This document shows, piece after piece, positions 1 to 64,000 of a stretch of DNA of 64,000 nucleotides. The DNA is from Sphingorhabdus sp. GTDB lineage: Bacteria > Pseudomonadota > Alphaproteobacteria > Sphingomonadales > Sphingomonadaceae. The stretch is taken from assembly GCA_028279555.1 (NCBI GenBank), contig JANQNO010000008.1:399678-463677 (forward strand), in the 5' to 3' direction. Numbering within the stretch: position 1 is the first letter of the stretch; the number at the start of each line of letters is the position of its first letter. A program made the position numbers and the translations under genes. The notes beneath the pieces are model-generated. The model was not told the DNA's origin, made no database searches, and saw only the letters and a list, made by a program, of their open reading frames with translations.

Positions 1-246
1 GCCGCTGGAATGCCGCGGATTGACGATCACATCAAAACCAGCCGCACGCCAGCCATCGTCGCAGGGATGGTTCGCCGATGCCGCGATGACCAGCTTTCGG
101 TCAAATTCAAACGGAGCCAGCATATCGCTGACATGCAGCCCCAGCATCTTGCCGCGAAAGCCCGCCGCCAGCTTGTCGGCATCACCGAATCGCTTCGAGC
201 GGCCAGCCGCCAAAATGGCCGCGCAAATCCGTGGTCGTTCAGCCAA
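1..246 (-). CDS. MocA/MobA-like nucleotidyltransferase (molybdenum cofactor cytidylyltransferase), 3'-truncated by window edge
   Basis: The minus-strand frame is open from a TTG at 246 to the left edge (82 codons). It opens with a nucleotide-binding signature, AAILAAGRSKRFGDADKLAA, which matches the G-rich loop and Lys of the MobA/MocA NTP-transferase family. Family members attach CMP or GMP to molybdopterin. The TTG overlaps the xdhC stop by 8 nt, and an AGGA lies about 12 nt upstream, so translational coupling is likely. As the last visible gene of a molybdo-hydroxylase operon after XdhC, a cytidylyltransferase that makes the MCD cofactor is the natural reading. The C-terminal part is outside the window, so CMP versus GMP specificity cannot be judged. 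Confidence 0.8.
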   Translation of the reverse strand, partial: MAERPRICAAILAAGRSKRFGDADKLAAGFRGKMLGLHVSDMLAPFEFDRKLVIAASANHPCDDGWRAAGFDVIVNPRHSSG

Positions 247-1186
247 TCGCCGTCCATTCCTGCGAATGATAGTTTTGGACAATCTCGCCCAAAGCCGAAA
301 GCGCCAGCGTTTCGGGATCGCGCGAGGAATGAAACAACCCTATCGGCGCATGAATCCGGTCCAGCTCTTTTTCTCCCACGCCCAGATTCTTTAGCGCTTC
401 GGTTCGAAAGGTGTGGGCGCGGCGGCTGCCCATCGCGCCCAAATAGAAATGCGGTAGCGAAAGCGCGCGCGCCATCAACTGGATCTCCCAATCATGGTCG
501 TGGAACAGAAAGACGATTGCGGTCCAGGCATCGCTTTTGATGGCAGAAGTATCCTCCGGCGTTGCCAATTGCGTGACCGAAGCCCGGATATTCTGCAATT
601 CTTCGACAAGCATGGTGTCAGGCGTGAGGATATGGGCCTCCAGCTCCATATTCCCCGCCAGCCTCGTCAATGCCGCAACGCTGGCACCATGCCCCAGAAT
701 AAGCAGCCGGGGCTCCGGCCAATGCGCGATCACAGCCTGACCAGCTGTGGAATCGAACTGAGGCTTTTGCCATGCGCCGACAAAGTTGGCAGCAGGCTCC
801 TCCAGACCCAGCGTGAGGGAAAAAGGAACGCGGCGAGCAATGGCACCGCAGCAGGCCTCGATCAACTCGCCGTTCCCCAGCGGGAGAAAATGAATGTCGA
901 GCCCGCCGCCGCATGGGAGTTTGATATCGATATAGGGAGAGCCCGACCCAAAACGCACCAGGCGCGGCGCGCGGCGTTCAAGCGCTTCGAGTGCCTCGGA
1001 CACAACAGCATTTTCTATACATCCACCCGAAAGCGAGCCGGCAAAGCGGCCATCCTCGCCGACGCCCATATGCGCGCCCACATCGCGCATCGAGGAGCCT
1101 TCAACCGAAACCACTGTCACAAGAACGCAGCGCTGACCTGCCGCCAAGCGCTCGGAAAGGAAAGAAAAAATGCGCCCCTGGTCCAC
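239..1186 (-). CDS. XdhC/CoxI family molybdenum-cofactor insertion protein
   Basis: 315 residues from a GTG start with AGGA about 8 nt upstream. The N-terminal XdhC_CoxI domain is recognisable from VTVVSVEGSSMRDVGAHM and the following GGCIE and PCGGGLDIH segments. The C-terminal Rossmann half carries LLILGHGASVAAL and GAMGSRRAH. XdhC proteins bind the molybdenum cofactor and deliver it, sulfurated, to xanthine-dehydrogenase-type enzymes. It sits 32 nt after the cytochrome c gene and overlaps the next gene, so it is part of the same operon as the iorAB-like subunits. The role in maturing that enzyme is inferred from family and context. Confidence 0.9.
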   Translation of the reverse strand: MDQGRIFSFLSERLAAGQRCVLVTVVSVEGSSMRDVGAHMGVGEDGRFAGSLSGGCIENAVVSEALEALERRAPRLVRFGSGSPYIDIKLPCGGGLDIHFLPLGNGELIEACCGAIARRVPFSLTLGLEEPAANFVGAWQKPQFDSTAGQAVIAHWPEPRLLILGHGASVAALTRLAGNMELEAHILTPDTMLVEELQNIRASVTQLATPEDTSAIKSDAWTAIVFLFHDHDWEIQLMARALSLPHFYLGAMGSRRAHTFRTEALKNLGVGEKELDRIHAPIGLFHSSRDPETLALSALGEIVQNYHSQEWTAIG

Positions 1187-1218
1187 GCGGCCGTCCTAGC
1201 GATCTTGACGGCGGACCG

Positions 1219-1689
1219 TCACCCCGCCAGCGTCTTGAGATAGGCGATGATTGCCTTGCGCTGCTCAGCGTCGCCGACCGCGCCTGCAGCCATCGTCGTG
1301 CCCGGAACCTTCGCCGCAGGATCGGCGATATAGGCATCCAGCTCAGCATCATTCCATACGATTCCCGATGCCTTGAGCGCTTCTGAAAATCCGAAACCAT
1401 CGACCGATGCTGCCTTGCGGCCTACGACTCCGTACAAGGTGGGACCGGGGCCGGCAGGCGCGTCTGCCTCGACAGCATGGCAGGCCGAACAGACGGCAAA
1501 AGCCTCTTTTCCTGTCGCAATGATATCGCCAGCTGGCGCATCATCGGTGGCAGGCTCGGCGGCGGCCTGTTTTGGCGCTTGGCCCGGCTCGCGAACAACG
1601 ATCTGCTCGGTGGGCCCGGGCGCCGGGTCAGCGCCGCAAGCCGCAAGCAGCAGCGATAAGGCAGCAGCCCCAATTGCCGTATTCTTCAT
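1219..1689 (-). CDS. lipoprotein cytochrome c (class I, single haem)
   Basis: 156 residues from the ATG at 1689, chosen because GGGGAG lies just upstream and because it gives a proper lipoprotein signal; an upstream in-frame start only adds nine residues. The signal ends in a lipobox (LLLAAC), so the protein should be membrane-tethered in the periplasm. A low-complexity Pro/Ala linker leads to a class I cytochrome c domain with one CSACH haem site and a candidate axial Met in PGTTMAAG. Placed directly after the molybdopterin subunit, it is probably the electron acceptor of the hydroxylase, as in other periplasmic aldehyde or isoquinoline oxidoreductase systems. Confidence 0.9.
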
Positions 1690-1712
1690 ATTCTGCTCCC
1701 CGTCCGGTGCGA

Positions 1713-3956
1713 TCAAGCCCAGTTCATCTTGCTGAGCGGCAACTCGCGCACCCGCTTTCCGGTTGCCGCGAAAATGGCATTGGTGACGGCGGGTGCAACA
1801 GGCGGCAAACCAGGTTCGCCCGCACCGCCCAGACGCTCCGCATCACCATTGATCAAGGCCACTTCCACTTCCGGCATCTCGTTCATGCGAAGCATCTGAT
1901 AATCATGGAAATTGCTCTGCTGGACAGCACCGTCCTTGATCGTGATTTCGCCGTAGAGCGCTGCCGTCATCCCATAGACTATGGCGCTTTCCATCTGCGC
2001 CTTCACCGCATCGGGGTTCATGGCAAATCCGACATCGGCACAGCAAAAAACCTTGCTGACCTTCGGTTTTTCGCCGGTCATATCCACTTCGGCGACTTCG
2101 GCCACAATCGAACCGAAGGAAGGAACAAGCGCAATGCCGCGTCCATGGCCCCCGGGCATTTCGCTGCCCCAGCCAGCCATCTTTGCAGCCTTGTTCAAAA
2201 CGGCGAGATGGCGCGGCGAGCCCTCGAGCAATTCGCGGCGGAGCACGAGCGGATCCTTACCCGCCGCTTCTGCTACCTCATCGACGAAGCTCTCGATGAA
2301 CCAGGCCTGCTGGCTGTGATCGACCGAACGCCAGGGCCCGAAGCGCAGATGCATCGGAACATCGACCTTGCGCACCAGCTGATTGGGGATTGCATAATAA
2401 GGCACGGTCGGTGCCTCTTGCGGATCGAACAGATGGGTATGGATATTATTCCAGGAAACGACCCTGCCCTTCTCGTCGAGCCCGGCTTCGAAGCGGCTGG
2501 TCGAGGAGGGGCGATAGAAATCCTGGGCCGTATCTTCCTCGCGCGACCAGATAAGCTTGACCGGATATCCCGCCGCCTTGGCCAGACGCGCAGCCATGAT
2601 CGCATGATCCACCTCGGAACGGCGGCCAAATCCGCCGCCGAGAAAAGCGTTGTTGAGCGTAACATCGTCCTCACCAAGGCCCAGGCTCTCCGCCACCGCG
2701 CGGCGAATGCGCAGCGGTGCCTGCGTGCCGATCCAGACCTCGCATTTGCCATCCTTAACGCTGACCGTGCAGTTCATCGGTTCCATCGTCGCATGGGCCA
2801 GAAACGGAACCTTGTATTCCGCCGTAACCTTCTTGGCAGCGCCAGCAAAAGCCTCCACCGCATCGCCCTCGGATATTTCGGTGTCGCCGCCGTCGCTGCC
2901 CGCTTCATCCAGAGCATCGGAGTAGCGTTTGAAAATCGCGTCCTGATCCAGCGATTGCCCTTCGGATTTCGAATAGGTCGCCTGCACCTTGCCGAGCGCC
3001 TGCTGCGCCTGCCAATAGCCATCGGCAATAACCGCCACAAAATCCCCCATATTGAGGATTTGCAAAACGCCAGGCATCGTCTTGGCAGCATTTGCATCGA
3101 TTTTCTCGACGGTCGAACCGACCACCGGCGGCGCTTTGACTGCGGCATATTTCATGCCCTCGACCTTGGCATCGATGCCGAAAATCGCGGTGCCATCGAC
3201 TTTGGAGGGGATATCCTTGCGCGGCATCGGCTTGCCCATCAGCTTGAATTCACCAACCGCCTTGCGTTTCGGCCTGACCGGAAGGCTCTGCGCAGCAGCA
3301 GCGGCGGCAAACTCGCCATAGGTTGCCGACTTGCCCGACGCCTTGTGGCTCAGCATGCTCCTGGCCGTCGTGATTTCTTCGGCCGGCACGCCCCATTCTT
3401 CAGCTGCAGCCGCGATCAGCATCTGCCTTGCCGCAGCGCCGGCCGTGCGCATGTCGCGCTGGCCGGTCCCGCGGATCGAAAAGCTGCCGCCGGTAATCTG
3501 CAGATCCATCATGTCGGCGATTTTCAGGAAGGAACCCTCGACCGTAGGCTCCAGAATCTTCGGCACCTCGAGCGTCGGCGCCAGAAATTCGCGGCCGATC
3601 GCTCCGGAGGCGTAGCGCGCGGTCGCTGGGGATTCGAGCATTTCCACCTTTTCCCAGTCGGCATCCATCTCGTCTGCCAGCATTTGCGCCAGTGTGGATT
3701 GCGAACCCTGACCCATTTCGACATGCGGCACGATCGCCGTCACCTTGTTGTCGGCGGCGATCTTGACCCAGGCGTTGATCAGCTCCTCACCCTCGCCTTT
3801 GGCCAGCCTTTTCTTCATCTCGTCGGTCGGATTTCCGGGCCTGACCGCCACGCCAACCACCAGCGCGCCACCAGCCAATACGCCGGCACCGATAAAGGCG
3901 CGCCGCGTCCATTTGCCTTTCTTCTTCGGCTTTTCGGTTTCAGCTGCCTCGCTCAT
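1713..3956 (-). CDS. molybdopterin-binding large subunit of xanthine dehydrogenase/isoquinoline 1-oxidoreductase family
   Basis: 747 residues. The N terminus has a twin-arginine signal ([15 protein letters not shown]), so the folded enzyme is probably exported through Tat. The body matches the IorB-type subunit of molybdenum hydroxylases, with the Gly-rich [13 protein letters not shown] segment and a C-terminal [14 protein letters not shown] region that holds the catalytic Glu in this family (GxGE). Start and upstream stop overlap by ATGA with the 2Fe-2S subunit gene. The likely reaction is hydroxylation of an aldehyde or N-heteroaromatic with electrons passed to the 2Fe-2S subunit and the cytochrome. 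The substrate cannot be read from sequence. Confidence 0.9.
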
Positions 3957-4441
3957 GCCGCTGCCTCCTCATTGCTGGATGTCTCCATCCCGGCAGCAAC
4001 CTTGATCGCCTTTTTGATCCGCCCATACATGCCGCAGCGGCAGACATTGCCGGCCATCGCCGCATTGATCTGCTCATCGCTGGGATTGGGATTGCGTTTC
4101 AGCAGCGCCGCCGCCGACATCAGCTGCCCGGACTGGCAATATCCGCATTGCGGAACCTGTTCGCTGATCCAGGCCTGCTGCAATTTGCTGAGTGTGCCAT
4201 CCTCACCGGCCAGCCCCTCGATCGTCGTGACGGCCTTGCCATCGGCCTCCGAAACGGGCGTCGAGCAGGATCGTACCGGCTTACCATCAAGATGCACCGT
4301 GCAGGCACCGCATTGCGCGATCCCGCAGCCAAATTTGGTGCCTGACATTTCCAGCTGTTCGCGCACGACCCAGAGGATGGGCGTGGCGGGATCGACATCA
4401 ACCTCCGCCTGCTTGCCATTGACGGTCATGGTGATGCTCAT
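3953..4441 (-). CDS. 2Fe-2S small subunit of molybdenum hydroxylase (IorA/CoxS type)
   Basis: 162 residues with both iron-sulfur clusters of the family. A plant-type ferredoxin cluster site is seen in [15 protein letters not shown] with a following Cys. The C-terminal four-helix cluster site is seen in CGYCQSGQ and [12 protein letters not shown]. There is no signal peptide; in this family it can travel with the Tat-bearing large subunit. It is the first gene of the operon, with GGGAGAG before the ATG. Length and motifs match the usual 150-160 residue subunit. Confidence 0.92.
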
Positions 4442-4530
4442 AAATTCTCTCCCGGCTCGTGGCAGATTCTATAACAATGGCCGGAGATGTCCAGTCGGGT
4501 TGCGAATTGCAACTATTGGCATGCCTATGC
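4442..4530. promoter_or_regulatory. upstream region of the molybdo-hydroxylase operon with an interrupted palindrome
   Basis: This 89-bp stretch lies between the GH42 stop and the 2Fe-2S subunit start, both on the minus strand, and should hold the hydroxylase operon promoter. It contains GTTGCGAATTGCAAC (4499-4513), with 5-bp arms GTTGC/GCAAC. On the minus strand the sequence reads TAGTTGCAAT, which also occurs in the HxlR-linked palindromes at 17966 and 20421. No -35/-10 pair is convincing by eye. Confidence 0.35.
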
Positions 4531-6495
4531 TTATTGGGGCGCTTCCTCGCCGGGCTTTTGCCAGACTGCAGAGGAGGCCGGTTTCATCTCGCTGGTGCCA
4601 ATCAGAAACTCTGCGTTCTTCGGCAGGCCATCCAATCCGGCAAGCGACAGATTGCCCGGGCCATAGTTGCAGGCAAAGACATAGCCACCCGCTCGCCGCA
4701 GGCGCAAATCCCGCGGCAGATTATGGACAGTCAGCTCGGCCTCACTGGCCATCGTAGCAAAGATTTGCTTCGCCATCTTTGCCGAAGGCCAGACCGCCAG
4801 GTAACGGAAATCTCCTTGCTGATAGAGCGCGCCATCGCCCGATTCGAGCGACAGCTCAGGCAGCAGGTCAGTTTCGATGTCTTCCTTCCATCGGCCAACA
4901 GCACTGCCCTCAAAAACTTCTTCCAGTCCCGGCCGCAGGCTTTCCACGCGGCCAACCTTGACCGGCAGGACTTTCTGCAGGGGCCCCGGCCCTAGCTCCG
5001 GCGGGATCTGGAAATCCGCAGTCTTGCTGCCGCTGCGCGGGCCAAAAAGAACGGGCAGATCGAGCGCAGCCAAATGATCAATCAGCTCTTGGGAAAGGAC
5101 CGGCAGACTTGGCGCGATGACCATCTTGTAGCCATCGAGCCGGGCATGGGGCGCAACGATATCGATGTTGAGGCCCAGTTGCCGCAGCGCGCTGTACATC
5201 TCGAAAACAAGCTCGACATAGCGAAAATCCTTCCCCTGCGGCTGGGTCTGAAAAAGCCAGTCCGCCTCATAGGAAAACAGCAGCGCCACCGGGGCCTGCG
5301 CCGGTGTTTCGGGCAAATCAAGCCTTGCCAAATCCTCTGCAGCGCGTACCGCCTCTTCGCCGCCCGGTGCAATTTCACCGTCCGGCCTCAAAAGCCCGGC
5401 GTGCATCTGCTCCTGCGCGAAGGGCACCTGCCGCCAGCGGAAATAGGAACAGAATTCTGCTCCATGCGCGGCGGCCTCCAGCGTCCAAAGATGCACCATG
5501 CCGGGCAGCGGCGCAGGGTTCCAGCGGGCCCAGTTTACCGGACCCGGCTGCTGCTCCATCACGCCCCACCGGCCATGCTTGCAGCAGCCGCGGTATAGAT
5601 CATGGTGAAAGGCGGCAATGTCGGGATGCCCCTGCCGCGCATAGCGGAGCTTGTCCTCTTCGCTGAACCAATATTGTTCCAGGAAACCGAGCGGATAGCT
5701 GTCCCAGCTGGCGATATCGAGATCGGCACCGACATCATGATGATCGAAATCGGTCACAAAACCCATGAAATTATGCATGATGTCGCGTCCCGGCGAATGG
5801 GCGCGCAATATGTCCACCTGTAGCCGGTTGAAGCGCACCACCTCATCGGAGGCAAAGCGGCGATAGTCGAGCATATGCGCCGGATTGGGTTCGGTGACCG
5901 TCAAATTGGGCGGATCAACTTCGTCAAAAGAACGATATTCCATCGACCAGAAAACATTGCCCCAGGCCGTGTTGAGCGCGTCGACGTCGTCATATTTCGC
6001 GGCCAGCCATTTGCGAAATGCGTCAGCAGCGGCTTGCGAATAGCTGACCGTTGTCTCGTGGCAGCCATATTCATTATCGGTCTGCCATCCGGTCACCGCC
6101 GGATGGTTGCCATAGCGTTCTGCCAGAGCGGTAACGATACGCGCGCACTCTTTGCGATAGTCCGGATGCGAAAAACAATAATGCCGCCGCGAGCCATATT
6201 TGCGCGGGCGGCCATCGGCATCGACCGCGACGATATCGGGCATCTGATCCACCAGCCATTTGGGCGGGGTTGCGGTTGGCGTGCCCAGAATGACAGACAG
6301 ACCTGCATCGCCCAGGATAGAGATCGCGCGGTCGAGCCAAGCCCAGTCATACCGGCCTGGCTCCGGCTCCAGCCGGCTCCACGTAAATTCGCCAATCCGC
6401 GCCTGCGACAGGCCCATGTCGGCCATGCGCCGCGCATCTTCTACCCACAGCTCCTCCGGCCAATGTTCGGGATAGTAGCAGCAGCCGAGCTTCAT
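4531..6495 (-). CDS. GH42 beta-galactosidase
   Basis: 654 residues, a normal length for glycoside hydrolase family 42. The TIM barrel starts at residue 1 (KLGCCYYPEHWPEELW). The acid/base Glu is E142 in GWQTDNEYG and the nucleophile is E314 in WGVMEQQPG, both in the family's usual settings. No signal peptide, so it acts in the cytoplasm on imported galactosides. Its start overlaps the GH36 stop by ATGA, so the two glycosidases are translationally coupled. It removes beta-linked galactose; with the neighbouring alpha-galactosidase it could strip mixed alpha/beta galactosides in sequence. Confidence 0.93.
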   Translation of the reverse strand: MKLGCCYYPEHWPEELWVEDARRMADMGLSQARIGEFTWSRLEPEPGRYDWAWLDRAISILGDAGLSVILGTPTATPPKWLVDQMPDIVAVDADGRPRKYGSRRHYCFSHPDYRKECARIVTALAERYGNHPAVTGWQTDNEYGCHETTVSYSQAAADAFRKWLAAKYDDVDALNTAWGNVFWSMEYRSFDEVDPPNLTVTEPNPAHMLDYRRFASDEVVRFNRLQVDILRAHSPGRDIMHNFMGFVTDFDHHDVGADLDIASWDSYPLGFLEQYWFSEEDKLRYARQGHPDIAAFHHDLYRGCCKHGRWGVMEQQPGPVNWARWNPAPLPGMVHLWTLEAAAHGAEFCSYFRWRQVPFAQEQMHAGLLRPDGEIAPGGEEAVRAAEDLARLDLPETPAQAPVALLFSYEADWLFQTQPQGKDFRYVELVFEMYSALRQLGLNIDIVAPHARLDGYKMVIAPSLPVLSQELIDHLAALDLPVLFGPRSGSKTADFQIPPELGPGPLQKVLPVKVGRVESLRPGLEEVFEGSAVGRWKEDIETDLLPELSLESGDGALYQQGDFRYLAVWPSAKMAKQIFATMASEAELTVHNLPRDLRLRRAGGYVFACNYGPGNLSLAGLDGLPKNAEFLIGTSEMKPASSAVWQKPGEEAPQ

Positions 6496-8606
6496 GCTTT
6501 TACCTTCTCAAGCGCGATCAGCCAGGCGGTTTCGGGATGGGTGAGCGGCAGCGCCAAGCCCTGCCGCATTAATGCCCTGCCGCTCAATTTCAGCCCTTCC
6601 TGCCATTGGCTCTTGTTGGGAAGATGGTTTTGCGCCTTCCTGGGCCAGGGTTTGGGAAGCGTCACCCGGTACAGCTTGTCCGGCTCCAGCCCCTTGAGAC
6701 GGATGGGCCAGGCGTTGAAAGCCTCGCCAAACCCTGTTTGCGCGGCCATGGCGATGCCGCGGTCACCGTCCGCAACCATGTGCGCAAAGATGCCGTGATC
6801 GAAACTGTCCAGCCGATAATAATCGCCGCGATGAAGCAATGCGCGCCACGCCTTGTAAAGCGCGATATGCGCGCGCAGATTATCGCGCTCCTGTTCGCTC
6901 ATCTCCGCCGGATTGGCCTCCACGCCGAAATGACCGAACAGCGCGACCTTGCAGCGGAAATCCATATCGGTCTTCCTGCCGGTGACCGGATTGGGTGACG
7001 GGCCGACATGGTTGCCCAGCACCTCCAGCGGCAGAAAACGGCTCCAGCCGGTCATGATGCGAATGCGCTCTATCGGATCATTATTGTCGCTCGGCCAGAC
7101 ACGGTGGCAGCGCCCAAGCAGCTCCAAATCCACGCGCCCGCCGCCGCTGGAACAACTTTCTATCTCAACATGCGGGTGGGCGGCCCTCAGGCGATCCAGC
7201 AGATCGTAAAAGCCCTCGGTTTGCGCGGTCGGCGCTGACCCTTGCGCGCCTTCCATTGGAAATAGCCGCCGGTTATGATCCCATTTCAGATAGGCGATAT
7301 CGTGACCAGCAAGCAAACGGTCGAGCGCGTCAAAGATATGATCGCGAACTTCGGCGCGGCTGAGATCGAGCACAAGTTGATTGCGCTCGGTGGGACGGTT
7401 GATCGCATCATCATGCAAACACCAGCCCGGATGGGCCCGGTAAAGATCGCTGTCTGGCGAAACCATTTCCGGTTCGACCCACAGCCCAAAATCCATACCG
7501 AGCGATCCGACATGATCGATCAACGGTTTCAGACCCTCAGGAAAGATACCGGGATCAACCTCCCAATCGCCCAGGCCAGCGCAGTCATTGCGCCGCCCCA
7601 AAAACCAGCCGTCGTCGAGAACAAAGCGTTCGACGCCAAGCTCTGCGGCGTCCCTCGCCAACTGGATCAACTGGCTCTCTCCGAGATCAAATCCGAGCGC
7701 TTCCCAACTGTTGAGATGGACCTTGCGCGGCGGCCAACCGCTCCTCTCGGGGAGCACGGAATCTCGCACATGGCTGTGAAAGTTGCAGGTAACATCGTCC
7801 TGGTCCAGGCCCCAGGCAAAGCAGGCTTCGGGGCTTGAATACTCTTCGCCGGGAGCGAGCTCGAAGCCCAAAGCTTCCGGCGAAACACCGCCCACAAAAA
7901 GCACGCGGCCATCCTCGTCCCGCTGGACAGCGCTGTAATGGTCCCCGCTCCATGCGAGATGGTAGCCAATGCATTCTTTGTCATTCTCACTGCCGAAAAC
8001 CAGCCAGTTTCCACCAGCATATCCGGGCTTGCCGCCCCGCGACCGGAAGACGGTTGATCCGCGACCGATGGCCTGCGTTTCCTCCGACATTTCCCGCGCC
8101 CATCGGCCCGGGAAGGCCGTTACCCGGTCATAGACAGCCGGCAGCGGCAGGACCAGCGACGGGAACTGCTCTATCCGGATCGGCTGCTTGCCATCATTGA
8201 ACAGACGATAGCGGCTGCGGACCATGCCTTCGTCGCTCATGCGCCATGTGCATTCCAGAACAAGGGCATTTTTCGGGTCGTTCCAACGGGCGCAGATTTG
8301 GTGATCGTCGCTTTCAAGCCCATCGAGCTGAAACCGCGTAGCCATCCTCTCGCCAGCCCTGGCAAGCCGCAAAGCGGGTGGCCCGGCATAGCCATCGCGC
8401 GTTTGGGGCAAGAGGCCAGGAGGCAAGGGCATGTCGGGCTGATTTTCATGTTTGCCATGCTGGCTCGCGGTGTGGACAGCAATTGCATCTTCACGCGCGG
8501 GCAAAGCCGATCCGGCATAGATCAGGTCGACGGTATCGCCAACTGCCGCCAGAAGCAGCGTGGTGCCGGCGCTGTCGAGCCGAACAGGTGCGAAGCGCTG
8601 TGCCAT
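6492..8606 (-). CDS. GH36 alpha-galactosidase
   Basis: 704 residues from the ATG at 8606. The open frame continues upstream to 8780, but that extension has no family-like sequence and would overlap the divergent transporter. The catalytic nucleophile is the Asp in YLKWDHNR, and the acid/base Asp lies in WPSDNNDPIERIR. The N-terminal beta-sandwich and CSSGGGRVDLELLGR are also typical of GH36. No export signal is seen, so it is cytoplasmic. No strong ribosome site precedes 8606, so the exact start is the least certain point. First gene of the two-gene glycosidase operon, divergent from the SSS symporter. Confidence 0.92.
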   Translation of the reverse strand: MAQRFAPVRLDSAGTTLLLAAVGDTVDLIYAGSALPAREDAIAVHTASQHGKHENQPDMPLPPGLLPQTRDGYAGPPALRLARAGERMATRFQLDGLESDDHQICARWNDPKNALVLECTWRMSDEGMVRSRYRLFNDGKQPIRIEQFPSLVLPLPAVYDRVTAFPGRWAREMSEETQAIGRGSTVFRSRGGKPGYAGGNWLVFGSENDKECIGYHLAWSGDHYSAVQRDEDGRVLFVGGVSPEALGFELAPGEEYSSPEACFAWGLDQDDVTCNFHSHVRDSVLPERSGWPPRKVHLNSWEALGFDLGESQLIQLARDAAELGVERFVLDDGWFLGRRNDCAGLGDWEVDPGIFPEGLKPLIDHVGSLGMDFGLWVEPEMVSPDSDLYRAHPGWCLHDDAINRPTERNQLVLDLSRAEVRDHIFDALDRLLAGHDIAYLKWDHNRRLFPMEGAQGSAPTAQTEGFYDLLDRLRAAHPHVEIESCSSGGGRVDLELLGRCHRVWPSDNNDPIERIRIMTGWSRFLPLEVLGNHVGPSPNPVTGRKTDMDFRCKVALFGHFGVEANPAEMSEQERDNLRAHIALYKAWRALLHRGDYYRLDSFDHGIFAHMVADGDRGIAMAAQTGFGEAFNAWPIRLKGLEPDKLYRVTLPKPWPRKAQNHLPNKSQWQEGLKLSGRALMRQGLALPLTHPETAWLIALEKVKA

Positions 8607-8716
8607 CCCGGCAAGGATAAGCGGGGAAGCATCAAAAGAGTCAAATGCTTCTTTGCAATATCTGCATGCTGGCCTAGTGATTGCAGCGGAACCAATGGAG
8701 ATGCGGGGAGAATAGC
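8607..8716. promoter_or_regulatory. divergent promoter region between alpha-galactosidase and SSS symporter operons
   Basis: 110 bp separate the two divergent galactoside operons, so both promoters should lie here. GGGGAG at 8705-8710 is the ribosome site for the TTG start at 8717. I see no clear operator palindrome and no regulator gene beside it, so how the locus senses galactosides is unknown. Confidence 0.5.
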
Positions 8717-10204
8717 TTGCTGGAAAACCTGCCCACGGCAAGCGGGATACAGATTGCTGTCTGCATCGCGCTGCTGGCACTGATCGGTGTACTCACATGG
8801 TGGAAAGTGCGTCAGGCCAAGGATCATGATGGCTCGGGCAAGGATGTGTTTCTGGCCGGAGGCGGCCTCAGCTGGATATTTGTCGCGGGCGCCATCACGC
8901 TGACCAATCTTTCCACCGATCAACTGGTCGGGATGAATGGCAACCAGATGGCGCTGCTAGCCTGGTGGGAGATTTGCGGGTTTTTCGGTTTGCTGATCCT
9001 CGCCTTTGTGTTTGTGCCGGTCTATTACCGCAATAATTGCACCACCGTGACCGAGCTTCTGGAAAAGCGCTATCGGGGCCGTTCGATCCGCACTCTGATT
9101 TCGGCGCTTTTCCTGTTTGGCAATATCCTGATTTACCTGCCTGCGGCGCTCTATTCGGGCGGCCTGTTCCTGCAGTCGCTGTTTGGCGGGACCATGCCGA
9201 TCCTGTTCTTTGCTGCGATTTTGGCAGCGATTTCAGCTGCCTATACGATTTTCGGCGGGCTGCGCGCCGTCGCAGTAATGGACACATTTTCCGGGATCGG
9301 TATTTTGGGGTTGGCGCTGCTGATCGTGTTTCTTGCGCTTGCCGCAGTCGATTTCGACATCGTCACAGACATGCCCGCCGAACGGCTGACAATGATCGGC
9401 GCACCGGATTCGCCCATCCCCTTCCATACGCTGTTCACCGGGATGATCTTCATCCAGATATTCTACTGGTCCACCAATCAGAATATCACCCAGAAAGCGA
9501 TGGCGGCACCGACCGTGCGCGAGGCTCAAAAGGGCGTCCTGGCAGCCGCAACCATCCGCATATTGATCGTGCCTGCCATCGTCGTGATTCCGGGTATCGT
9601 GGCCTACAAGCTGTTCGGCGATGTCGGTGATGCGGCCTATGGCCGGCTGGTGGCGGAAATATTGCCTGGCTGGCTGTCCGGCGCATTTGCCGCGATGGTG
9701 GCCGCCGCCGTTATCACGACATTCAGCGCCGTGCTCAACAGTTCGGTCGCGCTCTATTCGGTCGATTTCCACGACCAGTTTATCGGCGAGGTAAAAGATC
9801 ACTGGAAACTGGCCGCGGTGATGTCGGTATTGCTCGCGGTAACCTCGGTGATGCTGGTTCCGCTTTACCAGAATGCCGACAGCATCATCAATCTGCTGCA
9901 ACAGCTCAATGGCCTGTTATCCATGCCGATCCTGTCTGCCTTCATTGCCGGATTGCTGTTCCGGGGTGTTTGCGCGCCCGCGGCAATTTGCGGCGTGATC
10001 TGGGGCGTGGTGCTTTACGGGCTTTATACATTCCAGCTCGAACCAGCCGGAATTATCACGCTGCATTATATCGATTTCATGGTAATCACCCTTGTGACTT
10101 CGGTGTTGGCGGCGCTGATCGGCAACCGGCTAATCTTTGGCGAGCGCGCAAGCTTCATTGGCCTCTCGCTGGTTCGCGGCCAAGAAGATTCAGCGGCCAG
10201 ATGA
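8717..10204 (+). CDS. sodium:solute symporter (SSS/SGLT family), probable galactose/galactoside uptake
   Basis: 495 residues from a TTG at 8717, chosen because GGGGAG sits 6 nt upstream; the frame stays open upstream but without a ribosome site. About 13-14 hydrophobic segments are visible. SSS hallmarks include TLTNLSTDQLVGMNGNQM near the N terminus, FYWSTNQNITQKAM mid-protein, and FSAVLNSSVALYSVD. It resembles the bacterial vSGLT branch, which moves galactose with sodium. First gene of the galT-galK operon and divergent from two galactosidases, so galactose or a galactoside is the expected cargo. Confidence 0.9.
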   Translation: MLENLPTASGIQIAVCIALLALIGVLTWWKVRQAKDHDGSGKDVFLAGGGLSWIFVAGAITLTNLSTDQLVGMNGNQMALLAWWEICGFFGLLILAFVFVPVYYRNNCTTVTELLEKRYRGRSIRTLISALFLFGNILIYLPAALYSGGLFLQSLFGGTMPILFFAAILAAISAAYTIFGGLRAVAVMDTFSGIGILGLALLIVFLALAAVDFDIVTDMPAERLTMIGAPDSPIPFHTLFTGMIFIQIFYWSTNQNITQKAMAAPTVREAQKGVLAAATIRILIVPAIVVIPGIVAYKLFGDVGDAAYGRLVAEILPGWLSGAFAAMVAAAVITTFSAVLNSSVALYSVDFHDQFIGEVKDHWKLAAVMSVLLAVTSVMLVPLYQNADSIINLLQQLNGLLSMPILSAFIAGLLFRGVCAPAAICGVIWGVVLYGLYTFQLEPAGIITLHYIDFMVITLVTSVLAALIGNRLIFGERASFIGLSLVRGQEDSAAR

Positions 10205-11229
10205 ACGAAGACCGGCCTCACCGGCGCTATGACCCTCTGGGCGGCAAATGGGTGCTGCTGTCTCCGCACCGGCTGCGCCGTCCCTGGCAGGGGGAAGAGC
10301 GGGAGCCCGATCCTTCGCCGCCTTCCTATGATCCGGAATGCTATCTTTGTCCGGGCAACAAGCGGGCATCGGGCGAAACCAATCCAGATTATGAAGGCGT
10401 TTATGTCTTCGCCAATGATTTCCCCGCGCTGCTGCCGGAAAGCGAGGAAACCGCAACGCAAAATGACCCGCTGTTCCAAAGCGAGCCGGCTGCAGGTGAA
10501 TGTCATGTGATCTGCTTTTCGCCCGATCACGGCAAAACCCTGCCCGAGTTGAACGATACGCAGCGGCTGGCGGTGGTTGACGCCTGGTGTGCAGAAACCG
10601 AAAAACTGGGACAGCGCTATCGTAATGTGCAGATTTTCGAGAATAAGGGCGCGATGATGGGATGCTCCAACCCGCATCCGCATGGGCAAATCTGGGCTAC
10701 CGCCCATATCCCTGACATACTCCAAATCGAGGAGGAGACCCAGGCGGCCTATTTTGCAGAGCAGGGATCGTCCATGCTGCTTGATCTGGTCGAGCAGGAG
10801 ATCGCCAAGGCCGAGCGCATCGTTGTGAACAATGCAGACTGGGCCGCGATTGTGCCCTGGTGGGCAAGCTGGCCGTTTGAAACCTTGCTGCTGCCGCGCT
10901 TCGCTATCGCCCGGATGCCTGATCTGGATCACGGCCAGCGAAAATCGCTGGCTGAAATCCTCGGCGCGCTGACCACGCGCTATGACAATCTGTTCCAGTG
11001 CAGCTTCCCTTACTCCATGGGGTGGCATGGCGCGCCTTTCGGACAATCGGAAACCCGGCACTGGCAGCTGCATGCCCATTTCTATCCGCCGCTGCTGCGC
11101 TCTGCCAGTGTGCGTAAATTCATGGTCGGATATGAAATGCTCGCGGAGCCGCAACGCGACTTGCTGCCGGAGCAGGCGGCAGAAATGTTGAGGAGCGTGC
11201 CGGACATTCACTATCGCCAGGCGTCATGA
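10201..11229 (+). CDS. galT: galactose-1-phosphate uridylyltransferase
   Basis: 342 residues from the ATG at 10201, which overlaps the transporter stop by ATGA; a longer reading from 9970 lies inside the transporter and is not real. Zinc-type cysteines C47 and C50 are in ECYLCPGN. The active-site HPH motif is SNPHPHGQIW, with H161 as the residue that becomes uridylylated in the family. It swaps UMP from UDP-glucose to galactose-1-phosphate in the Leloir pathway. It is followed by galK with another ATGA overlap. No galE is present in the window. Confidence 0.95.
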   Translation: MNEDRPHRRYDPLGGKWVLLSPHRLRRPWQGEEREPDPSPPSYDPECYLCPGNKRASGETNPDYEGVYVFANDFPALLPESEETATQNDPLFQSEPAAGECHVICFSPDHGKTLPELNDTQRLAVVDAWCAETEKLGQRYRNVQIFENKGAMMGCSNPHPHGQIWATAHIPDILQIEEETQAAYFAEQGSSMLLDLVEQEIAKAERIVVNNADWAAIVPWWASWPFETLLLPRFAIARMPDLDHGQRKSLAEILGALTTRYDNLFQCSFPYSMGWHGAPFGQSETRHWQLHAHFYPPLLRSASVRKFMVGYEMLAEPQRDLLPEQAAEMLRSVPDIHYRQAS

Positions 11230-12392
11230 CCGATAATCAGCGTCAAAAATTGAAGCAGCGTGTGGTTGCATCCTTCGAGGCCAGTTTCGGTGTTTCGCCC
11301 GAACTCCTTGTTGCGGCCCCCGGCCGGGCCAATCTGATCGGGGAGCATTGCGATTATAATGACTGCCATGTGCTTCCTGCGGCCATCAATTACGGGACCA
11401 TTGTCGCCATCGGCGCGTCGACCGGACCGGACATATGTGCGGTGGCCTGCGACTATAGTGACGGGCGTGACCAATTTGATCCGGCTGCGCCCTTTGCCCA
11501 CCAGCAGGATGAATGGAAAAACCATGTTCGCGGCGTGGCGGCAAGCCTGCACCAACGAGGTTATGCTCCAGGCGGCGTTGCCATGGCAATTGGCGGCAAT
11601 GTTCCGCAGGGCGCAGGTCTCTCCTCCTCGGCCTCGGTCAATGTCGCTATGGCACGGGCCTTGACGGAATATCATGGAATAACCGACATTTCCTCCACAG
11701 ATATTGCTCAAATCGCAAAACAGTCGGAGAATGATTTTGTCGGGACCGCCTGCGGTATCATGGACCAGCTCGCTTCGGCGAAAGGCAAAGAGGGATGCGG
11801 CCTCCTGATCGACTGCCGGACGCTGAAGACACAGGACATTGCGCTGCCAAAGGACTGGGCGGTACTGGTGATCCATTCTGGCATCCAGCGCGAATTGGTA
11901 TCGAGCGCCTTCAATGATCGGCGCGCCGAATGCGAGGCCGCGGCGGTGCATTATGGTATGCCCGCGCTTCGCGATGCCTCGGAGGAACAGCTAAATTCGG
12001 CAAGGGGCGGTCTGGATGATCGCGTTTTTCGCCGCGCACGTCATGTCGTGACGGAAAATGCGCGGGTGCTGGAAGCGGTCGATGCGATTGCCAGGGCGGA
12101 TATGAAGACCATGGCAGCTTTGATGACGGCTTCGCACGCCTCGCTGCGCGATGATTTCGAGGTCAGCCTGCCCGCCATCGACCGGCTGGTTGAAATGGTG
12201 GCAATGGAACTTGGCGCTGATGGCGGCATTCGGCTGACGGGGGCGGGATTTGGCGGCTGCGTGATTGCGCTCATGCATGAAGACCGGGTCGATGACATAG
12301 GTGAATTCGTCGCAGCAAATTATCGCGGTCCTGATGGCTCTGCCGCACAAATGTTTCGCTGCCATATCTCAAATGGGGCAGCCATTCTATGA
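11226..12392 (+). CDS. galK: galactokinase
   Basis: 388 residues. All three GHMP-kinase signatures are present: the galactokinase motif PGRANLIGEHCDYNDCHVLP near residue 30, the phosphate-binding loop GAGLSSSASVNVA, and the C-terminal RLTGAGFGGCVIAL. It phosphorylates galactose at C1 with ATP to feed GalT. Start overlaps the galT stop by ATGA, indicating coupled translation. Length is typical of the family. Confidence 0.95.
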   Translation: MTDNQRQKLKQRVVASFEASFGVSPELLVAAPGRANLIGEHCDYNDCHVLPAAINYGTIVAIGASTGPDICAVACDYSDGRDQFDPAAPFAHQQDEWKNHVRGVAASLHQRGYAPGGVAMAIGGNVPQGAGLSSSASVNVAMARALTEYHGITDISSTDIAQIAKQSENDFVGTACGIMDQLASAKGKEGCGLLIDCRTLKTQDIALPKDWAVLVIHSGIQRELVSSAFNDRRAECEAAAVHYGMPALRDASEEQLNSARGGLDDRVFRRARHVVTENARVLEAVDAIARADMKTMAALMTASHASLRDDFEVSLPAIDRLVEMVAMELGADGGIRLTGAGFGGCVIALMHEDRVDDIGEFVAANYRGPDGSAAQMFRCHISNGAAIL

Positions 12393-12420
12393 AACCTCGT
12401 CAACAACAGAAGCTATCCGC

Positions 12421-13506
12421 ATGAACGCCGCCATGCCGAACAGGCGCACATATGCCATTTTGGGCTGCGGCATGATGGGGCGCGAGCATATGCGCAATCT
12501 GGCACTGGTGGACGGTGCTGAGCTGGTTGCTATCGCCGATTCCAACACCGGTTCACGCGAGGCGGCAGCCACATTGGCGGAAGATCTGGGCCAGTCCATT
12601 ACCCTTTATGCCGACAATTCAGACTTGTTAAAAAGCCAGGAGGCGGATGCGATAATCATTGCTTCGCCAAACCACACACATTTTGAGGTCGTTCAGCGGG
12701 CGATGGAACAGCACAAAGCGATATTACTCGAAAAACCGATGTGCACGACGGTTGCGGATGCTGAAGCCTTGGCGAAGCTCCAGTCCGATTACGCGCCGCT
12801 CTTTTGGGTGGACATGGAATATCGCTATATGCCGCCGGTTGCGCGCTTTATCGAGCGGGTGCATGGCGGTGAGACCGGGCTGGTGAAGATGCTTTCGATA
12901 CGCGAGCACCGCTTTCCTTTCCTTCCAAAAGTTGGCGACTGGAACCGGTTTAGCCGCAATACCGGCGGAACTTTGGTCGAGAAATGCTGCCATTTTTTTG
13001 ACCTGATGCGGCATATTTTACAGGATGAGCCAGTGCGCGTCTTTGCCAGCGGCGGGCAGGACGTGAACCATCTCGATGAGAGCTATGATGGTGAGACCCC
13101 CGACATCCTCGACAATGCCTATGTCCTGATCGATTTTGCTGGCGGCGCGCGGGCGGTGCTCGACCTGTGCATGTTTGCCGAAGGATCGGAGCAGCAGGAG
13201 GATATTTACGCGCTGGGGCCCCAGGGCAAGCTGGAAGTGCAGATTCCTGCAGGTAAGGTCACCTGGTCGCCGCGCGACCGGAGCGGGCCGTTTGTCGAGG
13301 CAGTAGATACGCCCAAGGACGCGCTCGCCGCTGGCGACCATCATGGTGCCACCTATTTCCAGTTACGCGATTTTCATGCGGCGCTTGTCAATGGCGGTCA
13401 GGCCAAGGTAACGGCACGAGACGGGCTGCGCGCCGTCGCCATGGGAGCAGCCGCGCATCAATCCATTGACACGGGGCAACCGGTCGAACTCGATTTCACC
13501 AGCTGA
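12421..13506 (+). CDS. Gfo/Idh/MocA-family oxidoreductase
   Basis: 361 residues from the ATG at 12421, 28 nt after galK; a second ATG at 12433 is possible, and neither has a strong ribosome site. The N-terminal Rossmann fold shows AILGCGMMGREHMRNL, and the family EKP motif is in LLEKPMCTT. The C-terminal alpha/beta domain contains GGTLVEKCCHFFDLM, with the His-containing stretch expected near the active site. It should oxidise or reduce a sugar or cyclitol with NAD(P). Its position between galK and an aldo/keto reductase suggests a galactoside-related substrate, but the reaction is not known. Confidence 0.85.
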   Translation: MNAAMPNRRTYAILGCGMMGREHMRNLALVDGAELVAIADSNTGSREAAATLAEDLGQSITLYADNSDLLKSQEADAIIIASPNHTHFEVVQRAMEQHKAILLEKPMCTTVADAEALAKLQSDYAPLFWVDMEYRYMPPVARFIERVHGGETGLVKMLSIREHRFPFLPKVGDWNRFSRNTGGTLVEKCCHFFDLMRHILQDEPVRVFASGGQDVNHLDESYDGETPDILDNAYVLIDFAGGARAVLDLCMFAEGSEQQEDIYALGPQGKLEVQIPAGKVTWSPRDRSGPFVEAVDTPKDALAAGDHHGATYFQLRDFHAALVNGGQAKVTARDGLRAVAMGAAAHQSIDTGQPVELDFTS

Positions 13507-13517
13507 CGGAGAGACAT

Positions 13518-14474
13518 TTGCTGCAGGACATCCCCCAAATAGGCTTTGGCTTCTGGAAAGTCGCGCCGGAAGATTGTGCCGGCACGCTGATTGAGGCGGT
13601 CAAGGCGGGTTATCGCCATTTTGACTGTGCCGCCGACTATGCAAACGAAGCGTCAGTCGGCGAAGGGCTCGCCAAAGCGATGGAACAGGGTCTTTGCACC
13701 CGCGAGGAATTGTGGATTACGTCAAAACTCTGGAACACCTATCATGCGCCGGAACATGTCGAGGCGGCCTGCCGGAAATCGCTCGATGATCTCGGGCTGG
13801 AGCAATTTGATCTTTATCTGATCCATTTCCCGATCGCGCTGGAATTCGTGCCATTCGAGGAACGCTATCCGCCGGAATGGCTGTTCGATCCCGATGCCGA
13901 AAGTCCGGCGATGAAACCGGCGCAGGTGCCGCTCCATGAAACCTGGGCGGCGATGGAGGAACTGGTCGACAAGGGCCTGACAATGCGGATCGGCGTGTGC
14001 AACTATAACAGCGCGTTGCTCCATGACCTGATGCGTTATGCCAGGATCACACCTTATGCGTTGCAGATCGAAGCACATCCCTATCTGACGCAGGACAAGC
14101 TGATCCGGCTGGCGGGTGATTATGGCATTCATGTCACCGCCTTCTCGCCGCTTGGCGCGCTATCTTATGTCGAGCTGGATATGGCGGGTGCGGGTGACAG
14201 CGTGCTGACCGAGCCCGCCGTGATCGCCGCCGCCGAGGCGCATGGCAAAACGCCTGCCCAGATCGTTCTGCGCTGGGGCATCCAGCGCGGCACATCGATC
14301 ATTCCCAAGACGACGAAGCCCGAGCGCATGCGCGAGAATCTGGCGATCACCGATTTCACGCTCAGCAAAGATGAGATGAACGCCATCTCGGCGCTCAACG
14401 CCAATCGCCGGTTCAACGATCCCGGAGTCTTCACCGAAGCGGCGTTCAATACCTTCCACCCAATCTATGACTGA
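13518..14474 (+). CDS. aldo/keto reductase (xylose-reductase-like)
   Basis: 318 residues from a TTG with GGAGA 5 nt upstream. The catalytic tetrad is readable: Asp in HFDCAADY, Tyr in DYANEASVG, Lys in ITSKLWN, His in YLIHFPI. The nucleotide-binding tail IIPKTTKPERMREN is typical of NADPH-preferring AKRs. It reduces an aldehyde or aldose. Gap to the preceding gene is 11 nt and the next gene overlaps by 8 nt, so it belongs to the galactose operon. A reducing partner to the Gfo/Idh enzyme is plausible. Confidence 0.88.
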   Translation: MLQDIPQIGFGFWKVAPEDCAGTLIEAVKAGYRHFDCAADYANEASVGEGLAKAMEQGLCTREELWITSKLWNTYHAPEHVEAACRKSLDDLGLEQFDLYLIHFPIALEFVPFEERYPPEWLFDPDAESPAMKPAQVPLHETWAAMEELVDKGLTMRIGVCNYNSALLHDLMRYARITPYALQIEAHPYLTQDKLIRLAGDYGIHVTAFSPLGALSYVELDMAGAGDSVLTEPAVIAAAEAHGKTPAQIVLRWGIQRGTSIIPKTTKPERMRENLAITDFTLSKDEMNAISALNANRRFNDPGVFTEAAFNTFHPIYD

Positions 14475-15396
14475 CATAATGCCCGAATCCGCTCCCTTTC
14501 CCGCTATTGTTACCGGTTCCGGCGATCTTGCGGCATATCTTGCGGCGAGCAAGGCCCGGATTGACGAGGCGCTGGCGGAAAGCGGCGCTGTTCTGTTTGG
14601 CGGTTTCGATGTGCCAACCGCAGAAGAGTTTGATACGGCGGTCGAGGCCTATGGCGAGCCCAATTTCACCTATGCGGAATCGCTGTCCAACGCGGTCCGG
14701 GTCAATGTCACCGACCGCATCTTCACCGCCAATGAGGCGCCGCCTTCGACCAGCATCTATCTCCACCATGAAATGGCGCAGACGCCGATCTACCCCTCGA
14801 AGCTGTTTTTCTATTGCGAAATCGCACCAGAGAAAGGCGGCGCGACGCCGCTGTGTCGGTCGGATATCCTGCTGGAGCAGTTGCGGAAGAAGGAACCGCA
14901 ACTGGTGGCGAGATTTGCTGAAGCAGGCGTCCGCTATACCAACACCATGCCCGCCGAAGACGATCCCGGATCGGGTCAGGGGCGCAGCTGGCGCAGCACG
15001 TTGAGTGTGGACGAGAAATCCGGTGCCGAGCAACGGCTCTCGGCTCTCGGTTATGACTGGCAGTGGCAGGAAGACGAGAGCCTGCGCGTGACCACGCCGG
15101 TGCTCGATGCCGTGCGCGCTATGCCGGACGGGCGGCGGAGCTTTTTTAACCAGCTGATCGCCGCTTTTCGCGGCTGGTCCGACACCCGCAATACCGCCTC
15201 CAAGTCAATTGCTTTTGGCGATGGCACGCTGATCACGCCGGCCGATATGGAAACCGCTATCCGGCTGTCCGACGAACTCAGCTATGATCTGGAATGGCAG
15301 GCGGGTGAGGTTGCGCTGGTCGACAATTTCCTGGTGATGCATGGCCGGCGGCCATTTGAAGGTAAAAGGCGGGTACTCGCCTCCCTTATCCAGTAA
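14467..15396 (+). CDS. TauD/TfdA-family Fe(II)/2-oxoglutarate dioxygenase (SyrP-like)
   Basis: 309 residues. The iron-binding triad is visible as an HxE variant in IYLHHEMAQ and a distal His in LVMHGRRPF, with the conserved FYCEIAPEKGGATPL strand between. HxE in place of HxD is usual in the SyrP/clavaminate-synthase branch of this fold. The late Arg in GRRPFEGKRR would bind 2-oxoglutarate. It is the last gene of the galactose operon (8-nt overlap with the aldo/keto reductase) and its end overlaps the convergent SSS gene by 11 nt. An oxygenase in a Leloir operon is unexpected; the substrate is unknown. Confidence 0.85.
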   Translation: MTDIMPESAPFPAIVTGSGDLAAYLAASKARIDEALAESGAVLFGGFDVPTAEEFDTAVEAYGEPNFTYAESLSNAVRVNVTDRIFTANEAPPSTSIYLHHEMAQTPIYPSKLFFYCEIAPEKGGATPLCRSDILLEQLRKKEPQLVARFAEAGVRYTNTMPAEDDPGSGQGRSWRSTLSVDEKSGAEQRLSALGYDWQWQEDESLRVTTPVLDAVRAMPDGRRSFFNQLIAAFRGWSDTRNTASKSIAFGDGTLITPADMETAIRLSDELSYDLEWQAGEVALVDNFLVMHGRRPFEGKRRVLASLIQ

Positions 15397-17077
15397 CCCG
15401 GGCGCGCCACCAGATGCCGACATTGGCAAGCAAGAGCAGCCCGATCAGCGCATAGAAAAGCGAACCCATCGTCCCCGCCAGCCCGATGGGCGAGAAGAGC
15501 AGATATAGCCCGACCACGCAGCTGAACAGGGTGATCGCCAGTGGTCGCGCATAGCGCCAGGGGGTCATATCCACCTGCTCATTGGGTGTGAATCGCCATG
15601 CCGTATCGCGCGGCCTTAGCCAGCCGGTGGCAAGCATGATACCTACCTCGATCACAAACAGGATCGCATATTGATGCAGGAAATGCAGCGTCACCGCCTC
15701 GTCGAAAACAAAACGCAACAGACCATAGGCGATGGCATGAAAGACAATCACCAGCTTCGCCCCCAGCGCCGGCACCCGCGTGGTGAAAAGGCCGACGATT
15801 ACGATCACCACGGTCGGGATATTATAGAAGCCGGTGAAGATGCGGATCACCTGCCACAGCCCGGCCTCGGCAAAATAGAGCAAGGGCGCGACAACAAATG
15901 AAAAGAGCGCGATAATGATACTGGCGATCTTCGCCACGCGGACCAGTTCGGCATCGCTGGCCTTGCCCTTACGCGCAGGGGCATAGACGTCCAGACTGAA
16001 GAGCGTCGCAGCGCTATTGAGCAGCGAGTTGAACGAGCTGAACACCGCGCCAAGCAACACCGCGAGGAAAAACCCGGACAGGTAGATTGGCAAAACGTCC
16101 TTGATCAGGCGCGGATAGGCCTGATCTATGGTATCGAGGCCGGGACCATAGAGGTGAAAGGCGATTACCCCGGGGATCATCATCAGGAATGGCACCAGCA
16201 CCTTGAAGAAGCCGGAAAAGAGCACGCCCTTCTGCCCCTCGGCCAGCGACGCCGCACCAAGCGTCCGCTGGATCACATATTGATTGGTGCACCAGTAGAA
16301 GAGATTGGCGAAGATCATGCCGGTGAAGATGGTGCCGAAGGGCGTCGGATCATCCGCTCCGCCAATGGCGTTGAGCTTTTCCGGATGATCGCTGACCAGC
16401 CGCTCCATCCCCGATCCGAATTCGCCCTGTCCCAGCGCGATGATCCCCAGCACCGGCACCAATATGCCGATGATCAGCAGGCCGATGCCGTTGATCGTGT
16501 CCGACACCGCAACCGCCTTCAGCCCGCCAAACACGGCATAGATAGAGCCAACCACGCCGATGGTGATCACCGTCATCACCAGCGCCGGGAAATAGGCAAG
16601 GCCGGTCAGCTGAGGCACATCGAACAGCTGCAGCACTGCGACCGAACCCGAATAGAGAACCGAGGGAATAGTCACGAGGCCGTAGCCAAGCATGAACAGT
16701 ACAACCGACATCCGCCGCACGGTCGGGTCGAACCGGTCGTTCAAAAATTCCGGCAGCGTTGTGAAGGCTCCGGCCAGATAGCGCGGCAGGAAGATGAAGG
16801 CCATGGCGATGGTCGCCACTGCCGCCGTTACTTCCCAGGCCATGCTCGACAGGTTGAAGCCATAGGCCGAACCGTTCAGCCCGATCAGCTGTTCGGCCGA
16901 GAGGTTGGTCAGCAGCAGCGACCCGGCGATAAAGGTCGCACCCAAACCGCGCCCAGCGAGAAAATAGCCTTCCCTGCTGTCCACCGTCCCGCGCGTTTTC
17001 CACCAGCTGATCGCGGCGACCAGCGCCATGAAAAACAGACAGCTGAGAATGGTTATAGTGAGCTGCGCCTGGTCCAA
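15386..17077 (-). CDS. second sodium:solute symporter (SGLT-like)
   Basis: 563 residues from a TTG with GAGGG upstream. SSS marks include LLTNLSAEQLIGLNGSAYGFN, FANLFYWCTNQYVIQRTLG and FSSFNSLLNSAATLFSLDVY. It is longer than the first symporter, with extra C-terminal membrane segments, and belongs to the same broad SGLT branch. It is transcribed toward the galactose operon and overlaps its last gene tail to tail. A sugar or sugar-like cargo is inferred; it may import the substrate handled by the Gfo/Idh, AKR and TauD enzymes. Confidence 0.88.
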   Translation of the reverse strand: MDQAQLTITILSCLFFMALVAAISWWKTRGTVDSREGYFLAGRGLGATFIAGSLLLTNLSAEQLIGLNGSAYGFNLSSMAWEVTAAVATIAMAFIFLPRYLAGAFTTLPEFLNDRFDPTVRRMSVVLFMLGYGLVTIPSVLYSGSVAVLQLFDVPQLTGLAYFPALVMTVITIGVVGSIYAVFGGLKAVAVSDTINGIGLLIIGILVPVLGIIALGQGEFGSGMERLVSDHPEKLNAIGGADDPTPFGTIFTGMIFANLFYWCTNQYVIQRTLGAASLAEGQKGVLFSGFFKVLVPFLMMIPGVIAFHLYGPGLDTIDQAYPRLIKDVLPIYLSGFFLAVLLGAVFSSFNSLLNSAATLFSLDVYAPARKGKASDAELVRVAKIASIIIALFSFVVAPLLYFAEAGLWQVIRIFTGFYNIPTVVIVIVGLFTTRVPALGAKLVIVFHAIAYGLLRFVFDEAVTLHFLHQYAILFVIEVGIMLATGWLRPRDTAWRFTPNEQVDMTPWRYARPLAITLFSCVVGLYLLFSPIGLAGTMGSLFYALIGLLLLANVGIWWRARVTG

Positions 17078-17187
17078 ACCAAATCCCTCGATAGCGCGGA
17101 ACTATCTGTTGGCGGAGACAATATGGCAAGCTTCAAATATTGCAGCAGGGGAGAGCGCGCGCAACCAGATCCTTACCAGCAACATGA

Positions 17188-17201
17188 ATTGTATGACAAA
17201 T
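17188..17201. promoter_or_regulatory. candidate GntR/FadR-type operator upstream of second SSS gene
   Basis: ATTGTATGACAAAT contains TTGT-N3-ACAA, the spacing favoured by GntR/FadR-subfamily repressors. It lies 111 bp upstream of the SSS start, in the 178-bp gap behind the GST gene. No GntR gene is in the window, so the assignment rests on the motif alone. Confidence 0.35.
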
Positions 17202-17255
17202 CGCCACACGGAGCGTTATGGACATTCAAAACGCCGATGAATCTACTTGGACGGC

Positions 17256-17927
17256 CTAACCAGCAAACATCGGCGATACTGCACCAACGGCCTTTTTCTC
17301 CCGCTCGATCAGCCGGGCGAAGGACGGCCGGGTGTGCATGCGCTCAACATAGGCAGAGAGCGACGGCCATTGGTTCGGATCGACGGTTTCGCCAGCATGG
17401 CGGAAATTGACGAAAATACTGCCTGCGGTGAGATCAGCCAGACTAATGACATCGCCAAGCAGAAACTCCTTGCCGCCTCCAAGCTGCTCTTCAAGATAAT
17501 CAAAATGCCTCGGCATTTCTTCAATTGCCTGCGCGATCGCGGCTTCGTCAACATCGGTTTGCAGCAATATCGGATTGACGAATTTGTTGATAAAAAGCGG
17601 TGCCTCTACCTTGGAGAACACGCCAGTGCCCAGAAAATCGCACAGCCAATACATCCAGCCCAGCTCCCAACTGTCGTTAGGGAAGAGCGGAGGGTCGGCG
17701 ACTTCGCTTTCTATATAGGCGCAGCCAGCCAGCGAATCGGGAAGGAATTTTCCGTTCACCTCCATCACCGGCACCTTGCCGAGCGGGCTGATCTTCAGAA
17801 ATTCCGGATCGGGTTCGCCAAGCGGAACCACATTGACAATGTCATAGCTGACGCCCTTCTCCTCGCAGCAGGCCAAGAGCCGCCGCACCCAGGGCGACAT
17901 GATGGTTCCGTGAATAGTGACGTTCAT
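17256..17927 (-). CDS. glutathione S-transferase family protein
   Basis: 223 residues from the ATG at 17927, with GGGAGAA upstream; a TTG two codons earlier is less likely. The N-terminal thioredoxin-like domain has TIMSPWVRRLLACCEEKGV with a candidate active-site Ser, then SPLGKVPVMEVNG including the cis-Pro that contacts glutathione. The C-terminal all-helical domain has VISLADLTAGS, the conserved Asp cap. It would conjugate glutathione to electrophiles in the cytoplasm. It diverges from two tautomerase-type genes across a 47-bp palindrome also found upstream of the nearby HxlR regulator. Confidence 0.9.
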   Translation of the reverse strand: MNVTIHGTIMSPWVRRLLACCEEKGVSYDIVNVVPLGEPDPEFLKISPLGKVPVMEVNGKFLPDSLAGCAYIESEVADPPLFPNDSWELGWMYWLCDFLGTGVFSKVEAPLFINKFVNPILLQTDVDEAAIAQAIEEMPRHFDYLEEQLGGGKEFLLGDVISLADLTAGSIFVNFRHAGETVDPNQWPSLSAYVERMHTRPSFARLIEREKKAVGAVSPMFAG

Positions 17928-17965
17928 GAGCAATTCTCCCTCGCTCGAAAGTGATATGCGAATTT

Positions 17966-18012
17966 AGTTGCAATATAGGACCAGATACCGTACTTGGTCT
18001 CATATTGCAACT
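17966..18012. promoter_or_regulatory. 47-bp palindromic operator in the GST/tautomerase divergent promoter
   Basis: Left arm AGTTGCAATATAGGACCA (17966-17983) and right arm TGGTCTCATATTGCAACT (17995-18012) are near-perfect inverted repeats separated by 11 bp. The same arrangement, with the same arm length and spacer, occurs upstream of the HxlR gene at 20421-20467. Position between divergent starts fits an operator controlling both directions. Confidence 0.7.
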
Positions 18013-18052
18013 ATGTTAGAGCGAGAATCCCAGCAGGAAGGAGAAAGGCATC

Positions 18053-18367
18053 ATGACGACATGCAATTGCATCGTGCAGGCGGGACAGATTTCAGGCGAA
18101 ATACAAGCCGCGCTGCGCGCAGGCCTCGACAAATTTACTCAGGAAAAATTCGGCTCCGCCGCCGAGATTGGCTGGGTCGAAATCCCGCCCGGCAGCGGCT
18201 ACACCGCCAACAAGCCTTCGACCTCGTCGATCGTTTCGCTGGCGCCGGGTGAACCGGTCGAGCAATCCGCGCGCATCGAGATGCTCCAGGAATTGTGCGA
18301 CCTTTGGGCCGGAGAAACCGGCTGCACGCTCGATGAGATTGTCGGCGTCATCAACGACCCTGCCTGA
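18053..18367 (+). CDS. small tautomerase-like protein, function unproven
   Basis: 104 residues with AAGGAGAAA before the ATG, so it is well translated. Pattern and length suggest a tautomerase-superfamily (4-OT/MIF) fold: an amphipathic first segment, WVEIPPGSGYTANKPS, then a late helix and strand ending VGVINDPA. It starts MTT rather than MP, so it lacks the N-terminal proline base of active tautomerases. It is 26 nt before a clear cis-CaaD-like gene, so it could be a non-catalytic partner. The family assignment is tentative. Confidence 0.6.
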   Translation: MTTCNCIVQAGQISGEIQAALRAGLDKFTQEKFGSAAEIGWVEIPPGSGYTANKPSTSSIVSLAPGEPVEQSARIEMLQELCDLWAGETGCTLDEIVGVINDPA

Positions 18368-18393
18368 ACTCGGTAAATCAACAGGAGAAGCCC

Positions 18394-18804
18394 ATGCCCC
18401 TCTATATGACCAACGCCGCCCAAGGCGTGATCGATGATGCCGCAAAGAAGAAAATTGCAGCAGACATCACCCGCATCCATTGCGATGTTACCGATGCGCC
18501 GCCTGCCTTTGTCCATGCCTTTTTCGTGGAAGACGCCCCGCATATGCCGCTCGATGATAAATCGGCCTTCCTGCTCGGCAGCATCCGCGCGGGACGCAAT
18601 GATGAACAGAAGGCACAGATCATCGAAGAAATGCGTCAGTCGATCCATGAACATGCCGGGCTGCAGCTGGATGACATCCAGGTCGTGATCCGCGATACGC
18701 CGGCCAGCTGGGTAATGGAGGGCGGCGACATCATGCCCGAACCCGGCGAGGAAGAAGCCTGGTTCACCGCGCATGAAGCGAAACAGGCCGCCGAAAATGC
18801 CTGA
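18394..18804 (+). CDS. cis-3-chloroacrylate dehalogenase (cis-CaaD)-like tautomerase
   Basis: 136 residues, beginning MPLYM so that Pro1 is exposed after Met removal. Counting from Pro1, His28, Arg64 and Arg67 (IRAGR), and Glu108 (WVMEGG) line up with cis-CaaD residues Pro1, His28, Arg70, Arg73 and Glu114 as I recall them. The C-terminal MPEPGEEEAWF also resembles that family. The position of cis-CaaD Tyr103 is Val here. True dehalogenation is therefore doubtful and a hydratase or tautomerase role is more likely. It is in the GST-opposed operon and overlaps the SDR start by 8 nt. Confidence 0.8.
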   Translation: MPLYMTNAAQGVIDDAAKKKIAADITRIHCDVTDAPPAFVHAFFVEDAPHMPLDDKSAFLLGSIRAGRNDEQKAQIIEEMRQSIHEHAGLQLDDIQVVIRDTPASWVMEGGDIMPEPGEEEAWFTAHEAKQAAENA

Positions 18805-19522
18805 TTCGGCGATTATAGTCGGCGCTGGCGCGTCCGATGGCGTCGGCGGCGCGTTAGCGCGGAAATTTGCCGAACAGGGCCTGCATGCGATTATCGCCGG
18901 CCGCACCGAAGAAAAGGTCCAGACAATTGCCGAGGAGATCACAGCAAGCGGCGGCTCGGCCGAGGCTGTGCGTGTGGATGTCACGTCGGAAGCCGATCAG
19001 GATGCGCTGTTCGCGCTCGCGGCGGATCGCGGGCCGATTGCCGCCGTGCTCTACAATGCGGGAAATAATGCAATCATCCCGTTTGAGGATCTCGATGCGG
19101 AGACAGTTGAAAATTTCTGGCGGGTCGGCTGCTTCGCCGCCTTCTTGACCGCCAAGCGCGCCATCCCGCTGCTCAAGCAGCAGGGCCAGGGCAGCCTGTT
19201 CTTCACCGGCGCGTCGGGTTCGATGCGCGGCAAACCCAATTTCGCGCATTTCGCCATGATGAAGGCGGGCCTTCGCATGCTCGCCCAGTCACTCGCCCGC
19301 ACCTATGGGCCGGACGGTGTGCATGTCGCCCATTTTGTGATCGACGGTGTGATCGATGGCGAAATGGTGCGCAACCGCTTTGGCGAATATCTCGACCAAA
19401 TGGGCGAGGACGGTGCCTTGAAACCCGAGGCAATCGCCGAAGCCTTCTGGCATGTCCATACGCAGCATCGCTCGGCCTGGACGCATGAGCTTGACCTGCG
19501 CCCGTTCAAGGAAAATTGGTGA
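18797..19522 (+). CDS. short-chain dehydrogenase/reductase-like protein with Phe in place of the catalytic Tyr
   Basis: 241 residues from the ATG at 18797, inside the end of the tautomerase gene. The Rossmann nucleotide site is GAGASDGVGGALA and the NAG motif is LYNAGNN. The active-site Ser lies in FTGASGSMRG, but the YxxxK motif reads FAMMK, so the catalytic tyrosine is replaced by Phe. A subgroup of bacterial SDRs shares this F-A-x-x-K form, and its chemistry is unclear. It is the last gene of the tautomerase operon. Confidence 0.82.
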   Translation: MPDSAIIVGAGASDGVGGALARKFAEQGLHAIIAGRTEEKVQTIAEEITASGGSAEAVRVDVTSEADQDALFALAADRGPIAAVLYNAGNNAIIPFEDLDAETVENFWRVGCFAAFLTAKRAIPLLKQQGQGSLFFTGASGSMRGKPNFAHFAMMKAGLRMLAQSLARTYGPDGVHVAHFVIDGVIDGEMVRNRFGEYLDQMGEDGALKPEAIAEAFWHVHTQHRSAWTHELDLRPFKENW

Positions 19523-19524
19523 GA

Positions 19525-19923
19525 CTAACCCGCTGATACGGCTGAAGGGCTGCCTTCACGTATATAAAGAAACAACCCGATCAGCGTCATTACGACCTCA
19601 TAATAGAACAGCCCCATGATCGAAGTGGGCGGGGTGCCGGCCAGCGCCATGCTCGCTATCCGGCCAATGGCAAAGCTCCCCATAATGATTATTACCAGTC
19701 CCACAGCATCGCGGCGGCGGGCTGGTTTCAGCATGCCCATCAGGAAAAGTGCCGCCAGCCCCAGCGACACGCCGCCATAGGTGGCGCGGAGCATATTATC
19801 CATGCCGACGCTACCGGTTTCCAGGCCGTAGCGGGCGAGAAGCAGGTTGGGATCATGGAGATAACCAAGGCCGATCAGGCCGATCACAACGGCATTCAGA
19901 CCCAGATAGATTTTTGCGAACAT
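19525..19923 (-). CDS. DUF4345-like small membrane protein
   Basis: 132 residues with four hydrophobic segments: residues 5-25, a middle pair around YGGVSLGLAALFLMGML and AVGLVIIIMGSFAIG, and MGLFYYEVVMTLIGLFLYI. The pattern RATYGGVSLGLAALFL is typical of DUF4345 proteins, inner-membrane proteins of unknown role. It lies 3 nt after the HxlR gene on the same strand and is probably co-transcribed with it, so it may belong to the same stress response. Confidence 0.75.
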   Translation of the reverse strand: MFAKIYLGLNAVVIGLIGLGYLHDPNLLLARYGLETGSVGMDNMLRATYGGVSLGLAALFLMGMLKPARRRDAVGLVIIIMGSFAIGRIASMALAGTPPTSIMGLFYYEVVMTLIGLFLYIREGSPSAVSAG

Positions 19924-19926
19924 GAT

Positions 19927-20406
19927 CTACTCCTGTTCTTTCGCCCAATTCTTTGGCGGTGCGTGGTCGGCTTTGCGCATACTGACTTCGCTGAGCGGCA
20001 TCATCTCGCCATTCTCACGGCGCGGCCAGACACGGGGAAGCCTCTTGCCGGTTGTACCGTCGATAATTTCAGTCGATGGGCCATCTTCATGAGCCACCCA
20101 TTTGTCGCCCCATTGTGACAGCGCGATCATCACCGGTGCCAGCTCCCGGCCCCGTTCGGTGAGCACATATTCGTCGAAAGCGGAGCCATCGGCGGCAGGC
20201 ACCTTCTCCAATATGCCGCCTTCAACGAGCTGCGCGAGCCGCGTGGTCAGCGTGTTCTTGGCAATGCCGAGCGATTTTTCAAAATGCTTGAAGCGGTGCG
20301 CGCCCATCATCACATCACGGATGATCAGCAGCGACCACCAGGAACCGACATGTTCCAGCGTCCGCGCAATCGAACATTGCATATCCGAAAATGATTTGGT
20401 TTTCAT
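19927..20406 (-). CDS. HxlR-family winged-helix transcriptional regulator
   Basis: 159 residues. The HxlR domain covers residues 9-100: CSIARTLEHVGSWWSLLIIRD, the recognition region FKHFEKSLGIAKNTLTTRL and the wing EYVLTERGRELAPV. Cys11 occupies the conserved N-terminal position that senses quinones and other electrophiles in YodB/HypR/QorR-type members. A 47-bp palindrome lies immediately upstream of its start and another in the GST/tautomerase promoter, so it probably controls both that operon pair and itself. The C-terminal 55 residues are Pro/charged and not part of the core domain. Confidence 0.9.
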   Translation of the reverse strand: MKTKSFSDMQCSIARTLEHVGSWWSLLIIRDVMMGAHRFKHFEKSLGIAKNTLTTRLAQLVEGGILEKVPAADGSAFDEYVLTERGRELAPVMIALSQWGDKWVAHEDGPSTEIIDGTTGKRLPRVWPRRENGEMMPLSEVSMRKADHAPPKNWAKEQE

Positions 20407-20420
20407 CGCCTAGCCTATTT

Positions 20421-20467
20421 GGTTGCAATATTAGACCATATGGCATTTCTGGTTCCATAATGCAACT
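20421..20467. promoter_or_regulatory. 47-bp palindromic operator upstream of HxlR gene
   Basis: Left arm GGTTGCAATATTAGACCA (20421-20438), 11-bp spacer, right arm TGGTTCCATAATGCAACT (20450-20467). Arms, spacing and total length match the site at 17966-18012. It starts 15 bp upstream of the hxlR ATG, which suggests autoregulation, and its far end runs into the glpD stop codon. Confidence 0.7.
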
Positions 20468-21971
20468 ATTTCTGGCTGTGCGTGCTCATCCAGGCTTCGA
20501 GCGCAGCGGCCTGTTCCCCGTCCAGATGCAGCCCCAGCTTGGAGCGCCGCCACAGGATATCCTCGGCGCAGCGCGCAAACTCACTCTCCACAAGATAGCG
20601 GACTTCTGCTTCATAAAGGCCACCGCCAAAATCCTCGCCTAGCTCGCTGGTCGACCTGGCATCTCCCAATATGCTTCGCGCCAGTGTGCCATAGGATTCG
20701 AACAGGCGGGCCGCGCAGTTGGCATCGAGCCAGGGATAATCGCGCTGAAAATTCATGATTTCAGCCGATCGTTCCTCGAAGGGGAAGTCGCCGCCTGGCA
20801 GCGGAGCATGGTGGGTCCAGCTCTCGCCCAAATCGGGATAGAATGACCTCAATTTCTCTATCGCATGCTCGGCCAGCTTGCGAAAAGTGGTGAGCTTACC
20901 GCCATATATCGACAATAAAGCTGCCTTCTCCCCGTCGCCGCCGGTGAGATCGAATACATAGTCGCGGGTGACGACGCTGGCAGAAGACGACTTGTCATCG
21001 AAAAGCGGGCGAATGCCGGCATAGCTCCACAGCACGTCGCCCGGCGAAATCGCTTCTTCGAAATAGCTATTGACCGCATCACACAGGTAACGCGTTTCCG
21101 CATCGGAAATCTGGACCGCGCCGTCGGGCGCTTTCAACTCGACATCGGTGGTGCCGATGAGCGTGAAGCGGCCCTCATAGGGCATCGCAAAGATCACGCG
21201 GCCATCGGCCGATTGGAAAATATAGCCATGATCGCCTGCATAAAGCTGGTGCGTGACGATATGGCTGCCCTTGACAAGGCGGACACCGGCATCTTCGCTA
21301 AACTGCCCCGCACGCCCCGCCACCTCGTCGACCCAGGGGCCGGCGGCATTGACGACCACGCGCGCTTCGACTGTGCTCACCCTGCCGTCATCTGCCTTCA
21401 GGCTCGCGGTCCAGCCATCTCCCCCGCGCTGCAACGCGGTGCATTCGGTATGCGCGCGAATGTCGGCCCCGCGCCGCTGCGCGTCGACCGCATTCAGCAC
21501 CACGAGCCGCGCATCGTCGGCCCAGCAATCGGAATATTCGAAACCGGTGACGAGCCCTGCCTGCAGGGGCTTGCCCTGCCCCACCGCCTTTAGCTTGAGT
21601 TTTCGGGTGCCCGGCAGCGCAGAACGGCGGACCAGATTGTCATAGAGAAACAGGCCCAGCCGCAGCAGCCAGGCAGGACGCATCCCCTTTAGCACCGGAA
21701 GGACAATACGCATCGGCCAAACCACATGCGGGGAAATCCGCAGCAGCCTCTCCCGCTCTTTCAGCGATTCGCGGACTAGCCGGAATTCATAATGCTCCAG
21801 ATAGCGCAGCCCGCCATGGATCAGCTTGGAGCTGGCAGACGAGGTGTGGCTGGCAAGATCGTCCTTCTCGCAGAGCAGCACCTTGAGCCCGCGCCCGGCC
21901 GCGTCGCGGGCAATGCCGACGCCATTGATGCCGCCGCCAACGACCAGCAGATCATATTTGCGCTTTTCCAT
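20466..21971 (-). CDS. glpD: aerobic glycerol-3-phosphate dehydrogenase
   Basis: 501 residues from the ATG at 21971; the longer open frame adds 35 residues that do not look like the family. The FAD-binding motif follows at once (YDLLVVGGGINGVGIARDAAGRG). Other GlpD signatures are SSASSKLIHGGLRYLEHYEF and the C-terminal TGGDGEKAALLSIYGGKLTTFRKLAE. It oxidises glycerol-3-phosphate to DHAP at the inner membrane and passes electrons to quinone. It diverges from glpK, forming a glycerol catabolic pair. Confidence 0.95.
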   Translation of the reverse strand: MEKRKYDLLVVGGGINGVGIARDAAGRGLKVLLCEKDDLASHTSSASSKLIHGGLRYLEHYEFRLVRESLKERERLLRISPHVVWPMRIVLPVLKGMRPAWLLRLGLFLYDNLVRRSALPGTRKLKLKAVGQGKPLQAGLVTGFEYSDCWADDARLVVLNAVDAQRRGADIRAHTECTALQRGGDGWTASLKADDGRVSTVEARVVVNAAGPWVDEVAGRAGQFSEDAGVRLVKGSHIVTHQLYAGDHGYIFQSADGRVIFAMPYEGRFTLIGTTDVELKAPDGAVQISDAETRYLCDAVNSYFEEAISPGDVLWSYAGIRPLFDDKSSSASVVTRDYVFDLTGGDGEKAALLSIYGGKLTTFRKLAEHAIEKLRSFYPDLGESWTHHAPLPGGDFPFEERSAEIMNFQRDYPWLDANCAARLFESYGTLARSILGDARSTSELGEDFGGGLYEAEVRYLVESEFARCAEDILWRRSKLGLHLDGEQAAALEAWMSTHSQK

Positions 21972-22091
21972 TCCGAACCCTTTTTTGGCGACCAAGGCGT
22001 TGATAATGTGGGCCGCGGCCATCGCAAGCGAAATCCATAGGAGCGTTGCGGTGGCCCCGCATATTGTTATGAACAAGGCGGAGGAGAGGCC
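21972..22091. promoter_or_regulatory. glpD/glpK divergent promoter region
   Basis: 120 bp between the two start codons must hold both promoters. GGCGGAGGAGAGG directly before the glpK ATG is a strong ribosome site. A GGCCGCGGCC palindrome lies near 22011-22020. I see no clear GlpR-type operator by eye and no glpR gene in the window. Confidence 0.5.
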
Positions 22092-23567
22092 ATGAGCAGC
22101 GAATATCTTCTGGTCATCGACGAAGGCACGACCTCGACCCGCGCGATGCTGTTTTCAGCCGATGGCAAGCCTGCAGGCTCGGCGCAAAAACCGCTGACAC
22201 AGCATTATCCCGGACCCGGCCTCGTCGAACATGATGCCGAAGAAATCTGGCGGCATACGCTTTCCTGCGCGCAGGACATGGTCGATCAGGCAGGCGGCGC
22301 TGAAAAGATCGCCGGGATCGGCATCACCAACCAGCGCGAGACGATCGTGTTCTGGGACAGGCGCACTGGCAAGCCGCTGGCTCCGGCCATCGTCTGGCAG
22401 GACAGGCGCACGGCAGACGATTGCCAGCGACTGAAGGACGCGGGTCACGAAGCCCATGTCCAGTCCAGAACCGGCCTGCTCCTCGATCCCTATTTCAGCG
22501 GCAGCAAGATCGGCTGGGCGCTCAAAAACTGGCCGCAGCTCGCAGAGGCGGGCGAGCATCTCGCGGCCGGAACGATAGAGAGCTACCTGGTCTTTCGCCT
22601 GACCGGCGGCGTCCATGTCAGCGATGCCACCAACGCCTCGCGCACCGCCTTGATGGGAATCGGCAGCGGCGGCTGGGACGATAGCTTGCTTGATCTGTTC
22701 GATGTTCCGCGCCGCATATTGCCGGAGATTGTCGATTGTGCAGGCGAGATCGGGATGACGCAGGCGGAGCTGTTCGGCGCGCCAATTGCGATCACCGGCA
22801 TGGCGGGCGACCAGCAGGCCGCGACCATCGGCCAGGGCTGCTTCGCACCCGGCCAGACCAAGGCGACCTATGGCACCGGTGCCTTTGTACTCACCCAGAC
22901 GGGACGCGAAATGCCGACCTCCAGGAACCGGCTGCTATCGACCATTTGCTGGCAGCTGGGCGGAGCGCGCCGCTATGCTCTGGAAGGCTCGATCTTCGTT
23001 GCCGGCAGCCTGGTGCAATGGCTGCGCGACGAGCTCGGCCTGATCGAGGCGGCAGCAGACACCGAGCCGCTCGCCCGGCAGGCCGGGGACAATGGCGGCG
23101 TGTATCTGGTGCCCGCGCTTTCCGGGCTGGGCGCGCCGCATTGGCGGCCCGATGCAACGGCAATGATCCACGGCCTGACATTTGCCACCGGCAAGGCGCA
23201 TATCGCGCGCGCCGCGCTGGAGGCGATGGCGCATCAGACGCATGATCTGAAAACCGCTTTCGCTGCCGATGGCGCGGATTGGGGCGAGCTGCGCGTCGAT
23301 GGCGGCATGGTGGCGAATGACTGGCTGGCGCAGGATCTTGCCGATATGCTGGGTCTGAAAGTGGAGCGCCCCGAGTTTGTCGAGACGACTGCGCTGGGCG
23401 CAGCCATGCTCGCGGCGGTCGGTGCCGGCCTCTATCCCGCGCTGGAAGACACGGCCGCAATGCGCGGCAAGGTCAGGCATTTCGACAGCGAAATGGCCGG
23501 GGCCGAGCGGGAAAAACGCCTGCGCGGCTGGCAGGACGTGCTGTCCCGCGTGCTTGGTCAAAGCTGA
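22092..23567 (+). CDS. glpK: glycerol kinase
   Basis: 491 residues, the usual FGGY-kinase length. The N-terminal phosphate loop is VIDEGTTSTRAMLFS; ITNQRETIVFWDRRTG, GITGMAGDQQAATIGQ and the FGGY signature region around LSGLGAPHWRPDA follow. ATP-dependent phosphorylation of glycerol gives the GlpD substrate. Divergent from glpD across 120 bp. No glycerol facilitator gene is visible in the window. Confidence 0.95.
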   Translation: MSSEYLLVIDEGTTSTRAMLFSADGKPAGSAQKPLTQHYPGPGLVEHDAEEIWRHTLSCAQDMVDQAGGAEKIAGIGITNQRETIVFWDRRTGKPLAPAIVWQDRRTADDCQRLKDAGHEAHVQSRTGLLLDPYFSGSKIGWALKNWPQLAEAGEHLAAGTIESYLVFRLTGGVHVSDATNASRTALMGIGSGGWDDSLLDLFDVPRRILPEIVDCAGEIGMTQAELFGAPIAITGMAGDQQAATIGQGCFAPGQTKATYGTGAFVLTQTGREMPTSRNRLLSTICWQLGGARRYALEGSIFVAGSLVQWLRDELGLIEAAADTEPLARQAGDNGGVYLVPALSGLGAPHWRPDATAMIHGLTFATGKAHIARAALEAMAHQTHDLKTAFAADGADWGELRVDGGMVANDWLAQDLADMLGLKVERPEFVETTALGAAMLAAVGAGLYPALEDTAAMRGKVRHFDSEMAGAEREKRLRGWQDVLSRVLGQS

Positions 23568-23589
23568 ACGAAAGCAACACCAAGCCGGG

Positions 23590-24135
23590 TCAAACCGCCA
23601 TCTCGTGGTGCTGTGCATAGAGCTTCTTGCGCGCATAATGCAGCCGGGTTTTGACGGTGTTGGCCGGGCAACCCAGAATGTCGGCAATATCCGACAGCGG
23701 CAATTCCTCATAATAGAAGAGCTGGACCACCTCGCGGTGCTGCAGGCTGAGCTGAGCCAATGCCGTCTTCAGCCATTCGGCATCGCTGAGCGATGCAGCC
23801 TGCTGCTCGGGATCGGGGCTCTCGTCGATTTCAACCGGACCGGACTGCGCCTGCAAGTCGACTTTTTGATCGCCGAATTTGCGCAGCCAGTCGACCGCCT
23901 TGTTGCGCACGACGCGCCTGATCCATCCCGCCGCATTGCCGCGCGCGGAATATTTGGCGGCATTCTTCCACAGGTCGAGAAAGGCCTCATCGACAACATC
24001 CTCGGCCGCCTCCCGGTCGCCGGCCAGGATTGCCATCGCATAGGCGGTGAGCCGCTTCTGGTGAATGCGGTAATAATCCGAAAAGGCCGCGCGGTCCCCC
24101 TTCGCGATCCTCGCAAGCATGTCGCTATCCTGCAT
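23590..24135 (-). CDS. ECF-type RNA polymerase sigma factor
   Basis: 181 residues from the ATG at 24135, chosen because GGGAGG sits upstream at ideal spacing. Region 2 runs about residues 10-80 (AEDVVDEAFLDLWKNAAKY, GWIRRVVRNKAVDWLR). Region 4 covers about 120-170 (LSLQHREVVQLFYYEELPLSDIA, ANTVKTRLHYARKKL). It directs polymerase to extracytoplasmic-stress-type promoters. It lies just behind a methyltransferase-like gene and diverges from an operon containing an anti-sigma-like gene (31334-32002), its most likely partner. Confidence 0.92.
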   Translation of the reverse strand: MQDSDMLARIAKGDRAAFSDYYRIHQKRLTAYAMAILAGDREAAEDVVDEAFLDLWKNAAKYSARGNAAGWIRRVVRNKAVDWLRKFGDQKVDLQAQSGPVEIDESPDPEQQAASLSDAEWLKTALAQLSLQHREVVQLFYYEELPLSDIADILGCPANTVKTRLHYARKKLYAQHHEMAV

Positions 24136-24156
24136 GATTTTTCCTCCCAGCATGAT

Positions 24157-24906
24157 CTATGCCGCCTGTCTTTTCTGCATCTCGCTCCAGGCCAGGCTGC
24201 CGCTGGCGTCATGGAACTGCGCGAATGAAAGACCGGCTGCTGCCGCGATCTGCGCGAGCGCATCGTCGCGGTGGCATTGAACGGTTTGTTTTTCACAGAT
24301 GATCTTCCAGCCCATCCCGAGATGGTTGGGCGCGAAGCTGGACAGGGTCAGGCAGCCCGAAGCCGCCAGCAGCGCGGCGGCGCGGCCGACAAATTTTTGC
24401 AGTTCGTCGCGTGTCATCGCATCGGCCAGCGCAGGCGCGAGAATGCGGTCGAATTTCCGCCCCAGCGTCTCGGCCGCGGCTATCTCGGCTACACAATGCA
24501 GATCGGCAAGCGGCTCCTTGGCGAGAAAGTCTTCTACTTTCCGGCCCGGCGAACCGATCAAGCAGATGGCCTTGCCCGATTTGGAGGCCTCTTCGATCAC
24601 CGAAAGTGTCAGTTTTTCCCGCAGCCTCTGCCCGCGCTCTGTCGACAGTCTGGACACGGCATAATGGAGCCTGTCTGCGGTGGTGGAGCCCGGTTCTTCA
24701 GGAGCCGTTCCATTGCCGCGCAGCTTGACGAAGCGCGCCAGCGGATGCGCCTGAAGCAGCCGGTTCAGCCGGGCGGTATCGATCCCCGCCGCCAATGCAC
24801 CATCGAGCGTGCCGGCGAGCAGCAATATGGCTTCGTCAAATCCTGCCGTTTCCACCTGGAGAAGCAGCTGATCGAAAATCTGTTGAAGATGGGTGTCGCT
24901 TTGCAT
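24157..24906 (-). CDS. degenerate class I methyltransferase-like protein
   Basis: 249 residues from the ATG at 24906; an upstream TTG at 24957 is possible and neither has a good ribosome site. The second half reads like a worn SAM-methyltransferase fold: ICLIGSPGRKVEDFL at the motif I position, FDRILAPALADAM as motif IV-like, and AAALLAASGCLTLSSFAP as the late strand. The E/DxGxGxG signature is missing, so SAM binding is doubtful. It sits 21 nt before the sigma gene and is probably co-transcribed, suggesting a regulatory or structural role. Confidence 0.55.
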   Translation of the reverse strand: MQSDTHLQQIFDQLLLQVETAGFDEAILLLAGTLDGALAAGIDTARLNRLLQAHPLARFVKLRGNGTAPEEPGSTTADRLHYAVSRLSTERGQRLREKLTLSVIEEASKSGKAICLIGSPGRKVEDFLAKEPLADLHCVAEIAAAETLGRKFDRILAPALADAMTRDELQKFVGRAAALLAASGCLTLSSFAPNHLGMGWKIICEKQTVQCHRDDALAQIAAAAGLSFAQFHDASGSLAWSEMQKRQAA

Positions 24907-25029
24907 GCCAAACGCAATAAGTCGGCAGCGTCGGGGCGATGTGAGCGCGGCGTCCAAAAAATGTGAAAAAGCCCGTGAATTTTACATTCAAGCTGATATT
25001 CGTGGAGTCAAACGGGGGAGCAACAATCC

Positions 25030-26709
25030 ATGTTGCCAGATGGCAGTGCCTTCAAACTGGCATTGTTGGGGCCGTTCCGGTTGGAAAGCCCTGACGGGTC
25101 GCGAATTGAAATCAGGAGCAAGCGCGGACAGGCGCTGCTCGCGATGCTCGCTGCAGCGGAAAATGGGGAACGCAGCCGCAGCTGGCTGCAGGAAAAATTG
25201 TGGGGATCAAGAGCGCCGGAGCAGGCCAATGCCAGCCTGCGCCGGGAACTGTCCAATCTCAGAAAACTGACCAACGCCGAATATGATCTGCTCGAATCCG
25301 ACAATGGCCGGGCGTGGCTCGATCTAGACCTGATGGATGTCGATATCCGCACACAAAATGGGCATTCGCTCGACGAGTTCCTGGAAGGGCTGGATATTCC
25401 CGGCGAAGAAGCCTTTGAAGACTGGCTGCGCGCAGAGAGGGCGGCGATCCGCGGGCGGATGGAGGCTGGGCGAAGCGAAAGCGGAGACGCCCCATATCCG
25501 CCCCCTGCAAGCCAGATCGACATCAGGGAATTTTCCGAGAAGCCGGCAATCGCCGTGCTGCCCTTTCAAACCCACGGCGAAGACCCCTTGCTCGAACAAA
25601 TTGCGCATGGTTTGAGCGAGGATCTGATCAATCATCTTTCGCGGCTCCGGTGGTTGCCTGTCATTGCGCGCAGCTCGAGCTTTGCAGACGATCTGAGACA
25701 TGTCGATGCCGACGAGGCCGGCAAGCAGCTTGGCGCGCAATATATTGTCGAAGGCACCTTGAGAAAGACCGGAGAGCAGGCGACGCTGATGCCGATGCTG
25801 ATCGACATGCGCAGCGGCCAGTCGATCTGGTCTGAAAAAATCGACCTGCCGGCGGTCGATGAGGCGGATGCACTGGAACGGCTGACCACCGAAATTACCA
25901 CCGCATTGGGAACGCAGGTTGATATCAGGGAGCAATCGCGCGCGCAGCGCAGCGCCCAGAGCGGTTCCATCAATCAGCTGATCTGGCGCGGCCGCTGGCA
26001 TCTGAACCGGCTAACCAAGGAAGATTTCGTTCAGGCCGAAGCGTATTTCGAAGAGGCGCTGCGGCTGGAGCCCAACTCGCCCGAAGCGCTGATCCAGATG
26101 ACCTGGGTCAGGCTCTGGAATTTATGGTTTGCCCGCGGCAGCGAAGCGAAAATTCGCGAAGTGCGCAAAATGGCGCAAAAGGCAATCATCGCCGACTATG
26201 ACGATGCGCGCGGCCACATGCTTGCCGGAATAGCCGAGACATGGCTGAAGCAGCCCTTGCGCTCGCGGGCGCTTCTTGAAAGGGCGATCGAACTCAACCC
26301 CAGCCTGGTGCTCGCGCATGCGCATTACGGCGCAACCTTTTTCTTTGCAGGCGAGCCTGAAAAGGCAATCGGACCGATCGATATCGCCATCCGGCTGAGC
26401 CCGAACGACCAGCAGCTATTTTATATTCTTGGCGAACGGGCGATGGCCAATCTGATGCTCGAAAATTATGGCGAGGCCATAGCCGACGCCGATCAGTCGA
26501 TCCTGCGGCGCCCCGGCTACTGGTATGCCCATATGGTGAAGGCCAATGCGCTTGTCGGAGCCGAGAGAATGGAGGATGCCAAGACGGCCATGCAGGAACT
26601 GATGGCGTCCACGCCAGACTTTGAACCGGAGTATATTCGCTGGCTCCCCTTCCCCGATTCAGGCTGGCCGGACAAGCTGCGTAACGGATTGAACCTTTTG
26701 CTGAACTAA
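25030..26709 (+). CDS. SARP-type winged-helix / TolB-like / TPR regulator
   Basis: 559 residues with CGGGGGAG before the ATG. Residues 8-105 form a SARP/OmpR-type DNA-binding domain (KLALLGPFRLESPDGSRIE, LQEKLWGSRAPEQANASLRR, LSNLRKL). Residues about 175-285 match the TolB N-terminal-like domain of CadC/adenylate-cyclase-type regulators (AIAVLPFQ, HGLSEDLINHLSRLRWLPVI, IVEGTLRKTG). From about 310 there are TPR repeats (AEAYFEEALRLEPNSPEALI and later copies). No membrane segment is seen, so it is cytoplasmic. It precedes the P450-DyP gene by 32 nt and likely controls this locus. Confidence 0.88.
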   Translation: MLPDGSAFKLALLGPFRLESPDGSRIEIRSKRGQALLAMLAAAENGERSRSWLQEKLWGSRAPEQANASLRRELSNLRKLTNAEYDLLESDNGRAWLDLDLMDVDIRTQNGHSLDEFLEGLDIPGEEAFEDWLRAERAAIRGRMEAGRSESGDAPYPPPASQIDIREFSEKPAIAVLPFQTHGEDPLLEQIAHGLSEDLINHLSRLRWLPVIARSSSFADDLRHVDADEAGKQLGAQYIVEGTLRKTGEQATLMPMLIDMRSGQSIWSEKIDLPAVDEADALERLTTEITTALGTQVDIREQSRAQRSAQSGSINQLIWRGRWHLNRLTKEDFVQAEAYFEEALRLEPNSPEALIQMTWVRLWNLWFARGSEAKIREVRKMAQKAIIADYDDARGHMLAGIAETWLKQPLRSRALLERAIELNPSLVLAHAHYGATFFFAGEPEKAIGPIDIAIRLSPNDQQLFYILGERAMANLMLENYGEAIADADQSILRRPGYWYAHMVKANALVGAERMEDAKTAMQELMASTPDFEPEYIRWLPFPDSGWPDKLRNGLNLLLN

Positions 26710-26741
26710 ACCGACCAGGGCCAAGAGTTTTAGAGGGGCCG

Positions 26742-29700
26742 ATGCCGCAATCAAAATACTATAAAACGGTGGAACAGCGTCTGGCCAAATATGGCGGGCC
26801 GCGAAGCGAAGCGCTGCCGCCCTTCGACCTGCAGCAGATCGCAGCCAAAAGCTGGTTTCAGGCGCAGAAATCGAAGGCAACGCAAGCGCTTCTAAAGCCA
26901 ATTTACCGCTTCGGCCGCGGTTTCATGCCGGTCATGAATCTGGCAGGGATAACGCATATCGTGCGCGACAGCGAAGTGCGACAGGTGCTGGCAAGGCCGC
27001 AGGATTTCCCCGTCCCCTTCGGCCCCGAGATGAAGGCGCTGGCGGGCGGTGCGACATTCGTGCTGGGGCTCGAAGGCGAAGAACATACGCGCCAAAATGC
27101 GCTAATCCACAAAATCGTCCGCCCGTCGGATGCGGAGCGGATCGTCAAGCTGGCAAGGAAATTCAGCGAAGCTCTCATCGAAAACAGCGCGGGCCGGATC
27201 GACGCCGTCAACGATTACTTCAAGCGCGTGGCAGCGGAAATCTGCGTTCACTATTTCGGTTTCTCGGTGCAGGATTCCGACGCTTTTGCAGACTGGACCA
27301 TCGCCACCTCGGCGCTGCTCTTTGCCGACCCCTATGGCGACGAGAATACCGCCGACCTCGCCTTCAATGGCGCAGCGCGGCTGCGCGCCGTTATCGACAA
27401 TTCGGTTTCGCGGCTAAAGCGGCTGATGGAAAAAGGCGCGCTTGCAGAAGATGGCGGCGACACACTTCTCGAACGGCTTCTGACTTTGCAGCTGAGCGGC
27501 GAAGAGCAAATCACGGATGCTGAAATCCGCGCCATATTATATGGCCTGGTTGCAGGTTTCATTCCGACCAACACGCTGGCCGCCGCCAAGATGCTCGAGG
27601 AGCTTGTCCGCAGGCCCGATGCCTACAAATCGGCCACGGAAGCAGCCGCCAAAGGCGAGCGAGAGACACTGAAAAAGATACTGCTGGAGGCAAGCCGGCT
27701 CAATCCGGGGTTGGCACCCGGCCAATTCCGCTATTGCCCCCGCGACACGCATATCGAGGTCGACGGCAAGCAGAAGAAAATCAAGGCCGGCTCGCTGCTG
27801 ATGGTCTCGACCATGTCGGCGATGCGCGACAAAAGGGCGTTCGCGAAGCCGCAAAAATTCTGGCCCGAGCGCACTGGTGAGGACGGCGAATGGGCCGAAC
27901 CCGATCTGGTTTTTGGTGCCGGCATTCATGTTTGTATCGGCAAACATCTCGCCATCGAGCAGATTACCGAGACGGCAATGCTGCTGCTTGCTCAGAAATC
28001 CGTCCGCCCGGCACCGGGCAAAGCCGGCAGAATGCGGCTTTTGGGGCCGGCACCGCGGCATATGGAATTCGTCTATGAGACGCCTGCTGCCAAACAGTCG
28101 ATGTTTATCGTACTGGCCGATGTCGAAGACGGCATCTCGAAAGAGCAGGCGGACGGCGTCATCGCGCGGCTCGGCAACCCGGCAGGAAGCGGGATACGCG
28201 CCGCGATGAATGCCACTGGCATTGTCCATTTCACCTCGCTCTCGACGATCCAGACCGAAAAGGCGTTGAAGCTGGCTTTCGAACTCAGCGTCGATGGCGA
28301 GATTGACGATGCGCTGGCCTTGATCGCGCAGCATGCCGGTGAGTATCTGCGCCCGGCATTCGCGCTTGCGGGCCTGGCGGAGAATGACGATCTGGCCCAG
28401 TTCATGTCCCGCCATGTCGTCACCTTGCATGCCAAAATGTGGGGCGCGACGGGGCGCAACTATAACGGCCTCACCGAATTTCCCGTCGCCAAGGTGGAAA
28501 AACAGGCGCGCTTCGCCGATTTTGCAGGCCGCGTCCTGCGCGACTATGTGGCGACCGAAACCGCCCGGGGAAGCCACCCGACGCTGGTGCTCGGCCATCT
28601 GCGGCGTATCCTGCGGCAAGATTCGGTGCTCAAACGCGAAGCCACACCTGCACAATTGGCGCTGATGCAGGAGGCCGACCACGAAGGCTTCGATGCCTTC
28701 CAGCTGGTGACGCAGAAAATGCGGCTGAAACTGACCGCCTATCGCGAGCGGTCCCACTGGCAACGCGCCCTGGATTTCCTCAAGACCCGCGATGCCTTTG
28801 TCTTCTACAATCCGTTTTTCCTGCTCTTCGCGCTGTCCTGTTTTCTCTTCTGGCCGGCCATCGGCGGATCGCTGCTTCCCAAAATCCTGATCGTCGCGAT
28901 GCTCGCCTTTCTGTCCGCGACGGCGCTCGGCGCGCTCATAATCGGAATCTTTCTTGCGCTGGTCCGTTTTCATGAGGAACGCGACAGCGTCTATGAAGAT
29001 GATCCGCCGCTCGCCAAGCTGCGCGCGATCATCGCGGCAGAAAATCCGCCAGGATATGAGCAGAACCACGTTATGGCGGTGGGCAAGCTGAAACCCGGCC
29101 TGTTCAGAAAGATGGTCCATGCCTTCTCGCTCTGGTCGATCGGCATGTCGGTCAAACACTGGTTCCGGCCCGGCCTGATCAACCATATGGGAACAATCCA
29201 CTATGCCCGCTGGTGGCGCATTCCGGGCACAGAGACGGTTTCCTTCTACTCCAATTTCGACGGTAGCTGGGAGAATTATCTGGAAGATTTCATCATGCGC
29301 AACCGCTGGGGGCAATCGGTGGGGTGGAGCAACTGGCAGGGGTTTCCCAAAACCCGTTTTCTCATGCTCGGCGGGGCAGGCGATGCCGACGGGTTCAAGC
29401 GCTGGGTCCGCATCGTCCAGCAGATTGCGCCCTTCTGGTATTCGCGCTTCCCGGACCTGGCGACCGAGCGGATTCGCAATAACGGGATGATCCATATCGG
29501 CACCGGCCTGGCCGAAAGCGCAACCGAAGCGGAAGAATGGATACGCTGTTTCAGCTCGATGCCGCGGCTTGAGAACCGGATCGAGCATGACGAGGTTCAG
29601 GCGCTGGTCTTCAGGGGCATGAAGCGGCTTCCCTATTCGGCCTGCCTTGCCTTGCAATTGCCGCCCGCGGGAAGCGATCTCGGCGAATATCTATGCTGGA

Positions 29701-31337
29701 TCAGGGGCAAGCCCATGCGCGGCGAGAATTTTGTTCCCCATCGCAATCATGACGCCATCAAACTTCTGATCGAAGAGGGCATTCTGGTGCCGGTTCCGCG
29801 GCCCGAAGGCCAGCAAAAGGAATATGCGCTGGCCCACGCATTGACCGTTACCTTCGGCGACCGCCCGCTCGATGGCGGCCATTCTGCCGGTCTGAACGAA
29901 GCCAGCCCCGCCAATCTGCGCGACGCGCAATCTTCCATGGCGCAGGCGGCCATATTCGGCCTTTCTGCCGCCGGCATCGGCAAGTTCGATGCCCCTCACA
30001 TGGGCGAAGAAGAACTCGCCGAATGCTTCCCGGACAACTTCCGGATGGGCATGGCCGCGCGCGGCCGCGCGCTCGGCGACATCGCGGAGAATGCCCCTGA
30101 AAACTGGCGCTGGAATGATGATCCCCGAGAGGCGGATGCGACGGAAGCCGTCCTGATGCTCTATGCCTCAGACCGGCAAAGCCTCGCCAGGATGGAGCAG
30201 GCGCATAGCGCCCTGCTTGAAAATCATGGCGGGCGGCTACTCACCAAAATAGATTGCGCGCCGGCATGGCCGGACAAACAACGCGCCGATTTCGAGCATT
30301 TCGGCTATCGCGACGGCATTTCGCAGCCCGCCATCAAAGGCAGCAGCCGGGCAACGAAAATGGTCCCCGAACGCGATGTGATCGAACCGGGAGAATTCAT
30401 CCTCGGCTATGGTGACAGTATGGGATATTATCCCGCCTCTCCGCTGCTTCCCGAGGAAGCGGACATGGCTGGCGCGCTGCCGGTCGTGATTGGAGAAAAT
30501 CTCTCCAAATATCCCGATTTCGGAAACCGCAATCTTGCCGATGCGCCGCGCGACCTGGGCCGCAATGGCAGCTTTCTGGTCATCCGCCAGCTCAAACAGG
30601 ACGTCGAGGGTTTCGACAAATTCGTCGGCGATGCAGCCGCCAGCCTCAACAAGGGCGGCTTTGGCGACCTTTATAAGGTGGTCGGGCAAAGCCCCGACAA
30701 GGAATGGGTGAAGGCAAAGCTGATGGGCCGCTGGACCAATGGCAGGCCGCTGGTCGGCAATCCGGTTTTCAAACAATCATCGCCTGAAAGCCTCGCCGCG
30801 GAAACGGAGAATGATTTCTCGTTTGGAGAGGACGACCCGCATGGCCTTGCCTGCCCCTTCGGCTCGCATATCCGCCGCACCAATCCGCGCGACAGCAAGC
30901 TGCCCGGCGATGAAGGCGCGCTCGAAATCTCCAACCGGCACCGTATCCTGCGGCGCGGCCGCCCCTATAGCGATGCGAAGACGGGCGAGAAAGGCCTGCT
31001 CTTTGCCTGCTTTTGCACCGATATCGAACGGCAGTTCGAATTCGTGCAGCAATTCTGGTCCAATGCGCCTTCCTTCCACGGGCTGAAAGACGAGCCCGAC
31101 CCGATCATCGGCGCTTGCCCCATCGATCCGGCAACGGGCGAAAGCAGGGACCGCCTGTTCACCATTCCGACGGCGAGCGGCCCGGTGCGGATCGAGGGCC
31201 TCAAAAACTTCGTGCAGATGATGGGCGGCGGCTATTTCTTCGTGCCCAGCCGTTCGGCGCTTAGCTGGCTCTCCGATACGGCGCTTTATGCGCCTGTGCG
31301 CCGCGCAAGCACCGGCAAGCAGGATGTATCGACATGA
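26742..31337 (+). CDS. cytochrome P450 - membrane hairpin - DyP-type peroxidase fusion protein
   Basis: 1531 residues in one uninterrupted frame with AGAGGGG before the ATG. Residues 1-450 are a cytochrome P450: ExxR at E316-R319 and the haem loop FGAGIHVCIGKH with ligand Cys398. In the I-helix, Ile274-Pro275 stand where oxygen-activating P450s have acid-Thr, as in peroxide-using P450s (CYP152 has Arg-Pro). Residues about 455-680 and 755-1030 look like two related ferredoxin-like modules around two membrane segments (about 686-709 and 711-743). Residues about 1090-1520 are a DyP peroxidase: GYRDG at 1188-1192 with catalytic Asp1191, and proximal His1376 in CPFGSHIRR. No signal peptide, so both haem domains should face the cytoplasm. 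The stop overlaps the anti-sigma-like gene by ATGA. The substrate is unknown. Confidence 0.9.
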   Translation: MPQSKYYKTVEQRLAKYGGPRSEALPPFDLQQIAAKSWFQAQKSKATQALLKPIYRFGRGFMPVMNLAGITHIVRDSEVRQVLARPQDFPVPFGPEMKALAGGATFVLGLEGEEHTRQNALIHKIVRPSDAERIVKLARKFSEALIENSAGRIDAVNDYFKRVAAEICVHYFGFSVQDSDAFADWTIATSALLFADPYGDENTADLAFNGAARLRAVIDNSVSRLKRLMEKGALAEDGGDTLLERLLTLQLSGEEQITDAEIRAILYGLVAGFIPTNTLAAAKMLEELVRRPDAYKSATEAAAKGERETLKKILLEASRLNPGLAPGQFRYCPRDTHIEVDGKQKKIKAGSLLMVSTMSAMRDKRAFAKPQKFWPERTGEDGEWAEPDLVFGAGIHVCIGKHLAIEQITETAMLLLAQKSVRPAPGKAGRMRLLGPAPRHMEFVYETPAAKQSMFIVLADVEDGISKEQADGVIARLGNPAGSGIRAAMNATGIVHFTSLSTIQTEKALKLAFELSVDGEIDDALALIAQHAGEYLRPAFALAGLAENDDLAQFMSRHVVTLHAKMWGATGRNYNGLTEFPVAKVEKQARFADFAGRVLRDYVATETARGSHPTLVLGHLRRILRQDSVLKREATPAQLALMQEADHEGFDAFQLVTQKMRLKLTAYRERSHWQRALDFLKTRDAFVFYNPFFLLFALSCFLFWPAIGGSLLPKILIVAMLAFLSATALGALIIGIFLALVRFHEERDSVYEDDPPLAKLRAIIAAENPPGYEQNHVMAVGKLKPGLFRKMVHAFSLWSIGMSVKHWFRPGLINHMGTIHYARWWRIPGTETVSFYSNFDGSWENYLEDFIMRNRWGQSVGWSNWQGFPKTRFLMLGGAGDADGFKRWVRIVQQIAPFWYSRFPDLATERIRNNGMIHIGTGLAESATEAEEWIRCFSSMPRLENRIEHDEVQALVFRGMKRLPYSACLALQLPPAGSDLGEYLCWIRGKPMRGENFVPHRNHDAIKLLIEEGILVPVPRPEGQQKEYALAHALTVTFGDRPLDGGHSAGLNEASPANLRDAQSSMAQAAIFGLSAAGIGKFDAPHMGEEELAECFPDNFRMGMAARGRALGDIAENAPENWRWNDDPREADATEAVLMLYASDRQSLARMEQAHSALLENHGGRLLTKIDCAPAWPDKQRADFEHFGYRDGISQPAIKGSSRATKMVPERDVIEPGEFILGYGDSMGYYPASPLLPEEADMAGALPVVIGENLSKYPDFGNRNLADAPRDLGRNGSFLVIRQLKQDVEGFDKFVGDAAASLNKGGFGDLYKVVGQSPDKEWVKAKLMGRWTNGRPLVGNPVFKQSSPESLAAETENDFSFGEDDPHGLACPFGSHIRRTNPRDSKLPGDEGALEISNRHRILRRGRPYSDAKTGEKGLLFACFCTDIERQFEFVQQFWSNAPSFHGLKDEPDPIIGACPIDPATGESRDRLFTIPTASGPVRIEGLKNFVQMMGGGYFFVPSRSALSWLSDTALYAPVRRASTGKQDVST

Positions 31338-32002
31338 ATTGGGAAGATGCCAGCGCGCTGGAGGCTCTGCTTCCCGAATATATCAGCGGCACGCTTTCTG
31401 CCGCGGATACGCAGCGCGTGCGCGAGGCGCTGGAGAAATCGCCGGAATTGCGCGCCGCCTATGAGCGCGAATGGCATCTGAATGCACGCATCAAAAGTGG
31501 GATGAATATGATGGCAGACGAGACCGACAAGAACAGCCGCAAGAGGCATGACGATCTGATGAAGGCGGCTGCGGCCGACGATGCCGCCTCAAGCGATGCT
31601 GGCAAAGAAAAAACGACCCTCGCGCACGCGCTTTCTTTCCTCAGCCCGAAAAAATGGCATCCCGCCATATCGCTTTCGGTGGCGCTCGCCGTTCCCTTGC
31701 AGGCCGCGGTGATCGCCGGGCAGGCAACGGCCATCGCTTCGCTGGAGGATGAAAATTTCCGCCTCGCCTCGGGGCCCTGCCCAGATGAAAGCAGCAAAAG
31801 CAGCATTATTGCTGAGTTTTCGGGTGATGCGCGCTGGCAGGATGTTGCAGCCCTGCTCGATGACGAAGAGCTTATCATATACAAACGCGGCGACTTCGGT
31901 GTGCTGACCTTGCGCAGCAAGAAGGAGGGGACCGCGCTGAACAACCAGATTGAAAGATTGAAGGCGTCTCCGCTTGTGACCAGTGCAGCACCGGCGAAAT
32001 GA
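31334..32002 (+). CDS. membrane anti-sigma-factor-like protein
   Basis: 222 residues. Residues 8-50 have the N-terminal pattern of anti-sigma factors (EALLPEYISGTLSAADTQRV, then LEKSPELRAAYEREW) but lack the zinc-binding HxxxCxxC. One membrane segment at about 111-135 is followed by a roughly 85-residue periplasmic part. It overlaps both neighbours by ATGA, so it is co-translated with the P450-DyP fusion and the subtilase. The best partner is the ECF sigma at 23590-24135. The membrane-protease neighbour suggests release by regulated proteolysis, which is inference. Confidence 0.78.
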   Translation: MNWEDASALEALLPEYISGTLSAADTQRVREALEKSPELRAAYEREWHLNARIKSGMNMMADETDKNSRKRHDDLMKAAAADDAASSDAGKEKTTLAHALSFLSPKKWHPAISLSVALAVPLQAAVIAGQATAIASLEDENFRLASGPCPDESSKSSIIAEFSGDARWQDVAALLDDEELIIYKRGDFGVLTLRSKKEGTALNNQIERLKASPLVTSAAPAK

Positions 32003-33768
32003 GGAAATTGCTGTTTTTCTTTTTGTTGGGCATGCTCTTGGCAGGGCTGGTACCAATCTCCTTCACGCAAAATTTGGAAGCCACCCGTTTAGCCCAGGCC
32101 GACACTGGCCAAAAATGCAGAATCGTCGAGAAATGTCCGCCCGCGGTTTGCCGGGATGAGCGGCAATGTTCGCCCGGCAAATGTCAGACAATCAAGAATT
32201 GTGCCCCTCCGTCTTGTAAAGTTGAACGCAAATGCTCGCCCGGCAAATGCCGGATGGTGGAAGAATGCGGACCCGCCGGCTGCAGGGCCGTAAGAAAATG
32301 CGAACCGGAAAGTTGCCGCGATGTAAGAAATTGCAGGCCGGGGAAATGCACTCAAACGCAAAAATGCGCGCCGCCGGTTTGCAGGCCGGTCAAGAAATGC
32401 ACGCAGGGCAAATGCCAGAAGATCAGGGAATGCCAACCCGCCGAAAAACCGCCGGTCCAGATAGTCGAGACCAACCCCGTGTCCGCAGCCGATGAGCTTT
32501 CACCTGCCGAACCTGTGAACACAGTAGCGGAAATCGAGCCCGACCTCGGCCCGCTCGAAATGGCGGACCGGGACATTCCCGAATTTGTGCCCGGGCAAAT
32601 TCTCTATTTCTCCAGGGCTCCGGCTTCGCGCCTTTCGCAGATCGCCGCAGCCGCCGATGTGGCAATCATCGAAACCATCCTGCTCGACCAGATCGGCATA
32701 TCGATGATAACGGCCAGATTAAAGCCGGGTGATACCGTTGGCGGCGCGGGCGCAAGGCTGGAAAAACAGAAGGATGTGCTGTGGGCGCAGCCCAACCATT
32801 ATTTTCAGCTGCTTGGACAGAGTTCGCGCAGCCGGGGCCTCGCGCTGCACGGAATAGGTACAGCTGGCGACCGGCAGAAATCAGGCTCGATCGTTATGAT
32901 AGACAGTCTGGTCGATACCTCCAATGCAGCGCTGGCGGGCGCGGCGATCGAGCAAAAGGGCTATGGCACAAAGGGGCGGCCCGATGCGCATGGCACGGCG
33001 ATCGCCGAATTGCTGGTCGGCACGGGCGACTATGCCGGAGTCGCACGCGGCGCAAAGCTGATCAGCCTGGCCGCTTTCGAACCTACCGAGCAACGCACAT
33101 GGCTCTCGCAAACCCGCTATCTGGCGCAAGCGATGAATGAGGCATCGCGGCTGCGGCCCAATGTCGCCAACCTGTCCTTCGGAGCAAATGCCAGCGACCG
33201 GATTTTGACCCGCCTGCTCAACAAGCTGGAAAGCAGGGGTATCTGCGTTGTCTCTGCTGCCGGCAACGGCAATGGCGGCAAAGTGCTGTTCCCGGCGCGG
33301 CTTGCGACCACGCTTGCGGTGACCGCGATAGACGGGCGCAAACGCGCCTATCGCTATGCCTCCAAGGGCCCCGAAATCAATGTCGCGGCCTGGGGCGTCA
33401 ATCTGAATGCTGCCGTCCCCGGCGGCAGGCGCTCGGTTTCCGGCACGTCCTTCGCAACCGCCATCGTGTCGGGATCGTTGCTCGGTCTCGATGCCTGTTC
33501 GGGCGAATATAGCCCCAAGGCAATGCGCGATTTCGTCACGCGCCATGCGCAGGATCTGGGCGAGAAGGGTCATGACGATATCTTTGGCGCTGGCCTGTTT
33601 CGCCTGTCGGAAGACACAGCAGAAAAGCAATCGAATGATGAAACTACGCCAAAATCCGAGGAGGAAGCGGGCGTTCCGCTTGCCGCCTGGCTTGGCGGTG
33701 CGGGCCTGCTACTGGCCGGGCTTTTCCTGCTGCTCTTCAGGCGGCGACGCAAAAAGCCGGAAGCCTGA
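31999..33768 (+). CDS. membrane-anchored S8 (subtilisin-like) protease with N-terminal cysteine repeats
   Basis: 589 residues. An N-terminal hydrophobic signal (residues 3-22) is followed by ten 11-residue cysteine repeats (residues 40-145). A propeptide-like region comes next, then the S8 domain: Asp in IVMIDSLVD, His in DAHGTAIAELLVG, Ser in SGTSFATAIVSG, with the SAAGNGNGG oxyanion region. A C-terminal hydrophobic helix ending FRRRRKKPEA anchors it, placing the protease in the periplasm. It overlaps the anti-sigma gene by ATGA and ends in a terminator hairpin. Cleavage of the anti-sigma factor or maturation of the exported proteins opposite are possible roles. Confidence 0.9.
   Translation: MRKLLFFFLLGMLLAGLVPISFTQNLEATRLAQADTGQKCRIVEKCPPAVCRDERQCSPGKCQTIKNCAPPSCKVERKCSPGKCRMVEECGPAGCRAVRKCEPESCRDVRNCRPGKCTQTQKCAPPVCRPVKKCTQGKCQKIRECQPAEKPPVQIVETNPVSAADELSPAEPVNTVAEIEPDLGPLEMADRDIPEFVPGQILYFSRAPASRLSQIAAAADVAIIETILLDQIGISMITARLKPGDTVGGAGARLEKQKDVLWAQPNHYFQLLGQSSRSRGLALHGIGTAGDRQKSGSIVMIDSLVDTSNAALAGAAIEQKGYGTKGRPDAHGTAIAELLVGTGDYAGVARGAKLISLAAFEPTEQRTWLSQTRYLAQAMNEASRLRPNVANLSFGANASDRILTRLLNKLESRGICVVSAAGNGNGGKVLFPARLATTLAVTAIDGRKRAYRYASKGPEINVAAWGVNLNAAVPGGRRSVSGTSFATAIVSGSLLGLDACSGEYSPKAMRDFVTRHAQDLGEKGHDDIFGAGLFRLSEDTAEKQSNDETTPKSEEEAGVPLAAWLGGAGLLLAGLFLLLFRRRRKKPEA
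32116..32433 (+). repeat. ten tandem 11-residue (33-nt) cysteine repeats inside the subtilase gene
   Basis: Twenty cysteines alternate strictly as C-x5-C-x4-C from residue 40 to 145, making an 11-residue unit with two Cys. Units resemble CRxVxKCxPxx, and several share the DNA CGCCCGGCAAATG. The basic, Pro-rich pattern suggests a disulfide-laddered rod in the periplasm. Confidence 0.9.
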
Positions 33769-33780
33769 TCGCTTCCGGCT
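33755..33780. terminator. intrinsic terminator between convergent subtilase genes
   Basis: AGCCGGAAGC - CTGATC - GCTTCCGGCT forms a perfect 10-bp stem with a 6-nt loop. On the minus strand it is followed by five T residues, so it should stop transcription coming from the 36039-33826 gene. On the plus strand the T-tract is poor, but the hairpin sits over the plus-strand stop codon and may serve both directions. Confidence 0.8.
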
Positions 33781-33825
33781 ATTTCCTCAGTTCCAAATTC
33801 TTTGCGGCAGAGTGCCTGCCCTGTT

Positions 33826-36039
33826 TCAGAGCGGTTGCGGAATGGCGTTGATGACCTTCGGGGCCTTGTGCTGGATGGGCGGCATGCTGAAATTCCTGAT
33901 GCTGATCGTTGTGATCTGGCCGGTCTTTGCATTGTAGATTTCGACCGGCCTGTATTTGGTCATCGGCGAGGCATTATTCTGCCGCGGGACGCGGAAGATC
34001 AGCGATGTGCCGGTGCAATCATTATTCATCCCGCCGCCATTGTGAATGGGACGCAGATTGGTGGAAAAGCTGTACCATCTGTCCAGCTTGACCGGGGCAG
34101 TCTGCCAGAATGTCGGTGTGCTGTTGCCGCCAACGCCGACGGTAAACTGACCCTGGTTGATCGATGCCGAACCGAGCGGAGCGCCTGCAACCGGCAGCTG
34201 CGTCGAGGCAGGCGTTGCGCCATTGCCGCGATCCTTCAGGCTGGCAATCAGCGTCGCGCCGGAAACTTGTGCATTCTGGCTTTGTGCATCGCTGACATAT
34301 TGCTGCAATGTGGCTTCGACCTTGGCCCGGTTCATGAGAACAGATGAAGACGCGTTGACCCCCTGCGTCACGAGCGGAAACTCGTCGAGCAATTTTGCCT
34401 GGTCGCTATAGGGCGTGCAGGCATCGGGGACGATCACAACCGAGACAAGCGATGTCCCCTGCGAAACCGCACCTAGCGAATCCGTCGCCTGCAAGGTGAA
34501 ATTCAGATTTGTCGGCGTTGAAACGGTCGGAGCGGTGAATGTCGGCGTCGCGCTGCTTGGATTGCTTAGCGTTACCGCAGGTCCAAGCGTCTGTGTCCAT
34601 TGGTAGCTGAGCGGTGTGTGATTATCCGGATCCGAAGACTGGCTTGCATCCAGCTGCACCCCCGGACGGCCGCTATAAACATAGCTCCAGTTGACACCGG
34701 GAATGGCGGTTGGCGGCTGATTGGCCTGAACATTGCCGGGCTTGTAGTGAGCAAGCTTGTTGGCTGTTCCGCCCGGAATATTGCCGAGCACACCGACGGT
34801 CGCGCGGCTGTTCACTTCCTGGATTACCTGCGCGGCGCTGAGCGAGGGTTGCTCGCTCCAGATCGAGGCAGCGATCCCGGCTACCATGGGCGCGGAAAAG
34901 GAGGTCCCGTTGGCGGGGCCATAGCTTCCGCCATTGCGCGCGCCATTCACATTCACGCCGGGCGCGTGAAGATCGACGCAGTTGCCCCTGTTGGAAAAGG
35001 TCGCACGCTGGTCGTTGATCGCACTCGCGCCCACGGTCAGGATATCCATGACCATATTGGGCGAACGGATACAGGCAAGCCCGTAATTGTTACCCGAGGA
35101 CGTTACGAAAACGACGCCCTGATTCACTGCATCGACCGCGGCATTGTTGAGGCTACCGATGGTACCGGGGAACGAGACGCTCAGATTGATGACGGCGCGC
35201 CCGGTCTTTGTGTTGAGCACATGGTTGATGCCGGCGATAACCTCGAACTGGCTGCCAAAGCCAGCACATGTGGCAACCTTCAGATCATGTATCTGCGCGC
35301 TGCGGGCAATCCCGCGCGTTGCCCCTGCCGCAAATGACGCCGAATAGGTTCCGTGATTGTCGCAGGCCTGTGCGGTTTCATTCGTGAAATTCATTGTTTC
35401 GATCACGCGCCCGCCAAATTCTGCATGCGATGCATCCACGCCGGTATCCAGAATATAGATATGGATACCCGATGCGCCGACATATTCATGGCTCGAATCC
35501 AGTGGAAGGTTGACCTGATCGATCCGGTCGCTGCCCCAATTTTGCGGATTTGTATCCGGGCTATCAAGCGTCGGTGCCACTTCCTTCTCGACATCGTCGA
35601 TGCGGGAATCGCGCTTCAGCGCTTCGACCTGCTGGCCGGTCAGCCCCTTGACCTGAACGACATTGACCACGCCGGTGCTTGCCCGGATAGAGCGCAGGCT
35701 GCGCTGCGACGCCCCCACACGCCCCAGCAATTCCCGCGCCAGACGCAGTGCCTGGGCATCTGCGGTACGCTGACGGCCCCTGCCCTTTGGAAAACGCACA
35801 TTTTTCGACAGGACCAGAATATGGCCCTGTTCGCTGGTTTCCTGGGCTCGAACCGGAGCCGGAAGCCGACCGCGCGGGTTTGCCCGGACCGGCCGTGCCT
35901 CCCGCGCTTGTGCGACCGATAGAATCTTGCGATTCTCGCTTTCCCCGCCTTTCGAATTCTCGGCCGACAGCGCAGGCACTGTCGCGGCAGCGATGCAGAT
36001 CGAGGCCGATGAGAGCATACAAAATTTTTTATGGGGCAT
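33826..36039 (-). CDS. secreted S8 subtilase with PKD-like domain
   Basis: 737 residues with AAGGA before the ATG. A Sec signal (residues 1-26) and an inhibitor-I9-type propeptide (about 70-150) precede the S8 domain: Asp in IYILDTGVD, His in CDNHGTYSASFAAG, Ser in ANGTSFSAPMVAG, with VTSSGNNYG as the oxyanion segment. A PKD/REJ-like beta domain follows (LDASQSSDPDNHTPLSYQW), then about 200 residues unlike anything I recognise. No membrane anchor or barrel is seen, so it is periplasmic or secreted. It is the last of four exported-protein genes, and its PKD-like domain matches those in the nearby autotransporter. Confidence 0.9.
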   Translation of the reverse strand: MPHKKFCMLSSASICIAAATVPALSAENSKGGESENRKILSVAQAREARPVRANPRGRLPAPVRAQETSEQGHILVLSKNVRFPKGRGRQRTADAQALRLARELLGRVGASQRSLRSIRASTGVVNVVQVKGLTGQQVEALKRDSRIDDVEKEVAPTLDSPDTNPQNWGSDRIDQVNLPLDSSHEYVGASGIHIYILDTGVDASHAEFGGRVIETMNFTNETAQACDNHGTYSASFAAGATRGIARSAQIHDLKVATCAGFGSQFEVIAGINHVLNTKTGRAVINLSVSFPGTIGSLNNAAVDAVNQGVVFVTSSGNNYGLACIRSPNMVMDILTVGASAINDQRATFSNRGNCVDLHAPGVNVNGARNGGSYGPANGTSFSAPMVAGIAASIWSEQPSLSAAQVIQEVNSRATVGVLGNIPGGTANKLAHYKPGNVQANQPPTAIPGVNWSYVYSGRPGVQLDASQSSDPDNHTPLSYQWTQTLGPAVTLSNPSSATPTFTAPTVSTPTNLNFTLQATDSLGAVSQGTSLVSVVIVPDACTPYSDQAKLLDEFPLVTQGVNASSSVLMNRAKVEATLQQYVSDAQSQNAQVSGATLIASLKDRGNGATPASTQLPVAGAPLGSASINQGQFTVGVGGNSTPTFWQTAPVKLDRWYSFSTNLRPIHNGGGMNNDCTGTSLIFRVPRQNNASPMTKYRPVEIYNAKTGQITTISIRNFSMPPIQHKAPKVINAIPQPL

Positions 36040-36079
36040 GACAAATTCCTTTGGAAGAGTAGTAGTTTAGGATCGTCGT

Positions 36080-37162
36080 TCAGTTCTGATCCTTGATATA
36101 AATGAGAAACTGCGATGCGTCGGACGGGCTGCTATTACGCAACCAGTTGGCGGGTTCGCGCAGCAGATGTTGATTGGGTCCTGTTGCCGACACAAGCCCG
36201 CCAGCATTCCATCCTCCACGATTAACCGTCCGGTCGCGTGCCTGGTGAAAATTGGCCACGGTGAAGCCGGTCCCAAGCTGCTGGCATTCGGCATGCATCG
36301 CCGACTTGGTGGCATTCTGGACCAGCAGTTTGCCCGCCGAAACCGCATATTCCACACCCGACCAGCCATAATAGAAGCGCGGACGCCAGTTGGACTGGTT
36401 GTAGCGGGCATTATAGCTCGCCGGCACCGACATGGCGCTGCCCGGTTTGACACAGAGCACATAGCGCTGCTCGCTTGCGGCCACCTCTCCATCATAGGGG
36501 TCGGAAGCCCCTTCCGATCCCATCAGAACCCATCCGGGAGAGGGGTCGTAGCTGCCGGGGTCGGTATACCCTTCGGCCCAGCGCACCGACCAGCTCGTGC
36601 CGCGCCCGGACAGGAAATTCACATCCGGCCCCGGCGGTGGCGGCGTGGAACCTGTGGTCGTGCCTCCACTGTTGGCACCGCTGCCGCTCGGTCCGCCATG
36701 ACCGCTCTGTTTGGTAGCTATCGCCCCGCCGACGATATAGCCCTGCCAGCTGGGGGTGGTTTTGCGCAGCAGCAAGCGCGCCTGAATGCTTGTGTTTGCG
36801 CTATTCGCATCGGCGGGGGAAAGCTCGAAGGGAATCTGGCATTCGAGCGCGCGATTCTGCGCCCCCGTACGATTGCAATATTGGCCAACATCGATCAGCG
36901 CGGCAGAAGTATTGCTGGCACTGATCTCCAGATATTCCTCGCTGAATGGCGGAAAGGCCTGACCGGCATTGACAACCGCATATATCTGCACCGTCACCAC
37001 AGGTCCGGCAGGGCTATATTTGCCCTGCGTCACGACGATGTCGGGATTATTGCGAGTCAGCGTGCTATCGGGCGGTATGTTGGCCAGCGCGGCGGTCGGT
37101 GCACAGATAGCCGCCAGCGCAGTGCCAGCAAACAGGCCCAAAATTTTCGACTTGGATTGCAT
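36080..37162 (-). CDS. exported protein of unknown function
   Basis: 360 residues with AGGAG before the ATG and a clear signal peptide (residues 1-27, cleavage near ALA-N). The N-terminal half (30-150) has a beta-rich pattern with one Cys pair (GQYCNR, LECQIP). A Gly/Ser/Pro linker around 155-180 leads to a second region rich in Trp and Tyr (WRPRFYYGWSGVEY) with a second Cys pair. I do not recognise the family. It lies between the autotransporter and the secreted subtilase in one minus-strand run, 40 nt upstream of the protease gene. Confidence 0.8.
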   Translation of the reverse strand: MQSKSKILGLFAGTALAAICAPTAALANIPPDSTLTRNNPDIVVTQGKYSPAGPVVTVQIYAVVNAGQAFPPFSEEYLEISASNTSAALIDVGQYCNRTGAQNRALECQIPFELSPADANSANTSIQARLLLRKTTPSWQGYIVGGAIATKQSGHGGPSGSGANSGGTTTGSTPPPPGPDVNFLSGRGTSWSVRWAEGYTDPGSYDPSPGWVLMGSEGASDPYDGEVAASEQRYVLCVKPGSAMSVPASYNARYNQSNWRPRFYYGWSGVEYAVSAGKLLVQNATKSAMHAECQQLGTGFTVANFHQARDRTVNRGGWNAGGLVSATGPNQHLLREPANWLRNSSPSDASQFLIYIKDQN

Positions 37163-37176
37163 ATTGTTTCTCCTGA

Positions 37177-39222
37177 TCAGAAGGTGAAGCCCAGGGTCAG
37201 ATGGCCGCCGGTTGCGCGGTATCCGCTGTCGCCGATCCCGTCATGGAAGCCGCTGGCCGAAAGGCGCAGGCCGGCCGCCGATAAAAGGTCGAACCCGGTC
37301 TCGACGCGCAGCCGTGTGTCGCGCGCCAGCCCCGTGCCGACCGCGTCGCCAAAGCTGAAGATGCCGCGCGCTTCGACAAAGGGCCGAAGGCTCCAGTCAT
37401 CGGAAAGCCTGGCGTGATACATGATCCGAGGCGCGGCCGTGACCTGACCATATTCGAAGCTTTGCGACGGGATGAAGGTGCCGAGACTATCGGTATAGCT
37501 CTTCTGCGTTTCGGCCAGATAATGCACCGACGCCTCTGGCCGGATGATGAGACCTTCTGCGGGTGAAAACTCACCTGTCAGCGTCGCGGACAGCAGGCCG
37601 CGGTTGGTATCGAAACTATCGGAATAGGTGCCGAAGGGGCTGATATCGTTGCGGCTCTCACCCAGCGCCGCCCGGGCATCGAGGAACAGGTTGCCGGTCA
37701 ACCGGATTGTTGCATAGGGACCAGCCATCCAGCCCTCGCCTTGGGTCACGCCGGTGGTCACGCTGCTGTCAAAATCGATCCGGTCATACTGGCCCATCAG
37801 GCCGACAAGCAGATTGTCATTCGCCGCATAGTCCGCACCGCCATAAAGGATCGCCGCCTTGCCGCCGCGTGCGCTGTGCCGATAGTCGCTGTAATAGCCT
37901 TCGGCCCAGATATCGAAACTTCCGCCCACGCCCCCACCGCGCGGAACGCCGATGGCGGGCGCAAAGCTGCTGGCGAAGCTGGCCTGCTGTCCACCGACAT
38001 TTGCGCGCAGCGGCAATTTTTCGGAACCCGGAACCGGGATACCGGAAATCGTGGTTCCATTCCTGCCTGTGCCGCTTCGTCCCTGCAACCGGTCTATGCG
38101 CCGCTGAATATCGGGCTGGTGCGACAGGATCAGATTGGCCCTTTCGGCCAGAAAATCGCCGATCTGATCCTGCGCGGTGGCAACATTGTCGAGCACCGAA
38201 ATCGTCACAGTGTCGGCGAGCGAATTTGCAGCGCCGTCATTGACGATCAGCTGAAACACCAGCGGCGCACCGCCGGTGCCGCCCGGCGCGGTAAAGCTGG
38301 GCGATACCCCATTCGGATCGGAGAGTGTCACGGCCGGACCTGACAGTTGCACCCAGCTATAGGTGAGCGCATCATTGTCTGGATCGCTGGACCCGCTGCC
38401 ATCCAGAGTGACCGTGGAGCCCGGAATGACATTCGATTGATCGGAACCCGCATTGGCCGATGGCGCGCTGTTCACGATGTTGATCGCGACCGAATCCGGT
38501 GCCGAATTGACGGCCCCGTCATTGACGACCAGATTGAATGTCACCGTCACATTGCCGAGCCCCGACGGCACGGTGAAGCTGGGCATCGCCGAGGTCGGAT
38601 TGCTGAGCGTGATGGAAGGCCCCGACGCCTGCGTCCAGCTGTAGGTCAGCGGATCGCTATCCGGATCGGATGACGCTGTCCCGTCGAGCGTTACCAGAGT
38701 GCCGGCGGTCAGGCCCGACTGGTCCGGCCCCGCATTGGCGGTCGGCGGTGAATTCAGCGGCAGGCAGGGAAATGGCCCCGCGGTCAGCGCCGATTGCGGA
38801 ATCGGGATTTGCGCCAGGATAGCGCCGGGAACGGAGGCGCTGAGATTGCCGGGATCGGGCGTCCCTTCCCAGATCGTCAGGAACATCGGGTTCATGATGT
38901 TGGCGCGGTCGATAAAGCCCTGCCCCGGAATCGTGGAGCCAACGGAAATGGCCCGTCCCTGCGCCGGATTGGGCTGACCAAGATTGTTGATGCCCATGGT
39001 TCCCGAAGCGTCGGTGACGCCGACATGATAGTAATCGAGGCCAAAGCGATCATCGACGATACCGCGAATTATCTGGTCATTGGTCGAAAGCTCGCAGATC
39101 GGCCCGCCGAAATTGGTGATGTTGAAACTGGTGTTGGTGGATGTGACATTGATGGCCGCGGCAGGCGCGGACCAGCCGATGGCGACCAGCATCCCCAATC
39201 CGGCAAAAATAAACCTGCTCAT
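37177..39222 (-). CDS. autotransporter with two PKD-like repeats
   Basis: 681 residues from the ATG at 39222; the frame extends upstream to 39381 through Pro-rich sequence that is not credible. A signal peptide (about 1-24) is followed by an unknown domain. Then come two PKD/REJ-like repeats starting PPTANAGPDQS and APSANAGSDQS, each with LDGxxSSDPDxDxLTYSW. The C-terminal 270 residues are an outer-membrane autotransporter barrel (FDIWAEGYYSDYRHSA, then alternating strands) ending in Phe. The passenger is therefore displayed on or released from the cell surface. Confidence 0.88.
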   Translation of the reverse strand: MSRFIFAGLGMLVAIGWSAPAAAINVTSTNTSFNITNFGGPICELSTNDQIIRGIVDDRFGLDYYHVGVTDASGTMGINNLGQPNPAQGRAISVGSTIPGQGFIDRANIMNPMFLTIWEGTPDPGNLSASVPGAILAQIPIPQSALTAGPFPCLPLNSPPTANAGPDQSGLTAGTLVTLDGTASSDPDSDPLTYSWTQASGPSITLSNPTSAMPSFTVPSGLGNVTVTFNLVVNDGAVNSAPDSVAINIVNSAPSANAGSDQSNVIPGSTVTLDGSGSSDPDNDALTYSWVQLSGPAVTLSDPNGVSPSFTAPGGTGGAPLVFQLIVNDGAANSLADTVTISVLDNVATAQDQIGDFLAERANLILSHQPDIQRRIDRLQGRSGTGRNGTTISGIPVPGSEKLPLRANVGGQQASFASSFAPAIGVPRGGGVGGSFDIWAEGYYSDYRHSARGGKAAILYGGADYAANDNLLVGLMGQYDRIDFDSSVTTGVTQGEGWMAGPYATIRLTGNLFLDARAALGESRNDISPFGTYSDSFDTNRGLLSATLTGEFSPAEGLIIRPEASVHYLAETQKSYTDSLGTFIPSQSFEYGQVTAAPRIMYHARLSDDWSLRPFVEARGIFSFGDAVGTGLARDTRLRVETGFDLLSAAGLRLSASGFHDGIGDSGYRATGGHLTLGFTF

Positions 39223-39340
39223 TTTGCTATCATCCTGCTTTGTCTTTTCCGCCCGCCTGTTGGCGGGATTTTCGGTTATTGCCGGGGGCTGCGGCGGCGG
39301 CGGGTTGGAGGTTGCGCCGCCGCAGCAGGGAGAAAGCGGA

Positions 39341-40282
39341 TCAATTACGTAGGCGAGGCCGCGGGCCTGGGCTGTCCGCAATTGGAGGCGGGGCCTTCAC
39401 ATGGCGTTTGGTCGACACCAGGCAGACCTTGTCAGCATGCCCAGTGCCCAGATAGCCAGTGCCAAGCTGATTCGTGACCTCGACATTGTGCTGGCGGGCT
39501 GCCCGCCGACCGGTGTCAAAGATTTCGTAACAGACGAGATGATCGCGATAACGCTTGGCCATGTCGGCTGGCCGCACACGGTCACGCGGATTGAGCGCAA
39601 CTGGATTGCAAAGCTCGACCGGGTTGCCAACGAGCGTGCGCGTCTGACCGAACTGGTCGACCATGGTAAAGGTACGATTGGTTTCGCCGCCGCGATGCCG
39701 CATCAGGTCATAGCAGCGATAGGCCTTGGCCTGTTTGCCAGCCGCGCCTGCCGCAGGACGCCCCTGGAAACCGATTTCGCGAATTTCAACGCGGCGAATG
39801 CCCGTTGTCGCGCGCACCGAATGCACGGTCATGGCCACGCGCTTCACGCCCTGTTTTGAAAAATTGACAATTTTCGGCGCGACCTGTCCCGCAGCCGTTA
39901 CCTGATTGCTGATGTCGCTGCCGATAACATTGCCGGCCGCATCGAAGAAACGCAGGCTGAATCGCTCGACCCCCTCGGCACGGACATTGATGTCATTCCA
40001 GAGATAGAATGCGGTAAGGTCATAAGGTTGGTCGAGCGTGATGGTGATCGTGCCCGTCGCCCTATTATTCGCCTGATAGCCGTTAAAGGGGCTGGCGTCA
40101 GATACATTGCCGTCGGTCATTTCAGATAGCGGGAAACGGCTTGTGCCGCTGCCCAGCGATGCGTCCACCGAAATGGAAAGTTTCTGATTACCCATGATAT
40201 TCTGTGCGGCTGCCGGTTGCGCCGCCATGAGCGTCGCCAGCGTGGCAATTGCCGAGCATGTTGCAATAGTCGTTTTTCGCAT
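39341..40282 (-). CDS. exported F5/8C (discoidin)-like protein with Cys-containing C-terminal domain
   Basis: 313 residues with an ideal AAGGAGG before the ATG and a signal peptide ending AAA-Q at residue 27. Residues about 35-170 form a beta-sandwich pattern like F5/8 type C domains (TDGNVSDASPFNGYQA, LDQPYDLTAFYLWNDI, VRRVEIREIGF-type strand). Residues about 185-300 contain four spaced Cys (RCYDLM, VELCNP, LVCYEIF, DKVCLV), as in domains of surface proteins of unknown role. It is the first gene of the four-gene exported cluster. Carbohydrate or surface binding is a guess from fold type. Confidence 0.75.
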   Translation of the reverse strand: MRKTTIATCSAIATLATLMAAQPAAAQNIMGNQKLSISVDASLGSGTSRFPLSEMTDGNVSDASPFNGYQANNRATGTITITLDQPYDLTAFYLWNDINVRAEGVERFSLRFFDAAGNVIGSDISNQVTAAGQVAPKIVNFSKQGVKRVAMTVHSVRATTGIRRVEIREIGFQGRPAAGAAGKQAKAYRCYDLMRHRGGETNRTFTMVDQFGQTRTLVGNPVELCNPVALNPRDRVRPADMAKRYRDHLVCYEIFDTGRRAARQHNVEVTNQLGTGYLGTGHADKVCLVSTKRHVKAPPPIADSPGPRPRLRN

Positions 40283-40714
40283 TTTGTCCTCCTTGTTGCG
40301 CTTTCAGGAGACCAGCCGGAGCGGCGGCCTGCCTGAAACGTCGCAGCAAGGTCGGCGCGAGTTGGAAGAAGGTTCAAATGGTGGGTGCGGGTTTTTAGGC
40401 AAGCTCAGATATTGCTGCCGGTCGTCACCCGAAAAGAAAACAGGCAGGCGGCGATTGCCGCGCTGGGTGACTTGATGCGGGATATCGGGGATGACGATCC
40501 GGCCAGTCCGGGCATGCTGCCAAGTGCTTAGATGCTGACATGCAAAGGGGTGGCTGATTACTATAGTGTCCCCGGAATTCTCGTCAGCGATAGCAAGGCG
40601 ACTTCATAGCTTTTGCCGGTGGGTGATTGCCCAGCCGCCCGTTAGAAAGGCAGGAAAAAGCTATGAAGTCGCGTTGTAAAACGCAGACAACCGAAGGGAA
40701 GAAACGCAAGTGTG
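40283..40714. other. 432-bp region without a supported gene; carries an inverted repeat
   Basis: It should contain the promoter of the exported-protein operon next to 40282. An open plus-strand stretch ending at a TAG near 40530 reads VTRKENRQAAIAALGDLMRD before its end, with no start, and may be the remnant of a gene tail. The distal part holds the inverted repeat at 40598-40672. I see no complete gene. Confidence 0.5.
40598..40672. repeat. 17-bp perfect inverted repeat, 41-bp spacer
   Basis: GCGACTTCATAGCTTTT (40598-40614) is repeated in reverse complement at 40656-40672. The 41-bp spacer contains a further partial hairpin. It borders the lower-GC islet containing a recombinase remnant, so a mobile-element end or miniature element is possible. 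There is no T-tract that would make it a terminator. Confidence 0.6.
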
Positions 40715-40990
40715 TTATTGGCGTATCGCCAAACTCGTGGGGGCCACTGCTAAGTGGTGGGGGATTAATGTCTGATTCGAGTATTCGAATTCAAAGGTTC
40801 CGCTCAGGCTCCCGTTATGACGTTCGGTCCCGTTGACAAAAATTTTACCGTAGGTGGATGAGCCAGAAATAACGACTTTTCCATCGCGATCCGTACGACT
40901 GTCTTTCATACCTCCACCGTTGAATGAGATTGCAACTTTCGCCCCTTGGGCTGCACTTCCATCTCTGTGACGAACGTATATCATGGCCAT
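40715..40990 (-). CDS. small beta-rich protein of unknown function
   Basis: 91 residues with AAGGGAG well placed before the ATG. The sequence alternates short strands and Gly turns (VAISFNGGGMKDSRTDRDGKV, then GKIFVNGTE), like a single carboxypeptidase-regulatory or Ig-like beta domain. No signal peptide or membrane segment is seen. It lies 26 nt downstream of the TonB-like gene on the same strand in DNA of lower GC than the surroundings. I do not recognise a named family. Confidence 0.6.
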   Translation of the reverse strand: MAMIYVRHRDGSAAQGAKVAISFNGGGMKDSRTDRDGKVVISGSSTYGKIFVNGTERHNGSLSGTFEFEYSNQTLIPHHLAVAPTSLAIRQ

Positions 40991-41016
40991 TTTTTCTGCT
41001 CCCTTCTTGAAAAGGT

Positions 41017-41709
41017 TTAAGGTATTTGCCAGCGAACCGTGCTATTCCATTCACCCATGACAACGTCGCCTTTTTCGTTCTGGGCAGGGTGAAAACGAAG
41101 ATGACGTTTTGCGGTTTTACAAGTTGCACGGTCTAAATCAGTGTGTCCGCTCGACTGACTAATTCTGCATTGTTTGACTCTACCATCGACACCAACGACA
41201 ACAGAGAACCTTGTTGTACCTTCTCTTTCTTCACGGAGAGCACGAGATGGATACCGAGATGAGCTGAATGCCTGAAGTCCCCTTCTAATTCGCGGAGCTG
41301 TGATGTTTGCAGGTGGGTTTGAGCTCGGAGTAGGAGATTTTCGGGCTTCAGAGACTATTCTATCCTGCTCGTTTTCATAGGACGATGGACTGTTGCGTGA
41401 CACCCTGGGTTTTTGCGGCCTTTCAACTCGTGGACTGGGAGGAACACTTGCAACTTCCGTTGTAGGGGGTTTAGCTGTGTTGGTATCGCTAGACGATGCT
41501 GTTGACGTTTCGGGATCGATAGCGGAATCCGGCGCTTCTTCGTGCGGGTTATCCACCAAACTTCCGATCACAAATACTATCCCAAGAATGATGACCGTTG
41601 GCTTCAGACATCCTCCCTTTTTTCGGTAAGGTCTTCTAGACGGGGAATATCGCGGCGTTGGACCATGAGGTCTAACGTTCCCGAGGTCTTTATATGGATT
41701 GTCTCTCAA
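41017..41709 (-). CDS. TonB-family (energy transducer) protein
   Basis: 230 residues from a TTG with GGAGAG upstream. A basic N terminus is followed by one membrane helix (about 37-52, PTVIILGIVFVIGSLV), then a Pro/Ser-rich linker. The C-terminal domain looks like TonB (YPSRALREEREGTTRFSVVV and the late RLRFHPA-type strand). TonB proteins transmit inner-membrane energy to outer-membrane receptors. No ExbB/ExbD or receptor gene is nearby. The gene is visibly AT-richer than its neighbours (26 of 60 bases are G/C at 41161-41220), suggesting acquisition. Confidence 0.8.
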   Translation of the reverse strand: MRDNPYKDLGNVRPHGPTPRYSPSRRPYRKKGGCLKPTVIILGIVFVIGSLVDNPHEEAPDSAIDPETSTASSSDTNTAKPPTTEVASVPPSPRVERPQKPRVSRNSPSSYENEQDRIVSEARKSPTPSSNPPANITAPRIRRGLQAFSSSRYPSRALREEREGTTRFSVVVGVDGRVKQCRISQSSGHTDLDRATCKTAKRHLRFHPAQNEKGDVVMGEWNSTVRWQIP

Positions 41710-41749
41710 ATAATCTCTCCGAGCACATTACAGCTTCTACAAAATGAAA

Positions 41750-42061
41750 CTAAGCTGTTATAGTCATGAAATTTGACCATTCACTCAAGAGCTTCATTCT
41801 TTTCTCCAGCCGATCCGACCGGTAGTAGGTGCCAACGACGCCCGTATCGACGACATGGCCCAGCGCCGTTTCCTTGACCTCAAACGGCGTGCTTGTCTGC
41901 TCTTCAACCCATGTTCTGAATGTTGCACGAAACCCGTGAGGACGAGCCACAAAGCCATTGTCACGCATGAGCTTTGACATAGCCGCGTTAGACATTGGCC
42001 TTCCTTTGTACGAAGGAAACAGGAACTGGTTTTCGCTGCTTTCGTCAAACCTCTCGAGATA
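41750..42061 (-). pseudogene. remnant of a tyrosine recombinase (phage/island integrase), C-terminal catalytic part only
   Basis: About 104 residues from FDESSENQFLFPS to the stop carry the end of an integrase: catalytic Arg in PHGFRATFRTW, His in ALGHVV, and Tyr nucleophile in GTYYRSD, followed by the usual LLSEWSNFM tail. The N-terminal DNA-binding part and first catalytic Arg are missing. The frame continues upstream to 42175 but into unrelated hydrophobic sequence, so it is a fusion remnant. It indicates past integration of a mobile element here. Confidence 0.75.
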
Positions 42062-42379
42062 GCTTCCCAGATACAGATCATCGGGTAATTTCCCATGATG
42101 ATCCGGGGGAGGCTGCAAATAGTATAACCGAACACCCCAGATGATCAGGTCGGCTGCGATAAAAGAAAGCGGCATAGCAAAAAACGTAAGTCAGCAGGCC
42201 CCGCCAAAAGGACTTAGGCTCGTAGTAATAAAAGAGCGCGCCCAACCAGATAAAGGTAACAAAATATTGCAAGGAGCTTTGGATCGATTGCGTTGATAAG
42301 GCTCACCCCAACATCTCCAATCTTCCAGCCGCCAACCTTGCATCGGTTGCCAAATAAACTCCTCGCTGCTCGTGGAGAC
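42062..42379. other. 318-bp AT-rich region with no supported gene
   Basis: Two overlapping minus-strand frames encode hydrophobic stretches (QYFVTFIWLGALFYYYEP and SFIAADLIIWGVRLYYL). They could be one small membrane protein broken by a frameshift. Neither has a ribosome site, so I treat it as decayed sequence of the acquired islet. Confidence 0.45.
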
Positions 42380-43036
42380 TCACTTCAACGCCTCCAACCT
42401 TCTCTTCGCCTCGGCAAGACCGCTTTGCTTTGCACCGGTGTTGACCGGGATTACGCGCCCGCTGGTGCCATTGCCCACCGGCGGGGAATAAACCCAGATT
42501 GTGCCGCCGCTGTCACTCGCTGCCTTGCCATACAGCTTCTTCGCTTTTTTGAGATCGCGCTCTACGCCGCGGCCTTCTTCAAAGCGGATACCCAGCTCCA
42601 GCTGCGCTTGCTTGTCGCCTGCCTGTGCACGCCGGGCAAGAGATTGCAGGGACAGATGCTTCAGTGAGGCGGGGCCGACCGGTAGCGATGACCGTCCCGA
42701 CAAGCGCTCGGCGCGTGCCTGCATCGCCTTGGCAATCATCTGCTTGCTGAGCGCAGCGCATTCGGCGCTCGATGTTTCTTCATCGGCAATGATGGGACAA
42801 TCAAGCGCTTTGGCCTTTTCATATAGCGCGACAAGCTCCATGCCTGCCGGGCTTGGTCCTGATATCGCATAGCCAGCCAAAGGAGCAGCTTCTACGCCGC
42901 TGATGTCGATCCCCATATAGCTGGAGGGTGTGGCAGCACAGCCAGCCAGCGCCAATGCGCTGCCCGCGGCCATCAGCGGCGCGCCCATATGCGCGCTATA
43001 TCGCTTCATTCTCGCCAAACGGGCGGTCAGTCTCAC
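42380..43036 (-). CDS. Sel1-repeat-like lipoprotein
   Basis: 218 residues from a GTG with GGGAGG upstream; an ATG nine codons later is the alternative. The signal ends in a lipobox (LALAGC), so it is lipid-anchored. Residues about 125-175 hold a Sel1/TPR-like repeat (RRAQAGDKQAQLELGIRFEEG, then RDLKKAKKLYGKAA), a protein-binding helical repeat. Between them is a helical region with a Cys pair (LDCPIIADEETSSAEC). No partner is apparent. Confidence 0.75.
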   Translation of the reverse strand: MRLTARLARMKRYSAHMGAPLMAAGSALALAGCAATPSSYMGIDISGVEAAPLAGYAISGPSPAGMELVALYEKAKALDCPIIADEETSSAECAALSKQMIAKAMQARAERLSGRSSLPVGPASLKHLSLQSLARRAQAGDKQAQLELGIRFEEGRGVERDLKKAKKLYGKAASDSGGTIWVYSPPVGNGTSGRVIPVNTGAKQSGLAEAKRRLEALK

Positions 43037-43400
43037 ACTCTCCCTCCCATAGGAGATATGAATAACACTTCTGCGGGCCTTGTTCGCGGCCCGGCTAACC
43101 CCACCAGATGAAATTCACCCTATCACCAAGTCGTCATTTGGCAATATGAGGCACTTTTTCCCTGTCCTACAACCCGACCATCATGTCATGGGCGAAGCGC
43201 GCTCTTTCTCATTTTTGATATTCAGACAGGCTTCCTGCCGAGAAGAACCGTATAGATACAGGCGGTTTGCTGTCGCGCCGCTGTCACCTGGGAGGGGCTG
43301 CGCCTAAAGCATTGTTTCTACGTATGAATTTTGCCGAATGCGCAGGGTGACACAGTGTCAACACTGTAACCTTGCCATCGCCTTTACAGGATATGGAAAA
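43037..43400. other. 364-bp intergenic region; overlapping palindromes near 43350
   Basis: No open frame here looks coding. Two overlapping palindromes, TGACACAGTGTCA (43348-43360) and ACAGTGTCAACACTGT (43352-43367), lie about 34 bp beyond the 3' end of the tRNA. They lack a T-tract and may be an operator pair. The promoter of the Sel1 lipoprotein gene should lie near 43037-43100. Confidence 0.5.
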
Positions 43401-43487
43401 TGGTGCGGCCAAGAAGACTCGAACTTCCACGGGCTCTCGCCCACAACGACCTCAACGTTGCGCGTCTACCAATTCCGCCATGGCCGC
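43401..43487 (-). tRNA. tRNA-Leu (anticodon GAG)
   Basis: 87 nt including an encoded CCA. Acceptor stem GCGGCCA/TGGCCGC pairs fully. The anticodon stem is CAACG/CGTTG with loop TTGAGGT (anticodon GAG), the long variable arm GGGCGAGAGCCC is typical of tRNA-Leu, and the T loop TTCGAGT is present. It lies 1.3 kb from the recombinase remnant, but I see no duplicated tRNA end that would mark an att site. Confidence 0.95.
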
Positions 43488-43646
43488 ACATGCCAGGCTT
43501 TCTGGTGAAGCGCGCCCCTAGCAAAGCGGCACCGGCCGCGCAACCGCCTTATCCGCGGCAATATCCGCATCCGGCAATGTCGCATTTCGGGGCATGTGGG
43601 CGCTGCATTAAACTGGCGCTGCATTTTTGTGGCCGAAATCGGCTGG

Positions 43647-43654
43647 TTAACCAT
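43647..43654 (+). promoter_or_regulatory. candidate CtrA half-site (TTAACCAT) with nearby TTAA boxes
   Basis: TTAACCAT at 43647 is followed by TTAA at 43667 and 43688, just upstream of the small exported-protein gene. TTAACCAT and paired TTAA boxes are recognised by the cell-cycle regulator CtrA in alphaproteobacteria. The spacing here (16-17 bp) is not the classical 7 bp. The rest of the 43488-43700 gap holds nothing I can name. Confidence 0.3.
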
Positions 43655-43700
43655 CATTCACACTTGTTAACAAAAGCCGCCTTCTGGTTAAGCATATCGG

Positions 43701-43922
43701 GTGATAGCGCATTTACCCTTTCTGCTTTTGGCCGCCGCTTCTTCGGCAAATGATGCCGGGTCGCAGCAGCGCGGCGCGAAGGGGGTCATTTCTGTCGGCG
43801 CGCATATCGTCGCGGCAGAGCGCATCGGCTTCCAATCGGACAAGGCGGACAGATCAGAAGCGCCGCAAACCGACCGGCAGGTCAGGACGCGCGGCAACAT
43901 GCCGCTTACCGAATTCTACTGA
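43701..43922 (+). CDS. small exported protein of unknown function
   Basis: 73 residues from a GTG without a clear ribosome site. A short signal-like segment (IAHLPFLLLAAASSAND) precedes a polar region with GVISVGAHIVAAERIGF and a C-terminal RTRGNMPLTEFY. I recall short sphingomonad proteins with a similar layout and a C-terminal EF-type ending, but none with a known function. It ends 3 nt before the convergent zinc-ribbon gene. Coding status is probable, not certain. Confidence 0.5.
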   Translation: MIAHLPFLLLAAASSANDAGSQQRGAKGVISVGAHIVAAERIGFQSDKADRSEAPQTDRQVRTRGNMPLTEFY

Positions 43923-43925
43923 TCC

Positions 43926-44804
43926 CTATTCGTCGATAATCCAGCTGGCGGTTATTCGCGCCGAGGCGAGCGGCACATCAAAACGCGCCTGGCTGAAATC
44001 CACCTTCTCTCCGGGGCCCAGCCGCGAGGATTTGGGTTTCAGTTTCCAGCTATAGACCGGGCGGCCATCGGCAGCCTTCAGCGTAATCAGGATCGGCGGC
44101 ACATTCTGCGCACTGTCGGTCGGATTGACGATCGAACCGCTGGCGATGAAATAGGGTGTTCCGTCGTCCTTTTCGCCGAGATCGAGATTGTCATTGAGCA
44201 CAATTTTCAGGTCCGGCTCCTTGCCGCCGCTTCCCAGCCCGACATCGGGAACGCCGAACCAGGCAAGCGCGCCGCCGGCCAGCACGACCGCCAGCGCAAA
44301 GGCAACCGCAGCCATAGTCCAGAGCTTGGCCGGGTTGCGCCGCGGCTTGAAAGGTGGCTCATGCGCAAAAGCGCTGCGGTCTTCAGGCGGAACAATGACA
44401 TCGGGTGCCTCCGGTGCAGGAGGCGGGGCTGTCGGCGGCGTTTCGACAAAGGCCGGCGGGGCTGTGGGCGGCGACTCTGCCTGCTTGACTGTCTCGTCGA
44501 AGCCGCGAAATCCGGTCTGCTGAGGCGCGGCGGGCTCGCCTGTGCTCGCTTCTGCCGATGATTCTGGCGAGGAAGCCCCAGCTGCAGGTTCGGCCTGCGG
44601 CGGCGCAGCAGGCGTTGGAGCGGGCGTCTCTTCGGGGCTGGAACGCGGAGCGGCGACCGGCGGAGCCGGAGGCGCGGGTTGCGCGACCGGCATCTGGTGC
44701 CAGCTATGCCCGCAATTCGCGCATCGCACCTGCCGGCCATTTGCTCCGATGGCGGCATCGGGCACTATATAACGCGAACTGCAGGATGGACAGACCAGAA
44801 GCAT
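43926..44804 (-). CDS. MJ0042-type zinc-ribbon membrane protein with DUF3426-like C terminus
   Basis: 292 residues. The N terminus is a zinc ribbon with two Cys pairs ([18 protein letters not shown] and [12 protein letters not shown]). A long Pro/Ala-rich linker (about 40-150) leads to one membrane helix ([20 protein letters not shown]) and a periplasmic beta domain ending [11 protein letters not shown]. This layout is common beside ftsE in alphaproteobacteria, but its role is not established. It diverges from ftsE over 147 bp. Confidence 0.88.
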
Positions 44805-44890
44805 ATATAGCCATAAACATCAGCCTTCCAGCCAAGGCAAGCCCATAGTCCAATTTTGCTGTGGAGTGCACCTTGCCGCCGATATCATGT

Positions 44891-44898
44891 ATGGTTAA
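44891..44898 (-). promoter_or_regulatory. candidate CtrA half-site upstream of ftsE
   Basis: ATGGTTAA is the reverse complement of TTAACCAT. It lies 53 bp before the ftsE ATG and 86 bp before the divergent zinc-ribbon gene. Cell-division genes are plausible CtrA targets in alphaproteobacteria. A single half-site is weak evidence. Confidence 0.3.
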
Positions 44899-44951
44899 CG
44901 CCGCGATAATCACTTGGCGCTCCGGCCCGATTTGTGCCATCTGTGCGCGCG

Positions 44952-45665
44952 ATGCAAAGCGTTGTGGAATTTGACAATGTCGGTCTGCGTTATGGGACCG
45001 GAACAGAGGCGCTCACGGATATCAGCTTCACGCTCTATCCGGGTAGCTTCTATTTCCTGACCGGTGCATCGGGGGCTGGCAAGACATCCTTGCTCAAGCT
45101 GCTCTATCTCGCCCATCGTCCCAGCCGCGGTTCCATCCGCATGTTCGACCAGGATGCCGTAACGCTCCCGCGCGAGCGAATGCCCGGATTTCGCCGCAGG
45201 ATTGGCGTTGTATTTCAGGATTTCCGGCTGGTTCCGCATCTTTCGACCTTCGACAATATCGCCCTGCCGCTGCGTATTGCAGGCATTCAGGAAAAGGACT
45301 TGCAGAACCCGGTAAGCGAAATGCTGAACTGGATCGGGCTTACCGACAGGGAACATGCAAGGCCGGCGACGCTTTCGGGCGGAGAGCAGCAGCGCGTGGC
45401 CATCGCCCGCGCGGTGATCGGGAGACCCGAGATACTCGTTGCCGACGAACCCACGGGCAATGTCGATCCCGATATGGCACGGCGGCTGCTGCAGCTGTTT
45501 GCGGCGCTCAACAAGCTGGGGACCACGATCGTCGTTGCAACGCATGATATCCACCTGCTGCAGGAAATCGAAAATGCGCAAATGATGCGGCTCGATGCCG
45601 GCCGGCTTGCAGACCCGACGGGATCACTCCGCCATCCGCCCAAGCCATTGGTTTTGAAAAGCTGA
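44952..45665 (+). CDS. ftsE: cell-division ABC transporter ATP-binding protein FtsE
   Basis: 237 residues from the ATG at 44952; a GTG six codons upstream is the alternative and neither has a clear ribosome site. Walker A is TGASGAGKTS, the ABC signature LSGGEQQRVAIARA, Walker B ILVADEPTGNVD, and the H-loop His is in VATHDIHLL. The FtsE pattern VVFQDFRLVPHLSTFDNIALPLR is clear. With FtsX it activates septal murein hydrolases during division. ftsX follows after 8 nt. Confidence 0.95.
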   Translation: MQSVVEFDNVGLRYGTGTEALTDISFTLYPGSFYFLTGASGAGKTSLLKLLYLAHRPSRGSIRMFDQDAVTLPRERMPGFRRRIGVVFQDFRLVPHLSTFDNIALPLRIAGIQEKDLQNPVSEMLNWIGLTDREHARPATLSGGEQQRVAIARAVIGRPEILVADEPTGNVDPDMARRLLQLFAALNKLGTTIVVATHDIHLLQEIENAQMMRLDAGRLADPTGSLRHPPKPLVLKS

Positions 45666-45673
45666 ATATTGCA

Positions 45674-46570
45674 ATGCTGCTCGATTTTGCCCTGCCCGAA
45701 CATGAAAGGAAGCTGATCCCCGACGGACGGGTGTCTGGCAGCATGCCCTGGGTTATCGCCATCATGACATTTCTGACTTTGCTGGCGGCGGCGGCCGGGC
45801 TGATCATGGCGAATGCCGCGATGCAGGGCGGAGCCGATCTCGCGCGGCAAGTGACAGTACAGATCATCGAGCCTGATCCAACGGCCCGTAAGGTACAAAG
45901 CGACGGCGCAGCGAGGATTTTGCGCAGCGCGCCCGGCGTGACCGACGTCGAGATTGTGCCAGATGCACAGATTCGTGAAATGCTCTCCCCATGGCTCGGA
46001 GAAGATGTCATCGATGCGGATATTCCGGTGCCTTCGCTGATCGATATTCGCCTCGACAGTCCAGCAAATGAAGAAAAGCTGACCGAACTTCGCAATGCAC
46101 TTTCGCCGATAGCGCCGTCTGCGAAGCTGGACAGCCAGGCTGACTGGATGGCACCTTTCTTCAGCCTGATGAACAGCCTGCTGCTGCTCGCTGTCGGAAT
46201 ATTGCTGCTTTTGCTCATCGCAACATCAGCGACAGTCATGCTGGCCGTACGCAGCGCACTCAACAATCATCGCGAAACGATCGAAATCATGCACATGATG
46301 GGTGGTACAGACGTTCAAGCCGCGCGGCTATTCCAGCGCCGCATGGCACTCGACGCGCTGTTCGGGGCCGTCATAGGCTTTATTCTGGCGGTCATAGTGG
46401 TTCTGCTGCTGTCGTTTCAGTTCAGCGCGGCCAACTCGAGCTTGCTCAGCGGCGCAGCCATGCCGTGGTATGGCTGGATCGCGCTTGCAATTATTCCGCT
46501 TGCGATTACCGGGCTGGCCATGCTTATAGCGCGCCGAACGGTGCTCTCCGCACTCAAGAAGATGTTATGA
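45674..46570 (+). CDS. ftsX: cell-division protein FtsX
   Basis: 298 residues with the FtsX layout. One N-terminal membrane helix (about 25-46, WVIAIMTFLTLLAAAAGLIM) is followed by an extracytoplasmic domain of about 120 residues. Three C-terminal membrane helices flank a cytoplasmic loop with NHRETIEIMHMMGGTD. It is the membrane partner of FtsE. Its stop overlaps the ydcF-like gene by ATGA. Confidence 0.93.
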   Translation: MLLDFALPEHERKLIPDGRVSGSMPWVIAIMTFLTLLAAAAGLIMANAAMQGGADLARQVTVQIIEPDPTARKVQSDGAARILRSAPGVTDVEIVPDAQIREMLSPWLGEDVIDADIPVPSLIDIRLDSPANEEKLTELRNALSPIAPSAKLDSQADWMAPFFSLMNSLLLLAVGILLLLLIATSATVMLAVRSALNNHRETIEIMHMMGGTDVQAARLFQRRMALDALFGAVIGFILAVIVVLLLSFQFSAANSSLLSGAAMPWYGWIALAIIPLAITGLAMLIARRTVLSALKKML

Positions 46571-47097
46571 TCAAGAGAATATTGGCTGCTCTGCTGCTCG
46601 TTTGGCTGCTTGGCTTTGCCCTTTTTGCCCTGACCCTTCCCCAGCCTGCGCCGCTTGCCGAAAGCGATGGAGTCGTAGTGCTCACCGGCGGCGCGAAACG
46701 CATCGACAGAGCGCTTGAAGTGGTAGAGGCTGGCAAATCGAAAAAGCTGCTGATCTCCGGCGTTGACCGCGATGTGAAACCGAAGGAGCTGGCGGCTGAA
46801 TATAACCGGCCGGAAGAATTGTTCGAATGCTGCATTCAGCTGGGGTTTCAATCTGTAGATACACGCTCGAACGCCCTCGAAACGGCTCGTTGGGCGGCGA
46901 GAAACGATGTGACGTCTCTGCGGCTCGTAACGCATGACTGGCATATGCGCCGCGCGCGGCTCGAGCTTGATCAGGCCTTGCCGGCAGGAACTCGGATCAT
47001 TGATGATGCCGTGCTGACTCAGCCCTCTCTCGGTATGTTGTTTCGCGAATATAACAAATACTGGCTACGCTGGATTGCGGCCAAGCTGGGCATTTAG
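46567..47097 (+). CDS. YdcF/ElyC-like DUF218 protein
   Basis: 176 residues from the ATG at 46567 that overlaps the ftsX stop. One N-terminal membrane helix (residues 3-23) is followed by a DUF218 domain: GVVVLTGGAKRIDRALEVV, LLISGVDRD, SVDTRSNALETARWAA and RLVTHDWHMRRARLEL, the conserved Asp, Thr/Ser and His region. Members such as ElyC/SanA affect envelope integrity. Order ftsE-ftsX-ydcF-plsC suggests an envelope and division operon. Confidence 0.88.
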   Translation: MIKRILAALLLVWLLGFALFALTLPQPAPLAESDGVVVLTGGAKRIDRALEVVEAGKSKKLLISGVDRDVKPKELAAEYNRPEELFECCIQLGFQSVDTRSNALETARWAARNDVTSLRLVTHDWHMRRARLELDQALPAGTRIIDDAVLTQPSLGMLFREYNKYWLRWIAAKLGI

Positions 47098-47100
47098 ACA

Positions 47101-47799
47101 ATGCTTGCAGCGCTGCGGACAATCATTTTTGCGGTTCTTTTTTTCGTTCTTTCCTGGCCGTTTATTATCGTCGCCTTCGTCGCGTCACGCACCTCGCCGC
47201 GCTTGCTCCTTGCAACAGCCAAGCAATGGAGCCGGTTTCACCTTTTCTGTTGCCGCTGGCTGCTTGGTATCTCGATCCGCATCGATGGCGAGCTTTCGGA
47301 GCAGCCTGCACTTTATGCAATCAAGCATGAAAGCATGTTCGAAACCATCGATATGCCACGCTTCTTTAACCATCCGACGATCATCGCCAAGAAACAACTC
47401 TTTTCGATTCCACTTTGGGGCCGAGCTGCGCTTGCATTCGGCATGATTCCCATCGATCGCGAGGGCGGTGCCCGGGCTTTGCGCGAAATGCTGTCCAAAG
47501 CGAGAGCCGCGGTCGAGGCCGGCAAACCGATCATCATTTTCCCAGAAGGCACCCGCGTCGCGCATGGCAGCCGTCCCAAATTGCAATCGGGCTTTGCCGG
47601 CCTTTACAAGATGCTCAAACTACCAGTCATCCCGATAGCAGTGGACAGCGGGCGTCTGTCACCGATGCGCAACCGCTTTTGGCAGAGCGGCACCATCACC
47701 TACAAAATCGGAGAAGTAATTCCCGCAGGGCTTCCACGAGAGGAAATCGAGTCCAGGGTGCATACGGCCATCAACGCGCTGAATGCGCCAGACGCGTAA
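47101..47799 (+). CDS. plsC: 1-acyl-sn-glycerol-3-phosphate acyltransferase (PlsC family)
   Basis: 232 residues, three nt after the preceding gene. An N-terminal membrane helix (about 5-28) precedes the acyltransferase fold. The catalytic motif is KHESMFETIDM, with HX4E in place of the usual HX4D, a form I have seen in alphaproteobacterial relatives. The substrate motif FPEGTR and the later PVIPIAVDSG are intact. It makes phosphatidic acid from lysophosphatidic acid at the inner membrane. Its last 29 nt overlap the end of the convergent hydrolase gene. Confidence 0.9.
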   Translation: MLAALRTIIFAVLFFVLSWPFIIVAFVASRTSPRLLLATAKQWSRFHLFCCRWLLGISIRIDGELSEQPALYAIKHESMFETIDMPRFFNHPTIIAKKQLFSIPLWGRAALAFGMIPIDREGGARALREMLSKARAAVEAGKPIIIFPEGTRVAHGSRPKLQSGFAGLYKMLKLPVIPIAVDSGRLSPMRNRFWQSGTITYKIGEVIPAGLPREEIESRVHTAINALNAPDA

Positions 47800-48520
47800 T
47801 ATTCCTGCTCGCGGGCACAGCGATGCTGCCCTGAAATTCAACCGCGCTGGCAATAGCCGAGATAGCGCTTGGCTTGGAGACGAAGGCCATATGCGTGCAA
47901 TCGAGTTCCACCTGCAGGTCGGCCTCGCCCGTTTCTCCCCGCGCCGAGGCTGGAGAAACCACACCGTCGCCTCGCGACCAAAATGCTATTGTCGGGACTG
48001 GGGGCTTTTCTTTGAGTATAGTGTCTATCGGCGGATTGTCGACACGGTGCCGCGCAATAAGTTCGTAGATGCGCCATGCGTTGTTACCGCGGATATCGCC
48101 CGAAAAGGGGCTGCCAAGCGTGATCACCCGTCCTACCTGCTCCGGGACGCGTTTGGCATATTCGCGCGCCACCAGCCCGCCAAGGCTCCAGCCGACGATG
48201 ACCACGGGCGCATTGATGCCGGACTCGGCCTTGATGGCTGTCACCCTCGCATCCACCTTGTCGAGAATATCGGCCGTCACGCCCCGATTCCGGCCCAAGC
48301 CCCAGCCATAGGCGATGTGCCCTGCATGCTGCAGCGACCGGCGCAATCTTGCTGTCGTATTGTCGCTCGCCATAAAACCCGGAACAACCAGCACCAGTTG
48401 CTTGTCCGCCGCTATTTCCAGTTCCACCAACGGCCCCATCCGCGCCAGCGAACGCATCATCGCAAATGACGCAAATTCGCGCATCAGAAGAGGGAAACGA
48501 GGCGGATGATAATCGCTCAT
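47771..48520 (-). CDS. alpha/beta-hydrolase (lipase/esterase-like)
   Basis: 249 residues. The nucleophile elbow is GWSLGG in VVIVGWSLGGLVAREYAKR, with the oxyanion region VVPGFMASDN near residue 45. A charge-relay Asp is likely in FWSRGDGVVSP and His in CTHMAFVS. No signal peptide is seen. It overlaps the mitofilin-like gene by ATGA as last gene of the hem operon, and its tail overlaps plsC. The substrate is unknown; a lipid-type ester is a family-based guess. Confidence 0.87.
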   Translation of the reverse strand: MSDYHPPRFPLLMREFASFAMMRSLARMGPLVELEIAADKQLVLVVPGFMASDNTTARLRRSLQHAGHIAYGWGLGRNRGVTADILDKVDARVTAIKAESGINAPVVIVGWSLGGLVAREYAKRVPEQVGRVITLGSPFSGDIRGNNAWRIYELIARHRVDNPPIDTILKEKPPVPTIAFWSRGDGVVSPASARGETGEADLQVELDCTHMAFVSKPSAISAIASAVEFQGSIAVPASRNITRLAHSAR

Positions 48521-49443
48521 TCGCTTTGCGTAGTCCGGGATGAACTGTCCGTTTGCCCGGGTGCATCAGGTGCGGGTTCTGCGGATTCTTCAGTCTGAGG
48601 CGTCGCTGGCGGAAGCGCAGGAACATTGGCGGGTGTGGAGAGAGCCGAGCGTTCGATCGCATCCAGCGCATCTCGGGCGGCAAGATAGCGCCGCGCATCG
48701 ACGAGCCAGGCCTGCTTGGCCGTGTTGTCCGGGAGCTTCTCGATATCCTCGATTGCACTCCGAACATCGCCGTTGGCTATATGCTGCTCCGCGCGCTGCA
48801 ATATCTGGGAAGGGGCGGTCGATGGTGTGCCCCTTTCGCGCAAAACGAATAGCTCTTTGAGCTCGGTCTGCAATCGATCCCAGAGGCTCACGCTGTCTCC
48901 CCGCCCGACAAGCCGCGTGCCATTGCGGGCAAGGTCATCGCGCAGATTTGTGAGCGTAACAGGTTGTGCCGCCGCGGCCTGAATGGCCGCCACCGCCTGC
49001 GGATGACTGCTGCCAAATCGCAGCCGCAACTGGCTTTCCGTGAACCCAAGCGCCGCACCGCTCTCGATCGCGCGGCGCACAGAAAGCGCGGTAACCACGG
49101 CATCGGCGCGTGCAGAATAGCCGCCTTGATCTGTATTGGCGATATCGATTTGCGATAGCCGGTCAGCAATTTCCTCTACTTTCTGGGCTACCGCTTCGGT
49201 CCCTTTTCCCTGCGGGTTTGCTGCGGCCTTCCCCTTGGGATCGGCATTAGAGCTGTTGCCTTCTGCCGATTTTTCGGCTGCGACGCTTTGTTCAGGCTGG
49301 CTATTGCCTGGCCAAAGGTCGAACTGAGTAACAATCCAGCCAGCGAGTATCAGCAAGCCAATCAAAATCAGCGAGGTAATGCCAGCCACGGCTTTCCATC
49401 CGATACCGCCGCGCGCATTCGCCTGTCGATCACCATAGGCCAT
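48517..49443 (-). CDS. mitofilin/Mic60 family inner-membrane protein
   Basis: 308 residues. One N-terminal membrane helix (about 20-42, ITSLILIGLLILAGWIV), a low-complexity linker, then a coiled-coil helical region (AVAQKVEEIADRLSQIDI onward) and a C-terminal mitofilin-like helical domain (FVLRERGTPSTAPSQILQRA, HIANGDVRSAIEDIEKLP). It follows hemD by 69 nt, the conserved alphaproteobacterial position of bacterial Mic60, which shapes intracytoplasmic membranes. Similarity is by layout and context rather than strong motifs. Confidence 0.8.
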   Translation of the reverse strand: MAYGDRQANARGGIGWKAVAGITSLILIGLLILAGWIVTQFDLWPGNSQPEQSVAAEKSAEGNSSNADPKGKAAANPQGKGTEAVAQKVEEIADRLSQIDIANTDQGGYSARADAVVTALSVRRAIESGAALGFTESQLRLRFGSSHPQAVAAIQAAAAQPVTLTNLRDDLARNGTRLVGRGDSVSLWDRLQTELKELFVLRERGTPSTAPSQILQRAEQHIANGDVRSAIEDIEKLPDNTAKQAWLVDARRYLAARDALDAIERSALSTPANVPALPPATPQTEESAEPAPDAPGQTDSSSRTTQSE

Positions 49444-49512
49444 GTTCTGTCCCTTCTCTTCGCTGTCCAGGGTCAGAACCTAGATAGGCCGAGATTGACG
49501 ATATACCAATGT

Positions 49513-50193
49513 TTAAGGTTGGCCAGCCTTGCAGACACCCTCGAACAGGGCGCTGTTATTTGGAGATTTGGCCACTGTCACGCTCAACCAGCCGCCTTCC
49601 AATGCATCCGCTACTGCCTGCGACAACGCGGCAATCTTCACCTGGCCCCGGTCGACCCCGCCTGCCCTGCATAGCTCCGAAAAATATCGTGCTGCCCTCG
49701 GAGAATATACGGCCACATAATCTGCTTCGGCAACCGCGGTTCGAAAGCCCTCCGGCTGCGGGACCTTCACCGATTCGTAGACCGCGATTCGCGCAGAGAT
49801 GATATCTTCATCGGAGCTCGGCCCGGTTCCGTGTTTACCCGCAAGCCAAAGCAGCCGTTCAAAACCGCGCGCCTTTGCTTCGGCCAAGAGGCTGGCCTTG
49901 TCATTTCGCCCTTCGATTGCGACGGTAATGCCTTTTTGCCGGGCAGCTTCAGCGGTTGCTGGACCCACTGCCAAAAGTGGAAGTTCTTGATACAAAGCAA
50001 ACTGATCGCCGGCATGGCGAAGTGCATTGGCGCTGGTCACCAGCAATCCGTCATGGTTTTCTGCTGGCACAATGTTCCATGGCAGCGGTCGAACCGCAAA
50101 CAGAGGCATGATGACAGGAACCAGACCAGCGGCTTTGGCGGCCGCCGCGGTTTTGTCAGCTGCAGGTTGCGGCCGGGTTATCAGCAATCTCAT
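49513..50193 (-). CDS. hemD: uroporphyrinogen-III synthase
   Basis: 226 residues from the ATG at 50193, overlapping the hemC stop by ATGA; the longer frame upstream lies in hemC. The start MRLLITRPQPAADKTAAA is typical of HemD, as are LLVTSANALRH and AVYSPRAARYFSEL. The family is poorly conserved, so context next to hemC is important support. It closes and inverts ring D of hydroxymethylbilane. Confidence 0.9.
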   Translation of the reverse strand: MRLLITRPQPAADKTAAAAKAAGLVPVIMPLFAVRPLPWNIVPAENHDGLLVTSANALRHAGDQFALYQELPLLAVGPATAEAARQKGITVAIEGRNDKASLLAEAKARGFERLLWLAGKHGTGPSSDEDIISARIAVYESVKVPQPEGFRTAVAEADYVAVYSPRAARYFSELCRAGGVDRGQVKIAALSQAVADALEGGWLSVTVAKSPNNSALFEGVCKAGQP

Positions 50194-51125
50194 TTGCTGA
50201 ATTGCGCCCGCAATGTTTCGCTGGCCGCCGCCAGTAGTTTTTCGGCGAGTGCATCGATATCGTCCATATTGTCTGCCAGACATTTGCCCGCCTGCTTCTC
50301 ACCGCCATCACTGCGCAATATCTCGCCGCGCAGCCACAAAGCGCTATCCTCTACAAAAGCATGCGCCGCGACGGCGGAATGGCAATCACCGCCCAAAGCC
50401 GCCAGAAAGCGGCGCTCGGCCAAAACGGCCTCGAAAGTCGCCTTGTCACCGGCCTTTTCGGCCAGCGTGCGAATATCTTCCCGCCGGGTTAGACAATCCA
50501 GTCCAATCGCGCCTTGCGAGGCAGCAGGAAGCATCTCGCCGATAGATATCGCTGCCCCCACATCCGCCATCGAAAGCCTATCGAGACCGGCGGCTGCCAG
50601 CAATGTCGCATCGACTTCGCCGCTTTCGATCTTGGAAAGCCGGGTCGCTACATTGCCTCTGATGGACACTATTTTGAGATCCGGGCGGATATGCAGCAAT
50701 TGTGCGGCGCGGCGCGGGCTTGATGTGCCGACTGTGGCCGCCTTTGGAAGCGACGCGATTGTCTCCGCCCCGATCAGCCTGTCGCGTATGTCGGCGCGCG
50801 GAAGCATGGCACAAATCACAAAGCTGTCGGGCCGAATCGTCTCCACATCTTTCATCGAATGCACGGCAATATCGATTTCATCTTGCAGCAATGCGCGCTC
50901 TAGTTCCTTGGTCCACAACGCTTTGCCGCCGATTTCGGCGAGCGGCCTGTCCTGAATCTTGTCGCCGCTCGCCAACATCGGAACGATTTGAACACATTCC
51001 AAAGGCAGAGTATGGGCATCGCAAATGGCCGTAGCGGCCATTCTGGCCTGCGCCATGGCGAGCGGGGATTGGCGCGTTCCGACGCGCAAGGGTTTGTCTG
51101 GAGTCGGCAGCTTTTGAACAGTCAT
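50190..51125 (-). CDS. hemC: porphobilinogen deaminase (hydroxymethylbilane synthase)
   Basis: 311 residues. The N-terminal RVGTRQSPLAMAQ, the Arg-rich VGTSSPRRAAQL, and the dipyrromethane-cofactor Cys in LGGDCHSAVAAHA are all present. It joins four porphobilinogens to hydroxymethylbilane for haem synthesis. First gene of hemC-hemD-mitofilin-hydrolase on the minus strand, and divergent from tsaD over 42 bp. Confidence 0.95.
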   Translation of the reverse strand: MTVQKLPTPDKPLRVGTRQSPLAMAQARMAATAICDAHTLPLECVQIVPMLASGDKIQDRPLAEIGGKALWTKELERALLQDEIDIAVHSMKDVETIRPDSFVICAMLPRADIRDRLIGAETIASLPKAATVGTSSPRRAAQLLHIRPDLKIVSIRGNVATRLSKIESGEVDATLLAAAGLDRLSMADVGAAISIGEMLPAASQGAIGLDCLTRREDIRTLAEKAGDKATFEAVLAERRFLAALGGDCHSAVAAHAFVEDSALWLRGEILRSDGGEKQAGKCLADNMDDIDALAEKLLAAASETLRAQFSK

Positions 51126-51167
51126 CGCGCTTGTTCATAACGAGGTGCCTGCTAATGGAAAAGGGCG

Positions 51168-52205
51168 ATGACGACGATACTCGGTCTTGAATCAAGCTGT
51201 GACGAAACGGCGGCTGCCCTGGTGACGGCAGATCGGCAGATTCTGGCGCATGCTCTTGCCGGGCAGGAAGATCATCACCGGGCATTTGGCGGCGTGGTGC
51301 CGGAAATTGCTGCGCGCGCGCATGCCGAATTGATGACGCCGCTTATCGAAACAGCCTTTGCCGATGCCGATATGTCGCTCGACAAGATTGACGCGATCGC
51401 TGCCACGGCAGGCCCGGGCCTGATCGGCGGCGTGATGGTCGGCCTGGTTTCGGGCAAGGCGCTTGCCATGGCAACAGGCAAACCTTTGATTGCCGTCAAT
51501 CATCTTGAGGGTCACGCTCTCTCGCCCCGGCTGACCGACCTGTCGCTTTCATTTCCCTATTTGCTGCTGCTGGTATCGGGCGGGCATTGCCAGTTGCTGC
51601 GCGTGAATGGTGTGGGCCAATATGACCGGCTGGCAACGACAATTGACGATGCGGCAGGTGAAGCTTTCGACAAGACGGCCAAAATACTCGGGCTCGGATT
51701 TCCGGGCGGCCCTGCGGTGGAGCGGGCAGCCCGGACGGGCGATGCACGCGCCGTTCCGCTCCCCCGGCCACTGGCGGGATCAAACGAACCGCATTTTTCT
51801 TTCGCTGGCCTCAAAAGCGCGGTTCTGCGCGCCAGCGAAAGCGGCAACCACAAGCCCGAAGACATCGCGGCATCCTTCCAGCAGGCTGTGGTCGATTGCC
51901 TTGAAGATCGCCTTCGCTTCAGCCTTGAAAGAATGCCGGATGCGCCCCCTGTGCTGGTCGTTGCCGGCGGTGTCGCTGCCAATCAGGCCATCCGCGCCAT
52001 GCTGAAAGAACTGGCGGGTCAGTATGCCATGCGTTTTGTCGCACCGCCATTGTGGCTGTGCACGGACAATGCCGCCATGATTGCCTGGGCCGGCATAGAG
52101 AGATTTTCGGCTGGCTGGAGTGATCCCCTGGACATAGCAGCGCGCCCGCGCTGGCCACTAGACGAACAAGCCGAAGCCGTGCGCGGCGCAGGAGTAAAAG
52201 CATGA
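51168..52205 (+). CDS. tsaD: tRNA N6-adenosine threonylcarbamoyltransferase
   Basis: 345 residues with GGAAAAGG before the ATG. Signatures are [16 protein letters not shown] at the N terminus, the metal-binding NHLEGHALS, and [10 protein letters not shown]. It transfers threonylcarbamoyl to A37 of ANN-decoding tRNAs. Its stop overlaps gpsA by ATGA, an arrangement usual in alphaproteobacteria. Confidence 0.96.
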
Positions 52206-53176
52206 TTGGCATCATCGGAGCTGGAGCCTGGGGGACAGCGCTTGCCAATGTTATGGCCCAGATTCACGATCAGGTCCTGCTCTGGGCGCTCGAGCCCGAC
52301 GTCGCTGAGGGCATCAATGAAAGCCGCGAAAATCACATTTATTTGCCCGGCCATAGAATTTCCGAAGCCGTCAGAGCCACGACCGACATCGCGCAATTTG
52401 ATGACTGTTCGGTCTTGCTCCTGGTTACGCCCGCCCAGCATCTGCGCGAGACATTTGGTGCCTTTTCTCGCTCGCGAGCACCTGTCATTCTCTGCTCGAA
52501 AGGAATAGAGGCCGACACACAAATGCTCATGTCGGAAATTGCAGCTGAGCTTCGCCCTGGCGGCAGTATTGCCGTCCTTTCAGGCCCCACTTTCGCGCAT
52601 GAGGTCGCGGCGGGAAAGCCAACAGCAATCACCCTGGCCTGCGAGGACAAGGAAATGGGCATGGAACTGGCCAAACGCATATCCACACCTTTTTTCCGGC
52701 CCTATTGGAGCGACGACGTGATCGGTGCAGAAATTGGCGGAGCCGTCAAAAATGTACTCGCCATTGGCTGCGGCGTTGTCGATGGAGCGGGGTTGGGACA
52801 GAATGCCCGCGCGGCGCTAATCGCGCGGGGCTTTGCGGAGATGCAGCGCTATGGCCTGGCACGCGGCGGCAAAGCAGAAACCTTATCGGGCCTTTCGGGG
52901 CTGGGCGATCTTGTTCTGACCTGCTCGTCCGAGAGTAGCCGCAATTTTTCGCTGGGGCGCGGCCTCGGCCAGGGCAAGAAAGCAGCGGAGCTTCTCGCCA
53001 ATCGCAAAACCGTAGCCGAAGGCGCGCATACCGCTCCGGTCCTACAAAAATCGGCGCGCAGGCTTGGAGTGGAAATGCCCATCGTAGAGGCTGTGTGCAA
53101 CCTTTTGGACGGCAAGATGGCCGTTGACGAGGTCATCCGGACCTTGCTGGCTCGCCCATTGAAACCCGAAAGATGA
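52202..53176 (+). CDS. gpsA: glycerol-3-phosphate dehydrogenase [NAD(P)+]
   Basis: 324 residues. The nucleotide-binding start [43 protein letters not shown] and the catalytic-Lys segment [15 protein letters not shown] are all in place. It reduces DHAP to glycerol-3-phosphate for phospholipids. It is translationally coupled to tsaD. Confidence 0.96.
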
Positions 53177-53221
53177 CATTCACCAGCAGCGCAGCTAGAA
53201 CGATCTGACAGGGGAGCGGAT

Positions 53222-54742
53222 TTGGCCTCAGCCGAAGAAAATTCCAAGGCGGACATAGCTGCGCTCGCCAAGGGTGGGCGCACCAATGTCTTCGGTTTTC
53301 TGCTGCGTCTCGCTGCGCGTATTCCATTTCTTTTCATCGCCGGCCGGTATTATGGCCCCGAAGCGCTGGGCCGTTTTGCCTATGCCATCCTGGTCGTCGA
53401 GTTTGTTGCCCAGCTTGCGACACTGGGGCTGCGGCGCGGCCTGGCTGAGCTTCTGTCTCGCGAAGACAAGCCGCCTGCGCATGTTGTCGCGGATGGATTG
53501 CTGGTGGGAATTTTTGCCTCAGCCATCGGCGCGGCGCTGCTGATTGCAGTCCCGCAGGTCATGTTTCCCAATAGCGGCATCAACGACATGGACCGTTTTT
53601 TGCCGCTGGTGATATTCACGATTGTCATCACCGATATCGCGCTGGCTGCCCTCGCCTATCGCTTTGACATCGCTTCTACCGTGCGCGCGCGCGCCATCGT
53701 CGAACCTTGGACGATCAGCATCGGCGCGCTGCTTTTTGCCCTGCCATTCATGCCCTTTTACTCGCTGCGCGACGGCCTGATCCTGTCCTATATTTTGTCC
53801 ATGCTTGCGGCAATGATGGCTGCGCTCTGGCCGCTATGGCGAAGCTACGGCCTGCCCTGGGGATGGAAACCGCATCCCGGCACATTGGTCACCATGGCGC
53901 GGCGCAACATGCCTTTGGCCGCCGCAGATGCCATCGAATGGGGCAGCCGCCGTCTCGATCTCGCCATTCTCGGCCTGTTTGCATCGCCAGCGATTGTGGG
54001 GATCTATTATGTCGCGCAGCAAGTGGCGAGCCTTCCGCAGAAGCTGAAAACAAGCTTCGATCCGATTCTCGGCCCCGTCATCACCCGCAATGTCAAGGAC
54101 CGCAACTATGCCGCGATCGCCAAACAGGTCGGTCAGGTGGGGTTCTGGATTATCGCGGCGCAGGCGGGAATTGCTTTGGCGCTCGGCATCCCGGGCGAGG
54201 CTGTCATGGGTTTGGTTGGGCCTGAATTTGTCGGCGGTACCGGGGCGCTCGCCTTCCTACTTGCCGCCGAGGTAGCAGCCGCGACGGCCGTGGTCAGCGA
54301 AGCAGCGCTTGTCTATATTGCGCGCCACCGAAATCTGCTGATCTCGCTGGGCATGCTGGGCATTCAGGCAGCGCTGAGCCTCGCGCTCATCCTGGCGGTC
54401 GACCATTTGCCGATAAGGGAAAATATGCGCGGGCTGTTTCAGGCGGCAGCGGTCGCCTGCGCGTTGATGCTGGCGCTTGGAATTGCATCGATCGTCAAGT
54501 CCTATTTTCTTTCCAGCCTCTTGGGCGCGCCAATTCGCGTTCTGCGCTGGCCGCTGCTGTGGGCCATCATGGCAGCTTCCATGCTGGGTATTGTGGTCGT
54601 TGCGCTGCCACCGGCCTATGAGTGGGCGGAGCTGGCGCTCGGTGTGCCGATGATCCTTGGCATCTATTGCTGGATCATCTGGAAAAAAGGCTTCGGCGAA
54701 GATGACCGGATCCTGTTCCGCAGAGCAGAAAAGGCGCGGTAG
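53222..54742 (+). CDS. polysaccharide/lipid flippase (Wzx/MOP superfamily)
   Basis: 506 residues from a TTG with AGGGGAG 6 nt upstream. Twelve or more membrane segments and the RYYGPEALGRFAYAILVVEF start are typical of MOP-type flippases (O-antigen/teichoic-acid exporters). RRLDLAILGLFASPAIVGIYYVAQQ is another recognisable segment. It would move a lipid-linked glycan across the inner membrane. No glycosyltransferases are adjacent, so the substrate is open. The HExxH gene follows after 2 nt. Confidence 0.85.
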   Translation: MASAEENSKADIAALAKGGRTNVFGFLLRLAARIPFLFIAGRYYGPEALGRFAYAILVVEFVAQLATLGLRRGLAELLSREDKPPAHVVADGLLVGIFASAIGAALLIAVPQVMFPNSGINDMDRFLPLVIFTIVITDIALAALAYRFDIASTVRARAIVEPWTISIGALLFALPFMPFYSLRDGLILSYILSMLAAMMAALWPLWRSYGLPWGWKPHPGTLVTMARRNMPLAAADAIEWGSRRLDLAILGLFASPAIVGIYYVAQQVASLPQKLKTSFDPILGPVITRNVKDRNYAAIAKQVGQVGFWIIAAQAGIALALGIPGEAVMGLVGPEFVGGTGALAFLLAAEVAAATAVVSEAALVYIARHRNLLISLGMLGIQAALSLALILAVDHLPIRENMRGLFQAAAVACALMLALGIASIVKSYFLSSLLGAPIRVLRWPLLWAIMAASMLGIVVVALPPAYEWAELALGVPMILGIYCWIIWKKGFGEDDRILFRRAEKAR

Positions 54743-54744
54743 GA

Positions 54745-55551
54745 ATGTTTGGATTGTTCAAATCGAAACCTCCAATCGACAAAGAGGAATTCGATTGGAT
54801 GCTGGCTACGGTCAAATGGTTTGCAAGTGAATTTGAAGGGATGGAGCGGCTCAAACAAACACCGCTCATTCTCCCGACGGCTGAGTTCTTCAAAAGCAAT
54901 GGTGCGAGCGGGCATCAACTCGCCGAGGGATTGTTCGAACAGGTCAAGGCGCATGCCGACATGTCAGATTGGCCATGCAAACTGGTTGAAGGAGAGCGCA
55001 GCCGCGACGCGATGGTTGCCGAAGGATTGACCCTGCAGCATTCTGGAGGACCAGCGCTTGGTACTTTTGGGCTGGAAGGGGAAAGCATCACGATCACCTA
55101 TGATCCCGCTCAGCTTGACCAGCCCGAATTCCTGATTGCCACCTTCGCGCATGAATTGGCACACTATCTGCTGCACAGCTCAAAAATGCATCCGCCTGGC
55201 GGCCATGACATGGAAGAGCATGCCACCGATCTGGCTGCGGTCCTGATGGGGTTTGGCGTTTTTCTTACCAATTCCGCCCGGTCATTCGAGCAGTTTCACA
55301 CTGTCGGCGGATCAGGATGGCAGTCACAATTACGAGGCTATTTGAGCGAGAATGCGCTCATCACGGCGCATGCATTGTTCGTCACGTTAACCGATGCTCC
55401 CATAAATGATGCGGAACAATATCTGAAGAGTTACCTGCGCAAGCCCTTTTCCAGAGCCATGCGTTTTTTTGGCGGTCTCGACCGCCCGGTGGCGGACTTG
55501 ATCCAAGCCGCCGATAGTTCATTGTGGGTCAGTCAAAAACGAAGCACTTAG
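54745..55551 (+). CDS. HExxH-motif protein (putative zinc metallopeptidase)
   Basis: 268 residues, starting 2 nt after the flippase stop. A classical zinc-binding helix is FAHELAHYLLHSS, with a plausible third ligand Glu in DMEEHATDLAAVLMG about 25 residues later, as in gluzincin-like proteins. No signal peptide or membrane helix is obvious, so it is probably cytoplasmic. The flanking N- and C-terminal regions match nothing I can name. Peptidase activity is inferred from the motif only. Confidence 0.72.
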   Translation: MFGLFKSKPPIDKEEFDWMLATVKWFASEFEGMERLKQTPLILPTAEFFKSNGASGHQLAEGLFEQVKAHADMSDWPCKLVEGERSRDAMVAEGLTLQHSGGPALGTFGLEGESITITYDPAQLDQPEFLIATFAHELAHYLLHSSKMHPPGGHDMEEHATDLAAVLMGFGVFLTNSARSFEQFHTVGGSGWQSQLRGYLSENALITAHALFVTLTDAPINDAEQYLKSYLRKPFSRAMRFFGGLDRPVADLIQAADSSLWVSQKRST

Positions 55552-55554
55552 ACG

Positions 55555-56550
55555 TTACCCCAATCTTTGGGCAACCAGGGCCTTGATATCCGCCTCGGGC
55601 CTGGCGCCATAGTGGCTGATGACCTCGGCTGCGCAAATCGCGCCCATTTTGAGGCATGCGTCTATTTCGCGGCCCTCGCTCAACCCAGCCAGAAAGCCGG
55701 CGGCAAAAAGATCGCCAGCACCGGTCGTATCGACCAGCCTGTCGACCGGTTCGGCAGCAACCTCGAAGCGGCGGCCTTCCTTGAGGGCAATCGCACCCCT
55801 TTCGCTGCGGGTGACCACAAGCAAGGGCACTTTGGCGGCAATTGCAGCGACTGCTTCTTCAAAATCATCGACTTCGGCAAGCGAGCTGATTTCAACCTCA
55901 TTGGCGAACATGATATCGATCAGGCCGTCGTTGATCAGGTCGATAAAATCGGCCCTGTGGCGATCAATTACAAAAGCGTCGGACAGAGTGAAAGCGACCT
56001 TTCGGCCAGCTTCCTTGGCATGTACAATGGCACGGCGCATTGCGGCACGCGGCTCTTCGGGATCCCAAAGATACCCTTCGAGATACAGGATGCCAGCACT
56101 CTGGATCTGTTCGCTGTCGATCAGCTCGGCCGGCAGGAATTGTGACGCGCCGAGAAAGGTATTCATCGTCCGCTGCGCATCGGGCGTGACAAAAATCAGG
56201 CAGCGCGCCGTGGCTGGTTCCCCCTCGCGGGCGGCCACATCGAAATCGATGCCGGTGGCGCGGATGTCATGCGCAAAAACCTGGCCAAGCTGGTCATCGG
56301 CAACCTGACCGATAAAGGCGCATTGCCGGCCCAGCATCGACATTCCAGCCAGCGTGTTGGCAGCAGAACCGCCGCTGATTTCGCGCGCAGGGCCCATCGC
56401 GGAATAAAGCGCCTCCGCACGCTCTTCATCGATTAGCTGCATTCCGCCTTTGGTCAGCTGTTCCAGCTCGATAAATTCATCATCCGTGTTGGAAATGACA
56501 TCGACAATCGCATTGCCGATGGCAATCACGTCATAGCGCGGTTCGGTCAT
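55555..56550 (-). CDS. PfkB-family carbohydrate kinase, adenosine-kinase-like
   Basis: 331 residues from the ATG at 56550; the open frame upstream adds 23 unlike residues. The start YDVIAIGNAIVDVI, the first PfkB motif GGSAANTLAGMSMLGRQCAFIG and the second DTTGAGDLFAAGFLAGL (catalytic Asp) are clear. The pattern is that of bacterial adenosine/ribokinase-like kinases common in alphaproteobacteria. The substrate is probably a nucleoside or sugar. It ends 3 nt from the convergent HExxH gene. Confidence 0.9.
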   Translation of the reverse strand: MTEPRYDVIAIGNAIVDVISNTDDEFIELEQLTKGGMQLIDEERAEALYSAMGPAREISGGSAANTLAGMSMLGRQCAFIGQVADDQLGQVFAHDIRATGIDFDVAAREGEPATARCLIFVTPDAQRTMNTFLGASQFLPAELIDSEQIQSAGILYLEGYLWDPEEPRAAMRRAIVHAKEAGRKVAFTLSDAFVIDRHRADFIDLINDGLIDIMFANEVEISSLAEVDDFEEAVAAIAAKVPLLVVTRSERGAIALKEGRRFEVAAEPVDRLVDTTGAGDLFAAGFLAGLSEGREIDACLKMGAICAAEVISHYGARPEADIKALVAQRLG

Positions 56551-56674
56551 GGAATTACGGCCCTTGCTGCTTGAATTTCGAGGGTCCCTAGAGCGGAAGC
56601 CAAAATGCCGCAAGCCCAATTACGCAGGCGTCCGCGATATTGACACTCTACTGTATTATGCTAACAATACAGCT

Positions 56675-57361
56675 ATGATACGCGCATTCAGCTTTGCCAT
56701 TGCCAGCCTCTCCAACCGGGTGGTGTTCGGTGTTCTGCTCAAATCGGTGCTTGCAACCGGGGTGATATTCCTGCTGCTTGGTTTCGGGATGTTTCTCACC
56801 TTCGACTGGCTGGCCAGCGACTGGCTGGGTAGCGCAAAAGGGTGGATTGCCTCGACGGTGGCTATCGCATCTTTTGTTGTGACCATTCTGTCCGGTTGGC
56901 TGCTGTTCCGCGTGGTTGCCATTGCGGTGATCTGGTTTTTTGCCGACGATATCGTCGAAGCGATTGAAAAAGAACATTATCCGGTCGCTGCTGCGCGGGG
57001 AAAACGGCCCGGCATGCAGGATTCGGCTGGGCTCGCGCTGCGCTCCGTTTTGCGGGTGATCGGATATAACTTGCTCGCTCTGCCCGTTTATTTGCTGTTG
57101 CTGGTCACCGGCGTCGGGGCTCCGCTTGTATTCCTGCTGGTCAATGCGCTGCTGTTGGGGCGCGATCTGGAAGACATGCTGGCGATACGCCATGGCCGTA
57201 CGCAGAAGCATATGCAGAAATTCGACCGGCTGATGCTGGGCGGAATCGGCACGGCGGGAATGATGATCCCCATTGTCAATCTGCTGGTTCCGGTTATAGC
57301 AACATCGATGGCGGTGCATCTCATGCATGGCCGGGACTGGCTAGCAAAAGGCGACATATGA
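56675..57361 (+). CDS. EI24/CysZ-like membrane protein
   Basis: 228 residues from the ATG at 56675; the open frame extends upstream to 56549 into the divergent kinase promoter, and no start has a good ribosome site. Four to six hydrophobic segments are seen (LKSVLATGVIFLLLGFGMFL, the YNLLALPVYLLLLVTGVG segment and others). ALLLGRDLEDMLAIRH and the final ATSMAVHLMH fit the EI24 domain family. Sulfate-related transport is known for CysZ, but a role here is not established. Stop overlaps the lipoprotein gene by ATGA. Confidence 0.82.
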   Translation: MIRAFSFAIASLSNRVVFGVLLKSVLATGVIFLLLGFGMFLTFDWLASDWLGSAKGWIASTVAIASFVVTILSGWLLFRVVAIAVIWFFADDIVEAIEKEHYPVAAARGKRPGMQDSAGLALRSVLRVIGYNLLALPVYLLLLVTGVGAPLVFLLVNALLLGRDLEDMLAIRHGRTQKHMQKFDRLMLGGIGTAGMMIPIVNLLVPVIATSMAVHLMHGRDWLAKGDI

Positions 57362-57735
57362 ACAGGGCATATTGGGCGATTTTTCCTGCAATTTTGCTGG
57401 CGGGATGCAGCACGCCCGCCACCACCGATACAACCACAGCATCTGCATCGAATATCCCGATCAACCAGCCGGTCACCTATGATGCCAAAGGTCTTGAGGC
57501 GGTGATGGGAAAAGATGTTGCGACCCTGAAAGGGCTGTTTGGAGAACCGCGATTGGATCTGCAGGAAGCGGTTGGCCGCAAACTGCAATTTACCGGCAAT
57601 GCCTGCATCCTGGACACCTATCTTTATCCAGACGGCAAGAGCGGGCAAGAGGTCGTCACCCATGTCGATGCAAGGCGCAGCGACGGGGCGGAGGTCGACC
57701 GGGCAGCTTGCGTAGACGCGCTCAGGCGGAAGTAA
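57358..57735 (+). CDS. small lipoprotein of unknown function
   Basis: 125 residues. The lipobox LLAGC at residues 13-17 predicts a lipid-anchored protein. A Thr/Ser linker follows, then a compact domain with GKDVATLKGLFGEPRLDLQE, resembling SmpA/BamE-type or DUF-type small outer-membrane lipoproteins, and a Cys pair (NACILDTYLY, AACVDAL). It is translationally coupled to the EI24-like gene. The function is unknown. Confidence 0.8.
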   Translation: MNRAYWAIFPAILLAGCSTPATTDTTTASASNIPINQPVTYDAKGLEAVMGKDVATLKGLFGEPRLDLQEAVGRKLQFTGNACILDTYLYPDGKSGQEVVTHVDARRSDGAEVDRAACVDALRRK

Positions 57736-57757
57736 GCTCTGCGAAGATTCACACAAG

Positions 57758-57851
57758 ACCGTTAGCCCTGAGCCGGCTGCGCCATGCGCAGGCGAAAGTC
57801 GAAGGGCGCTTATCGGGATAGGCGTGCTTCGAAAAGCTCAGCACTAACGGT
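57758..57851. repeat. interrupted palindromic intergenic repeat of a sphingomonad type
   Basis: ACCGTTAG...CTGAGC...TCGAAGGGCGC is mirrored by GCGTGCTTCGA...GCTCAG..CTAACGGT. Arms with GCTCAG and TCGAAG cores are typical of a dispersed palindrome I associate with sphingomonad genomes. The left arm carries about 23 extra bases between CTGAGC and TCGAAG. The right arm supplies the queG stop codon. Confidence 0.65.
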
Positions 57852-58923
57852 TATGAGCTGGCGCATTCAATTCAGTAAGCGCCCACCAAGCCGCTTCTCT
57901 TACAACTTCGTTGTCATCCGACGTCAGGCCCTCGAGCGTCGCGGCCAGGGAGCTATCGCCGCTGTTGCCGGCGGCAATCGCCACATTCCTGACAAAGCGA
58001 TCGCGCCCAGTGCGCTTGATTGGCGAACCGGCAAAGAGCTTCCGGAAAGCCGCGTCATCGAGCTTTAACAGGTCGGCGAGGCGCGGAGCGACAAGTTCGG
58101 CGCGGGGCAAAAAGGCCTTATGCGCTGCCGCCGCTTTTGCAAATTTGTTCCAGGGACAAACCGCAAGGCAATCGTCGCAGCCATAGATGTGGTTGCCCAT
58201 TCCCTTGCGCAGCTCATGCGGAATGGGGCCTTTGTGCTCGATCGTCAGATAGGAAATACAGCGCCGCGCGTCGAGCTGGTAAGGCGCGGGAAAGGCATCG
58301 GTCGGGCAAATCTCCTGACAGGCATTGCAGGAACCGCATCGATCCCTACCCGCTGCATCTGCATCCAGGTCCAGTGTGGTGTAGATTGCGCCCAAAAACA
58401 ACCAGCTGCCATGCGCGCGGCTCACCAGATTGGTGTGCTTGCCTTGCCAGCCGATGCCGGCGGCTTCGGCCAAAGCCTTTTCCATGACCGGCGCGGTATC
58501 GACAAAGACCTTGACTTGCGGGTCGTCGTATCCGGCCTTTCCAGCCTGATGAACCAGCCACTGGGCGGTACGTTTGAGCGCGCCCTTTGCCACATCATGA
58601 TAGTCCTTGCCGCGCGCATAAACCGAAATTCGGGCGCGGTCCGCCTGCTCGGCAAGCTTCATGGGATGATCCGCTGGCGCATAGCTCATGCCCAGCATGA
58701 TCACGGAGCGGACATCCTCCCACAATGCGGCAGGCTGTGTGCGCTGGTCTTGCCGCCTTTCCATCCAGAGCATATCGCCATGGCAGCCGGCGGTAACCCA
58801 TTCGCGCAGTCTCGTCCCACATTCCGGAGCGATTTCGGCCGGGGCGACGCCGACCGAAACGAAGCCCTCCTCACGCGCCTTTTCTTTAAGCGCGTTTACC
58901 AGATTTCGCTTGTTTATCTTCAC
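57844..58923 (-). CDS. queG: epoxyqueuosine reductase
   Basis: 359 residues from a GTG. It has the cobalamin-binding N-terminal half, the two 4Fe-4S sites [12 protein letters not shown] and [13 protein letters not shown], and a C-terminal HEAT-like region ([20 protein letters not shown]). [22 protein letters not shown] is a strong family signature. It performs the last step of queuosine formation in tRNA. Its stop codon lies within the palindromic repeat at 57758-57851. Confidence 0.95.
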
Positions 58924-58972
58924 CAGCTTTGCCTATTCACGCATCCAACAAGCTGGCGTTTGGGGCATATTT

Positions 58973-59917
58973 ATGGCGAATGCAATTGAAGCGCGCGGGC
59001 TGGTCAAGGAGTTTGACGGCTTTCGCGCGGTGGACGGTGTTGACATCGCTATCCCCGAGGGCAGTATTTACGGGATTCTTGGCCCCAATGGTGCCGGCAA
59101 AACAACGATGCTGCGCACATTGCTAGGTATCATCGATCCCGATGATGGAGAGCGCTATCTGCTGGGGTCGGACAATCCGCTCAGCCAGTCGCGCCTCGTT
59201 GGCTACCTGCCGGAGGAGCGTGGGCTATACCAGTCGATGCGCGCGGTCGATACCATCGCCTTCATGGGGGCGCTGCGCGGATTACCCCTCAAAGAAGGCC
59301 GCGAAAAAGGGCGTGAACTTTTGGAAAACGCCGGTCTTGGCCATGCTGCCGACAAGCAGATCAAGCAGCTTTCCAAGGGCATGGCGCAGACGGTGCAGTT
59401 GATGGGTACGATCGTGCACAATCCTAGGCTGATTGTGCTGGATGAGCCTTTTTCCGGCCTCGATGCGCTCAACCAGGCGAAGCTGGAACGTATGATCCGC
59501 GCGCAGGCGGAGCGCGGCGTGACCGTGATCTTCTCAACCCATGTGATCGCGCATGCCGAAAGGCTGTGCGAGAGCATTGCCATCATCGCGCAGGGCAAGA
59601 TCAGTTTCGACGGCCTCGTCAAAACCGCACGCGACCGGCTCCGTCCGCAAGTACATTTGGAAACCGAAACATCGGACGGCCCTTGGCGCAAGGCGCTGCC
59701 AGGCGGCATCGAAGCCGAAGGCAACTGGTGGCATTTTGAGCTTCCGGAAAGCGGCGTCGAACCGCTGCTCACCGCGCTCGTTGAAGGCAAGGCAGGTGTG
59801 CGCTCGCTCTCCATCGAGCGACCGGGCCTGCATGATGCCTTTGTCGCCATCGCGGGCGAAACAGTTGCCGCCGAGATGGGCGAAGGCAGCGAGATTGAAG
59901 CAGGGGAAATCCTATGA
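58973..59917 (+). CDS. ABC transporter ATP-binding protein (NatA/CcmA-like)
   Basis: 314 residues from the ATG at 58973; the longer frame upstream runs antisense through queG. Walker A GPNGAGKTT, signature LSKGMAQTVQL (an LSKGM variant of LSGGQ common in NatA-type proteins) and Walker B LIVLDEPFSGLD are clear. A C-terminal extension of about 90 residues is typical of this group. Coupled by ATGA to the permease gene. The exported substrate is unknown; the NatAB family includes sodium and drug exporters. Confidence 0.9.
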   Translation: MANAIEARGLVKEFDGFRAVDGVDIAIPEGSIYGILGPNGAGKTTMLRTLLGIIDPDDGERYLLGSDNPLSQSRLVGYLPEERGLYQSMRAVDTIAFMGALRGLPLKEGREKGRELLENAGLGHAADKQIKQLSKGMAQTVQLMGTIVHNPRLIVLDEPFSGLDALNQAKLERMIRAQAERGVTVIFSTHVIAHAERLCESIAIIAQGKISFDGLVKTARDRLRPQVHLETETSDGPWRKALPGGIEAEGNWWHFELPESGVEPLLTALVEGKAGVRSLSIERPGLHDAFVAIAGETVAAEMGEGSEIEAGEIL

Positions 59918-61143
59918 TCGAAGTCCTGCGCGCAGCCTATGTGATCGGACGCCGCGACTATATGGCGATCATCATGTCGAAGGCCTTTATCTTCTTCCTG
60001 CTTGGCCCTCTATTCCCTTTGATTGTCGGCGTCGCCGCCGGTTTGCTGGGCGGAAGCGTTGCCGAAGATGCAGATCGGCCTGTCGTCGGTATTGCGCTAT
60101 CGGCACAAGATGCCGATTTGCTTGTAGCAGCAAGGGAAAAGCTTGGTACGCAACTCGGCGACAGGACCTTCCCGGAGATCAAGCTATTGGCCACTTCCGC
60201 AGGTTCGGAACCGCTCAACGCCAAGAATTTCCTGAAAGACAAAGAGGAAGGTCTTACGCTCATTCTGACTGGCAGTCTTGACAACCCCAAGCTGACAGGC
60301 ACGGCGGGTGCGTTGGCGCGCTGGCAAGGAGAAATAGGCCTGCTGTTGGGGCATGCCCTGCAAGGCAACTCGGTGAAAATTCCGACAATCATGCAAGAAA
60401 CGATCGCGGAAAGCAGCGGCGATTCGAAAAAAGCCCGCGTGGCCACGGGCCAAATTGCCCAGGTTCTGCTCTTTATGCTGACTACGCTGCTGGCCGGCAT
60501 GGTTCTTTCCAACCTGGTCGAGGAGAAATCGAACAAGATTATCGAGATATTGGCCGCTTCCATCCCGATGGACTCGGTATTTCTCGGCAAGCTGTTTGCC
60601 ATGCTCGCGATGGCGCTGACAGGCGTGCTTGTCTGGGTGACGGTGGGAGTAACAGGCTTTATGATCTGGGGCGGCGATTTGCCGCCGCTGCCTGAACCCG
60701 CCATTGGATGGCCGCTCTTCTTCACGCTCGGTGCCCTCTATTTCGCGATGGCCTATCTGATGCTGGGTTCGCTCTTTCTGGGTATAGGCGCGATGGCCGC
60801 CACGGTGCGCGAAGTGCAGACGCTGTCGATGCCGGTCACGATGGCGCAGTTGATGGTATTCTTCTTCGCCATGTATACAGTCACCAAGCTTGGCCAGCCT
60901 ATTGAGCAGGCAGCGGCGATTTTTCCCTTCTCCTCGCCTTTTGCAATGATCGCCCGCGCAGCGCAGGTCGAAACGCTGTGGCATCACGGGGTGGCGATTT
61001 TTGGCCAGATCATGTTTGCGATATTGACGCTGCGGATCAGCGTGGTGCTTTTCCGCCGCAATGTCATGAAGTCCGGATCGGGCGGAAAGAAAGAAGGCGT
61101 TCAGCGCCGCAAGCTGTTTGGAGTAATTCCGGTAGGCAGGTGA
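59914..61143 (+). CDS. ABC-2 type transporter permease (NatB-like)
   Basis: 409 residues. One N-terminal membrane helix (about 23-45), a large extracytoplasmic domain of about 130 residues, then five to six membrane helices. VEEKSNKIIEILAASIPMDSVFLGK is the conserved ABC-2 exporter segment. It overlaps the ATPase gene by ATGA, so the two form one exporter. The substrate is unknown. Confidence 0.9.
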   Translation: MIEVLRAAYVIGRRDYMAIIMSKAFIFFLLGPLFPLIVGVAAGLLGGSVAEDADRPVVGIALSAQDADLLVAAREKLGTQLGDRTFPEIKLLATSAGSEPLNAKNFLKDKEEGLTLILTGSLDNPKLTGTAGALARWQGEIGLLLGHALQGNSVKIPTIMQETIAESSGDSKKARVATGQIAQVLLFMLTTLLAGMVLSNLVEEKSNKIIEILAASIPMDSVFLGKLFAMLAMALTGVLVWVTVGVTGFMIWGGDLPPLPEPAIGWPLFFTLGALYFAMAYLMLGSLFLGIGAMAATVREVQTLSMPVTMAQLMVFFFAMYTVTKLGQPIEQAAAIFPFSSPFAMIARAAQVETLWHHGVAIFGQIMFAILTLRISVVLFRRNVMKSGSGGKKEGVQRRKLFGVIPVGR

Positions 61144-61244
61144 GAAGCCGAATCTGCCTGGACCAAAATAGTTTCATTTCGAAACGGGATTGACATTCTT
61201 GTAAGTAATGGCACTCTGAGGGCCGTGAAAAGAGGAGATTCACC
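61144..61244 (+). promoter_or_regulatory. upstream region of tandem CYP153 genes
   Basis: GTTTCATTTCGAAAC (61171-61185) is a short inverted repeat with arms GTTTC/GAAAC, followed by TTGACA at 61190. A matching -10 is weak (ACTCTG at 17-bp spacing). AAGAGGAG is the ribosome site for the ATG at 61245. The repeat could be an operator overlapping or beside the -35. Confidence 0.4.
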
Positions 61245-62555
61245 ATGGCCTCAGCTGCGCCCCAAATCGACCTTGAAAATCTGACGACTTCGCCCACGGC
61301 CGACAAGGCGCTGGAGCAATGGTACAATGAAAATCCGCCTGTTCAGGATGCCGATGCCAACCCTTGGGATGTCAGTCGCGCCGAGCTTTACAGCAAGGAT
61401 CTGTGGCGCGCACCCTTTGCCGAGATGCGCGCGAAAGCGCCGATCAACAAAATCGAGGAATCGGACTACGGCCCTTACTGGAATGTCACTACGCACAAGC
61501 CGATCCAGCATGTCGAGGCGCTGCCCGATATCTATTCATCCGAAGCTGGCGGAATAGTGATCGCCGATCCGAATCGGGAAGACGAATTCGAGCTTCCCAT
61601 GTTCATCGCCATGGATCGTCCAAAGCATACCGGCCAACGGCGCACGGTGGCCCCGGCATTCACGCCTACGGAAATGAAGCGGATGGAGGATGAAATCCGC
61701 ACGCGCACAGGCGAGGTTCTGGACGGCCTGCCCTGGGACAAACCCTTTGATTGGGTCGACAGGGTTTCGATTGAGCTCACCACAGGCATGCTCGCCATCC
61801 TTTTCGGATTTCCCTGGGAGGACCGCCGCCTGCTAACCTTCTGGTCAGACTGGGCTGGCGATGTCGAGTTGACGAAGGCGCCGGAGTTGGACGAATTTCG
61901 CCGGGGAATCCTGTTCGAAATGGGTGCCTATTTCCAGCGCCTGTGGAATGAAAGAATCAACGCAGAACCCACGCCAGACCTGATTTCCATGATGATCCAT
62001 TCAGACGCAATGAGTGAGATGGATCATATGGAATTTATGGGCAATCTCGTTCTGCTCATTGTTGGTGGAAATGACACTACGCGCAATTCGATGTCGGGCT
62101 TTGCATACGGGCTAAGCCAATTCCCCGACGAACGTGCAAAACTGCAAGCCAACCCGGAACTGATACCGAATGCCGTGCAGGAGCTTATCCGCTGGCAAAC
62201 ACCGCTGGCGCATATGCGGCGCACGGCGCTTGAGGATCATGACCTGTTCGGCAACCAGATCAAGGAAGGCGACAAGGTCGTCCTCTGGTATATTTCTGCC
62301 AACCGGGACGAGACCGTTTTCGAAAATCCCGACCAGATCATTCTGGACCGCGAAAATGCGCGCCGTCACCTGGCCTTTGGCTATGGTATCCATCGCTGCG
62401 TTGGCGCGCGGCTGGCCGAGCTACAACTCCGCATCCTGCTCGAGGAAATGCATGCCCGCCGGATGCAGGTGAACCCAACCGGAAAAATGCGCCGCGTTCA
62501 TGCCTGCTTTGTGCATGGCTATCGCGAGATGGAGGTTGAGCTCAGCAGATACTGA
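61245..62555 (+). CDS. CYP153-family cytochrome P450 (alkane/fatty-acid terminal hydroxylase)
   Basis: 436 residues. The I-helix is LVLLIVGGNDTTRNSMSG with an intact acid-Thr pair, the ExxR lies in VQELIRWQTP, and the haem loop is FGYGIHRCVGARLAELQ. APAFTPTEMKRMEDEI and VSIELTTGMLAILFGFPWEDR are CYP153 hallmarks. It hydroxylates terminal C-H bonds of alkanes or fatty acids, needing a ferredoxin and reductase, neither of which is in the window. A close paralogue follows after 36 nt. Confidence 0.93.
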   Translation: MASAAPQIDLENLTTSPTADKALEQWYNENPPVQDADANPWDVSRAELYSKDLWRAPFAEMRAKAPINKIEESDYGPYWNVTTHKPIQHVEALPDIYSSEAGGIVIADPNREDEFELPMFIAMDRPKHTGQRRTVAPAFTPTEMKRMEDEIRTRTGEVLDGLPWDKPFDWVDRVSIELTTGMLAILFGFPWEDRRLLTFWSDWAGDVELTKAPELDEFRRGILFEMGAYFQRLWNERINAEPTPDLISMMIHSDAMSEMDHMEFMGNLVLLIVGGNDTTRNSMSGFAYGLSQFPDERAKLQANPELIPNAVQELIRWQTPLAHMRRTALEDHDLFGNQIKEGDKVVLWYISANRDETVFENPDQIILDRENARRHLAFGYGIHRCVGARLAELQLRILLEEMHARRMQVNPTGKMRRVHACFVHGYREMEVELSRY

Positions 62556-62591
62556 GCCGGAACAGGGTCGCAGCAACGAGGAGACTAAGCG

Positions 62592-63875
62592 ATGGCATCG
62601 ACAGCTCCGAAAATTAACCGGCAATTTGAACAGCTCCCCTGGGAAGCAAATACTGCCCCGCATCGCTGGGATGTGACGCCGCCGGACATCTACGTCGAAG
62701 ATTGCTGGCATAAGGTTTTTGCCGAAATGCGCACTAAAGCACCGATCAACAAGATCGAGGGTAGCGATTTCGGCAGCTATTGGAACGTAACCACGCACAG
62801 GGCCATTCAGCATGTCGAGGCGCTGCCCGATATCTTCTCCTCCTCGTATGAATATGGGGGCGTTTCGCTGGCACCGTTGGGTGATCAAGATCCGAACGAT
62901 CCGGACCGGATTGTCATGCCGATGTTCATAGCGATGGATCGGCCGAAACACACAGAAGAGCGCCGGGTCATCGCACCAGCCTTCACGCCGACCGAGATGG
63001 AGAGGATGAGCAGCGAGGTCAGGCAGCGCACCGGCGAAGTGCTCGATAGCCTGCCCGTCGGCGAAAGCTTCGACTGGGTCGACAAAGTCTCTATTGAACT
63101 GACCACCGGCATGCTTGCTATCCTGTTCGATTTTCCCTGGAAAGATCGCCGCAAGCTGACCGAATGGTCTGACTATGCCGGAAATATTGAGCTGTTTCGT
63201 ACACCTGAAACCAGGCATAAGCGATTGGAAAAGATCTACGAGATGGGTGCCTATTTCCGGCGTCTTTGGGATGAACGTGCAAGCAAGGGAGAAGCGCCCG
63301 ACCTGATAAGCCGCATGATCCACTCGCCGATGAAAGACATGGACGAGATGGAGTATCTGGGGAATCTCATCCTGCTCATCGTGGGCGGCAACGATACCAC
63401 GCGCAATTCGATGTCCGGCTATGCATACGGGCTCGACCAGTTTCCAGCCGAACGTGAAAAGCTGGAAGCCAGCACCGAACTCATACCCAACGCCGTGAGC
63501 GAGATTATCCGCTGGCAGACGCCGCTTGCGCATATGCGGCGCACCGCTATCCAGGACTATGATCTGTTTGGCGCCCCCATAAAGACAGGCGACCGGATCG
63601 CATTGTGGTATATTTCCGCCAACCGCGACGAAAGCGTGTTTGATCGCGCCGATGACATCATCGTCGACCGGGAAAATGCCAGGCGGCATCTGTCCTTTGG
63701 ATATGGCATTCATCGTTGCGTCGGTGCCCGCTTGGCTGAACTCCAGCTACGAATACTGCTCGAAGAAATGGCGGCGCGGCGGCTCAGACCCAATGTGACT
63801 GGCGAAATCGAGCGCGTACCGGCCTGTTTCGTTCATGGTTATCGCAAATTCGGCGTCGAACTGTCCAAATATTAG
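62592..63875 (+). CDS. second CYP153-family cytochrome P450
   Basis: 427 residues, highly similar to its upstream neighbour along most of its length. I-helix LLIVGGNDTTRNSMSG, ExxR in SEIIRWQTP and haem loop FGYGIHRCVGARLAELQ are intact. It differs at the N terminus, which lacks the first 25 residues of the other protein, and around the substrate-access region (SSSYEYGGVSLAPLGDQD). GAGGAG precedes the ATG. Tandem CYP153 copies with different substrate ranges are known from hydrocarbon-degrading alphaproteobacteria. Confidence 0.93.
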   Translation: MASTAPKINRQFEQLPWEANTAPHRWDVTPPDIYVEDCWHKVFAEMRTKAPINKIEGSDFGSYWNVTTHRAIQHVEALPDIFSSSYEYGGVSLAPLGDQDPNDPDRIVMPMFIAMDRPKHTEERRVIAPAFTPTEMERMSSEVRQRTGEVLDSLPVGESFDWVDKVSIELTTGMLAILFDFPWKDRRKLTEWSDYAGNIELFRTPETRHKRLEKIYEMGAYFRRLWDERASKGEAPDLISRMIHSPMKDMDEMEYLGNLILLIVGGNDTTRNSMSGYAYGLDQFPAEREKLEASTELIPNAVSEIIRWQTPLAHMRRTAIQDYDLFGAPIKTGDRIALWYISANRDESVFDRADDIIVDRENARRHLSFGYGIHRCVGARLAELQLRILLEEMAARRLRPNVTGEIERVPACFVHGYRKFGVELSKY

Positions 63876-63877
63876 GG

Positions 63878-64000
63878 TCAGAATCCATTAATCGCATGAG
63901 CCGTGGTGGCCTCGATGCGGGATGAAATGGCAGGAGAAGCGCCGATGGCGGGGCCAACCCCCGTCGAGGCGCTTTGACGCAGCAGTTCGCCCGCATCGGG
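63878..64000 (-). CDS. probable C-terminal end of a minus-strand gene
   Basis: A minus-strand frame enters from the right edge and ends with TGA at 63880-63878, encoding PDAGELLRQSASTGVGPAIG and 20 more residues. It ends 3 nt after the CYP153 stop, the spacing expected of a convergent gene pair. Forty residues are too few to name a family, and chance open frame is not excluded. Confidence 0.4.
   Translation of the reverse strand, partial: PDAGELLRQSASTGVGPAIGASPAISSRIEATTAHAINGF

Follow-up and report, generated by a model that had tools for sequence, protein, structure and literature searches.

A cytochrome P450 and a DyP-type peroxidase joined in one chain in a conserved bacterial protein family

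Does a bacterial gene genuinely encode a cytochrome P450 and a DyP-type peroxidase in a single chain, and what might two such haem enzymes do together? The question was raised by a 64,000-nucleotide stretch of Sphingorhabdus sp. DNA (the window), in which positions 26742-31337 form one unbroken frame of 1531 codons. The gene (26742..31337, +) encodes a P450 domain, a middle part and a DyP domain, in that order, and the protein was aligned with 115 relatives of 1400-1650 aa that were 41-67% identical to it. An assembly error or a frameshift joining two genes was rejected because the 115 relatives share a like length; the same domain order was found in these relatives and on the complete, named plasmid pNL2. 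The single frame and the relatives of like length bear out what an earlier note on this DNA had proposed, a P450 and a DyP in one 1531-residue chain, and we take the fusion as confirmed: it is real and conserved across a family. Counting the fusion, the genome that carries it has a single DyP match and six matches to P450.

Both haem domains keep the residues expected of their families. A Pfam search of the fusion protein at E up to 1 returned only PF00067, with 53.3 bits against a cut-off of 22.8, and PF20628. The P450 domain (residues 1-450; 26742..28091, +) has the P450 fold, the Cys thiolate loop and the ExxR motif, with Cys398 as the predicted haem thiolate ligand (27933..27935, +) and E316 and R319 as the ExxR pair. 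The DyP-type peroxidase domain (residues 1030-1515; 29829..31286, +) matches both the DyP fold and the family model, and contains Asp1191 of the GxxDG motif (30312..30314, +), His1376 as the predicted proximal haem ligand (30867..30869, +) and an RRG motif at 1404-1406 that includes a candidate distal Arg. All of these residues were invariant in 116/116 aligned rows (the 115 relatives and the window protein), in agreement with the earlier claim that Cys398, His1376 and the DyP Asp are kept. The closest solved P450s by fold were ordinary bacterial ones, and the best NCBIfam score of the P450 part was to a cyclodipeptide-associated P450 model, far below its cut-off.

The two haem domains are separated by a middle part of less familiar character. 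Middle domain A (residues 452-660; 28095..28721, +) is predicted to be alpha/beta from its conservation and predicted secondary structure, and gave weak profile matches in the separate middle proteins of two loci, L134 and L149 (12 and 19 bits). It is followed by a predicted membrane hairpin (residues 684-745; 28791..28976, +), and the earlier suggestion that such a hairpin joins the domains stands as a prediction from hydropathy and a pair of long helices in the model. Middle domain B (residues 745-975; 28974..29666, +), with the motif SNFDGSWENYLEDF, is among the best conserved stretches of the protein. Comparison by hhalign of the middle domains with each other or with the DyP halves gave no signal, but nor did comparison of the two DyP halves, which leaves this negative without weight; the fold-search lists for the fusion model were filled by DyP or P450 matches. 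Stand-alone relatives of the middle part were also found (P0138-P0147, 412-451 aa), with no Pfam domain listed; both of those examined, P0142 and P0143, contain an internal repeat.

No description of a P450-DyP fusion was found in the open-access literature, searched through titles and the starts of abstracts, with most subscription papers outside that search; this agrees with the earlier statement that no characterised example was known. Both domains are already machine-annotated, because the database names of some relatives carry them ('Dyp-type peroxidase family', 'cytochrome P450' and 'cytochrome P450/deferrochelatase/peroxidase EfeB'). Despite this annotation, we found no account of the pairing in the open-access literature searched.

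To describe how widely the arrangement occurs, we used a set of 98 loci, made up of 77 loci from among the best matches of a scan of named genome contigs (more exist), the window and 20 Sphingomonadales regions. P450, middle part and DyP lay in one frame in 46 of the 98, and six had a P450 gene beside a middle-DyP gene, counting an interrupted fusion (L010). In 22 loci middle B was joined to DyP with no P450 recognised by the family profile, although a diverged P450 lies adjacent in some of them, such as L066 (Pfam E 9.4e-10). The remainder had separate genes, with a P450 in 19 loci and without one in 5. Among genomes of the window's order, 40/346 matched at E 1e-20, and at least 7 of these 40, the window's own counted, carry the full one-frame fusion. 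The fusion is therefore an accessory gene, as only 2 of 8 listed genomes of the same genus have a match. Plasmid records gave 54 matches at E 1e-30, two of them over at least 80% of the query. One is SARO_RS19865 on pNL2 of Novosphingobium aromaticivorans DSM 12444, in which GFVPTN and the motifs of the Cys, Asp and His are kept; a SARP-family regulator gene lies directly upstream of it, preceded in turn by acyl-CoA dehydrogenase and MaoC genes. Two loci on rhizobial plasmids and one from Myxococcales were observed alongside these. In L139 (Pararhizobium qamdonense plasmid p2, NZ_CP119567.1) the fusion gene is flanked immediately by an adenylate/guanylate cyclase gene on its upstream side and a Crp/Fnr regulator on its downstream side, a hint that cyclic nucleotides control some members. 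L138 (Rhizobium leguminosarum plasmid, NZ_CP016290.1) encodes a middle-DyP protein with no annotated P450 nearby; genes for a CHAT-domain protein and for a member of the endonuclease/exonuclease/phosphatase family lie near it, as does a DpnII-type restriction system. L083 (Myxococcales) has a divergent middle-DyP protein, part of which also matches the 391-aa protein P0165.

P450 and DyP were encoded as different frames in 27 loci, which span Pseudomonadota, Bacteroidota, Gemmatimonadota and Rokubacteria, and 24 of the pairs lie on one strand. Many of these genes overlap or lie within tens of bases of each other. Several overlaps are of a few bases; those of hundreds of bases in L052, L054, L071 and L127 are overstated, since the frames there run from stop to stop. 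The order middle, DyP, P450 was seen in Bacteroidota (L075, L078) and Sphingomonadales (L120, L121, L123-L128), and the order P450, middle B, a gene of about 200 aa, DyP in L116-L119 and L147; L122 has no recognisable middle gene. When a separate P450 served as the query of a second scan, it matched 7/385 genomes of the class, its own included; five of the six others had middle and DyP genes adjoining and one (L152) did not. In a tree of the P450s (71 rows), all 46 fused P450s fell in one clade with support 99/91, and the sole further row inside it was L010, whose frame is interrupted by one stop codon. A single fusion event, in a gene cluster that already existed, is therefore the probable origin.

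The I-helix of the P450 carries the motif G-F-I-P-T-N (residues 272-277; 27555..27572, +), with P275, T276 and N277 in 116/116 rows; the acid-alcohol pair (D/E-T) of classical O2-dependent P450s is absent. The I-helix acid of P450s helps to activate O2 and delivers protons to bound O2. In an ungapped alignment with close relatives, Pro275 and Thr276 fall at the places of the acid and the threonine in the O2-activating pair. The register is fixed by the alignment of GAIPTTSKCV in L147 with GAVETTSKCV in L078, and a MAFFT alignment with two other P450s supports it. Some distant P450s align one place off, in which case Ile or Val replaces the acid and Pro replaces the threonine; as aligned, the acid is missing in either register. 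Asn277 as an axial amide of the prostacyclin synthase type was considered and dropped: as we read the published motifs, the Asn of that enzyme occupies the Thr position, and Asn277 lies one or two places further on.

The same position was read locus by locus. The acid was absent from all 46 fused loci (P in 45, A in 1), and the threonine was kept in every one. Separate P450s paired with DyP (27 loci) had P in 19 loci and an acid, D or E, in 7 (L052, L054, L061, L071, L075, L078 and L151), where the acid-alcohol pair is kept; the remaining one (L081, Proteobacteria) is divergent, poorly alignable at the I-helix and could not be read. DyP pairing thus does not require acid loss. The threonine is also replaced, by Gln, in six separate loci (L122-L125, L148 and L149). 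Three relatives without a DyP in the fetched stretch (L131, L132 and L152) all had E. The Novosphingobium DyP-partner P450s L066:6451-7938 and L047:6519-7922 keep GPHVCYG with its Cys and have neither acid nor Thr. As a control, the I-helix was readable in 2 of 5 other P450 loci of the window's own genome (L004, L007 and L009 lay outside the alignment coverage), and L005 had the acid and L006 did not. Since L006 is an unrelated P450, acid loss also occurs outside the P450-DyP family. In a phmmer alignment EryK, which its PDB name calls a hydroxylase, carries Ile at the acid position. EryK uses O2. Judged from these alignments, acid loss by itself is not diagnostic of peroxide use; the locus-by-locus counts indicate that it is older than the fusion and associated with DyP pairing, neither always nor only there.

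The genes around the fusion include predicted regulators. A TPR regulator gene (25030..26709, +), recognised by TPR Pfam hits, lies 32 bases upstream; its HilA- and AfsR-type NCBIfam matches were far below cut-off. Among the 40 fused loci whose upstream gene could be read, 38 have a member of this regulator's similarity cluster immediately upstream, L057 and L063 being the exceptions; L014 and L032 (cut at the contig start), L023 and L024 (ambiguous), L130 and L135 are outside this count. TPRs were present in all three members of the cluster scanned: the window's, that of L027 (with BTAD) and that of L050 (with a class III cyclase domain). On the other strand are an ECF sigma factor (23590..24153, -; Sigma70_r2 and r4), with a similar gene in the same position in 4 loci including the window, and a 266-aa protein (24157..24957, -) with no Pfam match and similar genes in 5 loci, window counted. 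Downstream, the start of a zf-HC2 anti-sigma-like gene (31334..32002, +; PF13490, 22.9 bits, cut-off 22.2) overlaps the fusion stop, and similar genes adjoin the core in 8 loci, window counted. It is itself overlapped by a subtilase (S8) protease gene (31999..33768, +; PF00082, E 4.8e-24), with similar genes in 9 loci, window counted. Next to this cluster lie a further subtilase, which has a PKD domain, and an autotransporter with PKD repeats (33826-39381, -). At the end of the window, a tandem pair of P450 genes at 61245-62555 and 62592-63875 (+) both scored best with the SolI model (336.5 and 323.8 bits), below its cut-off of 850.

A role in anti-phage defence was considered and rejected. 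PADLOC at E 1e-5 gave no match for the fusion protein (P0001), the regulator, the anti-sigma-like protein, the patatin, the GGDEF protein, P0164 or P0165; its sole match was the class III cyclase of L129, to PycC models. The main text of the conflict-system paper eLife 52696 never mentions P450, peroxidase or patatin.

Lipid-related genes were found near relatives of the fusion. A lipid-hydrolase-type gene of one of four families adjoins the P450 in 7 of the 27 separate-gene loci: a patatin in L116-L119 (E about 1e-32, all four loci from one genus), a GDPD in L121 (E 1.7e-50), a divergent Tle1-like phospholipase in L147 (E 8.3e-74) and an LCAT-like hydrolase in L151 (E 1.7e-09). These counts are partly selected, because the neighbours of separate-gene loci were picked by eye. 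A profile search found no patatin-like or GDPD-like gene in the other loci of 97. In L133 and L134, an An_peroxidase gene is found at most a few kb from the middle and DyP genes, and there is no P450. The encoded proteins (L133:2545-5910 and L134:1133-4603; 1122 and 1157 aa) have an animal-type haem peroxidase domain and large extra regions, and the best solved relative of the L133 protein is a plant fatty-acid alpha-dioxygenase (E 5.6e-25). P0165 or a relative sits between the An_peroxidase gene and the middle and DyP genes in both loci; P0165 itself matched nothing in Pfam or NCBIfam and nothing meaningful in the PDB, and it may resemble catalase-fold proteins. In L152, a RoxA-like cytochrome c gene (L152:6341-8338) lies directly upstream of an unpaired, acid-bearing P450 relative.

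The neighbours of the fused genes were surveyed separately, using 75 of 96 candidate genes of 120-900 aa at positions -2, +1 and +2. They matched 58 families, and neither ferredoxin or reductase families nor the four lipid-hydrolase families were among the 25 most frequent. Fer4_NifH occurred in two neighbour genes, where it accompanies ParA-type ATPase hits, and alpha/beta-hydrolase families occurred in two.

Our leading explanation, held tentatively and with somewhat less than even confidence, is that the fusion protein oxidises fatty acyl chains at the membrane with peroxide, in place of O2 and an electron-transfer partner. Most simply, the P450 would take its oxygen from peroxide, since the acid is absent, redox-partner families are not among the commonest neighbours and the usual partner is a peroxidase; a lipid substrate is suggested because the hairpin and the lipid genes of the separate relatives point there. 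The hairpin would hold the protein at the membrane, and a lipid hydrolase, of the kind encoded beside the P450 in some separate-gene relatives, would supply the acyl chain. The acid-less P450 would cleave the O-O bond of H2O2 or of a lipid hydroperoxide and use this cleavage to hydroxylate or rearrange the chain, by analogy with peroxide-fed P450s, whether CYP152 enzymes or the P450 half in a fungal dioxygenase fusion. The DyP domain would use this peroxide too, clearing what is left over and perhaps carrying the oxidation of the product a step further, while the middle domains would likely keep the two haem domains joined. The upstream TPR regulator and, in this window, the sigma/anti-sigma pair are predicted to control expression. 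We infer every chemical step of this lipid oxidation. It counts against this reading that the P450s nearest in fold are ordinary bacterial ones. The strongest objections are that other P450s have lost the acid, that seven partners keep it, and that the lipid genes were seen beside separate and not fused genes.

The first two objections lead to the rival that the P450 is an ordinary O2-dependent enzyme fed by a general ferredoxin encoded elsewhere, with the DyP likely destroying or using leaked H2O2. We place this on the unlikely side: seven separate DyP partners retain the acid-alcohol pair, Thr276 is kept in 116/116 rows and EryK also lacks the acid in alignment, yet the acid is gone from 46/46 fused loci and redox-partner families are missing from the 25 commonest of the 58 in the 75 neighbour genes, though such a partner may have its gene at another place in the genome. 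The missing electron donor among the commonest neighbours also counts against the idea that the acid-less P450 is an oxidase releasing H2O2 to feed the DyP as the real catalyst. Breaking the acid-alcohol pair does divert electrons into H2O2 (PMC9112060), and a middle-DyP protein stands without a profile-recognised P450 in 22/98 loci, although some, such as L066, have a diverged P450 adjoining. Yet it is proline specifically, and not any acid loss, that is nearly fixed in the fused clade, and we consider the oxidase improbable.

The third objection concerns the substrate. The same kind of machine could act on an aromatic compound or a secondary metabolite, as DyPs oxidise dyes and lignin models (PMC8230527), the best model of the P450 part is cyclodipeptide-associated, though far below cut-off, and no patatin- or GDPD-type genes were found beside fused genes. 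Against these stand the four lipid-hydrolase-type families beside separate relatives, the two loci with a fatty-acid dioxygenase-like gene near middle and DyP genes, and the predicted hairpin, which points to the membrane; a non-lipid substrate is, in our estimate, clearly unlikely. That the DyP half might deliver or remove haem or iron like EfeB, and not act catalytically with the P450, is suggested by the EfeB name that some sources give to relatives and by a weak match to the EfeB model TIGR01412. We find this scarcely credible: the Asp, His and RRG motif are kept in 116/116 rows, and EfeB structures rank below D. radiodurans DyP. Identity as an EfeB-like deferrochelatase was rejected, TIGR01412 giving 28.2 bits against a cut-off of 428.

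The peroxide-driven lipid oxidation that we favour can be extended to a bacterial oxylipin machine of lipase, peroxide-driven P450, membrane middle part and DyP, which would have existed first as an operon in at least four phyla and then been fused once in Proteobacteria, the change from acid to proline marking a switch from O2 to peroxide. We regard this extension as possible but doubtful. If true, it would be a second kind of peroxidase-P450 fusion, bacterial and with an unrelated peroxidase fold, and a convergent answer to one problem. The family offers a natural comparison between acid-bearing separate, proline-bearing separate and fused P450s, so that the question of an O2-to-peroxide switch is directly testable, and SARO_RS19865 as a named, completely sequenced relative makes experiments practical.

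Among known systems, matched DyP chains in the PDB, such as D. radiodurans DyP (8re2/8re3), are about 280-490 aa with one DyP unit each, whereas the DyP here is the C-terminal third of a larger protein. Bacterial P450s of the CYP134A1/EryK type are closest by sequence and among the closest by fold; they were solved as stand-alone P450s, and the matched chains have no peroxidase domain. CYP152 enzymes lack the acid-alcohol pair and have Arg-Pro there instead; the fusion, in contrast, has Pro at the acid position with the Thr kept and no Arg. It is not assigned to CYP152, as NF053744 was not among the 10 families matching P0001 at E 0.01. Members of CYP152 act on fatty acids with H2O2 as the oxidant (PMC9112060).

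Fungi and oomycetes are known to have peroxidase-P450 fusions, and the fungal single chain makes oxygenated lipids. Fungal PpoA/CYP6001 and the linoleate diol synthases combine a peroxidase-type haem domain with a self-sufficient P450 around a fatty-acid theme (PMC13049297), and the likeness to the bacterial protein lies in having both in one chain. However, the first domain of PpoA-type enzymes is a cyclooxygenase-like haem dioxygenase and their P450 is C-terminal, whereas here the peroxidase is a DyP and the P450 is N-terminal; the middle part with its predicted hairpin is an extra feature of the bacterial fusion. Hydroperoxide making is an activity of the fungal dioxygenase domain, and no such activity is ascribed to the DyP here. 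The animal-type haem peroxidase domain PF03098, a feature of PpoA, was not found in the fusion protein by Pfam at E up to 1. The fungal analogy drawn in the earlier note therefore holds as a resemblance in working, consistent with the lipid hydrolases and the dioxygenase-like gene near some separate-gene relatives; membership in the fungal group is ruled out, because the peroxidase is a DyP and not an animal-type haem peroxidase and the order is reversed. Oomycete CYP5619 (Saprolegnia) has an N-terminal P450 and a C-terminal haem peroxidase/dioxygenase (PMC4486971), and so shares the P450-first order as described there, but its partner is like that of CYP6001 and the bacterial partner is a DyP. 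The PpoA-type and CYP5619 fusions are thus the nearest in design, built with another peroxidase family.
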